DNA of 64,000 nt, from contig OW203722.1 of the NCBI GenBank assembly GCA_934045075.1, positions 22,218,429 to 22,282,428 of the forward strand, in the 5' to 3' direction. Origin of the DNA: Yponomeuta sedellus. Lineage: Eukaryota; Arthropoda; Insecta; Lepidoptera; Yponomeutidae. Shown piece by piece: positions 1-64,000 of the stretch. Both the position numbers and the translations under genes were made by a program. The notes under the pieces are model-generated. The model searched no databases, was not told the DNA's origin, and saw only the letters and a list, made by a program, of their open reading frames with translations. Every line of letters begins with the position of its first letter. The first letter of the stretch is position 1.

Positions 1-1537
1 TAGTATGTTTAAAATAAAACTGAAGCGTAGTCTTCTTGAGATGGCACACACGACATTAATATTTTTTTTATCCAGTCAAATAACCTGCAATTCATTTTAT
101 CTGATTTTAATTAATTTTATAATGAAACATTGACGTGTAATTTTATGTCTATGAATAAAGTAATCTACTCTTATCTAATCTTTACGCCCTATGTAGAGCA
201 TAGATCTTTTTTCAAACGAGCTTAATCACTACACTTGCCCACCCACCCCTCACGATACCAGAGTCAATGAAAAATACAAAATCCTATTGGGGTTTTCCAA
301 GAATAGCGTATTTTAGAACCTCTGTGTATATACAGGCGTACTCGTCCAAAAGAAATAAAACTGAAACGAAGAAATTCTTCTTCTGCTTCATGTGCCGTTT
401 CCTATTGGTGGTTGGGAAACAATTCGGCTATCTTCATGTTCACGGTTGCCAATACAAATAAAAAACTGCGCCTGGATTATATAACCTATAACGTATAAAT
501 TTGTGTGCGAAAGTGGAATGATCATTTAGCTCTGCTGTATATGTTGTCTCTGTAATTGTTCTCTGGTATGTACAATAAAGAATATTTTTATCTTATCAGG
601 CGTAAAATATGTAATTATTTTATTAATTATTGATTTGTAAGTAATCGCAATGTGTATGTTCGTATAAATGTTATATCTTTTTATTTATTTATCTATCTAT
701 GTAATGTCGTGTGTGTAGGTTTATCATAATTTTTATTATTTCGACCCCACCCCCCATTTCCCGTGTAGGTCTAAGTTAATGTACCTCCCTATGTTTATGT
801 AAGTTTAATATTGTATTTTACCTTTTTGCCTGCACTACCCTTTGCCAGTTTCTTCGATACCAAAGGTTTGCTGGAAGAGAATGCATTAAGCACGACCTTA
901 TACATTTGTTCTTGTAATTAGTGTAATAAAGAATAAAAATAAAATGGAAATGGTGGAAACCGCATTTCAGTCGCATTTAGACGTTACAGTGATATTATGA
1001 CATATAATAACACTTGAAAATCTAGTATATATTTCGGTTTTGCACACAGATGTCTACGTTAAAAATTACATCATCAAACGCTGATTATTTGTCAAAACTG
1101 TCGTAGTCTATGTTGTCTTAGATGATATTTTTGGATTTCTAAGTCTCCTTTAGTTAGAAATTAGTGTTTTGTTATTTTAATACGAGTACTTATGCAGCTT
1201 ATACCGAGACATATTATGAACTATAAAAATTAATGAACATAAACGCTTGGAGGCCGTCGTAACTTTAGTGCGGTGAGTGGTAAATATTGGCTTCTAAAAA
1301 TTAACGTTTATGGGAAAAGTTTTGTAATGTTCCATTAATCGTTGAACTTTCCGCGCAATAGAATCGGAGTGGCTTTTATTTATTGAAAAAAAAAGATTAC
1401 CTCCATAAATTGCTTAGATTGAATTAGATAAGAGTATTTTAAAGCCTGGACAAAACATTTTAATTTCGTGGTTTCATCAAAGCTTTACTAATATACTTGT
1501 ACCTGTATTTCGGTGAATGTTTAACCTGTAACATGTA
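1..1537. other. AT-rich non-coding stretch
   Basis: I see no convincing gene here. Short tails containing AATAAAGAATA occur near 575-600 and 922-935. The first resembles the tail at 63563-63595, so both may be 3' ends of old retroposons. Nothing else is recognisable. Confidence 0.5.
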
Positions 1538-2193
1538 GAGCCAGTTTCTGATTTGAGAATTCCGCTAAGTAAATAGTTAGCTACAGTGCTGTCTCTTCCA
1601 ATTGACAACGTTTCATATTTTAGAACGCGCAAAACTAAAAATACCGTTTCTTAATTTTGATATCTTGATTACGAAAAAAATGTTTAGAGTTTTTATTATT
1701 GCTTAACTTTAGAAAAAATAAATAAACAAGAAAAATTGTGTGATGAAGTCACACATACAGTGGAATGAGGAAGTACCGTTGCCTAATATTAAAAATGATA
1801 TGACAGATGTCATTTTCAATTTTATTCAAATGTCATGTCGGAGAAATTACTTTTCCTTTCCTTCATGCCAATGGTATTTAAAAAGGCGGCAAGGGTGTTA
1901 GTATTATTAAGTCACATATGTGACGTCATTTGGCGGTTACTATTAGACTTATTATTAGAAAATTATGAATGAAAATCATCGAATTTCCTAAAATATGGGT
2001 TGTTTTATTTCGTGTCTAGTTTCCTTTAAGACAGTAAAATACGTATGCTAAAAAATTTAAATGTTGTCGATTTCCTTACTGTTCTAATGTTGACTTAAGT
2101 AGCGTTCTGTCTCGCTCTTTCCTGGGAAATTCGAAGAGACAGCACTACAGTTAAGTACTAACTTAGCGAAATTCTTAATTCGGAAACTGGCCC
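1538..2193. mobile_element. Inverted-repeat DNA element, about 656 bp, non-coding
   Basis: The two ends are imperfect inverted repeats of roughly 60-70 bp. The left end begins GAGCCAGTTTCTG near 1538 and the right end, read on the other strand, begins GGGCCAGTTTCCG near 2193. Both arms continue through an AGTGCTGTCTCTTC block. The interior has no ORF and carries a perfect GTCACATATGTGAC palindrome near 1911. I could not define a target-site duplication, so the superfamily is open. A single arm of the same family lies at 12303-12365, which supports a dispersed family. Confidence 0.6.
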
Positions 2194-2206
2194 TTTGTCT
2201 CGATTG

Positions 2207-2586
2207 TCTATAATATAAAAATGAATCAATGAATGTGTTGGTAAGCGCAAATCTCGAGAGCAGCTGAAATCATTTCGCTCATTCCTTTTTTTAGAATATT
2301 CCTCGAAGTACGAGGATGGTTCTTACGGAGGTAAAAGACGACCTCTGTGGCGTAATGGTAGCAATCTACCTACCATGCAAGAGGTTCCGGGTTCGAATCC
2401 CGGCTAGGAACAAAAAAAAACCCAGGTCTTGGATGTTTACATGTTTGTGATGTCGTTGTGCCTGGTTCTCACGACACAGGGTACCCTAGTGTGGGGCCAG
2501 GTGCAATGTATGTGCCTGTATGTAAATGTAAAAAAAAAAATTAATAATCGACTGTTAGGCGGTACGAAGTTAGCTGGGTCAGCTAG
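2207..2586 (+). mobile_element. Non-autonomous Helitron 1 containing a SINE-B
   Basis: The element starts TCTATAATATAAAAATGAA and ends in GGGTCAGCTAG followed by T. This matches the TC...CTAG ends of Helitrons; this tail type is common in insects. An internal CCTCGAAGTACGAGG hairpin is shared with copies 2 and 3. A tRNA-derived SINE (SINE-B) sits at 2340-2540. There is no Rep/helicase ORF, so it is non-autonomous. Confidence 0.7.
2340..2540 (+). mobile_element. SINE-B copy (tRNA-derived) inside Helitron 1
   Basis: The head has a tRNA-like layout, with an A-box-like TGGCGTAATGG and a B box GGTTCGAATCC. The body contains the block AGGTCTTGGATGTTTACATG and ends in an A-run. Five more copies with the same head and body lie at 9765, 13234, 42391, 57690 and 58019. 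The head resembles tRNA-Trp most, but this is from memory of tRNA sequences. Confidence 0.75.
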
Positions 2587-2709
2587 TCCTCTATCTTCTA
2601 TAATATAAAAATGAATCGCTGAATGTGTTCGGAATCGCTGAAATCTCGGGAGTAGCTGATCCGATTTCGCAATTTTTTTTTAGAATATCCTCGAAGTACG
2701 AGGATGGTT

Positions 2710-3311
2710 AGTATTTTCTAAGGTTAACACGACCAGTAGACATACTTAAAACTTTTTTTTTACGGATTTATGCTTACACTATTTTTATTTTTAATGCACT
2801 AACCCGTGCTAAGGAACAAATTTAAAAACCTATTTAGAGGCTAAAAATTTATTAGCCTCTAAATAGGTTTTTAAATTTGTTCCTTAGCACGGGTTAGTGC
2901 ATTAAAAATAAAAATAGTGTAATCATGTGGGTACAGTGATATCGTTCCGATGTTAAACCTAACTGCAAAGTAGGTAGTCGGGGCTGTAAGTAATGCAATT
3001 TGCTTAAGTCAGATGTCGCTGCCTGTACGTAATACAGAGAATATTGTAAAGAGGTTCGAAATTTCACTGATGCCGTGAGTCGCCCATTGGCTCAATTGGT
3101 AGAGCGCTGGTACGGATAGCCAGAGGTTGCGGGTTCGAATCCCGGCATGGGTGAAATTTTTAGCCTCTAAATAGGTTTTTGGATTTATGCTTGTTTATTA
3201 CATTTTTACCGGATGACATCCGGGACTACGGCACCTGAAAAAGTGCCGAAACATTGGAAAATTGTAAAAATTTAATAAACGAGCATAAATCCGTATAAAA
3301 ACAGTTTTAAT
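2710..3311 (+). mobile_element. Element E copy 1 (retroposon-like, hosts an IleR)
   Basis: It begins AGTATTTTCTAAGGTTAACA and ends TAAAAACAGTTTTAAT. It is flanked by a perfect 13-bp target-site duplication. A duplication of this length fits LINE-driven retroposition better than a cut-and-paste transposon. Near both ends there is an inverted pair built around ACGGATTTATGC. The stem CGGCACCTGAAAAAGTGCCG lies near 3220-3250. A second copy lies at 22033-22376. No ORF is present. Confidence 0.65.
2776..3180 (+). mobile_element. IleR fold-back copy with 12-bp target-site duplication
   Basis: A perfect duplication GGATTTATGCTT flanks this insertion (2764-2775 and 3181-3192). The first part, to about 2850, is a reversed tail of an IleR unit. 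The copy then flips into a complete forward unit with its tRNA-Ile-like part at about 3080-3152. The junction makes a long hairpin, with arms of about 68 bp and a short A/T loop. The outer ends ACACTATTTTTA and GGTTTTT are the same two termini that bound the large array at 23763-41198. Confidence 0.75.
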
Positions 3312-3426
3312 TACGAGGATGGTTCTTAAGGAGGTAAAATGAAAGAAATATTTAACAATCGACTGTCAGGCGGTACGAAGTTCGCTGAGTCAGCTAGTAG
3401 TTTAATAATTTGAACTACGAGATACG

Positions 3427-3556
3427 AGCGGCGATAGCACAATGGGTAGAACTATAGATTCGGAAGCGAGAGACCCAGGTTCGATTCCCAGAGCGGGCAT
3501 CTACTAATGACTTTGTTTTCTAAGCATTGTGTGCATTTGTGAAGTTATAGTAGATA
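3427..3556 (+). mobile_element. SINE-D head (tRNA-derived)
   Basis: A tRNA-like head contains AATGGGTAGA and a B box GGTTCGATTCC. It is followed by the family's body, with AATGACTTTGTTTTCTAAG and CATTTGTGAAGTTATAGTAG. The expected continuation, CTAACTGTGAAGGAAAA-type sequence, resumes only near 3828. The copy was therefore split by other repeat sequence. Related copies occur at 5856, 6786, 41421, 45366, 55047, 58788 and 60843. Confidence 0.65.
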
Positions 3557-3557
3557 T

Positions 3558-3835
3558 CGATCGATATGAACCCTTTCTATGTCCCCACTGTTGGGGCACG
3601 GGTCTTTTCCTGTATGGTAGGAAGTGGTATGTGGAAGCGCAGTAGACTTTAGCGTGATAGCATAGGAAAATATCCATCAGAATATCTGTATTTCGTACGT
3701 CTTTACAAAACTTCTGAGACCGCAATGTAAACATAAAAGTCACCGTAACATAAGTCAATGCAACTTATGGCCTATAACTTATAATGTGCCAGACCTTTAA
3801 CAGGAAGGGTAGGCCATACTCCACCGCGGAGGCCA
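3558..3835 (-). repeat. Broken 5S-derived SINE fragment and unassigned filler
   Basis: The left part matches the family's TATGTCCCCACTG...GGGGCACGGGTC end. The right part, from about 3800, matches AGGAAGG..TAGGCCATACTCCACC. The sequence between is not from the family. The block separates the head and tail of the SINE-D around it. Confidence 0.5.
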
Positions 3836-3975
3836 ATACCACTTTCTAACCATGGAGGAAAATATCGTGAGGAAACCTGAGTGCCTGAAGTGATCTGTAC
3901 CTTTAAATTGCTAATCCGCGAAGGGCACACGTGGTAATTAAACCTATGCTCTTTGTGAGAAGGCCAGTTGTATAA
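3827..3975 (+). mobile_element. SINE-D tail
   Basis: The block GAGGAAACCTGAGTGCCTGA is the conserved 3' body of SINE-D, also seen near 45535, 58868 and 61325. It is the continuation of the head at 3427-3556. Confidence 0.55.
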
Positions 3976-4062
3976 ATGAAGGCAATTTTCTGTTCAATAT
4001 CTAATTCATAATAAATAAAGGCAATTTTATTAAAATGAATTAGTATAAAGCTAACCCAGCCA

Positions 4063-4130
4063 TTCTTAGTGATTAAATTCAATCACTTAGTTCTACTAAG
4101 AACTGAGTGATTGAATTCAATCACTAAGAA
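4063..4130. repeat. 68-bp hairpin, 32-bp arms
   Basis: The arms begin and end TTCTTAGTGATT / AATCACTAAGAA, with two mismatches and a loop of only a few bases. It is not part of any repeat family I recognise here. It lies about 120 bp before the assembly gap. Confidence 0.8.
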
Positions 4131-4250
4131 CCACGCCACCACGTGAACCAAGGCCACGAACGCTTAGAGAGCAAGGCATGAGTTTATGTACGTATAAATT
4201 TCAAAGACTCGTGTATAAAAACTAATACCTTCAAAATGTTGACAAAGATA

Positions 4251-4450
4251 NNNNNNNNNNNNNNNNNNNNNNNNNNNNNNNNNNNNNNNNNNNNNNNNNN
4301 NNNNNNNNNNNNNNNNNNNNNNNNNNNNNNNNNNNNNNNNNNNNNNNNNNNNNNNNNNNNNNNNNNNNNNNNNNNNNNNNNNNNNNNNNNNNNNNNNNNN
4401 NNNNNNNNNNNNNNNNNNNNNNNNNNNNNNNNNNNNNNNNNNNNNNNNNN
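4251..4450. other. Assembly gap (200 N)
   Basis: Exactly 200 unknown bases. Translations that run across it are meaningless. The round size suggests a scaffolding gap of arbitrary length. Confidence 0.99.
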
Positions 4451-4945
4451 AATAGAGACTCTTTCAGTGGCATTGACACACATTGCACCTATACCCTTAC
4501 CTTTTGGTTTTTTTTCTCGTTAATTCTGCCTTTGTTTTATACCTGTAAGTGTATGTGACTTTATGAGAGGTTTTCTTCTTCTTTTTCTTATAAAGTGATT
4601 TCATCATACAAAATTTGCGTAGCATACGGTACTTTTAGTCATATAAGGCCTATTTTGAGCTTTGAGGTAAGAGATAATTAAATTAGCACTTCCTTAGCTG
4701 GTTCAGTGACCTAAACTAAATCAAATGTGCAATATAAGGATTCGCCTCTTTCTTTTTCCTGCGTGAATTTGTCTCATGGCTACTTAGCTGCTAAGATTCC
4801 GCAAATTTGGTATGTTATCCGACGCGTATTTTACTGTTAGATATGACTTAAAATGGAGTCTGATGCAGAGTATAATTATCATTTAATCACTAATCAGTGA
4901 TGCGTTTTGACGACTCTCAATTAAATGTGGTCCAAACAGGTCTTA
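4451..4945. other. Non-coding, nothing recognised
   Basis: AT-rich sequence after the gap. I see no ORF, repeat family or RNA gene. Confidence 0.45.
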
Positions 4946-5165
4946 GAGGTAGTTTACACGTTCAGTCTTGCGTCAGTCAATTCCATCAGTCTGGTCGATG
5001 GAATGGTCTGGAAGACTGATGGCAGACTGATTGTCTATTCAGTGAACTTACAGACCAGACTAATGAATATTAAAATATTTTGATGCTTTATCAGTCTGGC
5101 ATCAATCCGAGCTTGATCAAGGTCACGGACTGAACTGACGCCAGACTAAACGTGTAAACTCCATC
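4946..5165. mobile_element. MITE with TTA target-site duplication
   Basis: A 220-bp element whose ends are GAGGTAGTTTACACG and, on the other strand, GATGGAGTTTACACG. The arms stay similar for about 35 bp through a GTCT.GCGTCAGT block. It is flanked by TTA at 4943-4945 and 5166-5168. A 3-bp TWA duplication is the habit of PIF/Harbinger elements, so a non-autonomous Harbinger relative is likely. The interior repeats CAGTCTG/CAGACTG words and codes for nothing. Confidence 0.7.
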
Positions 5166-5168
5166 TTA

Positions 5169-5855
5169 AAAAAGAGTGATTATCCTTTTTTCTCCGGAAC
5201 AGTCGGGTAAAAAAGGAGCCCTTAAACATCATTTCCTCAACCGCGATGGCCGACACCACTCCTGATCGACAGGAAATAGGAAAGCTCCGCCTTTTATCGG
5301 GAACTAGGTAATCGTGATAAAACATTGCGCTATAGTCCTTTTGGCGAAGTATAGATGCGGATTGAGGAAGGCCAGATAGGCTGATTTGTTATTTGAATAT
5401 TTGTGTTTGTTTGGTAACGGTTTGTGTTTTGTTATTTCGATGAATTGTTTCTCATAGAAACGTAATAACTTAAGATTGTTTTCATTTAGCCTATTTACGT
5501 CCCGCTGCAGGGCACAGGCTTTCTTTCAGTAAAAGAGAGTAGGGGCTTAATTACCTCGCGTGCCCACCGCGGATTGGAAATAAATGCGGAAATTTCAAGC
5601 GCCGAGGTATTTGAACACCTCGGACACGCGGGTTTCCTCGCGACGTTTTCCTTATTGGAGGTGGTATATGCACATGTATTGGCCAGTTATAATCTTATCC
5701 CAGTACATGGCTGACACCGATTTGAATATCGCTAGGATAACATTGTTAGTTGTGATATGTGACACTTGCCGAAAATATATCAACCGAGCAACATCTGGCG
5801 TTTTACTAGATATCCACACTCTGCTAGTAATATAGGCGTCTACAGTCCTTGTTCA
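5169..5855. other. Non-coding, nothing recognised
   Basis: An 83-codon open frame at 5584-5835 has no recognisable domain and I do not regard it as a gene. No repeat family is evident. Confidence 0.4.
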
Positions 5856-5965
5856 CAACAATATTCCTTCACGGTTAGCAAGTAGTATTGCTACTGTTAC
5901 TCCACAAATGTACATACTTAACTTAGAAAACAAAGTCATTGGTACATGCCCGTACGAGGAATCAA
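5856..5965 (-). mobile_element. SINE-D fragment, reverse
   Basis: Reverse-strand match to the SINE-D body: TTAGCAAGTAGTATTGCTACT and TTAGAAAACAAAGTCATTGG. It is truncated at both ends. Confidence 0.5.
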
Positions 5966-6785
5966 ATCAAGTTCTAGTCTGTCCCATAATTAGTCATAAT
6001 ATTTCTTATTTATGGGGTTTTATTCATTAATTAATTTAACAGTATTTACATATATATATATATATGTATTTAGGTAAATACATCTTATTTATTTATTATA
6101 ATTTATTCACTTGCATGGGATTATTTACTCTCTATTGTAATTATTTGTTGTATTTGCTAATTTGATAGGGCATCTCTTTCAAGCATCTCATCAGACGAAT
6201 TGCCGAAGTTCACTGGACGAGTTCTCGTGTTGTGTAGGTTATTGCCTAACCACCCCTTTAGCCTTAGCCTTAAATGTATATTAGCTAAAAATTTGATTCT
6301 GTATATTATCTGGATTGAAATCGATGAATAGACGGATTCATAATATACACGGAACACTTACATGACCTTTGTATTAATGTAAAAGATAAATAATTATAGT
6401 ATCTTGTTGTCTGTGCTTTTGTGCAACCGTTGTTGTACGTATTATATGAATGATAAGGTTATATTATTGCATTTAAGTGTTTTTCGTATCTGCCGTGATT
6501 TCTCGTGTCGTCACGCGCAGGCCCTGTCAGAAAACCAGTGGTCTCGGGTTCATAACCCGTGACAATATGCTGAGACAGCGGCCTTTTTATAACCATAACA
6601 CACATTGGCATCAACCTATGTAATATTATAATAGTTATAAACTGTTTGTGTCTGCATGTTAGTCTAGTATATAATTACAGTCTATTTTAGTTAAGTGTAA
6701 GTATTTAAATCTTCCGTTCTATGTTGCCATTCATATTGTATGGTCTATTTGGTGTTATGGTTTATGAATAAACATTTCTTACTTA
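5966..6785. other. Non-coding, short TA repeat
   Basis: A (TA) microsatellite lies near 6051-6066. A 66-codon minus-strand frame at 6157-6357 shows no domain. Otherwise there is nothing I can name. Confidence 0.4.
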
Positions 6786-6850
6786 CTTACAAACTTGGGT
6801 CTCTCGCTTCCGGGTCCATTGTGCTACCAATTTGGCTAAAGCCGCTATTT
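6786..6850 (-). mobile_element. SINE-D tRNA-like head, reverse
   Basis: The reverse complement reads like the SINE-D head at 3427, with GGAAGCGAGAGACCCAAGTT. Only the head is present. Confidence 0.45.
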
Positions 6851-7079
6851 TATTTTCGTGTCAGTAGGTTCCGCTAAAAATATTACATTTACTTATTAAA
6901 GCAATCCTATATATGCATATTTTTTTTTTTAAATTCAATTTGTTAATTATCGTAGACTTTTGGTCCGGATCTAAGATAAAGATATATTTATTTGCTTAAA
7001 CATGTGTCAATAATATTACAGTAACATGCATTATCAAGGTCTTAAATTATAACATTGTCGTCATATATATTTTGGTCCA

Positions 7080-7615
7080 ACATGTTTTGCCGAGAGTAGC
7101 GTGCAAATAGGAGAGGCTCGCCATCAACATCAAGTCATAAAAAGTATGTCGAAATACAATGTCAGATTAAAATTTGTCATTTAGAAATTCATTGAGATTA
7201 TAATAACATTTGTCAATTAACATTTTTTTTAACCTTATCTTAAATAAATTAGTATCTAATTGTTTATAACTTGATGGTATTTTATTATATATTATAGGAG
7301 CCATGCATATAATGCTTTTGCCCAAGAAAGCTGTCTTCGCCGGCTGTAAACGTAATTTACTTTCATCACGTCTGTTTCTGATTACCGTTGCAGACAGACG
7401 TGGAAACAGTTCAGGGTTACTTTTTACGAACACAGCTACTTCAAATATGTATAAAGCCGGAAGTGTTAGAATACGGTGTGTCACAAATAGATGTCTGCAG
7501 GTGTCAATGGGTTTAATGTGAAACATTGAACCTATACAGCGTTTTTGCATTTTAAAAGCCATTTCTTTGTTTGTTGAGTTTCCCCAAAAGATAATGCCAT
7601 ATCTAAATACGAAAT
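7080..7615 (-). pseudogene. Non-LTR retrotransposon 3' end (RT C-terminus), joined to a Pao integrase frame
   Basis: On the minus strand, residues from about 280 of a 428-codon open frame read YGIIFWGNS...MQKRCIGSMF...LPALYIFEV...KCYYNLNEFLNDKF. This is the recognisable C-terminal part of Jockey/CR1-type reverse transcriptases, after the catalytic motifs. The stop is at 7167 and about 90 bp of 3' sequence follows. The copy is 5'-truncated and keeps no catalytic residue. It is fused in frame to the integrase relic upstream, which explains the long open frame. The exact clade is uncertain. Confidence 0.7.
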
Positions 7616-8658
7616 ACCGTTGTATGTCGCCTGTCGCGGTTTTGATGATCGCAACCCGGGATATGCCGTCTTTTCCGACGGTAGTCTGCATCACTCGTCC
7701 AAGACGCCACTGAAGAGGAGGCAGATTATCGTCTTTAATCAGGACTAGGGTATCAGGTAATATCGTGTCTCGGTGACTTTGCCATTTGGTTCTCATCTGG
7801 AGTTCAGTTATATATTCTTTGGACCACCGTTGCCAAAAATGTTGCCGCATCTGCTCCACACGATCGTAACGGGTGAGTCGAAGTGGAGCCGTTGTGGTGA
7901 CGTCATCGTAGGCTGGCGCTGTTAATGGTCGGCCAATCAAGAAATGAGCGGGAGTCAGTGGGAGTAAATCGCTTGGGTCTGTGGACATAGGAAACATTGG
8001 ACGGGAGTTGAGGACGGCCTCAATTTGTGCCAACACTGTACTCAACTCCTCGTAATTTAAGTTTGCATTCCCTACGACACGACGCAAATGATTTTTGCAA
8101 GCCTTGACACCCGCCTGCCACAATCCACCAAAGTGAGGTGTATAAGGTGGAATGAATTTTAGTTTTATATTATTGTTAGTCGTGAAATTAAAAATATCCT
8201 CTAAATGTTCATTATGAAATTGTGAAAGTTCCTTTAAAGCACCTACAAAATTTCTTCCGTTATCGGAATAAATTTCTAAAGGTTTTCCCCTACGAGAAAT
8301 GAATCTTTTCAAAGCCAGTAAGTAAGCTTCAGTGGAGAGACTTGTCACTAACTCCAAGTGTATCGCTCGCTTCACAAAACACACAAAGAGGCATATGTAA
8401 CATTTTTCTAATTTCGCGCCTCTTCCTTTGGCCCAGCATAATCTACACCACACCGAATGAATGGGTAGTCTGGCTCAATTCGTTCGATAGGTAAGTTACC
8501 CATCTGAATTTGCATTGCTTTCCCCTTCATACGGACGCACCTAACGCACTGGTGAACTACTTGCTTAACTAAATCACGCCCTTTAAGAGGCCACCAGGTC
8601 TCTCTAATTGCAGCTAAGAGTTGCTGAGGTCCCGCGTGAAGGAGAACTCTATGCTCTA
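7616..8658 (-). pseudogene. BEL/Pao LTR-retrotransposon integrase fragment, frameshifted
   Basis: Minus-strand translation gives the integrase part of a BEL/Pao pol. First comes an HHCC-like zinc region (LLHAGPQ...QCVRC), then VDYAGP with the first catalytic Asp. After a frameshift near 8420 come RAIHLELV, SDNGRNF with the second Asp and QIEAVLNSRP with the Glu. C-terminal motifs LTPAHFLIGRPL and LPPLQWRLGRV follow. The D, D and E are all present, but the frameshift separates the first from the other two. gag, protease, RT and LTRs are absent, so this is a dead internal fragment. The apparent start codon at 8453 is an accident of the shifted frame. It ends abruptly at about 8658 in an unrelated repeat and at 7616 in a LINE 3' end. 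Confidence 0.85.
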
Positions 8659-8790
8659 CTTACGGGTGTTGTTATATCGGAAGAGTCCGACCAGGTTTCG
8701 CTCCGATTCGCAGAGCTTAATCATGGTGAGCAGAGACGGAGCTCGCATCATCGGTTGCTCGTCTCCCAGTGTGATAAAAAGTCTACAATG
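8659..8790 (+). repeat. Dispersed repeat F, copy 1
   Basis: About 125 bp beginning GTTGTTATATCGGAAGAGTC and passing through TTTCGCTCCGATTCGCAGAG. It matches the reverse complement of 46390-46520, and part of it matches the reverse complement of 45100-45175. No protein function is claimed for it. Confidence 0.65.
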
Positions 8791-9070
8791 TGTTGTGCTT
8801 ACGAATGTTTTAGTACAAAAATTGTTTAGTATCATTACAATGCATATAAATAATATACGGACTGGACCCTCCTAGTAAGTATAGAAATTAAGTTAAGTGA
8901 AAAGTGACGTCTATCCTGTACCCCACAGTTGATTTATCCTTACTAGTCCATTAGAGTAAACAAGATTCTACCCAGAAAGTATGGAAGTTATAAGTTAACC
9001 TAAAAGTGCCATATTCCCTAGGAGACTATTTAGATAACACGCTGCCAATTTTAAAAACAAAGTTAATGAA

Positions 9071-9232
9071 ACAAACCTATTTAGAGGCAAAAAATTCCAC
9101 CCATGCCGGGATTCGAACCCGCGACCTCTGGCTATCCGTGCCAGCGCTCTTTCCAACTGACCTAATGGACGACTCACCGGCATCAGTGAAATTTCGAACC
9201 TCTTTACAATACTCTCTGTATTACTTAATTTG
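9071..9232 (-). repeat. IleR copy, reverse, truncated
   Basis: It reads AACCTATTTAGAGG followed by a reverse tRNA-Ile-like part (B box GGTTCGAATCC on the minus strand) and the CATCAGTGAAATTTCGAACC block. It stops just past the CTCTGTATTAC block, so most of the body is missing (5' truncation in the element's own orientation). Flanking GTTAAT words may be a short duplication, but this is weak. Confidence 0.65.
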
Positions 9233-9764
9233 TTAATTTCTTTTAATCAATACATTTCTGAACCTTCTGTACGTAATGGAATTGTTAAAATGTGAAAAAA
9301 ATGTAAAAAAACGGGTCAATTGCGCCGTGTAGGATTCCATCGACGCACCCTTCTTTTTATGTACTTTACAGAACAGCTTCGTCACAATAATTTTCTATGG
9401 AATTTGTAAGAAGTTTTCGTCTATAAGTTGGACACCTACTACACTAACTTGCAAAGTCTACTTAGGCGTGATAGTTTTCCTTTTAAGGCGTGACGGTTTT
9501 TCTTTAAAGTCCTAGGGTGTTTATATTATGTTCTAGGCTGTACTGTGTTCTAAATATATTTATCATAGATATTATCATTTTGAGGTTTTTATTCCATTGG
9601 TGGAATAAACCCCTCAAAATTTCAATAACTTTATGTTGATGATATGTTGAAATGTTAATTTATTTATGATTTTTATTCCATTGGTGGCTAATTAGCACCC
9701 CAAAGCGCCTTAAGTTGATGATATGTGCTGAGCTCTGATTTTTTTCTCATTTCTACAATCAATT
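9233..9764. other. Non-coding with one hairpin
   Basis: A hairpin with 20-bp arms (two mismatches, loop TTGG) lies at 9587-9620. The words TTTTTATTCCATTGGTGG are repeated at 9669-9688. I see no gene. Confidence 0.5.
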
Positions 9765-9957
9765 GAACTCTGTGGCGCAGCGGTCCTACGATACGAGAGA
9801 TGCCGGGTTTGATCCCCGGCCGGGGACAATAAAAATCCCCAGGTCTTGGATGTTAACATGTTTGTGATGTCATTGTTTCTGGTACCCACAACACAGGGTA
9901 TCCTAGTGTGGAGCCAAACGCAATGTTTACGCCAGTATGTCAATGTTATGTTATGTT
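9765..9957 (+). mobile_element. SINE-B copy
   Basis: Head with CTGTGGCGCAGCGG and a B box GGTTTGATCCC, then AGGTCTTGGATGTTAACATG and ACACAGGGTATCCTAGTGTG. The end is a short TTATG repeat. Confidence 0.7.
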
Positions 9958-10410
9958 AATCGTTTGGAAAGAGGAGCGGGGACACCCTACTGCAATAAAA
10001 ATGGGTGCTTTAGAGCTATTTTGTAAAAAATAAATCCAAAAAATGTTTTTCTATCCGTTCAATATTTTTAAACCTTCCTCGTTTAGGTTAAGGTAAGGTG
10101 CCTTAGACTTTTCTTTTATGCCACAGCTTTGTATTGTCGTCTCTGTGCTAAGCTGCAGATAGACATATGGACACACAGATAGACGGACAGATATAGCGAA
10201 ACTATAAGAGTTCCTTGAAGACTACTGTAGCCAAAATACTTTGCAAGAAGAATTTGTTTACCACTGCACCACTGACCCTGTGTTAGAAGAGTATTGAATT
10301 CAATTATTTTTACTCACTGTTAAAACAAAATGTTTACGTAATGAACGTCCAAGTCTTAAGTTTCACAGTTAAAGTTAGTGAAAAACTATTTATTCTTTTA
10401 TATTCTTTTT
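9958..10410. other. Non-coding, nothing recognised
   Basis: No ORF or known repeat seen. There is a short imperfect ACAGATAGA-type repeat near 10160-10190. Confidence 0.4.
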
Positions 10411-10562
10411 AATGCACTAACCCGTGCTAAGGATAATTTCAAAAACCTATTTAGAGGCAAAAAATGCCTGGAAAGGAACCCGCCACCTCTGGCTAACCGT
10501 GCCAGAGGTTGCGGGTTCGAGTCCCGGCATGGGTGGATTTTTTAGCCTCTAAATATGTTTTT
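10411..10562. repeat. IleR fold-back dimer
   Basis: It starts with a reverse IleR tail (TTAATGCACTAACCCGTGCT) and runs back through CCTATTTAGAGG into half of the tRNA-like part. It turns at CCTCTGGC/GCCAGAGG, the anticodon stem, and returns forward to GCCTCTAAATATG. The whole is one imperfect palindrome centred on the tRNA-like hairpin. Confidence 0.7.
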
Positions 10563-11829
10563 AATATTTTATTTTTTATTCATTTGCTTGGGACAATCAG
10601 TAGCTAGTATACTAATACATCGGAATTATAAAACAAAGGGTTTAATGGTACCTAGTACCTAGTGCCTATTAAGATTTCTACAGCATGCACCTTTGCTAGT
10701 GCTCAAAATAACATATATTCACTAAACAAAATAAAAATAAAAATTTAAAATAAGAATAAGAATACCTTCTGATCTAAAAATCTATTTTTTCTTTATAACC
10801 GTTATCAGAGAAAATATCGAACAAGCAATACGAATAGTTGTAGTCTCAAGAGACGTATAGATTGACTAGATTGACGTAGACTGATAGAGTAACTCAATTT
10901 TTTTTTTAAATCTATATCTAAAGAACTTTTGCAGGATTTAACTAAACCACGCCATAAGTTCATGTGGAAATCGATTCCATTATCAATCTCAGTGCGATTA
11001 CGTGAAACAATTCAAGCAATCACCAAGCGTGCTCCTCTCGTAGGTATTGGCGATTTCAAATCCTGTGGTATGATAATTCAAATCACACTCCGGTTTTCGT
11101 GTGATATGAAATAATCTAAGACATTTCATAACAAAAGCGCGTACAAAAAACGACCTAGATAATGAGTGTTTCGGAGACAATAAATGTCCTTTTAAAATAA
11201 AAGGTGGAAAAATTCCAGGTGAATAAACGGCCATGTTTCGAGTCACAATATTTCACGGGCTATCTTGGCCACTGTTCCGTTCGCCACTCGAGCAAGAAAA
11301 TTTACTACAGAAGGACGACGTAAGAAAACTCTTTGACTCGAAGATAGGTGTCTAAAGAAATGGAGTTGACTTCTTTTTATGTTTGCAAGGTAGTTCAAAA
11401 AGCTATGTTTTTGGTTATAGGTGCCTAAAATTACAACATTTTTGCTTGTTATTAACTGTTTTCAATAAAGGGGTTCTCACTTTATCTGAATGATAATGTA
11501 GTTTAAGGTTATACTTATCTGTTTTCTTTAAGCGTTTGTATGTGCTCTTAAGTGGCTGATATTAGTAACATTAATAAAGTGTAGGTGCTGGGCAACCCGA
11601 CTCCGTCTAAAAAACAATGGCCCGGGCACTGCAGCATCCGAATAGTCCCTTTACCCATCTAGTGCGAGCGAAGGTGCCACTGGACGCTGTATAAATCATC
11701 TCATTACGAAGATGCAAAGGTTTTTGCTAAAAAATATTAGTAAAAGAAGATAACTAAAGTATTAGCAGTAAGGCTGCCAATTGTGATAACAATCTTTACA
11801 CATTTTTATTTTATGTGCTGTGGTCATCT
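10563..11829. other. Non-coding, nothing recognised
   Basis: Several 60-80 codon open frames on both strands (for example 10929-11114 and 10998-11246) overlap each other and show no motif. I take them as chance frames. No repeat family identified. Confidence 0.4.
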
Positions 11830-11931
11830 TTTTTTTCAGGCTATATTAGTACACTGCTGAACATAGCCCTCCCCTAATGAGCGCCATAACGCCCTGTTTT
11901 CAGTTTGCCGCATCCAGCATCTGGCTCTGCC
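11830..11931 (-). repeat. RTE-like LINE 3' fragment
   Basis: The reverse complement carries the conserved 3' end of the RTE-type family seen at 18161: GGCGCTCATTAGGGGAGGGC and TGAA..AGCCTGAA. It is short and truncated. Confidence 0.6.
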
Positions 11932-11948
11932 ATCTTATCATCATCACA

Positions 11949-11976
11949 TTACGTAGATGCAAAGGCATCTACGTAA
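11949..11976. repeat. Perfect 12-bp-arm hairpin
   Basis: TTACGTAGATGC and its perfect reverse complement, separated by AAAG. It lies just beyond the RTE fragment. Confidence 0.7.
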
Positions 11977-12302
11977 GACGTAGTTACAAGACATTGACAG
12001 ACTTCTGTAGGTAGCCAGTTTGTGACTGCAGCGAATACCGAGAAAGCTGACGACTTAGAAGAGGAGCGTTCGTTTATTGTTGTGAAATACCGCCTCGACG
12101 GAGCGGCTGCCTCGCGGATAGTGTTTTGTTTTTTAAGTGCTTCCATTCAATTTCGCGCGAGACCTTTTCCATCCGTCTTTTCCAGAGCGGTTGGATTCTT
12201 TGCCGGCTGTGTATCGATGTTAATAATAATTCTTAAAGCGCTAGGCGGTGCTAGACATGAATTGTCTGTACTCAGACGCACGTTCACTTCAGTGAAGCTA
12301 CA

Positions 12303-12365
12303 GGGCCAGTTTCTGAATTGTGAATTTCTCTAACTAAATACGTAACTATAGTGCTGTTCTAGTTT
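12303..12365 (+). repeat. Solo arm of the 1538-2193 inverted-repeat family
   Basis: This sequence starts GGGCCAGTTTCTGAATT and continues to an AGTGCTGT block, as the terminal arms at 1538 and 2193 do. No partner arm is found nearby, so this is a truncated copy. Confidence 0.5.
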
Positions 12366-12469
12366 CTTTTACAGAGAGAAAAAAGAAATCTCTTACAGAG
12401 ATAAGCTCGCCTTTGTACATGTAATTTCTTCTGAAGTGTCCTGTGAAATGCCTCATCGTCAACCCATTT

Positions 12470-12545
12470 TGTTCCCACCGAGAGGCATTGGTCTCTTCCC
12501 TGAGGAAGGTATAGGCTATATTCCACCGCGGGGCCAAGATCGGTA
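12470..12545 (-). repeat. 5S-derived SINE fragment
   Basis: Degenerate match to the distal end of the 5S-derived SINE: GGTCTCTTCC, GAGGAAGGTATAGGC and ATTCCACCGCGGGGCCAAG. No 5S-like part remains. Confidence 0.55.
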
Positions 12546-13233
12546 TTCGTGGTGGTTTGAATGCAATTTGATATTCCGAGCTGCATTTCATAAAACTGCA
12601 GTTCATAGATTAGATATGACAAACCGATGTACACTCTATTAGCTTTTAGAATATACCTCGGGCTCTAGAGTAGGCTTCGGTTTTCGCCGAAAGCACACGA
12701 GTGTAATACTACTTCCTGCTCTGTATAAAACTCAATATTTTGAAATTTTTTGAATATATCCGATTCTATCCAATAGTAGCCGAGGTAAATTCTACAAGCT
12801 AACAGACTGACATTGTGCAGTCGATTAGCACAATTACTCCTTCTACCTGTTAATCTGTGGGTCAAACGGCTAGGCCAGGTACATCGTACTGTCTATTTAT
12901 AACATGCAAAACAGATACCTTGTTCGTATAGGATTTTATGTATCGATAAGAAATTCCACTTACAGTGGCGTAAAAGATTCTTTATTGACTTCAGGGGAGA
13001 GACGAAACTGGGAAAATGTTGGCAGACACTTGATCCAATTGCTTCGGGATCGCATCGACAGCTGTCAATGAAACTTATTTACTTAATAATAAGGTTTTGT
13101 GACGTCGTCATATTGACAATCGATGCTGAATATTCCATTAGCCTGTCACAAAAAGCGTCTTTTAAAATATTCCAAGACGTTAGTAAAGGTTAAAGTACAT
13201 AAACGGGCTTTTGTGATGGCGTACTTAGAAGAT
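12546..13233. other. Non-coding, nothing recognised
   Basis: Overlapping short frames on both strands lack any domain. No repeat family identified. Confidence 0.4.
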
Positions 13234-13430
13234 ACATTTACACATTTACATACTGGCACATACATTGCTTCTGGCCCCACACTAGGATACCCTGTGTCGC
13301 GGGTACCAGAAACAGCGACATCACAAACATGTAAACATCCAAGACCTGGGTTTTTTTGTCTCCAGCCGGGGATCGAACCCGGGACCTCTTGCATGGTAGG
13401 CAGATGAGCTACCGCTAAGCCACAGATGTC
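13234..13430 (-). mobile_element. SINE-B copy, reverse
   Basis: It reads TTTACATACTGGCACATACA, CACTAGGATACCCTGTGTCG and CATCCAAGACCTGGG. It ends with the reverse tRNA-like head, whose B box is GGTTCGATCCC on the minus strand. An open frame that ends with EPGTS is the SINE head translated by chance. Confidence 0.75.
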
Positions 13431-13501
13431 GTTAATAATTCGTCAATAATAAGTCAAGATACTCGATAATTGGCGACAACTCTTTCGCCGCTAAGAGTCG
13501 T

Positions 13502-13700
13502 TATCAACCCTTGTATGTCCCCACTGCTGGGGCACGGGTCTCTTCCTGCATTGCAGGAAGGCTAGGCCATACTCCACCACGGGGCCAAGTCCGGGTTAGT
13601 GAAGGATTGTAAAACAGTGGCGGGCCGGACTTTCAGAAATTATCAACTCGCCCATAAAACCTCTGACATTGCTAACGACTGCCATTACATGACAAGTAGC
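13502..13700 (-). mobile_element. 5S-derived SINE copy, 5'-truncated
   Basis: The family's distal half is present: TATGTCCCCACTGCTGGGGC, TTCCTGCATTGCAGGAAGG, CATACTCCACCACGGGGCC and CAGTGGCGGGCC. The 5S-like head is missing. Confidence 0.7.
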
Positions 13701-13712
13701 GTTTGAAGTTAT

Positions 13713-14403
13713 CCAAATACTAGCTGTCCCGGCACACTTCGTACCGCCACAGAATCCTTTTATACGACTCTTGTCATCATGGCAACATATAAATACGGGA
13801 ACGCATTACTAGGATATCAAGTATCCCATGCCTCATGTCAGGCATTTGTCTATCTTTATGCCAATATTCATGTAACTCTTTTTAGTTGTTAAATATTTTT
13901 GACAGCTGTAATTTTACTATATCTCAAGTGATAAGTAATAACTTTATTTTACGTCATATTTCCTCTCTCTCTCTTTGAGAGCAGGCCTGGAGCAGGTCCT
14001 TAAGGAGAGAATGGTTCTCGATGCACACACAATGTAACTTCCTAATGAGTGAACCAAAAAGTAAGAAGTTAGTATAATTGACAACATTTCAATTTATCAC
14101 AAATCCATAAGTTATGGCAACGTGACGGTAACATATCGGCATTCCACAACGCGCAGGCATGGCACTTAGCTCTTCTGTCCTCTTTCTCTTTCTGAGAGCA
14201 GGTCTGGAGCAGACCCTTTAGTTGTATATGTCTCTTTATGCTCCCATAATGTATCCACCTTATCAATCAATCAGCATGTACACGTCCACTGCTAGATATA
14301 AGCCTCCCCCAAAGCACGTCACTTCTCTCTGTCCTCAGCCATTCTAGAAAATGGATCATCTTACTGCGGAATTAGCACTGCTTTCTAAAATACTGGTGTC
14401 AAG
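13713..14403. other. Non-coding, nothing firm
   Basis: A near-duplicate block containing CTCTTT..TGAGAGCAGG(C/T)CTGGAGCAG occurs at about 13968-13998 and again at 14180-14210. No gene or known family is assigned. Confidence 0.45.
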
Positions 14404-14690
14404 CCTAGCTCTTCTTCTTCTTCTGTAGGCTATATTAGTCCACTGCTAGACATAGCTCTGCCTTAATGAGCTCTATGGCGCCCTGTCTTCAGCTTGCCGT
14501 ATCCAGCATCTGCCGGCAGTTTTTCGCAGATCGTCATCCTACTTGGTTGGATACACTATGCTACACTACGTTTGCGGAGTCGCGGTCTCCACTCAAGAAC
14601 ATTTTTACTCAAACGGTTGTAGGTTCTTCGTAAGATATGGCCAGCCCACTGCCACTTCAGCTTGCTAATTCTTAAGACTATGTCAGTCAC
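14404..14690 (-). repeat. RTE-like LINE 3' end, degenerate
   Basis: The minus strand resembles the copy at 18161-18430: a tail of AAGAAGAAG, then the frame for a basic C-terminus with a DDLRK-type block. There are several substitutions. It is 5'-truncated. Confidence 0.65.
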
Positions 14691-15133
14691 CTTAGCGCTT
14701 GAACAGATTTATAAGTGATCACAGCAGTCGCATTAGAATAATTATGTCAAGTCAGATAGTAAAGCGTGAAAGTCGGCGATTTCATAGACACAACTAACGT
14801 AAAAATAAGACAGAACGAGTCGAAAAGAAAGCAAAAAACTCGTCCAGACACTTTTTACTTCAAAAAGGACAGAGACCCGCAAACAGATGGCCGGTTAGTG
14901 GCAATAAATATCGCGATTCGGTGGCTAACGACGCACTCGGTCTTATAACACGGTATTGCTTTGTACTGGATACTTGCCTAGGGGCCATTATGCTGCGGTT
15001 GTTCTCTGGAAAAAACGAAGAGGGTCGGACGTGTAATGGTATTCCACCTGCGCTGTAAACAAGCCTTTAGTCTAAATTTCACGCCTGGAGCATTGGAGGC
15101 GAAGTAATAGATACGGCAAGTGTCGTTATTGTG
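14691..15133. other. Non-coding, nothing recognised
   Basis: The 60-codon frame at 14766-14948 has no recognisable motif. No repeat identified. Confidence 0.4.
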
Positions 15134-15710
15134 CTAAAGTAAAATCCGTAATTTGACGGAGCGGTTTGACAACTCAAAATCGCATAATGTTGCCAGGTTC
15201 AGCCTAGTGTTGTTTTCGTCGATAATGTACGATCCGGTTCGATCCGAACAAAAAACCTGTTTAATTTTTTCGAGTTTTATATTTAAAACGGGAATGTAAT
15301 AATAAATTCAATAATAAAGACGTTGATGTGCAAGCTCCATGTTATATTTTAATGCTATTAAATTGACTTGATGTACATACTAAGCAAGAAAATATCGCTT
15401 GTTGTTAAACCGTAAAAAACTGCACGATTTCTCATTACTTAATACTGGCAGCACTGTTAACTATCGAAATAATCTTTGATGGCCCAAAGGACTAATATCC
15501 AGGCCAAAATCTTCTAAGCTAATAAATCTTCCTCTCCCGTAAGGTTTATTCAAATGACTTGAGCGGTGTTGTTAGATAACCGACGATTTTATACTTAGGC
15601 CGGATTCTATGGATAATTAAATAGCGATCAACCTCATCACTATTTTATTTTCCTCACACATAACACTCTATCCGTCAAACCGCTCCTTCGAATTACGGAT
15701 TTTAGTTTAG
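15134..15710. mobile_element. Inverted-repeat element, about 577 bp, non-coding
   Basis: The left end carries CTAAAGTAAAATCCGTAATT then GGAGCGGTTTGAC. The right end carries the reverse complement, with four differences over about 37 bp. There is no ORF inside, so it would be a MITE or a deleted DNA transposon. I could not fix a target-site duplication. Confidence 0.55.
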
Positions 15711-15780
15711 TGTTAGTGCGATATATGTATCATCGATCATGATAAGATCCATGATTTTGCTATAAATTTCGTATTTACAT

Positions 15781-16025
15781 GACGGCCTCGGTAGCGCAGC
15801 TGTTTGGCACGCTGACTGTAAAACCGAAGGCCTCAGGTTCGATCCCCGGCCGGGTCAAATTAGGAAACGAACTTTTCTAGTTTGTCTCGGGTCTTGGATG
15901 TTATCTATGTATTTATTGTATTAAATCTATTGTCGAGTTAGCACCTGTGACACAAGTCATTTAGTTGTACTTAGTATAGGGCTGACAAAATCTGTGTAAT
16001 ATGTCCATGAATATTATTATTTATT
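15781..16025 (+). mobile_element. SINE-C copy 1 (tRNA-derived)
   Basis: The head GACGGCCTCGGTAGCGCAGC contains an A-box-like motif, and the B box is GGTTCGATCCC. The body includes TCTTGGATGTTATCTATGTA and ends TCTGTGTAATATGTCCATGA followed by an A/T run. A second copy lies at 55634-55891, and a tail of the same kind lies at 63452-63510. Confidence 0.75.
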
Positions 16026-16613
16026 AACTTTGTAAGTTTATTAAAAAAAAAGACATCTGAGGGAATACTGTTCGAGGGCCCAGAGAGGGTGGGAGATCGG
16101 CGATGCGGCTTTGGCCGGTGCATAACATTGTAAATAACTTACGAATCTTACTTAAGTAGTTACATGTTACCCGCTAACAAAAATCATTTTTTAACTTATT
16201 TTAAAACCTGAATCAAAAGTGCCTGGCTACCCGACAAGGGCGCCTGGCACAAGGGTATAGAACAGAGTATCCTAGTTCCGGAGACAAGACGCACTCTTAT
16301 AACTAAACTATGCAAATAAATTATTTTCATTTCATTTCACATTTATTGGAACAAACTAATACAACACAGGAAGGAAAAGGCATACCACTCATAGGTACAT
16401 ACGTACAAAAAGAAAATAGTTCACAGAAATACTAAATAGGATGTACGCAAAGTCAGAGCGTGCATCCTGTGGTATGTTAATGTTGCCACAAAGGGCATCT
16501 GACTCAGTGTTGTGCTGAGGATGTGAGCCCTCAGTCACAGTACAAATAATTTAGCGCTGGGTTTCAGTCAGCGCCTCACATAAACATTTAAATAAACATA
16601 AACTTTCGTTCCA
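16026..16613. other. Repeat-like, unassigned
   Basis: A stretch from about 16330 to 16600 with ATTTATTGGAACAAACTAA and GCATCCTGTGGTATG looks like the reverse of a LINE 3' end. I find no second copy in the window to confirm it. Confidence 0.35.
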
Positions 16614-16890
16614 AAGATCTAGTCTGGCAAAACTTAATACATGCTTTATGAGGCATTGTATACGTTTGTACAACAAGATCCTTAAAGATTTAATAAGCTC
16701 CCCAGAAACGCGACTTTAAAACATTAAAGATGATAAAATAACAAAGATGTCTGGAGTTAATGCCTGTTCAATGCATAAGTACTAGGTCTTAGAATAATAT
16801 GTAAGTTGTTAATTAAGTAGGTATCAAAAAAGTAAGCAAGACGTATTGCTAAGCTTGGAGTATTTTGTTCATATTTTCACCAAAATGATC
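16614..16890 (+). repeat. Diverged Jockey/CR1-like LINE 3' end
   Basis: GTCTGGCAAAACTTAATA...ATGAGGCATTGTATACG aligns with the C-terminal coding part and 3' region at 57236-57560, including the AAATGATCTAGAT block near the end. It has many substitutions and no open frame. Confidence 0.6.
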
Positions 16891-16904
16891 TAGATTTACT
16901 TTTA

Positions 16905-17170
16905 TATTATTTTTAATGCACTAACCCGTGCTAAGAACAATTTTAAAAACCTATTTAGAGGCCTAAAATTTCACCCATGCTGGTATTCGAACCCACGACC
17001 TCTCGTTATCCGTGCCAGCGCTCTTTCCAACTGAGCTAATGGGCGACTCACCAGCATCAGTGAAATTTCGAACCTCTTTACAACATTCTCTGTAATACGT
17101 ACAGGCAGCGACATCTGGCTGAAGTAACTTGCATCACTTGCAGCCCCGAGTACCTACTTTGCAGTTAGTT
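16905..17170 (-). mobile_element. IleR monomer with 10-bp target-site duplication
   Basis: It is flanked by TTTACTTTTA at 16895-16904 and 17171-17180. On the minus strand the copy starts inside the body (CTAACTGCAAAGTAGG), passes through the tRNA-Ile-like part and CCTCTAAATAGG, and ends at the A-rich tail GCATTAAAAATAATA. That gives a 5'-truncated retroposon with an A-rich 3' end, the clearest single-unit copy in the window. Confidence 0.8.
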
Positions 17171-17248
17171 TTTACTTTTACGTTAAATAAGTCTCAATTT
17201 GTGTAATTTTAAATAAAATTTTATATTTCGATTCGATTCATTGCAATA

Positions 17249-17573
17249 GAAGCGCTCGTGGTCTAGTCAAACCGAATGATTGGAATCAATCACTTGAGTT
17301 AAGCAATAATAGGCATGGTCAGGTGCGAGATGGGTGACCAGCCCGTGACTGTCGCTAGTGGCATTTATTTGTGCTGACTGTTATGTAATGGTAGTTGTAA
17401 AGCCATGTCAAAGGCCTTATGGGCGGTTTGATAACTTCTGACAGTAAGACCCGCCACTGTCTTACAATACTCCACCATCCCGGACTTGGATCATGGAGTG
17501 GAGATGCCTAACCTTCCCGCGATGCAGTAAGAGACCCGTGCCCCAGAAGTGGGGACAAACAAAGGGTTGATAT
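17249..17573 (+). mobile_element. 5S-rRNA-derived SINE (SINE3 type), nearly complete
   Basis: The head, about 100 bp, reads GAAGCGCTCGTGG...TCACTTGAGTTAAGCAA...GGTCAGGTGCGAGATGGGTG. This resembles the second half of insect 5S rRNA (ATTAAGCAGC, GCGCGGTTAG, GATGGGGGACC), including the internal Pol III control region. The distal body ends in GTGGGGACAAACAAAGGGTT. Other copies lie at 13502, 22546, 42994, 44398, 58399, 62497 and 62938. The 5S origin is my inference from sequence memory. Confidence 0.75.
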
Positions 17574-18160
17574 CTATTCTGTTATTTATTCTGTTATTTT
17601 TGTTTATTTACTAAGAATATTTTTTTCTATACATATGAACTGAAATACGTTAGTTCCTTATCCGTCAACTCAAAATGATATATTACAATAGGCAGCCATT
17701 ACTCTATTCACACAGCCGATGATTCATGGGGAGAACCACGGAGAAATGAGGGAAATAATCGACAGCGTCATGTATCACGGAAATGCACCGAATTGTCGTA
17801 TTTAGGCGAGATATATTCGCCCGAATAGGAACAAAAGGGGGACGGAATGTATGCGGCATATTTATTTAGAGCTATGCATCAAAACATATGTTGTAACGGG
17901 CTCATTTGTTACGGCCGCGCGCGCGAGGTTCGCAGGCGTAAATCGGATCATATGCGGCGGAAAAAAATGCGCGTGTGATTTCGCTTTTATTATTTCCTGG
18001 CAACACGGCGTCGGATGGATTCGGGGCTAGATAATTTAAAGTGAGATGTAAAAACGCTGGAAACTATAAAACTACAGGCTCTGTCTGTGTTTCTCTGAAT
18101 AAATACAAATGTATTTTACATAAGTATGCGTTGCGTATGCGAGTGTTTTACTTATCATCA
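17574..18160. other. Non-coding, nothing recognised
   Basis: It includes a GC-rich patch near 17910-17955 (GGCCGCGCGCGCGAGG). No ORF or repeat family is assigned. Confidence 0.4.
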
Positions 18161-18480
18161 TCTTCTTCTTCTTCAGGCTATAATATGTAGTCCACTGCTG
18201 GACATAGCCCTCCCTTAATGAGCGACATAGCGTCCTGTCTTCAGCTTGCCGCATCCAGCATCTGCCGGCAGTTTTTCGCAGATCGTCATCCCACCTGGTC
18301 GGAGGGCGTCCTACACTATGTTTGCCGAGTCGCGGTCTCCACTCAAGGACACGTTTACTCCATCGGTTGTCGGTTTTTCGCGAGATACGGCCAGCCCACT
18401 GCCACTTCAGCTTGCTGATTCTCTGAGCTATGTCGATAACTTTGGTTCTCTGTCGGATGCATTCGTTACGAATTCTATCC
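18161..18480 (-). pseudogene. RTE-like LINE C-terminal coding fragment
   Basis: The minus-strand translation gives KWQWAGRISRK, RPRLGKHSV and MRQAEDRTLCRSLREGYVQQW. It stops shortly before an AAGAAGAAG tail. This is the conserved C-terminus of an insect endonuclease-reverse transcriptase of the RTE type. All catalytic parts are missing through 5' truncation. Related fragments lie at 11830, 14404, 18990, 41990, 54473, 59612, 59813 and 61008. Confidence 0.7.
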
Positions 18481-18989
18481 TTATCATAAACATAACTTAT
18501 ATTGTGAAGTAGTTAGACTTACATAACGCCTGTATCCCAGATTGGTAGGCAGAGACCAGGGTCTGCCACTGGCCACGATCCAGATCACCTTCGCTTCATC
18601 AACGTTCGTAAGTCGTTGTATGCACGCACGCCGGTTCCGGGTACTTTTTATCTGTCCCTTTCCTAGTTAGGCTTTTAGAGTGTAATAAAATATTAGTGGG
18701 AGAGCGGGCTCTCCTGACACAGGTATTTCTATACTTACTAGGAGGGTCCAACCGGTGTATTATGTTTGTAAACTTTGTTACGAAAATAAACCATTTGCAT
18801 TTGAATTTGAGTTACAACGACTAAGACTTAATCTTAATTTTATTCTTGGAATTCTAAGTATTTTCATTAAACATATTTTTAATTTACCTATTTATAACAT
18901 TGTGACTGTCTATTGCCAAAGCAGAAATAAATAAAATAAATAAATCAGTAGGTATAGTGATAATTTTATTTAATTAGATTATATACTTA
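18481..18989. other. Non-coding, repeat traces
   Basis: TTTCTATACTTACTAGGAGG at about 18726 matches, reversed, the sequence at 8868-8890, so a dispersed repeat is present. The stretch near 18535-18620 (GGTAGGCAGAGACCAGGGTC) has a relative at 59040-59110. Confidence 0.45.
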
Positions 18990-19170
18990 TATATTTGTGG
19001 AGACCGCGATTCGACAAACGAAGTGTAGGACGTCCTTCAACTAGGTGGGATGACGATCTGCGAAAAATTTCAGGCAAATGCTGGATGCGGCAAGCTATAA
19101 AGACAGGGCGCTATGGCACTCATTAGGGGAAGGCTATGTCCAGCAGTGGACTAGTACAGCCTGACAACGA
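18990..19170 (+). repeat. RTE-like LINE 3' end with GAC-rich tail
   Basis: Forward copy of the RTE-type 3' end: GTGGAGACCGCGATTCG, GGTGGGATGACGATCTGCG and GGCTATGTCCAGCAGTGGAC. It ends in ACGACGACGACGAT, a tail variant of the GAA-type tails elsewhere. Confidence 0.7.
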
Positions 19171-19507
19171 CGACGACGATATATACTTCCTCGTGATAGA
19201 GAACAAATAAAGTTATGCCAGCTAACCAAGAAAGGATAAAACAATCACTCGATGCCTCAACATATAATCCAGACAGAAAAATGTAATTTCAATTTCTTGC
19301 TCAATAAAGCAAACTTCGTTGGCCGCCTACCAGCAAGCCGGCATCGATAGATTCCTCTCTTCTTAGATTAATCCGCTAGGGAGATCGCTCGTCACGTATA
19401 GAGACATACTCTGAAAGTCACCCGACGTCCTAAATTGACCCCATATAGCGACCGATCCGAGAGCAAGACGCTGCAGTTAAAAAACACAAGAATTTTAATA
19501 CCAAGGT
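19171..19507. other. Non-coding, nothing recognised
   Basis: No gene or repeat family seen. Confidence 0.4.
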
Positions 19508-20037
19508 GGTTTTAAAAACCTATTTAGAGGCTAAAATTCCACCCATGCCGGGATTCAAACGGATAGCCAGAGGTCGCGGGTTCGAATCCCGGCATGGGTG
19601 GAATTTCAGCCTCTAAATAGGTTATTAAAATTGTCCTTAGCACGTGTTAGTGCAATAAAAAAAAAAAATATAATCATGTGGGTACAGACAGCGATATCAT
19701 TCTGATGTAAAAACTAACTGCAAAGTAGGTACTCGGGGCTGCAAGTGATGCAAATTACTTTAGCCAGATGTCGCTGCCTGTACGTAATACAGAGTATACT
19801 GTAAAGAGGTTCGAAATTTCACTGATACCGGTGAGTCGCCCATTAGCTCAGTTGGAAAGAGCGCTGGCACGGATAGCCAGAGGTCGCGGGTTCGAATCCC
19901 GTCATGGGTGGAATTTTTAGCCTCTAAATAGGTTTAAAAACCTATTTAGAGGCTAAAAATTTCACCCATGCCGGGATTCGAACCCGCAACCTCTGGCTAT
20001 CCGTACCAGCGCTCTACCAATTCTAAATAGGTTTTTA
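19508..20037. repeat. IleR cluster with two fold-backs
   Basis: It begins with a reverse IleR end, turns inside the tRNA-like part near 19560, and runs forward through a whole unit with a second tRNA-like part at 19839-19912. It then flips again at 19935 (AATAGGTTTAAAAACCTATT) into a reverse copy ending at 20037. Three tRNA-Ile-like segments in alternating orientation lie within 530 bp. No clean target-site duplication was found. Confidence 0.7.
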
Positions 20038-20998
20038 AAAAAGATGATACCTCTGTTTCCAAATTAATTGGCAACGGATTGCAAATTAAGTTCTGGTACC
20101 GTTTCGACGAGCGAGTTCTATGGTGGATAAACTATGTCGTGTAGCAGAAAAAAGCGCCCAATGCATGTCGGACTTGTGCGCCAAGGGTTCCGTCCTATCA
20201 ATGTTATTCAATAATATCTTTGTTTGTGTCCCACTGCTAAGCAAGAGCCTCTTTCAATTCAGTCTAGACTTTTCCGTCCTGGAACACCTCAGTCCACTCC
20301 GGCAGATGTTGGTCAAAAACCTCATTATGGGTAGTTACTGAGCTAAATGTGTTTTCTTTCATTACGGGTCTCTCTAAGCGATTGGGCTCCAGAATTCCCT
20401 TTTCGACTTGTATTTGGTCCGTTTATAATTTGTGATAGTTAGACTGTTATGATTGCTCTTTGAAACCATAAAATTTGGTGCTTGTATCTATTAATGTTTC
20501 ACGATAGAACATAAGCAAAAGAAATGAAACAAGTAACGTTTAATTTCTTGATTGATAGTATAAAAACAAATCAAAAAAAACAAAAGCGAATTTATTGCTA
20601 ATATCATTATCAGTAGGTAGTAGCATAATTAAAGGTATTGGGTTCCATTTACACCCTTTGTGTACGGATCCCTAATACCTACTCAAAACCAAAAAATAAA
20701 AGTATTGTCAGAAGCTTTAAATTTGGTTTCTATTTCACCTACAACAGACTCTCTCGACACTTCGTTCACAAAAGGGTTTTTAATCCATCGCTTATAATTA
20801 TTCTTTCATGCCTCGCCGCTTACCGTACTGCTACTTTAATTTTCAATATTTTTCTTGTAATGTAAAAAATAATTCACACAATGTTGACTTCATGTCCTTT
20901 GCAAAAGCGGAACTTAAGTAAAACGCTTCTTCTTAGTGTGTCAATAAAACGGCTTCAATGTCCTTATCTTACTTGTCTACTATTTCTGTCTTCAGCTA
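20038..20998. other. Non-coding, nothing recognised
   Basis: Open frames at 20120-20341 and 20638-20865 are short and show no domain. I cannot exclude a small gene but see no support for one. Confidence 0.4.
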
Positions 20999-20999
20999 T

Positions 21000-21031
21000 T
21001 CTCCTCACTGAGCTATTGCTCAGTGAGGAGA
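21000..21031. repeat. Perfect hairpin, 14-bp arms
   Basis: TCTCCTCACTGAGC and its exact reverse complement around the loop TATT. Confidence 0.8.
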
Positions 21032-21102
21032 TAATCTGCTTTGTCTGCTTTGTCTTGATTGTGTAACTTTTTACGAATTCATCTGAGTGCAAAAGTGGGA
21101 TG

Positions 21103-21355
21103 TTTGAAATGAAAAGATTTTATTCTAAGTAGCCCAGAAACTGCGGCTTAATGAACGTTACAATTCAAACTAGGTGTCCATTTTAAAATCTAGATCATTT
21201 AGGAGAAAAAATGGACAAAAAAAAACTCCAAACTTAGTCTTTTCAAAAGTCCTTAATTAACATAGCTTACATAATTATTATAAAACATAGAACTAATACA
21301 TTGTACTGGCATTAATTCCAGACCTCATTGTCATCTAAATAATCCTTTATGTTAT
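21103..21355 (-). repeat. Jockey/CR1-like LINE 3' end, 5'-truncated
   Basis: The minus strand ends a frame in NIKDYLDDNEVWN, then a stop and a 3' region nearly the same as 57430-57640, finishing in an A-rich AATAAAATC tail. It is much closer to the 56259-57640 copy than the one at 16614 is. It encodes no catalytic domain. Confidence 0.75.
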
Positions 21356-22022
21356 TTGTTATTTGTTTAATTAGCATTGTCATATAGATATGAGGCGTAT
21401 TATGTATCACACATAGTGAATACTGCATTTCAGTGGATATCTGATACGTGACAGTGATATTGCGCCACATGATTGTTTGACCAAGTCAAGTAGATATTTA
21501 ATTTTAACATACAGATGTACTACGAGTATACATGAACAGTTACTTAATCAAGCCGCAGGGCTGGTTTGCCATCGTTCTGATAGAGTTTGGTCAAACTATT
21601 TATTTGTCAATTAGGATTGCAAATTACTATTCATAGTAACTTGCAATCCTAATTGACAAATAAATAATAATAATAATAATACCAAAACTTGCTGTTGCTT
21701 TGAGTTCGCCAGATGTAAGGCCTTTGTAAGTGCATCGTTCTATGAGGCGCCTTTCATGCACTCCACTTAGGACGCCGGGTGAAAGTCATTCGTCCGCGGC
21801 AGCTCCATGCTCAGCCTGGCAAAAGTGTGTCTTGTCCCAAGGGGGGCGGGCAGAGAGACCCCGAGCGTGACCGCCCAGAATTGGCCAATAAGAGATAGAA
21901 TCGTGGACTTGGGCGAAAATGTCGAGGTCGACTTTTTACATTCCTTTTCACTGTAACATATGATCCAAAATTTAATGATTTGGTTTGTAATACATTTTAA
22001 TGTCACTCCAAATTTTAAATGT
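21356..22022. other. Non-coding with a strong hairpin
   Basis: Apart from the hairpin at 21597-21666, I see no known repeat. A 79-codon minus-strand frame at 21767-22006 has no motif. Confidence 0.45.
21597..21666. repeat. 70-bp hairpin, 33-bp arms
   Basis: The arms TATTTATTTGTCAATTAGGA... and their reverse complement differ at one position and enclose the loop TTCA. A TAA repeat follows directly. Confidence 0.85.
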
Positions 22023-22032
22023 ATTCTGGTCT

Positions 22033-22376
22033 AGTATTTTCTAAGGTTAACACGAGCACTAGACATAATTAAAACTGTTTTTATACGGATTTAAGTGCCG
22101 TGCTCTCGGATGACGAGAACACGGCACCTGAAAAAGTGCCGAAACGTCAGAAAATTGTAAAAATGTAATAAACTACTTAATACAAAGGATAGTGTGAAGA
22201 GGTTCGAAATTTTACTGATGACGGTGAGTCGCCCATTAGCTCAGTTGGATAGAGCGCTGGCACGGATAGCCAGAGGTCGCGGGTTCGAATCCCGGCATGG
22301 GTGGAATTTTTAGCCTCTAAATAGGGTTTTAAAAATATAATAAACCAGTAAAATCCATATAAAAACTGTTTTCATT
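22033..22376 (+). mobile_element. Element E copy 2 (hosts an IleR)
   Basis: The ends match copy 1 (AGTATTTTCTAAGGTTAACA ... AAAAACTGTTTTCATT). It is flanked by ATTCTGGTCT (22023-22032) and ATTCTGATCT (22377-22386), a 10-bp duplication with one mismatch. An internal hairpin lies around GTGCCGTGCTCTCG / CGAGAACACGGCAC. A truncated IleR interrupts it at 22174-22330. Confidence 0.65.
22174..22330 (+). mobile_element. IleR monomer, 5'-truncated, 15-bp target-site duplication
   Basis: It is flanked by AAAAATGTAATAAAC (22159-22173) and AAAAATATAATAAAC (22331-22345), one mismatch in 15. The copy starts close before the tRNA-like part and ends at CTCTAAATAGGGTTTT, the GGTTTTT-type terminus. Confidence 0.75.
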
Positions 22377-22545
22377 ATTCTGATCTATTTGTTTAGTATC
22401 GGGTCTGTTGGTTTCTTAATCAAAAATCATCATCAACCATTTGACGCCCACTGCAGTAGTCCTATGTACTGCAGTGGACTTCAAATAGGCCTTAATCATG
22501 GTTATCCAAGCCTCACGGTCGTGTGCCGGTTTCCTAGTCCATCGA

Positions 22546-22891
22546 TATCAACCCTTGTATGTCCCCACTGCTGGGGCACGAGTCTCCTCCTGCATCGCAG
22601 GAAGGTTAGGCCATACTCCACCACGGGGGCCAAGTCCGGGTTGGTGGAGGATTGTGGATTGTAGGCCTTACTGTCAGAAGTAATCAAGCCGCCCATAAGG
22701 TCTCCTGACTGGGCTTAACGTCTGCCATCACATGACCACCGGCGCCCACAGCTTAACGTGCGGTGCAACGGAAGTGCTCGGAAAAATGCCACTAGCGGCA
22801 GCCACAAGACGGTCACCCATCCCGCACCTGACCGCGTCTGTTGTTGCTTAACTCAAGTGATGGATTCCAACCACTTCAAGGGTGAACGCGA
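22546..22891 (-). mobile_element. 5S-derived SINE, nearly complete, reverse
   Basis: It reads from TATCAACCCTTGTATGTCCC through CAGGAAGGTTAGGCC to CCGCACCTGACCGCGTC and TTGCTTAACTCAAGTGATGG. On the minus strand this is the 5S-like head followed by the body. The first bases of the head are degenerate. Confidence 0.75.
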
Positions 22892-23240
22892 GCCTATTTT
22901 CTTAGTAAATAAAATAATAATAGCAGCCCAACAGAAATGGGCAATGAAGATAATTATTGCTGTAACTGACTGCCCTTTACACAAATCGTGGTCACTCCGC
23001 ACCTTAACAAAGACGAAAGGGAAGTAAGCGTCTTGCCCTAGGCCTCACCCGCCTTACGGTCACGAAAGGCCGCAGGCAGGGAAAGGCCTAATTGGATTCA
23101 CTTTAATGGTCCTTTAATGAGTTTTGACAAAGCTTTCTACTCTATGTACAGAGATTGGTTTCAGTGTCCTTAGGGTTTATTTAATTCCAAAATTAAATGA
23201 GACGGTGGCCAGGTGGTCTTGATCAACATCTGGGAGCCGA
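22892..23240. other. Non-coding, nothing recognised
   Basis: No gene or repeat family assigned. Confidence 0.4.
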
Positions 23241-23430
23241 TTAGATAGATAGATAGATAGATATCTAGAAAACACTTTATTGTTCATAATATGGAAATTA
23301 CACAGATATTTCTTAACCTAAGAGTACAGACGACGGCCTTATCACTTAATGTGATCTCTTCCAGGCAACCTTTGGATGAACTGGATTAATACATTGAAGA
23401 CGGAAGTAGATGTACAAAAAAAACCTAGAA
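23241..23430 (-). repeat. LINE-type 3' tail G, copy 1
   Basis: It begins with a GATA microsatellite, then ACACTTTATTGTTCATAATA and CGGCCTTATCACTTAATGTG. On the minus strand it ends CAATAAAGTG...(TATC)n, the signature of retroposons that end in a short tandem repeat. A close copy lies at 61857-62044; more distant relatives are at 23526 and 56529. Confidence 0.65.
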
Positions 23431-23525
23431 AGCGATAATTTCAGAGGTACCTATATAAATACATGCCTAAATAACAGTTTGAATAAATAAAATTATCGAC
23501 AGATGCATACAAATAATTACATAAA

Positions 23526-23735
23526 TAAGATAAGATAAGAGATAAGAATATTCTTTATTGTAAATCGAAGAATTGATACAGAAACAGTAGAAACAGAAGA
23601 TGAGTTACAAGAGGCGGCTCTATTGCTAAGAGCAATTTCTTCCAGGCGATTCTCGCTTATGCGAATTGAAAACGCAGACGCAAAACATTCGAAGGCTTAG
23701 ACATTTGTCGCATAAAAATAAGATAACTCGACAGA
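23526..23735 (-). repeat. LINE-type 3' tail G, copy 2
   Basis: AGATAAGATAAGAGATAAGA leads into ATATTCTTTATTGTAAATCG, and GGCGGCTCTATTGC...AATTTCTTCCAGGCG follows. It is the same family as 56529-56638. Confidence 0.6.
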
Positions 23736-23751
23736 GTCATTACACATTTAT

Positions 23752-23762
23752 TTTCTCATTCT
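23752..23762 (+). repeat. 11-bp target-site duplication, left of the IleR array
   Basis: TTTCTCATTCT here is repeated at 41199-41209, on the far side of the array and of the giant element inside it. Confidence 0.8.
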
Positions 23763-25698
23763 AAAAAACCTATTTAGAGGCTAAAAATTTCACCCATGCC
23801 GGGATTCGAACCCGCAACCTCTGGCTATCCGTACCAGCGCTCTACCAATTGAGCCAATGGGCGACTCACGGCATCAGTGAAATTTCGAACCTCTTTACAA
23901 TATTCTCTGTATTACGTACAGGCAGCGACATCTGACTTAAGCAAATTGCATTACTTACAGCCCCGACTACCTACTTTGCAGTTAGGTTTTAACATCGGAA
24001 CGATATCACTGTACCCACATGATTACACTATTATTTTTTATTTTTAATGCACTAACCCGTGCTAAGGAACAAATTTAAAAAACCTATTTAGAGGCTAAAA
24101 ATTTCACCCATGCCGGGATTCGAACCCGCAACCTCTGGCTATCCGTACCAGCGCTCTACCAATTGAGCCAATGGGCGACTCACTGCATCAGTGAAATTTC
24201 GAACCTCTTTACAATATTCTCTGTATTACGTACAGGCAGCGACATCTGACTTAAGCAAATTGCATTACTTACAGCCCCGACTACCTACTTTGCAGTTAGG
24301 TTTTAACATCGGAACGATATCACTGTACCCACATGATGCAAAGTAGGTAGTCGGGGCTGTAAGTAATGCAATTTGCTTAAGTCAGATGTCGCTGCCTGTA
24401 CGTAATACAGAGAATATTGTAAAGAGGTTCGAAATTTCACTGATGCCGTGAGTCGCCCATTGGCTCAATTGGTAGAGCGCTGGTACTGATAGCCAGAGGT
24501 TGCGGGTTCGAATCCCGGCATGGGTGAAATTTTTAGCCTCTAAATAGGTTTTTAAATTTGTTCCTTAGCACGGGTTAGTGCATTAAAAATAAAAATAGTG
24601 TAATCATGTGGGTACAGTGATAACGTTCCGATGTTAAAACCTAACTGCAAAGTAGGTAGTCGGGGCTGTAAGTAATGCAATTCGCTTAAGTCAGATGTCG
24701 CTGCCTGTACGTAATACAGAGAATATTGTAAAGAGGTTCGAAATTTCACTGATGCCGTGAGTCGCCCATTGGCTCAATTGGTAGAGCACTGGTACGGATA
24801 GCCAGAGGTTGCGGGTTCGAATCCCGGCATGGGTGAAATTTTTAGCCTCTAAATAGGTTTTTTAAATTTGTTCCTTAGCACGGGTTAGTGCATTAAAAAT
24901 AAAAAAAATAGTGTAATCATGTGGGTACAGTGATATCGTTCCGATGTTAAAACCTAACTGCAAAGTAGGTAGTCGGGGCTGTAAGTAATGCAATTTGCTT
25001 AAGTCAGATGTCGCTGCCTGTACGTAATACAGAGAATATTGTAAAGAGGTTCGAAATTTCACTGATGCCGTGAGTCGCCCATTGGCTCAATTGGTAGAGC
25101 GCTGGTACGGATAGCCAGAGGTTGCGGGTTCGAATCCCGGCATGGGTGAAAATTTTTAGCCTCTAAATAGGTTTTTTAAATTTGTTCCTTAGCACGGGTT
25201 CGTACATTAAAAATAAAAAAAATAGTGTAATCATGTGGGTACAGTGATATCGTTCCGATGTTAAAACCTAACTGCAAAGTAGGTAGTCGGGGCTGTAAGT
25301 AATGCAATTTGCTTAAGTCAGATGTCGCTGCCTGTACGTAATACAGAGAATATTGTAAAGAGGTTCGAAATTTCACTGATGCGGTGAGTCGCCCATTGGC
25401 TCAATTGGTAGAGCGCTGGTACGGATAGCCAGAGGTTGCGGGTTCGAATCCCGGCATGGGTGAAATTTTTAGCCTCTAAATAGGTTTTTTAAATTTGTTC
25501 CTTAGCACGGGTTAGTGCATTAAAAATAAAAAAAATAGTGTAATCATGTGGGTACAGTGATATCGTTCCGATGTTAAAACCTAACTGCAAAGTAGGTAGT
25601 CGGGGCTGTAAGTAATGCAATTTGCTTAAGTCAGATGTCGCTGCCTGTACGTAATACAGAGAATATTGTAAAGAGGTTCGAAATTTCACTGATGCCGT
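23763..25698. repeat. IleR tandem array, left part
   Basis: It begins with two reverse units, whose tRNA-Ile-like parts are at 23791-23862 and 24105-24176. At about 24336 the array flips and runs forward, with tRNA-like parts at 24455-24526, 24764-24836, 25077-25148 and 25391-25462. Spacing is 309-314 bp. Each unit holds a body of about 230 bp, then a tRNA-like part with B box GGTTCGAATCC, then CCTCTAAATAGGTTTT and an A-rich tail. The acceptor and T arms read like tRNA-Ile (GCCCATT...GCATGGGT); the anticodon arm is not that of a working tRNA. The near-identical short ORFs repeated here are frames of this repeat. The array is cut at 25698 by the giant LTR element. Confidence 0.9.
25695..25698 (+). 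repeat. CCGT target-site duplication, left
   Basis: CCGT directly precedes the terminal TGTAAC of the giant element. The same CCGT follows its last base at 41037-41040. Removing the element and one CCGT restores the uninterrupted unit sequence GATGCCGTGAGTCGCCC seen in the neighbouring units. Confidence 0.9.
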
Positions 25699-26467
25699 TG
25701 TAACACCCCACCCCGCGTAATAAAAATACTTTAACCCACTTAAGAAGAAAAAGCGTGCAATAATAATTAACCTACTAAAAAAAGCTATGATGCAAAACAC
25801 TCTAATGGCCAACTGTGATCGTCTAGTCTATTGAGAACCCTTCGTTGTGAACGTATTAGTAACCTAAGCTCTTTTAGGATATGAGATTGAGTAACGAGAG
25901 TGTGTAAGAGATCCGTTTAAATACAAAAGCAGAATTTAGATTAATGAACAGGAACCAAAGGTTAGCTTAAAGCAAATAAATATAAATGAAAACAGCAATC
26001 AAGCGAATGAAATAAGCGAAAGCAAGATATGATTTAGAATAAATTAAATAGATAATAGGTTAAGCTGAAATTAAGTTAAAAGAAATAAACTAGGATGAAA
26101 TATGTAACTCTTACAAAAACTACTTCTAAATAAATAAAATATAAAAGTACCAAATAAACCAAATGTCATACAACAAACACGTGAGTGTTATAGTATAACG
26201 TCCCCTACCAAAAAGGCCGGTTTAGACAGACATTATTAGCCAACTAGGTAGATAATAACGGATTAATATGAAATGAGTACAATACTCGGTTATCTACTAG
26301 TTGATAAAGCTAATTATATCTACCCTGGATGGGGTATGGCCACCACTACGTTATACTGTTAATATATACTTATAAATAATAAACTATGACAGACTAGAAA
26401 TAAGAATAGGTACAGTGATTCATTATCCCGAGTCTATTCCTCAAGTAGACATACATAATTACGAGAG

Positions 26468-27165
26468 AATTGGCAAAGCGACGTTCAGCAGTACAATGCA
26501 TTGGCAGTCGACGAAAGTGAGAGAGGTAGGTAGGTAACCAAATGCACAAAGTACGTTGGAAAAGACTTCACCGAAGCTTACCAACACTGAAACGATCTGG
26601 CCAAACTCACGCAACCATGAAATGCCACTATAGGAAAAATCAATCAACTAAAGAAAATACTAACGATAAAATCTGTACATATTCCCAAAATAAATATAAT
26701 AACCTAACTACGTATATGCCTTAAGTATCACGCACGATTAACGCAGGAATTGGCAAAGAGACGTCCAGCAGTACAATGCATTGGCAGAAGAGTGTGAGAG
26801 AGGTAGGTAACCAAATGCACAAAGTACGTTGGGAAAGACTTCATCGAAGCCTACCAACACTGAAACAATCTGGCCAAACCAACGCAACTATGAATGATAC
26901 TAAAGCACAAGTCATCATAAGGAAATAAATATGATAAACGCACAACAAGCATAATTAGGTATAAAAGTCTTAAGACCCAGGTCATTACACACAATTAACG
27001 TAAGAAACGGCAAAGGGATGTTCAGTAGTACAATGCATTGGCAGAAGAGTGTGAGTGAGGTAGGTAGACCAATGCACAAAGTACTTTGGAACAACTTCAT
27101 CGAAGCTGACCAAACTGAAACATCTCAGCCGAACCCACGCAACCATGAAATAATGCCAAGAATTA
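26468..27165. repeat. Three tandem 250-280-bp repeats inside the left LTR
   Basis: Units start near 26468, 26748 and 27004 with TTGGCAAAG-type words. They share AGTACAATGCATTGGCAG and CAAATGCACAAAGTAC, and each ends with a CACGCAACCATGAA-type block. They are diverged from one another, so they are old compared with the insertion. The right LTR has the same set from about 35306. Confidence 0.8.
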
Positions 27166-28183
27166 AGCCAATATACCTACTACAAAAATAAGCCTTACTA
27201 TTAAAAAGCCTATAGTGGCTTCTAACTACTCACTAACGTCCCATAACGTCCTTTCATTGCCTATCTTAATCCGTAATTTGATAACCCTATATATTGGACA
27301 CCCTATATCGCGACTATATTTGGACTATGCGTTCCTATATAGTATAATTATAATCTACTAACAAACGTAACATAATATAAACCGTAATTTACCACCCTAT
27401 ATACTGGACACCCTATATTGCGTATATGCCGCCTATGTGTTCCCATTCAGTAGTAAGTACCTATATGATCTATTACAAACGTAACATACCTACATAACTT
27501 CGGTCGAGAAAAGTACGCACCTACCTACATAAACGCAAGAGTTGAATGACCCGAAGGTCACGAGTTAGACAGCTATTATAAAGGTACCGCATCGCTCTAA
27601 ACCTATTCCTTAGTTCGATGGAAATGTCACTGTTAGATTAATATGCACAGAACCTCACACCTAGTGTTATCTAACCATTATTGATATTAAATATTGACAG
27701 AAGTTGTAAACAATACGTTTAGTAGGTACCAAATCAGAATTAAAATGCCATAATTTTCTAACGGGTTTAGACAGATTTACCTACCTTACCCTAATTGAAT
27801 CGAGACATTAAACGTAACGCTTTTATCTACTTGATTTAATAGCTTCAATAGGAAACATTGAGGAGACACCAATTCACTTCTTTGTTAATTTAAAATGATC
27901 CTAACAGACGAATAATGACCGCATAGGTGGGGAGCTGGGGAAATACTTACTCTCATCATTCAACTCTGGATACCCTGGAAGAAAAAGGGGAGCCTACCTA
28001 ACATTCCCAGCCCAGTAAGTTAATGAATTTAACCACCAAACAAATTGTTTCAGCAAAGCAAACCCCATTTATATTTAATCGTGTGTATGTGTGAGTGCCT
28101 ATGGTGTTTCCCTAGTCACAGCTATTACCTATCGCTATCCTCCCTAACTCCGGAAAACCTAACTGTTTCAAGTCATTAAATTC

Positions 28184-28212
28184 TTTTTAATGCACTAACA
28201 CGTGCTAAGGAC
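28184..28212 (+). repeat. IleR-tail-like motif inside the LTR
   Basis: TTTTTAATGCACTAACACGT and the following GCTAAGGA match the reverse IleR tail, with one change. The right LTR has the same at about 37019-37046. This could be a fossil IleR piece captured by the LTR. Confidence 0.6.
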
Positions 28213-29330
28213 TGACTTGACGCAATTAGCTTTCAGACTTTCTGGCCGGCCAGAGTGTGTAGCCTAGGGTGTGTATGCGTAAGTGGTTTATGGGATCGGT
28301 ACCACTTACAGGGTAAGAATATACGGAATATAATACATAGATATGTTATGGGTGCAAAGTGCCAGAGGGCTGGAATCGTCTGTCACGCAGGGAAATAGCA
28401 GGGGGAAAATTGCTATACCACAAATGCTAGTGGAAGGAGATCTAACACCACATTCACAAGAAGCATTTTAACCCAATTTTCAAGCTAGATAATTAATATG
28501 AAATTATCTCAATTAAGTAATTAATTATGACAAGTAATTATATAGGAAAATTGTTTTACAAATAAATTAAATTGGGCACACCTCCGGTGAAGGGATTCTT
28601 TAAACCTTTCAACCAAAGCAGACTCAGATTCAGCCGTAGCATAGTAAGCAGAGCTAGATATTGGAATTCCTCATTTAGTCTGTCAAATCAACTGTATAAG
28701 GCTACCAAGTGAATTCGCTCTAAATTCACACGTTTGTATGCGGAATTAAATATGATGCAAACCTCTGAAAGCTATGGCGCAGACATGTCATTGATAACCT
28801 CGTGTGCCTACATCGAGTCGAGTAGGTATTCGACAAAGGCTAGCCACACGGCCTATCCCTAACATGCCCTTGCCACCGAGAGTTTTGTTTTGCACACATT
28901 TATTTCCCCAAAAACGCTGTACTGTGGAGAAAAAGGGTTAGTTCACAATTTATTTCGCGGAAGCTACACTAATCACAAATGCTGAAAACCATATTTTTAC
29001 GCGGAAACCTTCTAGCTAATTGTACGGAATACTCACCAAAACCGTTCCTAACATTTACACTTTTTACTTTCAAATCTAATTCCCTAGCTCCGAAAGTACC
29101 TCTAAACCTGAGACTTCACACCAGGGCTGATACACTAGAACGCAATGCCCACAGATGATGCTAGGTCACAAATCCAAAGCCACTTTCCTATTACCGAATT
29201 TAAATGCAATCGAAACTCCCCAGTTCTAATAAATTCACACAAAATGGCGAATTTTCCTACGAGCGGAATAGGTGTACGTACTATTGAATTTCCTGGTCCA
29301 GAATGCGTGCGCGCCGTTGGCGCCTCGGCC

Positions 29331-29338
29331 TTTTTATA
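29331..29338 (-). promoter_or_regulatory. Candidate LTR TATA box (minus strand)
   Basis: TATAAAAA on the minus strand lies in a locally GC-rich stretch (GGCGCC, GCGCGC). In the other LTR it is at 38166-38173. If real, U3 would be about 2.9 kb and R-U5 about 3.6 kb. This rests on sequence match and orientation only. Confidence 0.35.
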
Positions 29339-30336
29339 GCCTCGCGAAACAACCCCGCGCGTCCAAAATGGCTCCGCTCCCAATTCCGCTTTGTCTAACC
29401 CATCATGAAACCTAATGACACCCGATTGGCCAGCCGAAATCCACCTCCATCTCGTTTCAGAACTTTAATGTTTTGATATTTTGTAAATTAATTTCCTGTG
29501 TCTTAATGTAATACATTATTTATTTTCTATTTATTTATCTCGATATTTCCTGTTTAATTGATTTGTCTACAATAATTTCTTCTTAACAATTTATTCCAAC
29601 ACACCACTGACCTGCGGCACAATGCTTACGGACAACTAACTAACTTCTGTTAATATAAAAGTTTAGCGTAATGTCTGTGTTAAAACATCCTTTCAATTTA
29701 GTACAGATTTACCTAGAAATACTCTACTTAGCCTACAATTGCGAATTGAAACGTTATAATCATTTTAGTAGGCGCCGCGGCAACTAGTGGCGCCCAAACC
29801 GGAATCGGCTAACCGGAGAACTACAACCCACCAATACAGCAATACTCTAAACTCACACACGCAACCCTGTATGAATACGAGAAGAAGCTGCGTTCAACAA
29901 TATTTAATTATTAGGGATGCCCTAAATGCTACATTTCAAAAGTGATGAATGATTCAATTCCTTTCCCGAACATTGAATAAATAGCTCTTAGCAGTTCGTG
30001 ACTAAATATATTACGTGTCGTGTTTCATTCCTATTTACGAGTAACAACTTTAGCTATCCCTCTAGCAACAATTATAAATAATTATACCATTCGCAAATAT
30101 TATGGTATTAAGTTAATATACTTTGAAATTTTGATTTTATTGAAATAAGTAACGTCACAAGACTATCGAAGGCATAGAGCCATGAAAGAAAACCAATAAA
30201 CAATCAAAATAGAAATTACTACGTTGGACAAATTATGTTAAGAATAATAACTGTTATACAACAGAAACATACATTACAACATTAGTCCCATACTGTCCCA
30301 AGCGACGTGCATGGTTGTTTTAAAAAAGTTGAACGG

Positions 30337-30420
30337 AATCGAACCCGCGTACCGTCCGATCTTCGCACTACACCTACCAAATACGTGCGTCACTCGCCTA
30401 ACTGTAGGTACGTGTCTCGG
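30337..30420 (-). repeat. tRNA-like relic in the LTR
   Basis: The minus strand carries GCGGGTTCGATTCCGTT, a full B-box consensus, followed at once by a T-run that could stop Pol III. An A-box-like segment lies upstream. The same occurs in the right LTR near 39172-39255. It looks like a SINE head trapped in the LTR; a cloverleaf does not fold cleanly by eye. Confidence 0.4.
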
Positions 30421-30639
30421 CAGTCGGCGCCGCCGGTTACTAACGCGGAACGGAATGAGACCATGTGGTTTCTTTTATAGACATTAAGTTTATGATTGAT
30501 TATCATACGAGATTACGTATAGGTGATCTAGATATAAAAAGGGATATGAAGGGAATCATTCGAGTTCTTTTTCTTTTGTTTAAATCGTTCAACCCCAACA
30601 CTAGCCTAGATAGTTTAATATCCATTCTCAAATGAAACT

Positions 30640-31230
30640 AGATGTTTTTTTTTTTTTAATTGATTAATTATGAGCTTTATTTATTTTGTTTTTGTGAATA
30701 GACCATTTTTTTACAGAGACAATATTACATCGATGTGATTAGTTTCCTTTCACGTTAAGACACATTAATAACCTCTGAAAGCAGCCGTAAAGAACATTTA
30801 GTGATCTCAGTCTCGGCTAGATGGAGCTAGTAGTTATTTTGATTTATTGAGTTTTATTAAATTAATTGTTTAAGTGAATATATTACTTTTACAAAGTCTC
30901 TAATATTACATCGGTGCGTTATACATTAGTTTTCTTTCATGACAAGACATATTAAAAGCTTTTTAAAGAAATTGAAAGTAGGATTAAAGAAAGTTTAGTG
31001 AACCTATTCTCACCTAGATGGAGTTAGTAGTTATTTGATTGATTATAAGTTTTAGTAATTTTTATTGTTTAAGTGAATATAATACTTTTACCAAGTCTCT
31101 GATATTACATCGGTGTGTTATAAATTAGTTTCCCTTCATAACAATATGTATTATCGACATACTACAGAGTTTAAACGTAGCATTAATTATCGTTTTGTGA
31201 TTCTATTCTCTCCTAGGTAGGGGCTAAATT
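30640..31230. repeat. Three tandem 180-200-bp repeats inside the left LTR
   Basis: Blocks containing ATATTACATCG start near 30722, 30902 and 31102. Each is followed by a TTAGTTTCC/TTTCTTTCA-type word and TAGATGGAG.TAGTAGTTATT. Copies are 70-80 percent alike by eye. The right LTR repeats them from about 39555. Confidence 0.75.
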
Positions 31231-32206
31231 GAATGTTTTAGAGATTATTCTTATTTATATCTTTAGTATATGGTTTTCTGTCTTCAAATCACTAACATAA
31301 AATCGCTGTGAATAACTCAGTATACTTTGATAACCATAACATTACCTCAACACGGAATTTTACCTACTTAACTACTAGGTAAATAAATGCTTATAAAATC
31401 TACAAGCGCGTGCAAAAACAAGAAAGATATTGAAATTTGTTCTTATAATCTACTATTTTAATAGTGATAGCAATTAACATTTGATTTGAAAGCAGTTAAA
31501 GGGAATCTACTTCCCAGCCGCCGATAGCGCCATCTATCTGTTAGGATGAAATGCCGTGTCACAAGTGATAGGTAGCGGACGAGTTTTTTCCAATCGATAG
31601 TATATTAGTTGTGCGTTCGTCCACTGCAGATGTCGTTGTAACTTATTATTTTATTCCATTATTTATTTAGTCATCCCTAAATTCTTGTTGCACAATTTAA
31701 TCTAGGTATAACAAACCCTGTTAGAAAACAAAATAATGTCTAGCTGTATTTCAGTCTTCGAATAGACTACTACATAAAGAATCCTATTGCATAATTTTGT
31801 TTTGTTTAAATGCAAATTGGCCCAGCGGCGACAGACGCCGATCTCCACCGGAAGGCCGCGGGATCGAACCCAGCCTCACTCAGCAAACGGAATGTTTTTC
31901 TTTTCTTTTTATGACTAATAACGGAAATGTCGATTAGTACACAAACAAACCTCAACAAATCCCCAGAAAGCGTCCCCGCTACGAAACTTATTTGTTGTAT
32001 TTATAGATTTATTGTAATGCCTAACTTGAATGATAAGGACCTTCTAACGACTAAAGTGCCTACCTACCTAATCAATCTCGTTAATTAAATAGTGTTTCCG
32101 CGATTTTACTACGTAACCTATCTCGAACCAAACTCGCACAGAACACAATTCAAATCTATATCAACGATCGTGAGCACTTCTATGGACCTTGGTCCGTTAC
32201 AATCAA

Positions 32207-32211
32207 CCCCC
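32207..32211 (-). promoter_or_regulatory. Candidate polypurine tract
   Basis: Read on the minus strand, AATTTTGGGGG then TTGAT precede the LTR that starts TGTAACGG. A G-run a few bases before the 3' LTR is where the polypurine primer of LTR elements sits. The run is short. Confidence 0.45.
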
Positions 32212-34517
32212 AAAATTTGGATAAGACCTGACGTTATCAAATTTTCAATAAAACATAAGTGATCACGAGAGTATTTTGCTTTAAAAATTACTAATTACCT
32301 TCTTGTTTCACTATTTTCCAAATGTGACGGAATGAATGAGTTTTGTTTTTCAACCAGACTCTTCGGATAATTGACTACGTGAAATTTCAATCGACACCGT
32401 TTTATTCGGATCGCTTAGCAGCTTTTAACCCAGCCTATCATTTAAGACCTTGATAAAGAGATCCTGGTTGTGAGGCAGGACAGCCCGAAGGCACCGACTA
32501 CTAACTACCAGATACACTCGCATTAAACTCCAAAGGGGAGGCCTCCCCAAGAGCAAGCGTGCACCGGTAATAGAACCGACTCTTACAATAGCCTCAAATA
32601 ACAATCAGCTGTGAGATCACTACCGAAAGCTATCAAACAAACGATATTAATCAATTAAAATCCCCAATCGACAACATCTTCGCTTCTGGAGCTTGTGTAG
32701 TTGCCGAAACTAGTTCTTAGCTTCTTGTGGAGTCCGGGATACAAATACAATTTAAATTACTTTAAAATGAAAACCAAAAGATGTATTTGTATCCGATTGA
32801 GGTGTGTGCTGTATTCAGAAACATAATAAAACAAGTTATCTGCGTTAGACCGATTCACCGAACTCTAGAACTTCCATTCAAGCCCCTCTTTCATTATCTT
32901 TCTTTATAAACCAACTAATTCCTTCCTCATCCATTGAATTATACCCAAACATACTCTTACTTGTTTTCATACTGATATATGAAGCCTGAGAATTAAGCGA
33001 ATCAACTCTTCGCAGTCAAATACATTTTTTATTACCGCGGCATAAAATAAACAAATTTATTTAAACAAAGCCCACGACCGCAAATATATCTATTGACAGA
33101 CGTTATGAGACGCAAGATTTTTTTTTTTTTTACCTTACACAATACCTTGAATTACCTTGATTACCGTACACAATACCTCAAAATTTCATTACCAGAATAC
33201 CTTTCAAAACCTTTTTAATTACCTGGGTTATAAATGTACAGTCAACGACGAAAATTAAATAATCAAATTATAACCCGATTAAATTATTCCGCATTCGGTT
33301 TTTACTAACAAAGATATTTGGGTAAACGCAAGTTATAAGAAAATTAATAATAATAGTGCAGTTTAAGAATGTTCGATTATCTACTTTTATCGTTTACTGT
33401 ACGCGGATTATTAAAACAAAACATGACTGTTTTTTTTTTTAATATTAATTATTTTTTTCTATACGTGGATTACCAAAATCAAACAAAAAGTGTTTTTTTT
33501 TTATAAAATAATTTATTAAGTAAAATAAGAAATAACGAAATATCCAAATGTTGTTTAAAATATCATATTTTTTTTTTGTTAATAGAACAAATCACAGCTC
33601 TAAATACCTACTAATAATTAAAATAATAAGTCTTTATTAACGCAACCGCTGAATTACGAAACCTACCGAATTACGCAAAACTAGATTCTTAATAATACCT
33701 ACTATAAGAGCAACCCCCCGCCAAGAAAACTTTGTTATTTATATTTCTTTTTACTACAACCTCCCAAATGAAAGACTAGTTTCCGCCAAATGAATATCTT
33801 GAAAAAAAAAAGATAATTATCAAACCAGCATAAAATAAGTAAACCAAATTAATTAATTTAAAACAAAAGCAAGTTTAAATATTAAACAGACAATATTCAT
33901 AAGGAAAGTCAATTAAAAATCTTGGGATACTTCTATATTTAGGCAACCCCCATACGAAAATACCCTAGGTTAATAAAATTGGCTGATAAAGCTGATAAAA
34001 TTAAGCAAAGTTCCTTTTATTAATTTCCTAATAGGTTTATTAGTTTACTAAATTAAAAATATTATTTGCCCTAGCTTCCCAATGAACGTAACTAAGTGTG
34101 GCTTAAAATATAGTTTCATACAACCCCCCGAATAAAAAACCGTTGACATACCTATACCTAATTAACAACTGAACCGTGTAACTTTAACAGAATAAAATAT
34201 GTCTAACGAACTACAGTTTCTGCTTTAAAATTAAGTAATTTAGTTGGAAGACGCTATGGAACGCTAGTCGAAGTAACATGATTACAAGTAGCAATTAGAT
34301 TAATCGATCCATACGCGAATAAAATATTTAGTTTCATTCGCGTACGCATCCAAAAATCTTTACGAAAGCATATAAACGGATCTCAATCACACCCCCATCG
34401 TCAATCTCAAACCTTTCCATTTCACGAACATCAAATTGTGGCATAAAGCCAACGATAATGAAAAGAAAAAAGAATATTTTGCATCATATATTTAAGCTAC
34501 TCAATCTTAAACATTAT

Positions 34518-34533
34518 GGTCACGGCAACACCA
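34518..34533 (-). promoter_or_regulatory. Candidate primer-binding site (tRNA-His-like)
   Basis: On the minus strand, three bases after the LTR, the sequence is TGGTGTTGCCGTGACC. TGCCGTGACC matches the complement of the 3' end of eukaryotic tRNA-His as I remember it, but a 3-base insertion separates it from the TGG that pairs with CCA. Position and TGG start fit a PBS; the tRNA assignment is tentative. Confidence 0.45.
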
Positions 34534-34536
34534 TAT

Positions 34537-37500
34537 TGTAACACCCCACCCCGCGTAATAAAAATACTTTAACCCACTTAAGAAGAAAAAGCGTGCAATA
34601 ATAATTAACCTACTAAAAAAAGCTATGATGCAAAACACTCTAATGGCCAACTGTGATCGTCTAGTCTATTGAGAACCCTTCGTTGTGAACGTATTAGTAA
34701 CCTAAGCTCTTTTAGGATATGAGATTGAGTAACGAGAGTGTGTAAGAGATCCGTTTAAATACAAAAGCAGAATTTAGATTAATGGACAGGAACCAAAGGT
34801 TAGCTTAAAGCAAATAAATATAAATGAAAACAGCAATCAAGCGAATGAAATAAGCGAAAGCAAGATATGATTTAGAATAAATTAAATAGATAATAGGTTA
34901 AGATGAAATTAAGTTAAAAGAAATAAACTAGGATGAAATATGTAACTCTTACAAAAACTACTTCTAAATAAATAAAATATAAAAGTACCAAATAAACCAA
35001 ATGTCATACAACAAACACGTGAGTGTTATAGTATAACGTCCCCTACCAAAAAGGCCGGTTAAGACAGACATTATTAGCCAACTAGGTAGATAATAACGGA
35101 TTAATATGAAATGAGTACAATACTCGGTTATCTACTAGTTGATAAAGCTAATTATATCTACCCTGGATGGGGTATGGCCACCACTACGTTATACTGTTAA
35201 TATATACTTATAAATAATAAACTATGACAGACTAGAAATAAGAATAGGTACAGTGATTCATTATCCCGAGTCTATTCCTCAAGTAGACATACATAATTAC
35301 GAGAGAATTGGCAAAGCGACGTTCAGCAGTACAATGCATTGGCAGTCGACGAAAGTGAGAGAGGTAGGTAGGTAACCAAATGCACAAAGTACGTTGGAAA
35401 AGACTTCACCGAAGCTTACCAACACTGAAACGATCTGGCCAAACTCACGCAACCATGAAATGCCACTATAGGAAAAATCAATCAACTAAAGAAAATACTA
35501 ACGATAAAATCTGTACATATTCCCAAAATAAATATAATAACCTAACTACGTATATGCCTTAAGTATCACGCACGATTAACGCAGGAATTGGCAAAGAGAC
35601 GTCCAGCAGTACAATGCATTGGCAGAAGAGTGTGAGAGAGGTAGGTAACCAAATGCACAAAGTACGTTGGGAAAGACTTCATCGAAGCCTACCAACACTG
35701 AAACAATCTGGCCAAACCAACGCAACTATGAATGATACTAAAGCACAAGTCATCATAAGGAAATAAATATAATAAACGCACAACAAGCATAATTAGGTAT
35801 AAAAGTCTTAAGACCCAGGTCATTACACACAATTAACGTAAGAAACGGCAAAGGGATGTTCAGTAGTACAATGCATTGGCAGAAGAGTGTGAGTGAGGTA
35901 GGTAGACCAATGCACAAAGTACTTTGGAACAACTTCATCGAAGCTGACCAAACTGAAACATCTCAGCCGAACCCACGCAACCATGAAATAATGCCAAGAA
36001 TTAAGCCAATATACCTACTACAAAAATAAGCCTTACTATTAAAAAGCCTATAGTGGCTTCTAACTACTCACTAACGTCCCATAACGTCCTTTCATTGCCT
36101 ATCTTAATCCGTAATTTGATAACCCTATATATTGGACACCCTATATCGCGACTATATTTGGACTATGCGTTCCTATATAGTATAATTATAATCTACTAAC
36201 AAACGTAACATAATATAAACCGTAATTTACCACCCTATATACTGGACACCCTATATTGCGTATATGCCGCCTATGTGTTCCCATTCAGTAGTAAGTACCT
36301 ATATGATCTATTACAAACGTAACATACCTACATAACTTCGGTCGAGAAAAGTACGCACCTACCTACATAAACGCAAGAGTTGAATGACCCGAAGGTCACG
36401 AGTTAGACAGCTATTATAAAGGTACCGCATCGCTCTAAACCTATTCCTTAGTTCGATGGAAATGTCACTGTTAGATTAATATGCACAGAACCTCACACCT
36501 AGTGTTATCTAACCATTATTGATATTAAATATTGACAGAAGTTGTAAACAATACGTTTAGTAGGTACCAAATCAGAATTAAAATGCCATAATTTTCTAAC
36601 GGGTTTAGACAGATTTACCTACCTTACCCTAATTGAATCGAGACATTAAACGTAACGCTTTTATCTACTTGATTTAATAGCTTCATGAAACATTGAGGAG
36701 ACACCAATTCACTTCTTTGTTAATTTAAAATGATCCTAACAGACGAATAATGACCGCATAGGTGGGGAGCTGGGGAAATACTTACTCTCATCATTCAACT
36801 CTGGATACCCTGGAAGAAAAAGGGGAGCCTACCTAACATTCCCAGCCCAGTAAGTTAATGAATTTAACCACCAAACAAATTGTTTCAGCAAAGCAAACCC
36901 CATTTATATTTAATCGTGTGTATGTGTGAGTGCCTATGGTGTTTCCCTAGTCACAGCTATTACCTATCGCTATCCTCCCTAACTCCGGAAAACCTAACTG
37001 TTTCAAGTCATTAAATTCTTTTTAATGCACTAACACGTGCTAAGGACTGACTTGACGCAATTAGCTTTCAGACTTTCTGGCCGGCCAGAGTGTGTAGCCT
37101 AGGGTGTGTATGCGTAAGTGGTTTATGGGATCGGTACCACTTACAGGGTAAGAATATACGGAATATAATACATAGATATGTTATGGGTGCAAAGTGCCAG
37201 AGGGCTGGAATCGTCTGTCACGCAGGGAAATATCAGGGGGAAAATTGCTATACCACAAATGCTAGTGGAAGGAGATCTAACACCACATTCACAAGAAGCA
37301 TTTTAACCCAATTTTCAAGCTAGATAATTAATATGAAATTATCTCAATTAAGTAATTAATTATGACAAGTAATTATATAGGAAAATTGTTTTACAAATAA
37401 ATTAAATTGGGCACACCTCCGGTGAAGGGATTCTTTAAACCTTTCAACCAAAGCAGACTCAGATTCAGCCGTAGCATAGTAAGCAGAGCTAGATATTGGA

Positions 37501-40500
37501 ATTCCTCATTTAGTCTGTCAAATCAACTGTATAAGGCTACCAAGTGAATTCGCTCTAAATTCACACGTTTGTATGCGGAATTAAATATGATGCAAACCTC
37601 TGAAAGCTATGGCGCAGACATGTCATTGATAACCTCGTGTGCCTACATCGAGTCGAGTAGGTATTCGACAAAGGCTAGCCACACGGCCTATCCCTAACAT
37701 GCCCTTGCCACCGAGAGTTTTGTTTTGCACACATTTATTTCCCCAAAAACGCTGTACTGTGGAGAAAAAGGGTTAGTTCACAATTTATTTCGCGGAAGCT
37801 ACACTAATCACAAATGCTGAAAACCATATTTTTACGCGGAAACCTTCTAGCTAATTGTACGGAATACTCACCAAAACCGTTCCTAACATTTACACTTTTT
37901 ACTTTCAAATCTAATTCCCTAGCTCCGAAAGTACCTCTAAACCTGAGACTTCACACCAGGGCTGATACACTAGAACGCAATGCCCACAGATGATGCTAGG
38001 TCACAAATCCAAAGCCACTTTCCTATTACCGAATTTAAATGCAATCGAAACTCCCCAGTTCTAATAAATTCACACAAAATGGCGAATTTTCCTACGAGCG
38101 GAATAGGTGTACGTACTATTGAATTTCCTGGTCCAGAATGCGTGCGCGCCGTTGGCGCCTCGGCCTTTTTATAGCCTCGCTAAACAACCCCGCGCGTCCA
38201 AAATGGCTCCGCTCCCAATTCCGCTTTGTCTAACCCATCATGAAACCTAATGACACCCGATTGGCCAGCCGAAATCCACCTCCATCTCGTTTCAGAACTT
38301 TAATGTTTTGATATTTTGTAAATTAATTTCCTGTGTCTTAATGTAATACATTATTTATTTTCTATTTATTTATCTCGATATTTCCTGTTTAATTGATTTG
38401 TCTACAATAATTTCTTCTTAACAATTTATTCCAACACACCACTGACCTGCGGCACAATGCTTACGGACAACTAACTAACTTCTGTTAATATAAAAGTTTA
38501 GCGTAATGTCTGTGTTAAAACATCCTTTCAATTTAGTACAGATTTACCTAGAAATACTCTACTTAGCCTACAATTGCGAATTGAAACGTTATAATCATTT
38601 TAGTAGGCGCCGCGGCAACTAGTGGCGCCCAAACCGGAATCGGCTAACCGGAGAACTACAACCCACCAATACAGCAATACTCTAAACTCACACACGCAAC
38701 CCTGTATGAATACGAGAAGAAGCTGCGTTCAACAATATTTAATTATTAGGGATGCCCTAAATGCTACATTTCAAAAGTGATGAATGATTCAATTCCTTTC
38801 CCGAACATTGAATAAATAGCTCTTAGCAGTTCGTGACTAAATATATTAAGTGTCGTGTTTCATTCCTATTTACGAGTAACAACTTTAGCTATCCCTCTAG
38901 CAACAATTATAAATAATTATACCATTCGCAAATATTATGGTATTAAGTTAATATACTTTGAAATTTTGATTTTATTGAAATAAGTAACGTCACAAGACTA
39001 TCGAAGGCATAGAGCCATGAAAGAAAACCAATAAACAATCAAAATAGAAATTACTACGTTGGACAAATTATGTTAAGAATAATAACTGTTATACAACAGA
39101 AACATACATTACAACATTAGTCCCATACTGTCCCAAGCGACGTGCATGGTTGTTTTAAAAAAGTTGAACGGAATCGAACCCGCGTACCGTCCGATCTTCG
39201 CACTACACCTACCAAATACGTGCGTCACTCGCCTAACTGTAGGTACGTGTCTCGGCAGTCGGCGCCGCCGGTTACTAACGCGGAACGGAATGAGACCATG
39301 TGGTTTCTTTTATAGACATTAAGTTTATGATTGATTATCATACGAGATTACGTATAGGTGATCTAGATATAAAAAGGGATATGAAGGGAATCATTCGAGT
39401 TCTTTTTCTTTTGTTTAAATCGTTCAACCCCAACACTAGCCTAGATAGTTTAATATCCATTCTCAAATGAAACTAGATGTTTTTTTTTTTTAATTGATTA
39501 ATTATGAGCTTTATTTATTTTGTTTTTTGTGAATAGACCATTTTTTTACAGAGACAATATTACATCGATGTGATTAGTTTCCTTTCACGTTAAGACACAT
39601 TAATAACCTCTGAAAGCAGCCGTAAAGAACATTTAGTGATCTCAGTCTCGGCTAGATGGAGCTAGTAGTTATTTTGATTTATTGAGTTTTATTAAATTAA
39701 TTGTTTAAGTGAATATATTACTTTTACAAAGTCTCTAATATTACATCGGTGCGTTATACATTAGTTTTCTTTCATGACAAGACATATTAAAAGCTTTTTA
39801 AAGAAATTGAAAGTAGGATTAAAGAAAGTTTAGTGAACCTATTCTCACCTAGATGGAGTTAGTAGTTATTTGATTGATTATAAGTTTTAGTAATTTTTAT
39901 TGTTTAAGTGAATATAATACTTTTACCAAGTCTCTGATATTACATCGGTGTGTTATAAATTAGTTTCCCTTCATAACAATATGTATTATCGACATACTAC
40001 AGAGTTTAAACGTAGCATTAATTATCGTTTTGTGATTCTATTCTCTCCTAGGTAGGGGCTAAATTGAATGTTTTAGAGATTATTCTTATTTATATCTTTA
40101 GTATATGGTTTTCTGTCTTCAAATCACTAACATAAAATCGCTGTGAATAACTCAGTATACTTTGATAACCATAACATTACCTCAACACGGAATTTTACCT
40201 ACTTAACTACTAGGTAAATAAATGCTTATAAAATCTACAAGCGCGTGCAAAAACAAGAAAGATATTGAAATTTGTTCTTATAATCTACTATTTTAATAGT
40301 GATAGCAATTAACATTTGATTTGAAAGCAGTTAAAGGGAATCTACTTCCCAGCCGCCGATAGCGCCATCTATCTGTTAGGATGAAATGCCGTGTCACAAG
40401 TGATAGGTAGCGGACGAGTTTTTTCCAATCGATAGTATATTAGTTGTGCGTTCGTCCACTGCAGATGTCGTTGTAACTTATTATTTTATTCCATTATTTA

Positions 40501-41036
40501 TTTAGTCATCCCTAAATTCTTGTTGCACAATTTAATCTAGGTATAACAAACCCTGTTAGAAAACAAAATAATGTCTAGCTGTATTTCAGTCTTCGAATAG
40601 ACTACTACATAAAGAATCCTATTGCATAATTTTGTTTTGTTTAAATGCAAATTGGCCCAGCGGCGACAGACGCCGATCTCCACCGGAAGGCCGCGGGATC
40701 GAACCCAGCCTCACTCAGCAAACGGAATGTTTTTCTTTTCTTTTTATGACTAATAACGGAAATGTCGATTAGTACACAAACAAACCTCAACAAATCCCCA
40801 GAAAGCGTCCCCGCTACGAAACTTATTTGTTGTATTTATAGATTTATTGTAATGCCTAACTTGAATGATAAGGACCTTCTAACGACTAAAGTGCCTACCT
40901 ACCTAATCAATCTCGTTAATTAAATAGTGTTTCCGCGATTTTACTACGTAACCTATCTCGAACCAAACTCGCACAGAACACAATTCAAATCTATATCAAC
41001 GATCGTGAGCACTTCTATGGACCTTGGTCCGTTACA
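34537..41036 (-). repeat. LTR, right copy (5' LTR if sense is minus)
   Basis: 6500 bp, collinear with the left copy. Differences I could see are A/G at 25947/34785, and others matching left positions 26066, 26223, 26933, 28398, 29346 and 30014. There is also a 3-bp deletion near left position 27849 and two homopolymer length changes near 30645 and 30692. One substitution (TAG to TAT) opens a 77-codon frame at 37090-37323 in this copy only, which shows how little such frames mean. Confidence 0.85.
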
Positions 41037-41198
41037 CCGTGAGTCGCCCATTGGCTCAATTGGTAGAGCGCTGGTACGGATAGCCAGAGGTTGCGGGTTC
41101 GAATCCCGGCATGGGTGAAATTTTTAGCCTCTAAATAGGTTTTTTAAATTTGTTCCTTAGCACGGGTTAGTGCATTAAAAATAAAAAAAATAGTGTAA
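41037..41198 (+). repeat. IleR tandem array, right remnant
   Basis: The rest of the interrupted unit: CCGTGAGTCGCCC, the tRNA-Ile-like part at 41046-41117, CCTCTAAATAGG and the A-rich tail, ending AATAGTGTAA. The 11-bp duplication TTTCTCATTCT follows at 41199-41209. Confidence 0.85.
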
Positions 41199-41209
41199 TT
41201 TCTCATTCT
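41199..41209 (+). repeat. 11-bp target-site duplication, right of the IleR array
   Basis: Same TTTCTCATTCT as at 23752-23762. The array and everything within it therefore occupy what was one insertion site. Confidence 0.8.
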
Positions 41210-41420
41210 AGTTCAATCAAGCATGCCGTTCAGAATACAGATTTTGGCTGTCGCTCGACTTTTTACTTAGAATTCCAAGTAATAAGCCTTAAAGTCGTAT
41301 ACGACTTATTTGCCAATGAAGTGTGTTCTGGTGGAGTGGTCTGTGGTAGTCCAGGTCCGAAAACTCTGACTAAAATGGGGTAAAAGGATCTTTTTCCAGC
41401 TGTAAGACCACAAACATGGA

Positions 41421-41580
41421 GGCTACGTAAAAAAATCAATAGCGGTGGTGGCAGGTCAATAGCGGTGGTGGCAGGGCGATAGAACGCTGGCATCTCAATC
41501 CGGAGGTCGTAGGTGCGAATCCCGGCATGGAACAATGACTTTGTAAGTTATGTACATTTATAATATTACATGTCGCAACC
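41421..41580 (+). mobile_element. SINE-D copy with duplicated head
   Basis: A 22-bp word beginning TCAATAGCGGTGGTGGCAGG is repeated in tandem at the head. The B-box region (GGTGCGAATCC) and the AATGACTTTGTAAGTTATGT body follow. The copy is cut soon after. Confidence 0.6.
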
Positions 41581-41980
41581 TTTGGTAAATCCTTCATAGA
41601 TGTAGTATGTATAGTTGTAAGCATAACTTATTAAATAGCTTGACTGCAAAGCCGTTAATATTCATTTTTAAAACTTACGTCTGTAACTCGAAGGAGTAGG
41701 CAGAGACCAGGCTTTGACATTAGATAAAACAATTTTTTTTTTCTTATTAAGTTGTTGTATATAAAAGAGACTTTAATTGAGATGGCTCAGGGACTGCACC
41801 CTGTCGAGATAAACCTGAAATACATGTGTGTCGACTCAGAAATTAGAAACCTACAACTAATTTACTTTATTGAATCTCAAGGTACACTGTTAGCAGCTGC
41901 CGACATTTTTTTATAACGCAAAAGGCAGCGAAAAAAAGTTCACTCTGACCAAATCTCTTCTTCTTATTCTTCACAAAATG

Positions 41981-42010
41981 ACTAATATTAGCCTGCAGGC
42001 TAATATTAGT
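41981..42010. repeat. Perfect 30-bp palindrome
   Basis: ACTAATATTAGCC and its exact reverse complement around TGCA. The right arm is the conserved GGCTAATATTAGT-like 3' end of the RTE family. The left arm looks like a fold-back copy made at the 3' end. Confidence 0.85.
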
Positions 42011-42116
42011 CCACTGCTGGACATAGCCCTCCCCTAATGAGCGCCATAGCGCAAGGTTGTGCCATCATTGGGGGTAATGCCCATAATCCCCACGCTGGGC
42101 ATAAGGGTTGGTTTTA
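41998..42116 (-). mobile_element. RTE deletion derivative, copy 1 (5'-truncated)
   Basis: The RTE 3' end (TAATGAGCGCCATAGC) is joined directly to CAAGGTTGTGCCATCATTGG, which belongs to the 5' region of the RTE-type family. The same junction occurs at 61079. A shared junction at two loci means the deleted form itself was copied. Confidence 0.7.
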
Positions 42117-42390
42117 AACTTTTACGTTTTACTTTTTCGACGTACATGTCTTACAAATATTCCAATACCCTCCGTCACCAACTAACAAGTGGCATTCTGT
42201 GAAATTTAAACAATAACGCGCAGAAGTTGCGGGACAAGCAAGACAGCAATTCCACTTAAAGCGAGCGAGTGCGTTATAGTCACATTAGAAGGTTAGCTTA
42301 TGAATAAAGCATTGGGTACAAAACGTGTTATTATAAGTATTATGTATCATGTATGTATCATAAAAAATACATGGAACAGAAAATGCACAC
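42117..42390. other. Non-coding, nothing recognised
   Basis: No gene or repeat family assigned. Confidence 0.4.
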
Positions 42391-42583
42391 CGGTAGCGCA
42401 TCTGCCTATCATGCATGAGGTTCCGGGTTCGATCCCCGACTGGGATCAAAAAAAACCCCCAGGTCTTGGATGTTTACATGTATGTGATGTCGTTGTTTCT
42501 GGTTCCCACGACACAGAGTATCCTAGTGTGGGGCCAGAAGCAATGTATGTGCCTGTATGTAAATGTAATGTTATGTTATGTAA
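42391..42583 (+). mobile_element. SINE-B copy, head truncated
   Basis: It begins in the head at CGGTAGCGCATCTGCC and has B box GGTTCGATCCC and the AGGTCTTGGATGTTTACATG body. It ends in TGTAATGTTATGTTATG. Confidence 0.7.
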
Positions 42584-42991
42584 AAAATATACAAAAATAC
42601 ACAGAATGAATTTAGAATCAAGAGACTTTTGTCCAGCAATAAGATTTGAAAATAGCTAGGTTTCACTAATGACTTTTGTCTCAACGGTTATCGTTAAGTA
42701 CACAAAAACTGAACTTCGATCGATACTTTTAATAACAGTAACGAAAAAAGGAACAGAAATAAATATTACAAAGTGTACCTTCTAACATTGAATACTTTGT
42801 AGACCGCATCTCATCTAAAGCACTGTAACATCCGCACCCCGATGTATTGCGGTCGCGGGGAAATGCAGTTGGACCTGACAGGCGCGCCAAAACCACTCTC
42901 ACTATAACGCTCACGGCTCACCTATAAAGCCTTACGCCGAATATGTAAGAGGCAATGTGAAGATAATCGTAATCATAACCTTTATTTTCAT

Positions 42992-43035
42992 AACGTTCCT
43001 GCGATGCCCCACTGCTGGGGCATCGCAGGAACGTT
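42992..43035. repeat. Perfect 20-bp-arm hairpin made inside a 5S-derived SINE
   Basis: AACGTTCCTGCGATGCCCCA and its exact reverse complement around CTGC. In other copies of this SINE the left arm position holds a different sequence, and CGGGTCTC follows the GGGGCA. Here the left arm is an inverted copy of the right arm and the CGGGTCTC block is lost. Confidence 0.8.
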
Positions 43036-43276
43036 AGGCCATACTCCACCACGGGGGCCAAGTCCGGGTTGGTGGAGGATTGTAAGACAGTGGCGGGCTT
43101 TACTGTCAGAAGTAATCAAGCCGCCCATAAGGCCTCTGACATGGCTTAACGACGACCATTACTTGGCAATCGGCACTAACGTCTTAATAAGCCTTGCGAT
43201 GCACGAAAGTCACACTAGCGGTAGTCACGGGTGGGTGGTCACCCATCCTGCACCTGACCGCGCCTGTTGTTGCTTT
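42994..43276 (-). mobile_element. 5S-derived SINE copy, reverse
   Basis: Body blocks CAGGAACGTTAGGCCATACT, CAGTGGCGGGCTTTACTGTC and the minus-strand 5S-like part CACCCATCCTGCACCTGACC are present. The first bases of the head are lost and the distal end is replaced by the hairpin. Confidence 0.7.
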
Positions 43277-43578
43277 TGATACTCTGGTCTACTATGATAA
43301 TTCAATTAACATTGGAAAGTAGACTAATCCCTTGACAGATTAATAAGTAAAATCATCTACGCAGTGTACCTTGAATTGTCATAATAATAATTTATTTTAG
43401 ATACATCAACGACACACAGAAACGACAAAGAAACAACAAACAGCGCACAAATTATTATTAATAATTATTTTAATAAACTATGGATTGGAATTTAATGAAA
43501 TGCAGCCGTGGGTTTTTTCACATACACGATTTTTACTGTATTACAGTAGACTCAAAAGGAAGGGTTATTTTTACAGTC
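43277..43578. other. Non-coding, nothing recognised
   Basis: No gene. TAATAATAAT-rich traces only. Confidence 0.4.
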
Positions 43579-43890
43579 TATGTATGTATGTATGTATGTA
43601 TGTATGTATGTATGTATGTATGTATGTATGTATGTATGTATGTATGTATGTATGTATGTATGTATGTATGTATGTATGTATGTATGTATGTATGTATGTA
43701 TGTATGTATGTATGTATGTATGTATGTATGTATGTATGTATGTATGTATGTATGTATGTATGTATGTATGTATGTATGTATGTATGTATGTATGTATGTA
43801 TGTATGTATGTATGTATGTATGTATGTATGTATGTATGTGTGTGTGTATGTATGTATGTATGTATGTATGTACGAGGTATGTATGTATGT
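43579..43890 (+). repeat. (TATG)n microsatellite, about 310 bp
   Basis: An almost pure TATG run to about 43838, then a GTGTGTG interruption and short impure repeats. Being a 4-base repeat without stops, it is open in all frames and gives false MYVC and TYIH proteins on both strands. Confidence 0.97.
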
Positions 43891-44397
43891 TTATACGTAA
43901 TCCCAATTCCATACACAATTTTAGAAATTCGCATCTGTTTTCGACTTGTACTCACTCGAAACTAAATGTTCTATTTTGCTAAAATTAGCATATATTATGA
44001 CGCTGCGTGTTTTATACGTACCGTTGGCAAAAAAAAATTATATTTTCATTATCGATTTAAATAAGACTCTATTCCTTTGACATAAAAAACCATATGCAAT
44101 GCAAAATGTAAATTTACACGACGGCTCAGAACTGCCACAACTACACAAGGGTGTTGTGGACAATATAGATGACGATTGTCAAAACTTTAACCCAAGCTCA
44201 GAAATTAAATAATACACAATCAGTTTCTGTAAGTTGAAACGGCTTCGCTTGTCAAAATAAACTGTCTATGATATTGTAGTTTCTACTTATGAAAACATTG
44301 TATGGTATTAAAAATATATATTCTAAGAGCCAGGCATGATGTTTCGTTCACGTTAAATTAGTGTTTTAACCAAAACATTGCATTACAAATACAATAA
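43891..44397. other. Non-coding, nothing recognised
   Basis: No gene or repeat family assigned. Confidence 0.4.
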
Positions 44398-44838
44398 TAT
44401 CAACCCTTTGTACGTCACCACTTCTGAGGCACGGGTATCCTCCTGCATTGCGGAAGGTTAGGAAATACATTAAATCCACCACGGCGGCCAAGTCCAGGTT
44501 GGTGGAGGATTGTAAGACAGTGGCGGGCTTGACTAATAGAAGTCATTTAGCCGCCTATAAGGCCTCTGTCATGTCTTTAGAAAATAATAAATGTGGAGTT
44601 TCTTTTTTATTTTCTTCTCTCCATAATTTATTGTGAAACTGACAGATTTTTTTTTAATTATTTATTTATTTACTTAAGGCACACTAACAGTGCAGTTGCA
44701 GTGCGGAAGCGCTCGGAAAAAAATCCACTAGCGGTAGTCACAGGATTGTCACCCATCCAGCACCTGACCGCCCCTGCTGTTGCTTAACCCAAATGATTGA
44801 TTCCAATGACTCGGTTCGATGAAGCCACGAGCACTTCA
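44398..44838 (-). mobile_element. 5S-derived SINE copy with internal insertion
   Basis: The distal body (TATCAACCCTTTGTACGTCA, CCAAGTCCAGGTTGGTGGAG) and the 5S-like head (CACCCATCCAGCACCTGACC, TTGCTTAACCCAAATGATTG) are separated by about 100 bp of unrelated T-rich sequence at 44583-44683. Confidence 0.65.
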
Positions 44839-45365
44839 ATATTTAAAGGCTGTACTTATGTCACGTAGTTCCTAGTCAGGTTGAGGGCACAATTTACTGT
44901 TGTTAAATGCATTTTCATTTTCAGACTGAAAACGTAAAACTAAATCGGCTTCGTTGGGAGTTAGTGAGAATGCAAGCTATATTTAATGAACGTACCGTAC
45001 AGGGTTATGTTAAAAACGTACAAGTTTTAAAACACCTCAATTAAATTAACTCCTGGTTTTTTACTTAATTTTTTTTTCTTAGCTACTAGCAATTGTTGAC
45101 CCGAGCTTCATCTCTACTCACCATGATTGACCCCTTCGAATAGGAGAACTTGGTCGGACTCTTACTTAATACAAAATTTTAAGTGATTCCGGAATCAAAT
45201 TAATAATGTGTGGTGCTAACGAAAGTTTTAACTTCATCATCATTATCATCACTACATCACTACTCATTGACAAATTTCATTATAATGTACAAGACTTTTT
45301 AAATGATAAATTATATTTTCTCTTAGAAATATATTTTTTTAATATAAACATGTATTCATAATCAT
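44839..45365. other. Non-coding with a repeat F fragment
   Basis: Around 45100-45175, ACTCACCATGATTGACC...CTTGGTCGGACTCTTAC is a diverged reverse match to repeat F at 8659 and 46390. Otherwise nothing is seen. Confidence 0.45.
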
Positions 45366-45640
45366 AGAGCGGTGGTAGCGGAGCGGTGCAGAACGCCGGC
45401 TTCTCAATCGGGAGGTCGTGGATTCGAACCCCGGCATAAACCAATGACTTGGTTTTCTGAGTTATATACATTTGTGAAATTATAGTAGCAATACTACTCG
45501 CTGACTGTGAAGGAAAACATCGTAAGGAAACCCTAGTGTCTGAGGTGTTAGCGTACCTCAGCGCTTGCTACGTACAATGGCCCAACTATGAGGCTAAGTG
45601 CGGAAATCTCAGGTCTAACTAACTTCATCATCATCAGCCC
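45366..45640 (+). mobile_element. SINE-D copy, longest in the window
   Basis: Head GGTGGTAGCGGAGCGGTG, B box GATTCGAACCC, then AATGACTTGGTTTTCTGAG, ATTTGTGAAATTATAGTAG, ACTCGCTGACTGTGAAGG and GTAAGGAAACCCTAGTGTCT. This order defines the family used for the fragments elsewhere. Confidence 0.7.
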
Positions 45641-45795
45641 ACCTCCCACAGGACTTCCCATCTCGCCATCCTTCGCGGTCTTTCGCCATTCGCATCCACG
45701 GGCTTCCTGCTGACCTGACTACATCGTCTTACCATCGGGCAGTCGGTCTACCCACCGACCGCCACCGGGCCGCTTGGCCGCCACTCCGTTACTGC
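45641..45795 (-). repeat. Degenerate LINE coding fragment, type unknown
   Basis: The CATCATCAGCCCACCTCCCA start and a CACTCCGTTACTGCC end look like a reverse LINE coding end. They resemble 55395-55560 (CATCAGCCCATTTTTGCCCA). There is no open frame. Confidence 0.4.
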
Positions 45796-46185
45796 CCTGG
45801 AGATCTATTTTTGAATCACTCGTATGAAATTGTATTGTCGAATGCGACATAAGTCACACTCGTCTCTTAAGTCGCATGATCTCGTTTTTGCGTATTTTTG
45901 GATAGTTCGCCTGAAGTGTTGCCAGTACAATTTGAAGTATTGTACGAGTATTTTATGCGTTCCACGCAGAAATTACAAAAACCGGAAACTACCGTAACGG
46001 AAACGAAACGTAAAATAATAAATTTTGACAATTAATCTATCGATCGACATACGAGACGAGTGGTACCTAAGGACCGTTCGTTGCAGTCGAGTGATTCAAA
46101 AATACGGAATTTCGTATGTCGAACGAAAATCAGTAGAAATCGAGCGCTTGACGCGAGACGAGTGATTCAAAAATAGAGCTCCAGG
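45796..46185. mobile_element. Inverted-repeat element, 28-bp termini
   Basis: The termini CCTGGAGATCTATTTTTGAA and, reversed, CCTGGAGCTCTATTTTTGAA stay alike for 28 bp with one mismatch. The GTGATTCAAAAATA word also recurs inside near 46092. It splits a degenerate LINE piece whose other part continues at 46186 (TCCACCTGCCGCCTGCACG). About 390 bp, no ORF, target duplication not resolved. Confidence 0.6.
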
Positions 46186-46389
46186 TCCACCTGCCGCCTG
46201 CACGCCTCGCCAGATGTCCCGCCCATCGCATCTTTTAATCGCCTAAGTCAAAATACTGCTATTGCTAAAGCAACGTATCTAGTATGTAATATGGCAGTCT
46301 ATTGGCATTGTATGGAATCAGGCGTCACTTTGCGGAAATCCGTATTAAATAATAATAAAAATAAATTTATTGCCAAAAAAATTTTGAAC

Positions 46390-46520
46390 AATTTTAGTGT
46401 GAGACGAGCAACCGACGATGCGAGCTCCGTCCCTGCTCACCATGACTAAGCTCTGCGAATCGGAGCGAAACCTGGCCGGACTCTTCCAATATAACAACAG
46501 CCGTAAGTAGATCCGGACTA
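46390..46520 (-). repeat. Dispersed repeat F, copy 2
   Basis: Reverse match to 8659-8790 over about 125 bp (CTCTGCGAATCGGAGCGAAA). No function claimed. Confidence 0.65.
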
Positions 46521-48025
46521 AAAGTCTACTATTTGTACAATGTTTATGGTTACACAGTGACTAACACACAAGGTTGAGCCTGAATCGTGGCGGTCGGGGA
46601 AACGTTTGCTATATTGCTTTACCTTGTATTTATATCATAGGAGCCGGTATAATATTCTTCTTCTTCTTCGTCAGGTTATATAATAGCATTAAAATGAGTC
46701 TATTGGCATTTTTCAGGATTTGGTGCGTAGTATTGAGGCTGTTGGCCAAAGTGCACCCAACAAGAATACTATCCGAGCTGACAACACTAAATCAACAGAT
46801 TGATAGTGTATGAAAAGCCGAGGGTTACTTGTAACTTACGATTTTTTTCCATAAAGCAAGACATAGAACAAAATTAAAACAGTAATTGACGAGTTTCAGA
46901 GCTGGGATATTTTTAAGCAACCTCGTAAATGACGTAAGCAGAAACCTGTTACAAACACGGGCTTTACTTTGTTTTCACGCAGGTAAGGCTTTTGCTTTTG
47001 TATTTGCATTGCATTTACACAGAGTTTTAGCCCAAAAACAAACATTCAGTTGCAAAAAGGGAGGAGGGAAAAAATAAAAGCAACAAATTCGCGCAAACAT
47101 AAAGAAAATTGTACTCCATTCAGTGCCATGCTACCTCTACTATAGGGCCTCTACTTCGTTAAACTATTAAAGGGTCGGCGGACTATAACACAGACATGAA
47201 TTTGCCATTACATTATTGTTCTACACTGGCGAAGTAATTAAACAGTAGTTTGCATATTTTGAAAAAATACATGTATCATAACTGCTCTCCGTTAAAAAAA
47301 TATAGAAAAATTTCATGGCAGGTTTTATTTACTGCCTCAAAAATCGTATTTTGGACTTTTGTGCTTTAGTCTGCTGACTCTAGAACTATTCCATCGTATT
47401 TGACAACACATGTCCTTGTTATGACAAATTAAAAAAAAAAAAATAACTATAACTTTAAAACGAGTGTTAAAAATCTCAATAATTTAAAAAATCAAATTAA
47501 TATCATGATGGTGATACGTAGTACTTTATAAGCCCACATACTTTAAAATATCGACATTTTGATGCAGTCTGTTAGCTTAGGTGATTTAATGAAAAGCATA
47601 GTTTGTCTATGTTTGTCAATAATATTTAATTCCAAAGTAAAAAAAAAACCACTTCACACAAACATCATACCTCGTGCAGTTGGAAAAAGTATGTTAAAAT
47701 CTATACCACTGATTAATCTAAACTGCTTAATAATACATTTTTGATAACATTATCTTCAAAATTTATTATTCCGTTTTTCTTTTCTAAGCCAGTATCAACT
47801 GTATGTTACCAAATCTTTCATTCGACATCTTTTATATCCAAAAATTTGGAGATGAACATTTTTAAAATCAATGAGAAATGTCATGTGAATGAATAGCAGA
47901 AATTTGTCATTAAGAAACATCTATGCCGAAAATGTCTTGGCTTGTTATCCCATCCCTATCCTTCCCAACTCTATTCCTCAACATGCAGCGCCACCTATAA
48001 AAAAAAACTACTTCAAAATCCGCGC
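46521..48025. other. Non-coding flank before the I-like element
   Basis: Short frames at 46574-46813, 46886-47077 and 47559-47744 have no domain. Hydrophobic runs in them arise from T-rich DNA. I see no gene. Confidence 0.4.
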
Positions 48026-48037
48026 GCAACAAGACGC
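48026..48037 (+). repeat. 12-bp target-site duplication, left of the I-like element
   Basis: GCAACAAGACGC here recurs at 53593-53604, directly after the poly(A) tail. It defines both ends of the element. Confidence 0.92.
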
Positions 48038-48185
48038 GAAAAGCGCGGGAACCTTGGATGAGTAAAGGCGGCGAAATTTGAACAATTTTCAATAAATTGA
48101 TAACTTTTATATTTCTCTGTAAATACAAAGTGAATTGTACATAATTATAGTTGGTAGACAAGTTTGTACATATTGTAATTAGAAG

Positions 48186-49280
48186 ATGGGGGCGGGAAAG
48201 AAGCGGAAAAAAACTGATCCCCCTGACGAGCGATCATCACCAGCTATGGACACTTCGGACTCGGATGATGACTCCTCCAGGAAGTACAATGTTTTTAAGG
48301 TTCCAGGGTACTCTAGGAGGTATCCTGAAAACAGTAAAAAATCGGAATACATAGTGTTCGTGTCACACGAAAATGAAAAACCGTTTTCCGACAAAGACAG
48401 GCTAGCTCTCTCCCATGCCATACGCAAATTCTGCGTCACTGGCATTCTACATCTGAAGTCAGTAAATAAATTCAAGATTGGCATTACGTTCGATTTGTCA
48501 AACAATGCAAATGTGTTTATGCAGAATAAAAAATTACTCGACGAACTAGACCTGAAGGCCACTATACCGGCTAGCGACACTGAAGCGACTGGGGTTCTTA
48601 CCTCAGTCCCTACTGACCTTTCCAACAAACAAATCTTCTCGTTGATTGGCAGCTCTCGAAATGTAATTCAAGTGAGACGTTTCATGCGTCGGGTGCGGAG
48701 TGACGACGGCGACGTGTCACATCTTCCCACTCAGACAGTCGCGGTAACTTTTGCATCCACTGAATTGCCTCAGTACGTCTATCTCGATTCTTGGAGACAC
48801 GAGGTAAGCGCTTATATACCACCAGTAAAGCAATGTCTTCAGTGCATGAAGTTTGGCCACATTGCCAAATACTGCCGAAATTCGGTTGTGTGCTCGATCT
48901 GCACAGAAAATCACCATTTTAAAACATGTAAAGAGGATCCTAAAAACGCGAAATGCTGCAACTGCGGAGGCAATCACATAGCTATCTCTAACACATGTCC
49001 ACAAAAAAAATTGAAAATAGAGGAAAACAAAATTAAGTCAAGGGCCGTCACATACTCAGATTTATTCAGTGAAAACTCCTTCCCCCAATTAACAAAATCG
49101 AACATCGAAACACAAATTCAAAATTTAACGAAATCAGATTTTTTCATGAACATACTCATTCAAGCAATTACAAAAATAGTTACAAATCAGAAAAACACCC
49201 CAATCAACTCTACATCAATAAAAGAAATCTTAGCACAAACTGTAAGAAATACCACTTCTTCTAACAATGGATCAACTTAA
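48186..49280 (+). CDS. ORF1: gag-like RNA-binding protein with three CCHC knuckles
   Basis: 364 residues. This protein should coat the element's RNA and carry it with ORF2 protein to the target. The N-terminus is basic, then acid-rich (DTSDSDDDSS, 22-31). The middle part, about 50-200, is the folded region usual in these proteins, without a motif I can name. Three zinc knuckles follow: C217-C220-H225-C230, C236-C239-H244-C248 and C257-C260-H264-C271. The tail is polar and rich in Asn, Thr and Ser. The ATG at 48186 is the first in frame after the 5' region. The stop overlaps the ORF2 start by 14 bases in another frame. ORF2 is therefore likely made by reinitiation or a similar coupled mechanism; this is inference. 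Confidence 0.9.
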   Translation: MGAGKKRKKTDPPDERSSPAMDTSDSDDDSSRKYNVFKVPGYSRRYPENSKKSEYIVFVSHENEKPFSDKDRLALSHAIRKFCVTGILHLKSVNKFKIGITFDLSNNANVFMQNKKLLDELDLKATIPASDTEATGVLTSVPTDLSNKQIFSLIGSSRNVIQVRRFMRRVRSDDGDVSHLPTQTVAVTFASTELPQYVYLDSWRHEVSAYIPPVKQCLQCMKFGHIAKYCRNSVVCSICTENHHFKTCKEDPKNAKCCNCGGNHIAISNTCPQKKLKIEENKIKSRAVTYSDLFSENSFPQLTKSNIETQIQNLTKSDFFMNILIQAITKIVTNQKNTPINSTSIKEILAQTVRNTTSSNNGST

Positions 49281-52200
49281 TATTATGCAGTGGAACTCCC
49301 AGAGTATTATTAGCAATAAATTTCTATTAACACAATTTCTTTATGAAAACGATATACATGTAGCAATAATATCAGAGACTTGGCTAACTCCTATTAAAGA
49401 TTTTAACATAAAAGGATATCGAATAGAAAGAAACGATATTGGTAATAAACATAATGGTGTAGCAATTTTAATACATAATAGTTTAAATTATAAAAAAATT
49501 AATACATATTCGGACAACTCCTTACAAAACATTTGTGTAAGGATATCTGTAAATAATAAAGAAATGAGTATTGTAAGTTTTTACTGTCCTACAAACTGTG
49601 TCCCATCTTTTGATAAACTTAAATTTCAGTCAATAATAGAGTCAATACCCGAACCAATGTTATTTGCAGGTGATTTTAATGCTCACCATACTTTGTGGGG
49701 GTGCCATTCTATTAATCCTAGAGGAAGAGATATTTTGGAAATTATTGATGAAAAAAATTTGGTTGTTTTGAATTCCGGCGAGGTTACTACTGTGGGCTCC
49801 TTGACATGGCGTCCCAATGCTTTGGATTTATCACTGGCTTCCCCATCACTGGCTCTGTCTTGCGATTGGTCTGTACATAATGATCCTCTTGGCAGCTACC
49901 ATCTTCCTGTAATTATTAAGGTTTTTGTAAATAATAGTATTAATGATGATGGTCTTGTAAACAGCAATGGTGCTAATCCTTTGCCCATCTATCCTAACTT
50001 TAAAATGATCAATTGGACATTATATGAACAATATGTAGACACACAACTGTCTGATTTTCAGGTTGAAAATTACACTCCGTTGACAGCATATAACAGTTTT
50101 TGTAACATATTGCATAATGTAGTTAATGACTCTCTTACAAATCGTAATTCTGTTTCTTCTTCTTTTGGTGCTATCAACTCTCGTCGTAGACTGATACGCA
50201 AGAAGCTCTCTCTTCCTTGGTGGAATAAAAAATGTTCAGAAGCTGTAGAAAATTTCAAACTTGCCTATATTAACTTTAAAAATAATCCTTCAGATCAATC
50301 TTACATTGAATTTAAAAAATTACAAGCACATAAAAAACTTTTGTTAAAAATGGAAAGATCTAATAGCTGGATTGAACTGTGTAGCTCCTTCAATCGATGT
50401 ACACCTCTGTCAATAATCTGGAATTGTATGCGTAAATTCAACAAAACTTACTCTTTTAATAATGACAATGATAGTTGGATACAAGATTTTTTGCAAAAGT
50501 ATACACCCGACCATGTAAATAATAAACCAAAATTTTCCCCGGACAGTGAAACAAATCCTGTAAATAATTTTATGATAAAATCTTTCTCAATTGAAGAATT
50601 AATATCAGCTATTCTCTCGAGAAAAGATGGCGCATTTGGTCTGGATGGTATTCCTTATATAATGTTAAAAAGGCTTAGTAAAAATAGCTTACAGATTTTG
50701 CTTGAAATATTAAATAACCTATGGTTGAGCAACGAGATTCCCCACTCATGGAAGTCCGATTGTTTAGTGCCCATATTAAAGCCAGATAAGCCTCGATCAA
50801 ATCCAGATTCCTACCGTCCTATTGCTTTGACATCTTGCATAGGCAAAGTTTTTGAACAACTGATAAAACAAAGGTTGGAATTTTATGTAGAACAAAATAG
50901 TATTTTACCTTCTAATCAATTTGGCTTTCGAAGAGGAACATCAGCTCGTGAAAGCATCTGTCAGCTGCAGCTTGACATACAAAATAGTTTAAATAAAAAA
51001 TATTATTTGATGTCGGTGTTTTTTGATGTGTCTGGAGCATTTAATAGTGTCAATGTCGACATTCTTTGTGTTGAGTTACTTTCCATCGGGATCCCAAATA
51101 AAATTGTTAATTGGATTCATAATTTTCTTACTGAGAGGGAAGTCTATGTAAAATATAATGGTAATCTTTATGGTCCACGATTCGCTTCTGTTGGTGTTTG
51201 TCAAGGCGGAATACTTTCTCCATTAATTTTCCTCTTATATATCCGCCGTTTAAATCTCATTTTGGGTTCTGAAGTCAAAAATCTTCAATTTGCTGACGAC
51301 TTGGTTGTTTATGCATCTGGAAAAAAATTAAAAAACATCAGTGAAATTCTTAACAAATCTTTAAAAGGGTTGTCTACATACTTCACCTATCTGAATCTTG
51401 ATATAAATGCATTAAAATCTAAAGTGGTTGTATTTGGTAAAGCTAGCAATAATATTCCTTCTGTATTCTACAACAAAGTCCCCATTCCTGTTTCTCAAGA
51501 GGCTAAGTTTTTAGGTATTATCTTTACTCACAATATGTCTTGGAAAAAATATGTTGAATTGCTAAGTTTAAGAGCCAATAAGGCCCATAATATTTTTAAA
51601 TCTTTGTGCAGGATTTCGTGGGGAGCAGATCCGAAAATATTGTTACTTCTGTACAAATCATTGGTTCGTAGTCATTTTGAATATGGTTTTCTTTGTTTTG
51701 GTGGTGACAGTAGATTGGTGAATGCCTTGGATAAAATTCAAAATAAAAACTTGAGACTCATCACAGGAGCATTTAAAAGTACTCCTATAAATGTAATGCA
51801 GGTGGAGTGCAAACTCCCTCCATTAGCTATTAGATTTACTTATCTGAAAGAAAGATTTTTATTAAAATTATATAGTAAGAGAAATAATTACCTATTGCTG
51901 AGCTTGATGAATTCTCCTCCAAATTCTCTTTATATCCTTCAGGGCTTTGCTCAGTACATTAATTTTCTGGAAACATTACAGATTTATAAATCCCCTCTCC
52001 TTCCTTGTTATCAGGGAAATTTTCTTAGTAAATTTCCTGCAATAAATATAATAATTGATCACAATCTATGCACCAAACAAGATGTGTACAACAAACTTTC
52101 AGAGTTCACTGATGATTGTAGATTCCTCTATACTGATGGGTCCAAAACTGATAATGCTGTCTCGTTTGCTTTCTTTGATGGCTTTTTTAATTTAGGCACT

Positions 52201-53037
52201 GGTCATAAAATAAATTCAAACATTAGTATATTCACAGCAGAAGCCGTGGCTATACTAGCAGCCCTAAAAAATATCAATAATAAAAGTGATGGATGTTATA
52301 AATATGTAATTGTCAGTGATAGTATGAGTGTTCTGGAAAATCTCAAAAATAATAGATTCAAAGCTAATACAAATTATTTAATTTCTTTAATCAAGCAGGA
52401 GTGGTTAGATTTGTTTCTTATTCATAACATAGATGTTTCATTTGTGTGGGTTCCTTCACATGTTGGTGTAGCAGGAAATGAAAGGGCTGATTTTTTGGCT
52501 ACAGCAATTACAAATAATGCAGATACTATTCCTGACTCCAGCTATAATCTTAATGTTTCTGTTCCCTGGACAGATGTAATCTCTCTTCTAAAGAAAAGAT
52601 CTATAGATATCTGGAAAAGACACTGGAACTACACAGTTCAAGCTGAAAATAAAGGCTTATGGTATGCTACATTTAATGTTCCCATTGGTAGCATGCCCTG
52701 GTTTTGTAAAAACAATACTTACATTCATAGGAAATATTACACTACTATTTCAAGGCTTCGTTTTGGTCATTGTAATCTAAACTATCATCTGTTCCGGTTA
52801 AAAATGGTTCAGAGTCCGTTCTGTGACCATTGCAGCTCCCAAACTGAGCAATCCTTACATCATCTATTCTTCGAATGCCCATCCTTTGGCATCCAGCGCC
52901 TTGTGCTAATGGATGAGCTGATTGAAATCTATAGCAGTCCAGAGTCAGTGCCGCGCTCCATTCAGGCTCTTCTTGTAAATACTTCCACATTTTTGTCTTT
53001 GTTCAGATTCATAATTAACACTGTAGGACAGATTTAG
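49267..53037 (+). CDS. ORF2: endonuclease, reverse transcriptase and RNase H polyprotein
   Basis: 1256 residues. It nicks target DNA and copies the element RNA there by target-primed reverse transcription. The AP-like endonuclease lies at about 1-220, with N10, E37, the GDFNAHH motif (D136, N138), LDLSL (D187) and SYH (210-212), where most relatives have SDH. The RT lies at about 435-720, with motif A around D587 (FDVSGAF), the GVCQGGILSP block at 643-652 and the active FADD at 675-678. RNase H lies at about 953-1080, with D957 (YTDGS), E992, D1018 and D1075, so all four acidic residues are present. A C-terminal Cys/His motif is C1186-C1189-H1199-C1204. The length fits a complete protein. There is no stop or frameshift. 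The start ATG overlaps the ORF1 stop. Confidence 0.95.
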   Translation: MDQLNIMQWNSQSIISNKFLLTQFLYENDIHVAIISETWLTPIKDFNIKGYRIERNDIGNKHNGVAILIHNSLNYKKINTYSDNSLQNICVRISVNNKEMSIVSFYCPTNCVPSFDKLKFQSIIESIPEPMLFAGDFNAHHTLWGCHSINPRGRDILEIIDEKNLVVLNSGEVTTVGSLTWRPNALDLSLASPSLALSCDWSVHNDPLGSYHLPVIIKVFVNNSINDDGLVNSNGANPLPIYPNFKMINWTLYEQYVDTQLSDFQVENYTPLTAYNSFCNILHNVVNDSLTNRNSVSSSFGAINSRRRLIRKKLSLPWWNKKCSEAVENFKLAYINFKNNPSDQSYIEFKKLQAHKKLLLKMERSNSWIELCSSFNRCTPLSIIWNCMRKFNKTYSFNNDNDSWIQDFLQKYTPDHVNNKPKFSPDSETNPVNNFMIKSFSIEELISAILSRKDGAFGLDGIPYIMLKRLSKNSLQILLEILNNLWLSNEIPHSWKSDCLVPILKPDKPRSNPDSYRPIALTSCIGKVFEQLIKQRLEFYVEQNSILPSNQFGFRRGTSARESICQLQLDIQNSLNKKYYLMSVFFDVSGAFNSVNVDILCVELLSIGIPNKIVNWIHNFLTEREVYVKYNGNLYGPRFASVGVCQGGILSPLIFLLYIRRLNLILGSEVKNLQFADDLVVYASGKKLKNISEILNKSLKGLSTYFTYLNLDINALKSKVVVFGKASNNIPSVFYNKVPIPVSQEAKFLGIIFTHNMSWKKYVELLSLRANKAHNIFKSLCRISWGADPKILLLLYKSLVRSHFEYGFLCFGGDSRLVNALDKIQNKNLRLITGAFKSTPINVMQVECKLPPLAIRFTYLKERFLLKLYSKRNNYLLLSLMNSPPNSLYILQGFAQYINFLETLQIYKSPLLPCYQGNFLSKFPAINIIIDHNLCTKQDVYNKLSEFTDDCRFLYTDGSKTDNAVSFAFFDGFFNLGTGHKINSNISIFTAEAVAILAALKNINNKSDGCYKYVIVSDSMSVLENLKNNRFKANTNYLISLIKQEWLDLFLIHNIDVSFVWVPSHVGVAGNERADFLATAITNNADTIPDSSYNLNVSVPWTDVISLLKKRSIDIWKRHWNYTVQAENKGLWYATFNVPIGSMPWFCKNNTYIHRKYYTTISRLRFGHCNLNYHLFRLKMVQSPFCDHCSSQTEQSLHHLFFECPSFGIQRLVLMDELIEIYSSPESVPRSIQALLVNTSTFLSLFRFIINTVGQI

Positions 53038-53308
53038 TTTTTCTTGTATACTGATTTTGTTTAATACTCGAATACGACTTTTAGCCGTGTAAAATATTTT
53101 CTAAATGGACTTGTACATAATATTTAGAATTTGTAAGGTTATGTAATATTTTTGGTTTGTTTGTTTTGACGTTTCGATTTCGACCAAAAAAGAAAAGAGT
53201 ATGTGTTGCCTTAATTGACTTAAAATCACGGATTGACTAATTCGACGGACACGACGTAAAATTACACGGATTTTACTAAAATTGGATTGGACATTTTATA
53301 TAATTAAA

Positions 53309-53541
53309 ACTGAAGACGATAATATATTACTGAAGACTTTAACCTCCCAAAAATTCATAATGAAGAACAGAAACCAAAGACGTGGCAGCATGAAAAATAT
53401 ATTACTGAAGACTTTAACTTCCCAAAAATTCATAATGAAGAATAGAAACCAAAGACATGGCAGCATGAAAAATATATTATACTGAAGACTAACCTCCCAA
53501 AAACTCATAATGAAGAACAAAAACCAAAGACGTGGCAGCAT
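53309..53541 (+). repeat. 75-bp tandem repeats in the 3' region of the I-like element
   Basis: Three units start near 53331, 53406 and 53483, plus a short partial one before. Each carries TGAAGACTTTAAC, AATTCATAATGAAGAA and CAAAGACGTGGCAGCATG (with slight changes). They make short frames on both strands that are not genes. The third unit has a 2-bp insertion and a small deletion. Confidence 0.88.
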
Positions 53542-53578
53542 GGTCTAAGACCTTAGCCGGTTCCTTGCGGGACGAACT

Positions 53579-53592
53579 AAAAAAAAAAAAAA
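53579..53592 (+). other. Poly(A) tail of the I-like element
   Basis: Fourteen A residues, then at once the right-hand duplication GCAACAAGACGC (53593-53604). Confidence 0.9.
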
Positions 53593-53604
53593 GCAACAAG
53601 ACGC

Positions 53605-55046
53605 ATGACGGCTCTCTCGCCAAACTAAATAAAATTTCGTAAAGGGGCTTAATCCCGCCAATTGCCTTAAACTATAAGATAATCCTTAAACTCAGTGCAT
53701 CTGTGAGTGATCTAACACAGAAAAGTTCGCCGGCCCGCCCAAATACCAAGTGCTGTGGTTGTTTCAAAGTGCATAGCCGACGTGGACTCAACTTCAGTGG
53801 CGGCCTGATGTAAGTACTTTTATATCCCTTTTTCCTGTCCACAGGCCAAGCTTTTCACCTCTTTGGTCATCACTGGTGCTAGTCTAGATCTTTTTATACA
53901 GTCCAAGCTTTTACCTACATTTTTCTCTAGAAACGTTTTCAACAATGGACGCCGGGCGTCTTAGAAACCCGTCCAGTAATTTTTATCTGTAGATGGGTGA
54001 TTAACACTTTCTATCCACCACTTACGTAGAATTTTCTTTGACTGGTTAAATGGTTAGATGATGAAGCTAATATTAAAGCTTTGAGATTTTTCTTTTTATC
54101 TTCTAAATAGACGCCTAAAATTAGAAAACGAATCTTCACCTATGAAACCTAAACAAAATTTTGTTTATATTTCCTTTAGAATCGAGAGTAGGCGCCGAAG
54201 CTACAAGCGACTAGACGTCAACGGACGCGGCATAACTTAGTTTGTGAAACAAAGTAGACGCTTTCTATTCAACAGTTGTGAAGCGCAATCGCGACGATCG
54301 AGTAAACCGACGGGTTGAAATAGCCGGCGAAATAGCCGATGTCAAGCTTTCTCCTATTTTTCATAGTAAAAATATAGAATAGATAGATATATTTTTGACA
54401 TTCAGCAAGTCTTTACGTTGACATAAATTGAATTGTATGGGCTTCAAAACTGTTTAATGCTCACTACTGCAGATCGTCATCGCACCTGTTCAGATGGCGT
54501 CCTACACTTAAAAAGATCCTAAAATAGATCAATGAGAGAAACTTAAAAAAAAGGAAATTAAAAGACGTATCCAACTGTGGAAGCAAAGGTGATTTACCTT
54601 TTTCAAGCCTTTCTATTTGCAATGAAATTGACGTTGCAAGTGTTAGTGGCTATAAGGTGTAATTCCAAGTAAAAAAACTTGCGGAGACCAGAAGATCTCT
54701 GTCAACAGTGAGGAGCTTGTATATAACTAAAAATATACGTGAAATAATCAAATGTCCGAGTCCTAATAAATCTACGTCACTATTATAATAATAGTGGGAC
54801 CTCAACCTCACGGTAAACGCAACAAACATCTATTCAGGATAACAATGAAAACTTTAACAACGCATATTTTCTCTTTCCCACCGGACACAATGGCTGAATC
54901 CCTCGCTTGAATCCAAGTGGGAAAATGCTTAAAAGGTTGTAGCATTACACTTTTAAAAGTATCTTCAACGACTCGGAACGTAGTTTAGAGGATACTGTGA
55001 AGAAACTTAAGATGCTTCAGGGAAAAGACTTGGTCGAAGTGAAGTG
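53605..55046. other. Non-coding flank after the I-like element
   Basis: I see no ORF. GCAGATCGTCATCGCACCTG near 54471-54512 is a short reverse fragment of the RTE-like family. Nothing else is identified. Confidence 0.45.
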
Positions 55047-55200
55047 ATAGAGGTGGTGGGGCCGTCGGGAAAAAGCTTGCTTGGCTTCACGAAGTTGCAG
55101 GTTCGAACCCCGGCTTAAACTTTGTGTTTTAACTGATATACGTTTGTGAGTTCGTATCCCCAATATTACTTAGCAAACTATGAAGAAAAATATCGTGAGT
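55047..55200 (+). mobile_element. SINE-D copy, degenerate
   Basis: Head with GGTGGTGGGGCCGTCGGG, B box GGTTCGAACCC and a body ending TGAAGAAAAATATCGTGAG. It is diverged from the copy at 45366. Confidence 0.55.
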
Positions 55201-55633
55201 TGCCCTTTCGCAATGTGAGCAAAAAGCAGCATAATCAAGTTTGTTGTACGGTAGCCCCACTTAAATATAAGTTTTATTCCGTTTTAGTACTTGTTTTTAT
55301 AGCGGCGAACAAAATACATAAGTTGTGGAAATTTGAACTGCTATCACGATTCATGAGGTAGAGTCTGGTGATAGACAGACGGAGAGGGGAGTCTTATCAT
55401 CAGCATCAGCCCATTTTTGCCCACTGCTGGGTACAGGCCTTTTCCCACAAACGCCATGACTCACCGCCCTAATACATGCCGCATCCACAGACCCTCCGCC
55501 GACTTAGCTATATCATCCGACCATCGAGCTGCTGGTCTGCCCGTCATTCCGTTTTTATCCATTGGTTACAGTACCCTTAGAATATTACAATGTGCGAGTC
55601 TAACTTCTCATATGCTAACAGTCTGTTAATTTT
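55201..55633. other. Non-coding with a LINE-like fragment
   Basis: 55395-55560 (CATCAGCCCATTTTTGCCCA, TTCCCACAAACGCCATGACT) resembles 45641-45795 and looks like a degenerate LINE end on the minus strand. Confidence 0.4.
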
Positions 55634-55891
55634 GACGGCCTCGGTGGCCCAGCGGTTTGGCACGCTGACTGTACAACCGAAGGTCTCGGGTTCGATCCCC
55701 GGCCGGGTCAAACCAGGAAACGAACTTTTCTAGTTTGTCTCGAATCTTGAATGTTATCAATGTATTTATTGTATTAAATCTGTCGTCGAGTTAGCACCTA
55801 TAACACAAGTCATTTAGTTGTACTTAGTATAAGGCTAACGAGATCTGTGTAATTTATGTCCATGAATATTTTTTTTATTTATTTATTTATT
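55634..55891 (+). mobile_element. SINE-C copy 2
   Basis: Head GACGGCCTCGGTGGCCCAGC, B box GGTTCGATCCC and the same body as 15781-16025, ending GTAATTTATGTCCATGAATA and an A/T-rich TTTA repeat tail. Confidence 0.75.
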
Positions 55892-56258
55892 AACAGTTGT
55901 CAGTTGTTTTTTTTGTACGCACTCTGGTCAACTGACAGCTGTTAGGAGAACATTAATAGCTTATTAGCGTACGGGAAAACGGGGCTAAGTGACGCCAGAA
56001 GTAATTTTACCCGTACAGCCTGCATGAGTACCTAGTGCTAATGAAAATGGAGTTTTGGCTCGCTTTGTGATTTGCTTCTACCCAATGCGCTAATGCATAC
56101 ATAAAGGGGCTCAAGTCACCCTTTGTGGATGATCACATCACTAATGTACTTTCATTACGAAACCTTTGTACCTCAGAACTTCAGCTCTGTCGTCATATAT
56201 TCAGTAACGACATCAAAGGCTGACGCGTTTTGTAACTATTTTTGGGCTCTGAATTCTT
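55892..56258. other. Non-coding, nothing recognised
   Basis: No gene or repeat family assigned, though the sequence runs into the LINE remnant that follows and may partly belong to it. Confidence 0.35.
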
Positions 56259-56528
56259 TTGTGCATTTATACCTTGGGCCGAAATTTCGTGCGTTGTTCT
56301 AAAAAAATAGCAAATAGGCTTAGTTCAGCAGCATATGCAGTCAAAAGAATTAGGGAACTAACTGACGTCGCAACTGCTAGGTTTGTTTATTTTAGTTACT
56401 TCCATAGTCTTATGTCCTATGGCATACTACTGTGGGGACGGGCAGCAGACATTGAGACCATCTTCGTCTTGCAGAAGAGAGCGATCAGATTCATTTATAG
56501 GCTGGGTAGCAGAGATTCGTTAAGAGAT

Positions 56529-56638
56529 AGATAGAATATTCTTTATTGCATGTACACCAAGTATTATATAAGAGACTTATAAAATAACAGTACAGTACAA
56601 ATGGCGGCCTTATTACAAAAAGTAATTTCTTCCAGACA
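56529..56638 (-). mobile_element. LINE-type 3' tail G, copy 3, with 7-bp duplication
   Basis: It is flanked by AAGAGAT at 56522-56528 and 56639-56645. On the minus strand it is a short 3' end, finishing GCAATAAAGAATATTCTATC. The insertion breaks the LINE frame at LRDR. Confidence 0.7.
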
Positions 56639-56792
56639 AAGAGATTTCTTTAAAGTAACTAACATCCTGACAGTTGCCAGTCAGTATATATATGAAAACA
56701 TTATGTACGTTAGGAAAAATATCTGTAACTTTAAAACTTTAGGTAGCCAACACAATGTAAATACTAGAAATAAATATAAACTCGAAATAATA

Positions 56793-57226
56793 TCGAAATT
56801 TCACTGATGCCGTGAGTCGCCCATTGGCTCAATTGGTAGAGCGCTGGCACGGATAGCCAGAGGTTGCGGGTTCGAATCCCGGCATGGGTGAAATTTTTAG
56901 CCTGTAAATAGGTTTTTAAATTTGTTCCTTAGCACGGGTTAGTGCATTAAAAATAAAATAGTGTAATCATGTGGGTACAGTGATATCGTTCCGATGTTAA
57001 ACCTAACTGCAAAGTAGGTGGTCGGGGCTGTAAGTAATGCAATTTGCTTAAGTCAGATGTCGCTGCCTGTACGTAATACAGAGAATAGTGTAAAGAGGTT
57101 CGAAATTTCACTGATGCCGTGAGTCACCCACTGGCTCAATTGGTAGAGCGCTGGCACGGATAGCCAGAGCTTGCGGGTTCGAATCCCGGCATGGGTGAAA
57201 TTTTAGCCTCTAAATAGGTTTTTAAA
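56793..57226 (+). mobile_element. IleR dimer, 5'-truncated
   Basis: Two forward tRNA-Ile-like parts (about 56819-56889 and 57125-57195) lie roughly 306 bp apart. The left end starts just before the first tRNA-like part and the right end is CTCTAAATAGGTTTTTAA. It interrupts a LINE coding frame, which can be read across once it is removed. A short AT-rich duplication is possible but unclear. The dimer entered as one unit or duplicated after entry. Confidence 0.75.
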
Positions 57227-57689
57227 TATAATTTTTTGTTCCCACTATTTAGGCTGGCAAAGGTTAATATATCCTTCATGGGGTATTGTATACGCTTCTT
57301 TACTAAAATCCTTGAAGATATATTAAGCTTGCCTGAATCGCGGTTCAAAAAATATGTTAAGCACACTTTGTGCCAAAATGGCTACTATAACATAAAGAAT
57401 TATTTAGATGACAATGAGGTCTGGAATTAAAGCCAGTACAATGTATGAGTTCTATGTTTATAATAATTATGTAAAATATGGTAATTAAGGACTTTTGAAA
57501 AGACTAAATTAGGAGTTTTTTTTGTCCATTTTTTCTCCTAAATGATCTAGATTTTGAAATGGACACCTAGTTTGAATTGTAAAGTTCATTAAGCCGCAGT
57601 TTCTGTGCTACTTTGAATAAAACTTTTTCATTTTATTTTATTTCATTTCAAGAAATAATTTTCTACTGCAAAGCAGAGTTGGCAGTGAC

Positions 57690-57894
57690 GACCTCTGTGG
57701 CGTAGCGGTAGCGCGTCTGCCTACCATACAAGAGGTCCCGGGTTCGAATTCCGGCTGGAAACAAAAAGAAAAGTCGAGGTCTTGGATGTTTACATGTTTG
57801 TGATGTCGTTGTTTCTGGTTCCCACGACACAGGGTATCCTAGTGTGGGGCCACAGGCAATGTATGTGTCTGTATGTAAAATGTAAAAAAAAAAA
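57690..57894 (+). mobile_element. SINE-B copy
   Basis: Full head GACCTCTGTGGCGTAGCGGT, B box GGTTCGAATTC, body AGGTCTTGGATGTTTACATG and an A-run tail. Confidence 0.75.
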
Positions 57895-58018
57895 TGTATG
57901 TAAAAAAATATTTCTGAGTTCAATTTGACAGTTGACGTAAGAAATTACTTAGTACACTCATCAGGTTCCATTTTTTTTTAAGAAGATGCTGAAAATATTT
58001 TTTCTGATTTTATTTGAC

Positions 58019-58207
58019 GACCTCTGTGGCGTAGTGGTAGCGCATCTGCCTACCTTGCGAGAGGTCCCGGGCTTGAACCCCGGATGGGAAAAAAACACTC
58101 CAGGTCTTGGATGTTTACATGTTTGATATGTCGTTGTTTCTGGTTCCCACAAACCAGGATATCCTAGTGTAGGGCCAGAAGCAATGTATGTGCCTGTATG
58201 TATGTGA
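58019..58207 (+). mobile_element. SINE-B copy
   Basis: Full head GACCTCTGTGGCGTAGTGGT; the B box is changed to GCTTGAACCCC. The body is as in the other copies and ends CTGTATGTATGTGATG. Confidence 0.72.
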
Positions 58208-58398
58208 TGAGATGATCTAGTGCACATTGATGAAATTTCCAATCCTTATTCAAATTCCGACAGAGATTTCGGGTTTGATTGTCATTAGACACCGTTTCTT
58301 TGTGAGTTAAGGAATAAAAATAAATCTTCAATTCGAAGTCCTAATCCAGATCCATTCGTTTCATTAGGAATTCGATTTGTTTTTGCCCTCAAACGTTC

Positions 58399-58605
58399 GT
58401 TCGTTATCAACCCTTGTTTGTCCCCACTGCTGGGGCACGGGTCTCTTCCTGCCTCGCAGGAAGGTTAGGCCCTTCTCCACCACGGGGGCCAAGTCCGGGT
58501 TGGTGGAGGGTTGTAAGACAGTGGCGGGCCTTACTGTCAGAAGTTATCAAGCCGCCCGTAAGGCCTCTGACATGGCTTAACGACTGCCATTATATGACAG
58601 CCGAC
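58399..58605 (-). mobile_element. 5S-derived SINE, 5'-truncated
   Basis: The distal body is well kept (TCCCCACTGCTGGGGCACGG, TCCACCACGGGGGCCAAGTC, CAGTGGCGGGCCTTACTGTC). The 5S-like head is absent. Confidence 0.7.
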
Positions 58606-58787
58606 GTTACTATTCATTCTATTCTACAAACGTTAGTATTCATTAATTAATTGTTTAGATCGGTTACAAGAAATACCTAAGTATATTATATATATATATA
58701 TATTAACTACAGTACGTACAAAAGTCAAATTATCATTGATTTATTGACTGCATAAATATTTATGTTCAATGTTGTACCAATCACTTT

Positions 58788-58905
58788 GTTTTCTAGGTTA
58801 TGTATATTCGTGAAGTTATAATAGCAATACCACTCGCTAACTGTGCTCGCTAACGAAGATATCGTGAGGAAACCTGAATGTCCTGAGGGCTTTAGTCCCA
58901 CATTG
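58788..58905 (+). mobile_element. SINE-D body fragment
   Basis: CTTTGTTTTCTAGGTTATGT, GTGAAGTTATAATAGCAATA and GTGAGGAAACCTGAATGTCC are present. There is no tRNA-like head, and a 13-bp CTGTGCTCGCTAAC slip lies inside. Confidence 0.55.
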
Positions 58906-59499
58906 TTGTGACGATCGTTTATCGAGGTTCCGCATTCTGTTGTAGCGGTGCAAGCCTCTTTACATATTTTTTTATGTTTCAATAATTCTGTCCTATGTTA
59001 TGTTATTCGTGATTAAAAAACCTAACCTTACGCTTGTTTCCCAGAGGGGTTGGCACAGACCAGGGACAGTTACTTGCCACGATCCTGACAGACCTTCGCT
59101 TCATTAACGTTCATAAATCGTTGCGTTGCAGGCCAGTTCCAGATACTTTTTATCGTCCCCTTTTGCTAATACATCCCCTATTTGGTTGACATATGCCCGC
59201 CTGAGACTTCCCTTACCAGCCCTTCCTTACACGGTCTGCGAATGAGTCCCCAATTCGATCCATATCGCTTCAGTTATACGAGTTCATCATTTAATCGTAA
59301 ATCATTTCTTGTTTTATTAAACTAAATGGGATTATAATTCCCTCATTTCGTTGCACAAGCAAACCTGTTGGCGCAAAACACATTATAATAAATACTCTCA
59401 GACATTAAACGCCCTGCGAATTAATTCACTTACACAAACTAATTAGTTTCTTTATGGGCTTAACTTCTGAGTGCAGTTATTATTCCATGCTAATGCATT
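58906..59499. other. Non-coding, faint repeat
   Basis: 59040-59110 (AGGGGTTGGCACAGACCAGG) resembles 18540-18610. Otherwise nothing is recognised. Confidence 0.4.
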
Positions 59500-59611
59500 G
59501 CTTAGACCAGTGGTTCTTAACCTGTGGCCCGCATGCCACTAGTGGTCCATGGCGGCCAAGTGGTCCGCAGATCTTTTATTTCAAAATTTTAATAAATGAG
59601 TGTTAGTTACC

Positions 59612-59796
59612 TGTTCTTGAGTGGAGACCGCGACTCGGCAAACGTAGTATATGATGCCCTCCGACTATATGGGTAACGATCTGCGAAAAACTGCCGACAG
59701 CTGCTAGATGCGGCAAGCTGAAGACAGGGCGCTATGGCGATGATTAGGAGAGGGCTATGTCCAGCAGCTGACTAACATATAGCCCGAAGAAGAAGA
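59612..59796 (+). repeat. RTE-like LINE 3' end inside the hAT
   Basis: TGTTCTTGAGTGGAGACCGC through GGCTATGTCCAGCAGCTGAC to the GAAGAAGAAG tail. Typical 5'-truncated copy. Confidence 0.7.
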
Positions 59797-59812
59797 GTTT
59801 TAGTCGTACAAT

Positions 59813-60033
59813 GTCACAAATCTTCATCCCACCTGGTCGGGAGCCATCATATACTGCGTTTGCCAAGTCGCGGTCTCCACTCAAGAACACGTTTATTCCA
59901 GCGGTTCTCGGCGATGGTGGATGCGGCAAGCTGAAGACAAGGCGCTATGGTGGTCATTAAGGGAGGGCTATGTCAGGCAGTACGACTCATCATTATAACC
60001 AGTATAGGTACCTTGATGATGGTTATGATGATG
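59813..60033 (+). mobile_element. RTE-like insertion with 5' inversion and 11-bp duplication
   Basis: AGTCGTACAAT flanks it (59802-59812 and 60034-60044). The left part, to about 59910, is RTE sequence in reverse (TCGCGGTCTCCACTCAAGAA). The right part is forward (GCGGCAAGCTGAAGACA...GGGAGGGCTATGTC) and ends in a GATGAT-like tail. An inverted 5' segment with a normal 3' end is the outcome known as twin priming. Confidence 0.75.
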
Positions 60034-60196
60034 AGTCGTACAATTATGTATGTTTTATTTATACATAATAATATATCGGAACAATAATAATATTCATTTA
60101 GGTTTAAGTATCATTCTATTACTAATAAACCAACTGGGTGGTTTCCGATAAGACAGAAATTTGGTAAAATGGTCCCTTATAACCAAAAGGTTAAGA

Positions 60197-60533
60197 GCCT
60201 TTTTAAAAACCTATTTAGAGGCTAAAAATTCCACCCATGCCGGGTTTCGAACCCGCGACCTCTGGCTATCCGTGCCAGCGCTCTATCTAACTGAGCTAAT
60301 GGGCGACTCACCGGCATCAGTGAAATTTCGAACCTCTTTACACTATTCTCTGTATTACGTACAGGCAGCGACATCTGGCTGAAGTCGATTGCATCACTTA
60401 CAGCCCCGACTACCTACTTTGCAGTTAGGTTTTTACATCGGAATGATATCGCTGTACCCACATGATTTACTATTTTTATTTTTAATGCACTAACCCGTGC
60501 TAAGGAAAATTTTAAAAACCTATTTAGAGGCTT
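60197..60533 (-). mobile_element. IleR copy in the hAT end, 10-bp duplication
   Basis: AAGGTTAAGA flanks it (60187-60196 and 60534-60543); it is part of the hAT terminus. The copy spans slightly more than one unit, so both ends carry AAAACCTATTTAGAGGCT. The reverse tRNA-Ile-like part lies at 60232-60306. Confidence 0.8.
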
Positions 60534-60558
60534 AAGGTTAAGAACCACTGGCTTAGAC

Positions 60559-60842
60559 AGAAATGGACGTAGTTTGCCATTTGCATATTTTTCAAGTAGG
60601 AATATAGAGAAATTCGACCCAACTGAAAGATATGTAGCAAACTAACACAATATTTTAGCGCCTGAAGTGGGAAAATTTTAGGATGTTATGAAACTTTGTG
60701 AAAAACAAAGCTTTTAATAGACTGCAGGTATTAGACAGCAGGTATTAGACAGCAGCTATTATCTAAAAAACACGATTCTTTAGAGGCATTTAATTTAACA
60801 TGTAATAAAGTAAAATAATAGAGCCTATATATACGTATCTCG
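60559..60842. other. Non-coding, nothing recognised
   Basis: A short direct repeat GGTATTAGACAGCA occurs at 60727-60753. No gene. Confidence 0.4.
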
Positions 60843-61380
60843 GAGCGGCGGTAGCTCAGTGGGTAGAACGATGGACTCTGAAGCGTGAGACCTGGGTTCA
60901 ATTTCCAGTGCGTGCATGTGAAAATTACGTTGTTTTTTAAGTTATGTACATTTGTGAAATAGCGATACCATAAAGGTGCCATACCACTCGCTAACTGTAG
61001 TTGCAATCTTCTTCTTCTTCTTCAGGCTATATTAGTCCACTGCTGGATATAGCCCTCCCCTAATGAGCGCCATAGCACAAGGTTGTGCCATCATTGGGGG
61101 AGTAATGAATCCCTAGCTGGGCATTCGGGTTGGGGATCGCAGATTGGTGGAATTGTGATGCCGAGGGCGCTGCTGCCCCCCTCCCGGTTTGTGTCCCTTA
61201 GTCGCCTTTTACGACACCCGCGGGAAGAATTTGGGTTGGTGCTATTCTCTAAGCCGACACCACACAGCAATGGTATTGCAGCAGTAGTTGCAATACCATT
61301 CGCTAACATGAAGGAAAACATCGTGAGGAAACCTGATTGTCTGGGGTGTTAGCGATTGACAATCGGCGGTGGGCACTCGT
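60843..61380 (+). mobile_element. SINE-D copy split by an RTE derivative
   Basis: The head GAGCGGCGGTAGCTCAGTGG, degenerate B box and AAGTTATGTACATTTGTGAA body run to 60996. They resume at 61284 with TACCATTCGCTAACATGAAG and GTGAGGAAACCTGATTGTCT. The insert is bounded by a clean duplication. Confidence 0.7.
61008..61283 (-). mobile_element. Internally deleted RTE derivative with 11-bp duplication
   Basis: GTAGTTGCAAT flanks it (60997-61007 and 61284-61294). On the minus strand it starts TGCTGCAATACCATTGCTGT and runs about 200 bp through the RTE-type 5' coding region (GTGTCGTAAAAGGCGACTAA). It then jumps to the last 75 bp (GCTCATTAGGGGAGGGC) and ends in a GAA-repeat tail. It is complete, 276 bp, with its own target duplication, so it moved as a short element, using proteins from a full RTE. 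Confidence 0.8.
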
Positions 61381-61596
61381 GATAGTTAAGCCATACTCTC
61401 TCTTTCTGAGAGTGACCTGTGCCCTGCTTGATTGATTGAAATTAGTTGGTTCTGTTAGACCTGTGATTTCCGCACTTAACCTCAAAGTTGGGTCATTGTA
61501 CGTAGCAAGTGCTGCGGTAAGTTAATACTTTAGACACTGGGGTTTCCTCACGATGTTTTCCTTCACAATTAGCGAATGGCGTTAGTATTATCATTC

Positions 61597-62207
61597 ATTC
61601 GCCTATTAGCTCAGTTGGTAAGAGCGCTGGCACGGATAGCAAGAGGTCGCGGGTTCGAATCCCGGCATGGGTGGAATTTTTAGCCTCTAAATAGGTTTTT
61701 AAAATTGTCCTTAGCACGGGTCAGTGCATTAGAAATAATGAATTATCATGTGGGTACAGTGATATCATTCCAATGTAAAACCTAACTGCAAAGTAGGTAC
61801 TCGGGGCTGCAAGTGATGCAAATTACTTCAGCCAGATGTCACTGCCTGTACGTAGATAGACAGATAGATAGAGAACACTTTATTGTAGATAAAATTGGAA
61901 ATTACACAGATATTTCTTAACCTTAGAGTACAGACGGCGGCCTTATCACTAAAAGTGATCTCTTCCAGACAACCTTCGGATAAACTGGACTAATACATTA
62001 GAGAAGGAAGTAGATGTACAAAAAAAAAACATAGAAAACATTAATTACGTAATACAGAGAATGTTGTAAAGATGTTCGAAATTTCACTGATGCTGGTGAG
62101 TCGCCCATTAGCTCAGTTGGTAAGAGCGCTGGCACGGATAGCAAAAGGTCGCGGGTTCGAATCCCGGCATGGGTGGAATTTTTAGCCTCTAAATAGGTTT
62201 TTAAAAA
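61597..62207 (+). mobile_element. IleR dimer, interrupted
   Basis: The first tRNA-Ile-like part is at 61601-61674 and the second at 62101-62175. Between them is one full body, split by a tail-G insertion at 61857-62044. The left end starts within the tRNA-like part and the right end is CTCTAAATAGGTTTTTAAA, again the GGTTTTT terminus. Confidence 0.75.
61857..62044 (-). mobile_element. LINE-type 3' tail G, copy 4
   Basis: GATAGACAGATAGATAGAGA, ACACTTTATTGTAGATAAAA, GGCGGCCTTATCACTAAAAG and a ATAGAAAACATTAA end. TACGTA on both sides may be a 6-bp duplication. It is close to 23241-23430. Confidence 0.68.
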
Positions 62208-62496
62208 TATCCATTTACTGTCATGTACGTACTAATGTTATTTCTGACAACGCAGTGTCTCACCTCGTTTATCATCGTTCATTCGGCGATTGTCGAAAGA
62301 TTCACGAGCGAAAGTTACGAAGCGACTGCGTTATCATCGATCAAAGGCCCCATGTTTCCAACATTTGTCGTGATAAATTATTTTCAACTTGGGCAGGCCT
62401 GGAAAGTAGGAACGAGCCTTTAATTTGTGTAGCAATTTCGTTGTCAGTAGTTACTTGATAAGCAAATTATGTTAAAGTATTTTGTATTATTTTCTT
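62208..62496. other. Non-coding, nothing recognised
   Basis: Overlapping 66-codon frames have no domain. No repeat family assigned. Confidence 0.4.
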
Positions 62497-62850
62497 GAAG
62501 CGCTCGTGGCCTAGTCGAACCGAGTGACTGGAACCAATCACTTGAGTTAAGCATCTACAAGCGCGGTTTGGTGTTGAATGGTCGACCGTCCTATGACTGC
62601 CGCTAGTGGCAGTTTTTCCGTGCTTTGCAAGGCACGTTAAGCCGTTGGTGCGCGCTGTCATGTAATGGCAGTCGTTAAGAGATGTCAAAGGCCTTATGGG
62701 CGGCTTGATAACTTCTGACAGTAAGGGCCGCCACTTTTTTACGATCCTCCACCAATCCGGACTTGGCCTCCGAGGTGGAGAATGACCTAACCTTCCTACG
62801 ATGCAGGAAGAGACCCAAGTGGGGACATACAAGGGTTGATATCGATCAAT
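62497..62850 (+). mobile_element. 5S-derived SINE, nearly complete
   Basis: The head GAAGCGCTCGTGGCCTAGTC, TCACTTGAGTTAAGCATC and AAGCGCGGTTTGGTG matches 5S-type sequence. The body runs to GTGGGGACATACAAGGGTTG. A short deletion removes the GTGCCCCAGCAGT block. Confidence 0.75.
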
Positions 62851-62937
62851 CGATTATTTTCTTGATTTATTCGAATTTATATATTTATCGTATAGAATTT
62901 TACCTTGGTCTTGTTACTAGATACAATGCATTTACCG

Positions 62938-63080
62938 ATATCAACCCTTGCATGTTCCTACTGCTGGAACACGAGTCTCTTCCTGCATCGCAGTAAGGTA
63001 ACAAAAATGCCACTAGTGGCAGTCATAGGACGGTCACCCATCCAGCATCTAACATAACTGCCATTACATGACAGCCAGTA
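62938..63080 (-). mobile_element. 5S-derived SINE, reverse, internally deleted
   Basis: It starts GATATCAACCCTTGCATGTT and after CATCGCAGTAAGGTA jumps to ATGCCACTAGTGGCAGTCAT. Its minus-strand 5S-like region is cut short. It lies about 90 bp from the forward copy, making an inverted pair. Confidence 0.65.
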
Positions 63081-63632
63081 TTAACGGTTTAATATCCTAA
63101 CGATTAGATCGCTAGTAATTGAGATATTTATATAATATTATTATAACATTCAAAGTACATATTAAAAGTTAGATTGAATGTATTGCAAAAACCGGTGTTT
63201 TTGGTGTGGTTCGGAAAACCGAGCCTTTAGCATAGAACCAAAATACATTTGACCCTACGACAGATTACAGTTAGCTTTAAATATCTGCACAGAGATCTGT
63301 CCAATTATGTGCTCAGCATTTCAGACAGATTTCGGGCGATAGATTTACAAATCAAGTCAAATGGTCACACTCCACATCTGCCAATTTGCGACATCTATTT
63401 GAGATCCTTTCCAAACTATTTTATTGTATTGTAATTTATTCTATTGTTATTTTATTGTATAGGACTAACAAGACCTGTGTAATGTGTCCATGAATTTTTA
63501 TTTATTTTATTTCACTCTTCAGTCTATTCTTAAGTTGAAGACAGTTTTTTGTTTCCAACTACTAATAAAGATTATTCTTATCTTACTAGGCGTTTTTAAA
63601 ATGCGTTAAATGTGGGTTACGCTAATCAAAGG
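63081..63632. other. Non-coding with retroposon tail
   Basis: 63452-63510 (GGACTAACAAGACCTGTGTA, ATGTGTCCATGAATTT) matches the 3' end of SINE-C, perhaps from the LINE that mobilises it. A 61-codon frame before it (63249-63434) could be the end of such a LINE but shows no firm motif. Confidence 0.45.
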
Positions 63633-63820
63633 TCTTCCATAATATAAAAATGAATCGCTGAATGTGTTGGTAAGCGCAAATCTCGAGAGCAACTGAACCG
63701 ATTTTGCTAATTCGTTTTTAGAATATTCTTTTGAGTACGAGGATGGTTCTTACGGAGAGAAAAATGTAAAAAATTAAAGAATCGACTGTTAGGCGGTACG
63801 AAGTTCGATGGGTCAGCAAG
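63633..63820 (+). mobile_element. Non-autonomous Helitron 3
   Basis: It starts TCTTCCATAATATAAAAATG and ends GGGTCAGCAAG followed by T (CTAG changed to CAAG). About 188 bp, with an interior like that of copies 1 and 2 (GAGTACGAGGATGGTTCTTA). It shows the short uninterrupted form. Confidence 0.65.
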
Positions 63821-64000
63821 TCTTTAATCATATTTCATGTAAAGTTTGTTGGGAAAAAAGTAACAGTACTTTGTGATGGCTGATTGATGGTAGTCTGATA
63901 ACTGATCAGCCGAAGATGCGAACGGGTGCCAGCCATCAGTCTTCTCGTGACTACGATGACTGTAACTTCATCGAAACGTCAAGGTGAAATAGCAATAAAT

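Follow-up and report, generated by a model that had tools for sequence, protein, structure and literature searches.

How an insect genome came to carry a 15.3-kb element built like an LTR retrotransposon, with LTRs almost three times the length of its interior, and how such an element could have moved, are the questions raised by a 64,000-nucleotide stretch of Yponomeuta sedellus DNA (the window). The original prediction described two direct repeats, 6503 and 6500 bp long, with TGTAAC...GTTACA termini, a CCGT duplication and restoration of the target upon removal of the element. Alignment confirmed the repeats, their 6-bp inverted ends and the duplication, and showed that the two copies, which surround a 2335-bp interior, differ by 8 substitutions and 5 gap columns. 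CCGT abuts the element on both outer sides, and the inner flanks differ. When the outer flanks were joined, they aligned through the junction to unbroken 313-bp array units at 24337-25544 (~98% identity), as expected for a restored target; a second match, at 56793-56958 (98.2%), has just 20 bases left of the junction. The sense strand of the element is the minus strand, where both the primer site and the gag-pol frames of the relative described below were found; a plus-strand reading was dropped on finding them. Tandem repeats occur within the LTR. A candidate TATA box in the LTR would set U3 at ~2.9 kb and R-U5 at ~3.6 kb; further TATA-like sites occur on both strands.

Features of the Yponomeuta sedellus element and its flanks, in window positions
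Feature	Position	Strand	Basis
Left target-site duplication, CCGT	25695..25698	.	Sequence comparison
LTR, the 3' LTR in minus-strand reading, 6503 bp	25699..32201	-	Repeat alignment
Candidate TATA box, TATAAAAAG	29330..29338	-	Inside the 250-bp LTR bin of highest GC content
Interior, 2335 bp, non-coding	32202..34536	-	Between the two LTRs
Polypurine-side interior segment, common to coding partner	32202..33207	-	Sequence comparison with partner
GGGGG, weak candidate polypurine tract, just before 3' LTR	32207..32211	-	Read from sequence
AT-rich stretch, ~540 bp, in place of ~5.8 kb of the partner including gag-pol	33208..33748	-	
Leader segment common to coding partner	33749..34536	-	92.1% identity
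Primer binding site, tRNA-His type (predicted)	34517..34533	-	Complement to host tRNA-His 3' end
LTR, the 5' LTR in minus-strand reading, 6500 bp	34537..41036	-	Repeat alignment
Right target-site duplication, CCGT	41037..41040	.	Sequence comparison

The predicted primer site begins three bases from the 5' LTR. It pairs with CCA and with the 3'-terminal 11 nt of host tRNA-His, and three additional nt separate these two pairing stretches. The tRNA-His 3'-end pattern with the shared 11-mer has 10 exact matches in the host genome, and both of the two that were retrieved were called tRNA-His. On the polypurine side, the minus strand offers no more than GGGGG with TTGAT after it. We counted this weak tract and the three extra nucleotides relative to tRNA-His against the explanation that we favor below.

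The 15.3 kb had been said to lack gag and pol, and we likewise found no open frame above chance. The longest stop-to-stop frame in the LTR was 109 aa (simulated median 99, 95% point 135), and the longest in the interior was 68 aa, against a simulated median of 82. When 10 of the 27 frames of at least 50 aa were searched against Pfam, the best match, at E 0.13, was below the cut-off, and Rfam gave no match to the element at E up to 1. Folding of a conserved 700-bp stretch was not distinctive (z of -2.0; a different stretch of the interior gave -1.6, with 20 shuffles for each). The first 20 bases of the LTR matched IMG/VR once, in a phage-like contig, and this match was set aside as chance.

We searched the 657.5-Mb genome of the host and found 77 exact primer-side motifs and 76 polypurine-side motifs (19-mer at the junction), with none for the reversed controls, as well as 213 exact LTR ends (control 0); the family occupies 61 loci. 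All 40 sequences scored with LTR bases 1-1001, from 272 first-look candidates, were full-length matches at 96-100% identity, and the 40 scored of 87 candidates for the interior were 93-100% identical. Interiors were 2.29-2.53 kb long in 69 of 73 motif pairs, and LTRs were 6.30-6.68 kb in 31 of the 33 measured (drawn from 41 of the 77 primer sites). Some copies, such as C8, have insertions inside the LTR. Matching outer 4-bp duplications were present at 16 of 17 testable loci, comprising single elements, solo LTRs and dimers: all five single full elements with both flanks (CCGT in the window, ACGC, AACT, AGTC, and ACCC at the coding partner), the three solo LTRs checked, each spanning the whole LTR, and 8 of 9 testable dimers. 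The outer flanks were unequal at the dimer C26:10.87-10.90M. The solo LTR at C21:16.77M starts with TA rather than TG. Copies ending at other places would have spoken against the original prediction, but the LTR ends of the retrieved copies, truncated or broken ones excepted, lie at identical places. The genome-wide searches thus support the proposed non-autonomous family: its ends are constant, its insertions carry 4-bp duplications, and both complete copies and solo LTRs occur.

A coding partner sharing the ends and the primer-site region had been proposed as a check, and one such locus was found: it has both interior ends of the family and LTR sequence, yet bears gag (356 aa) and pol (1193 aa) on the minus strand between those ends. 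Pfam recognized reverse transcriptase (RT), RNase H and integrase in pol, with protease barely over the cut-off; the domain order, protease, RT, RNase H, integrase, is Ty3-like, and the gag frame had no Pfam match. The best solved relative was Ty3 Gag-Pol (E 2.6e-84). The pol type is that of Ty3/Gypsy elements (Metaviridae) of Lepidoptera, with 57% identity over 94% of the query to a Plutella xylostella relative and 62-68% over 42-69% to Parnassius mnemosyne relatives. The LTRs of the partner span 7.3 and 7.6 kb, ~0.8 and ~1.1 kb beyond 6.5 kb; they differ by 265 bp in length, and their compared end pieces are 99.6-100% identical. The polypurine-side segment in the window matches the 3' non-coding region of the partner, the first 864 bp at 98.96% identity. 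LTR pieces of the partner diverge by 1-9% from those in the window, and this copy need not, for that reason, be the recent mobilizer. Three long-interior loci (C6:9.71M, C24:12.78M and C12:15.88M) were rejected as coding copies, the retrieved pieces being without the partner gag-pol. The piece from C24:12.78M consists of an LTR fragment and array-unit repeats, and of two 4-kb pieces from the 19.3-kb interior at C12:15.88M, one has 130 bp of family interior and the other none.

Because the gag-pol locus shares the interior ends and LTR sequence, the element derives from a giant-LTR Ty3/Gypsy lineage and is a LARD-like form without genes. We are highly confident that the copy in the window is a Ty3/Gypsy-type LTR retrotransposon of this lineage that has no genes and inserted recently. 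From sequence comparison, the gene-less family was most likely mobilized in trans by a coding relative. RNA polymerase II would transcribe the minus strand from inside one LTR into the other, giving an RNA of ~8.8 kb (LTR plus interior); tRNA-His would prime reverse transcription; and the coding relative would supply the Gag, RT and integrase that package, copy and insert the gene-less RNA. After insertion, exchange between the near-identical 6.5-kb LTRs may remove the interior, leaving a solo LTR, or multiply it into tandem LTR-interior arrays.

Tandem arrays were observed at 13 of the 61 loci, with a unit of ~8.8 kb and five interiors in the longest (C10). Long near-identical LTRs are good substrates for exchange. 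Lone LTR ends, the expected reciprocal product, were common, although not decisive: they made up 40 of 100 listed ends, 33 of them without another same-strand family motif within 25 kb. It is conceivable, although we doubt it, that the arrays arose instead by insertion of concatemeric cDNA or by assembly error, since insertion of a dimer would equally fit the matching outer duplications, and where both interiors of a dimer were scored (six dimers), the two scores were equal or nearly so. Alternating LTR-interior arrays are described for the maize TRIM Wukong and for Cassandra, with unequal crossing over proposed, in the accessible text of PMC4528315 and PMC7215508; the arrays of the present family alternate likewise but have a ~8.8-kb unit and up to five interiors.

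The gag search of the genome scored all 31 of its candidates and gave a single close match; two further ones reached 28% and 25%. Set against 61 loci, this could also mean that another Ty3/Gypsy family mobilizes the gene-less loci and that the coding locus is a one-off recombinant with acquired gag-pol. We regard this as improbable: a target duplication flanks the coding locus itself, its LTR end pieces are nearly identical, and the leader, primer site and polypurine side that it has in common with the gene-less family are the signals expected for use in trans. That the long LTR is a shorter one swollen by nested insertions is very unlikely; its tandem repeats, the insertions in copies such as C8 and the longer partner LTRs fit such an origin, but the narrow length range of the measured LTRs and the full-length solo LTRs with matching duplications do not. 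An ancient expansion of the LTR is possible. Two separate 6.5-kb DNA transposon insertions, or a segmental duplication, lying 2.3 kb apart by chance would suit the inverted ends and the lack of coding sequence, but we give this virtually no credence, given that CCGT occurs at the outer flanks only, that an identical-ended interior recurs at dozens of loci, and that those ends enclose a primer site and, in one case, gag-pol.

For the giant-LTR Ty3/Gypsy derivative, we tentatively propose a helper-satellite system. In it, one coding element in the assembled genome would sustain dozens of gene-less loci whose only cis signals would be the retained interior ends; LTR-LTR exchange would spread them further as arrays, and the long LTR would itself be the functional part under selection.

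LARDs have ~4.4-kb LTRs and 3.5-kb central domains (PMC3532108, as far as its accessible text goes). By structure alone, the present family resembles them in its two long LTRs, non-coding interior, primer site and many uniform copies; it differs in its 6.5-kb LTR, its 2.3-kb interior and the coding giant-LTR relative in the same genome. The original prediction of a LARD-like element with LTRs almost three times the interior holds family-wide, but its occurrence in an insect is less unusual than was supposed, because annotations of LARD-class elements exist for honey bee (PMC4028053), bumblebees (PMC4414376) and whitefly (PMC9143410), and PMC3286476 mentions a single LARD-like element in Culex. 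These annotations overtake the 2012 statement that LARDs were reported from plants only (PMC3532108); the accessible portions of the four insect papers give no LARD LTR lengths. According to the available text of PMC3485330, LTRs >1.5 kb were not found in Drosophila or Anopheles gambiae and those >3 kb are uncommon, and Osvaldo-lineage LTRs in Culex reach 2055 bp (PMC3286476, likewise), unlike the 7.3-7.6 kb of the partner. TRIMs (Helenus, and Cassandra; small-RNA-like LTR parts) are also non-autonomous LTR elements, and animal Helenus has 4-bp duplications as here, but the accessible text of PMC10886601 places TRIMs below 1 kb and the longest Helenus at 1263 bp, in contrast to 15.3 kb. No giant-LTR gene-less insect element was found in the literature covered, mostly the accessible parts of non-subscription papers. 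Relative to these sources, what is unusual is how long the LTRs are and that a coding partner could be identified, not the LARD class in an insect; the minus-strand orientation, the giant LTRs of the partner and the arrays go beyond the original prediction. Large gene-less LTR elements are mostly annotation classes without a named mobilizer. In this insect genome, a family with 6.5-kb LTRs that was active recently occurs together with a gag-pol relative whose LTRs are longer still, and with such a defined pair one can test trans-mobilization, ask which cis signals are the minimum, and see how LTR length affects exchange, with its solo LTRs and arrays.

The window element sits 7 bases upstream of a unit resembling tRNA-Ser (41044-41119). 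Targeting next to tRNA-like genes was unsupported, because only 6 of the 35 loci scanned, out of 62 retrieved, had a tRNA call, one each, the nearest ~190 bp from an insertion point. The LTRs of four single elements differed from each other by 8/6499, 2/6298, 6/6496 and 0/6497 substitutions. Loci C1:10.7M, C2, C21:14.1M and C10 agree with one another within 0.12%, which points to recent spread.

The original prediction described direct repeats of about 6.5 kb, a CCGT duplication, a restored target and no gag or pol. Alignment of the two LTRs, which differ by 8 substitutions and 5 gap columns, bore out the repeats; CCGT lies on both sides, and the insertion point is uninterrupted in adjoining copies of the 313-bp array that the element hit. 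Its open frames are of lengths expected by chance, and none of the 10 frames submitted to Pfam, out of 27, scored above the cut-off.

The proposed family was recovered in the host genome (657.5 Mb; window at C1:22218429-22282428). LTR bases 1-1001 gave 272 first-look candidates, and all 40 that were scored were full-length (96-100%); the interior gave 87, of which 40 were scored (93-100%). Exact motifs for the two LTR-interior junctions occurred 77 times on the primer-site side, counting sites that carry the three extra bases described below, and 76 times on the polypurine side, with no hits for reversed controls. Pairing succeeded for 73 of the 77 primer sites, leaving 4 of them and 3 polypurine-side motifs unpaired. 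The interior measured 2.29-2.53 kb in 69 pairs and 3.36, 5.27, 7.65 and 19.3 kb in the remaining four, and the LTR 6.30-6.68 kb in 31 of 33 cases (33 of the 41 primer sites on C1-C13 were measurable). The 77 sites occupy 61 loci, 19 of them in plus and 42 in minus orientation in the assembly, an uneven split. The LTR 3' end has 213 exact copies (control, 0); among the first 100 listed, 35 were followed by interior, 25 terminated an element and 40 did neither. Candidate solo LTRs number 33: those of the 40 that lack any further same-strand family motif at distances up to 25 kb.

Among copies with both outer flanks fetched (several others were read at one outer end), 4-bp outer duplications matched in 5/5 single full elements, 3/3 solo LTRs (one of which has an altered second base) and 8/9 dimers, the dimer at C26:10.87-10.90M failing to match. 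Tandem arrays with more than one interior make up 13 of the 61 loci. Those on C8 (left end not located) and C10 (five interiors; left LTR without its first 662 bases) lay outside the duplication test. Because outer duplications match in 8 of 9 testable dimers, the data point to one insertion event, either followed by unequal LTR exchange or being itself the insertion of a dimer.

A coding partner with shared ends, as had been envisaged, was found at C24:5292429-5300074, where 7.65 kb including gag and pol lies between the same interior ends as in the gene-less family. The two frames overlap by 139 nt in different frames. Pol matched G-patch, RT, RNase H and integrase in Pfam, with protease barely over the cut-off, and gag matched no Pfam family; the best solved relative is Ty3 Gag-Pol. 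The G-patch domain sits upstream of protease, and many listed homologues share it. Of the pol relatives listed (120), those that carry a species name and have at least 52% identity all come from Lepidoptera (Parnassius mnemosyne, Plutella xylostella, Phthorimaea operculella); outside that named group, the closest full-length ones reach 68-69% over 94-96%. The host is probably lepidopteran as well. A genome search with gag, all 31 candidates scored, gave one identical match, the C24 locus itself, and two remote ones (28% and 25%). From their end positions and an ACCC duplication, the partner LTRs, read at their ends and in two 1-kb pieces, span 7.29 and 7.56 kb, exceeding 6.5 kb by 0.8-1.1 kb. 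Two segments of the partner survive in the window interior: roughly 1.0 kb from its 3' non-coding region, 98.96% identical over the first 864 bp, and a 0.79-kb leader (92.1%). Where the partner has approximately 5.8 kb including gag-pol, the window element has an AT-rich stretch of about 540 bp.

The primer site lies on the minus strand, 3 bases in from the LTR end. It complements the final 11 nt of tRNA-His and the CCA, and the three additional nucleotides that separate these two stretches are common to all 11 aligned interiors and the partner. That tRNA end had 10 exact host matches; both of the two fetched were tRNA-His. Across seven LTR lineages, variable columns per 200 numbered about 9 on the would-be transcribed side (25699-29298), except for 25 at 29099-29298, and about 13 on the other side, a pattern in modest agreement with the candidate TATA position.

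Features in the window and in the C24 coding partner (L030, numbering on the partner sequence)
Feature	Position	Strand	Remark
LTR	25699-32201		6503 bp
LTR	34537-41036		6500 bp
Extra primer-site bases	34528-34530	minus	
Candidate TATA-like site	29330-29338	minus	most GC-rich part of LTR; others on both strands
Partner gag frame		minus	356 aa; between shared interior ends
Partner pol frame	L030:2148-5726	minus	1193 aa
313-bp unit copies	23758-25698, 41037-41199, 2845-3180, 19559-19935, 56793-57227, 60201-60535	tandem and inverted	tRNA-Ser-like part
Two long frames	48183-53037	plus	365 and 1263 aa; resemble non-LTR retrotransposon by eye
Long frame	7167-8474	minus	435 aa; resembles integrase end of BEL/Pao element by eye
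TATG microsatellite	43579-43890		78 copies

Over 6.3-6.5 kb, substitutions between an element's own LTRs numbered 8 in the window, 2 at C1:10.7M, 6 at C21:14.1M and 0 on C2. The C1:10.7M, C2, C21 and C10 loci lie within 0.12% of each other, and the other LTR lineages compared are 1.2-2.7% apart. Because LTR-pair and between-locus differences are few, we infer from these uncalibrated counts that the family spread recently. In the 11 aligned interiors, the polypurine-side 700 bp are near-invariant, even in the C8 copy (2.9% different over the entire interior), which fits either selected cis signals or homogenisation by template switching.

A gene-less, multi-copy family with 6.5-kb LTRs supports the predicted LARD-like (large retrotransposon derivative) non-autonomous way of working; the claim concerns the manner of working and does not extend to membership in the plant LARD family. 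According to the available extracts, LARD-class elements are annotated in honey bee (PMC4028053), bumblebees (PMC4414376) and whitefly (PMC9143410), and one LARD-like element is mentioned in Culex (PMC3286476); thus, the class was already known in insects. Occurrence in an insect is less remarkable than the original prediction held; the distinctive points are the 6.5-kb LTRs and the coding relative, a combination that none of those extracts describes.

The 313-bp units are probably tRNA-derived repeats: ARAGORN called 14 tRNAs in the window and Rfam 15, and the anticodon of the tRNA-Ser-like part was GGA in 13 of 14.
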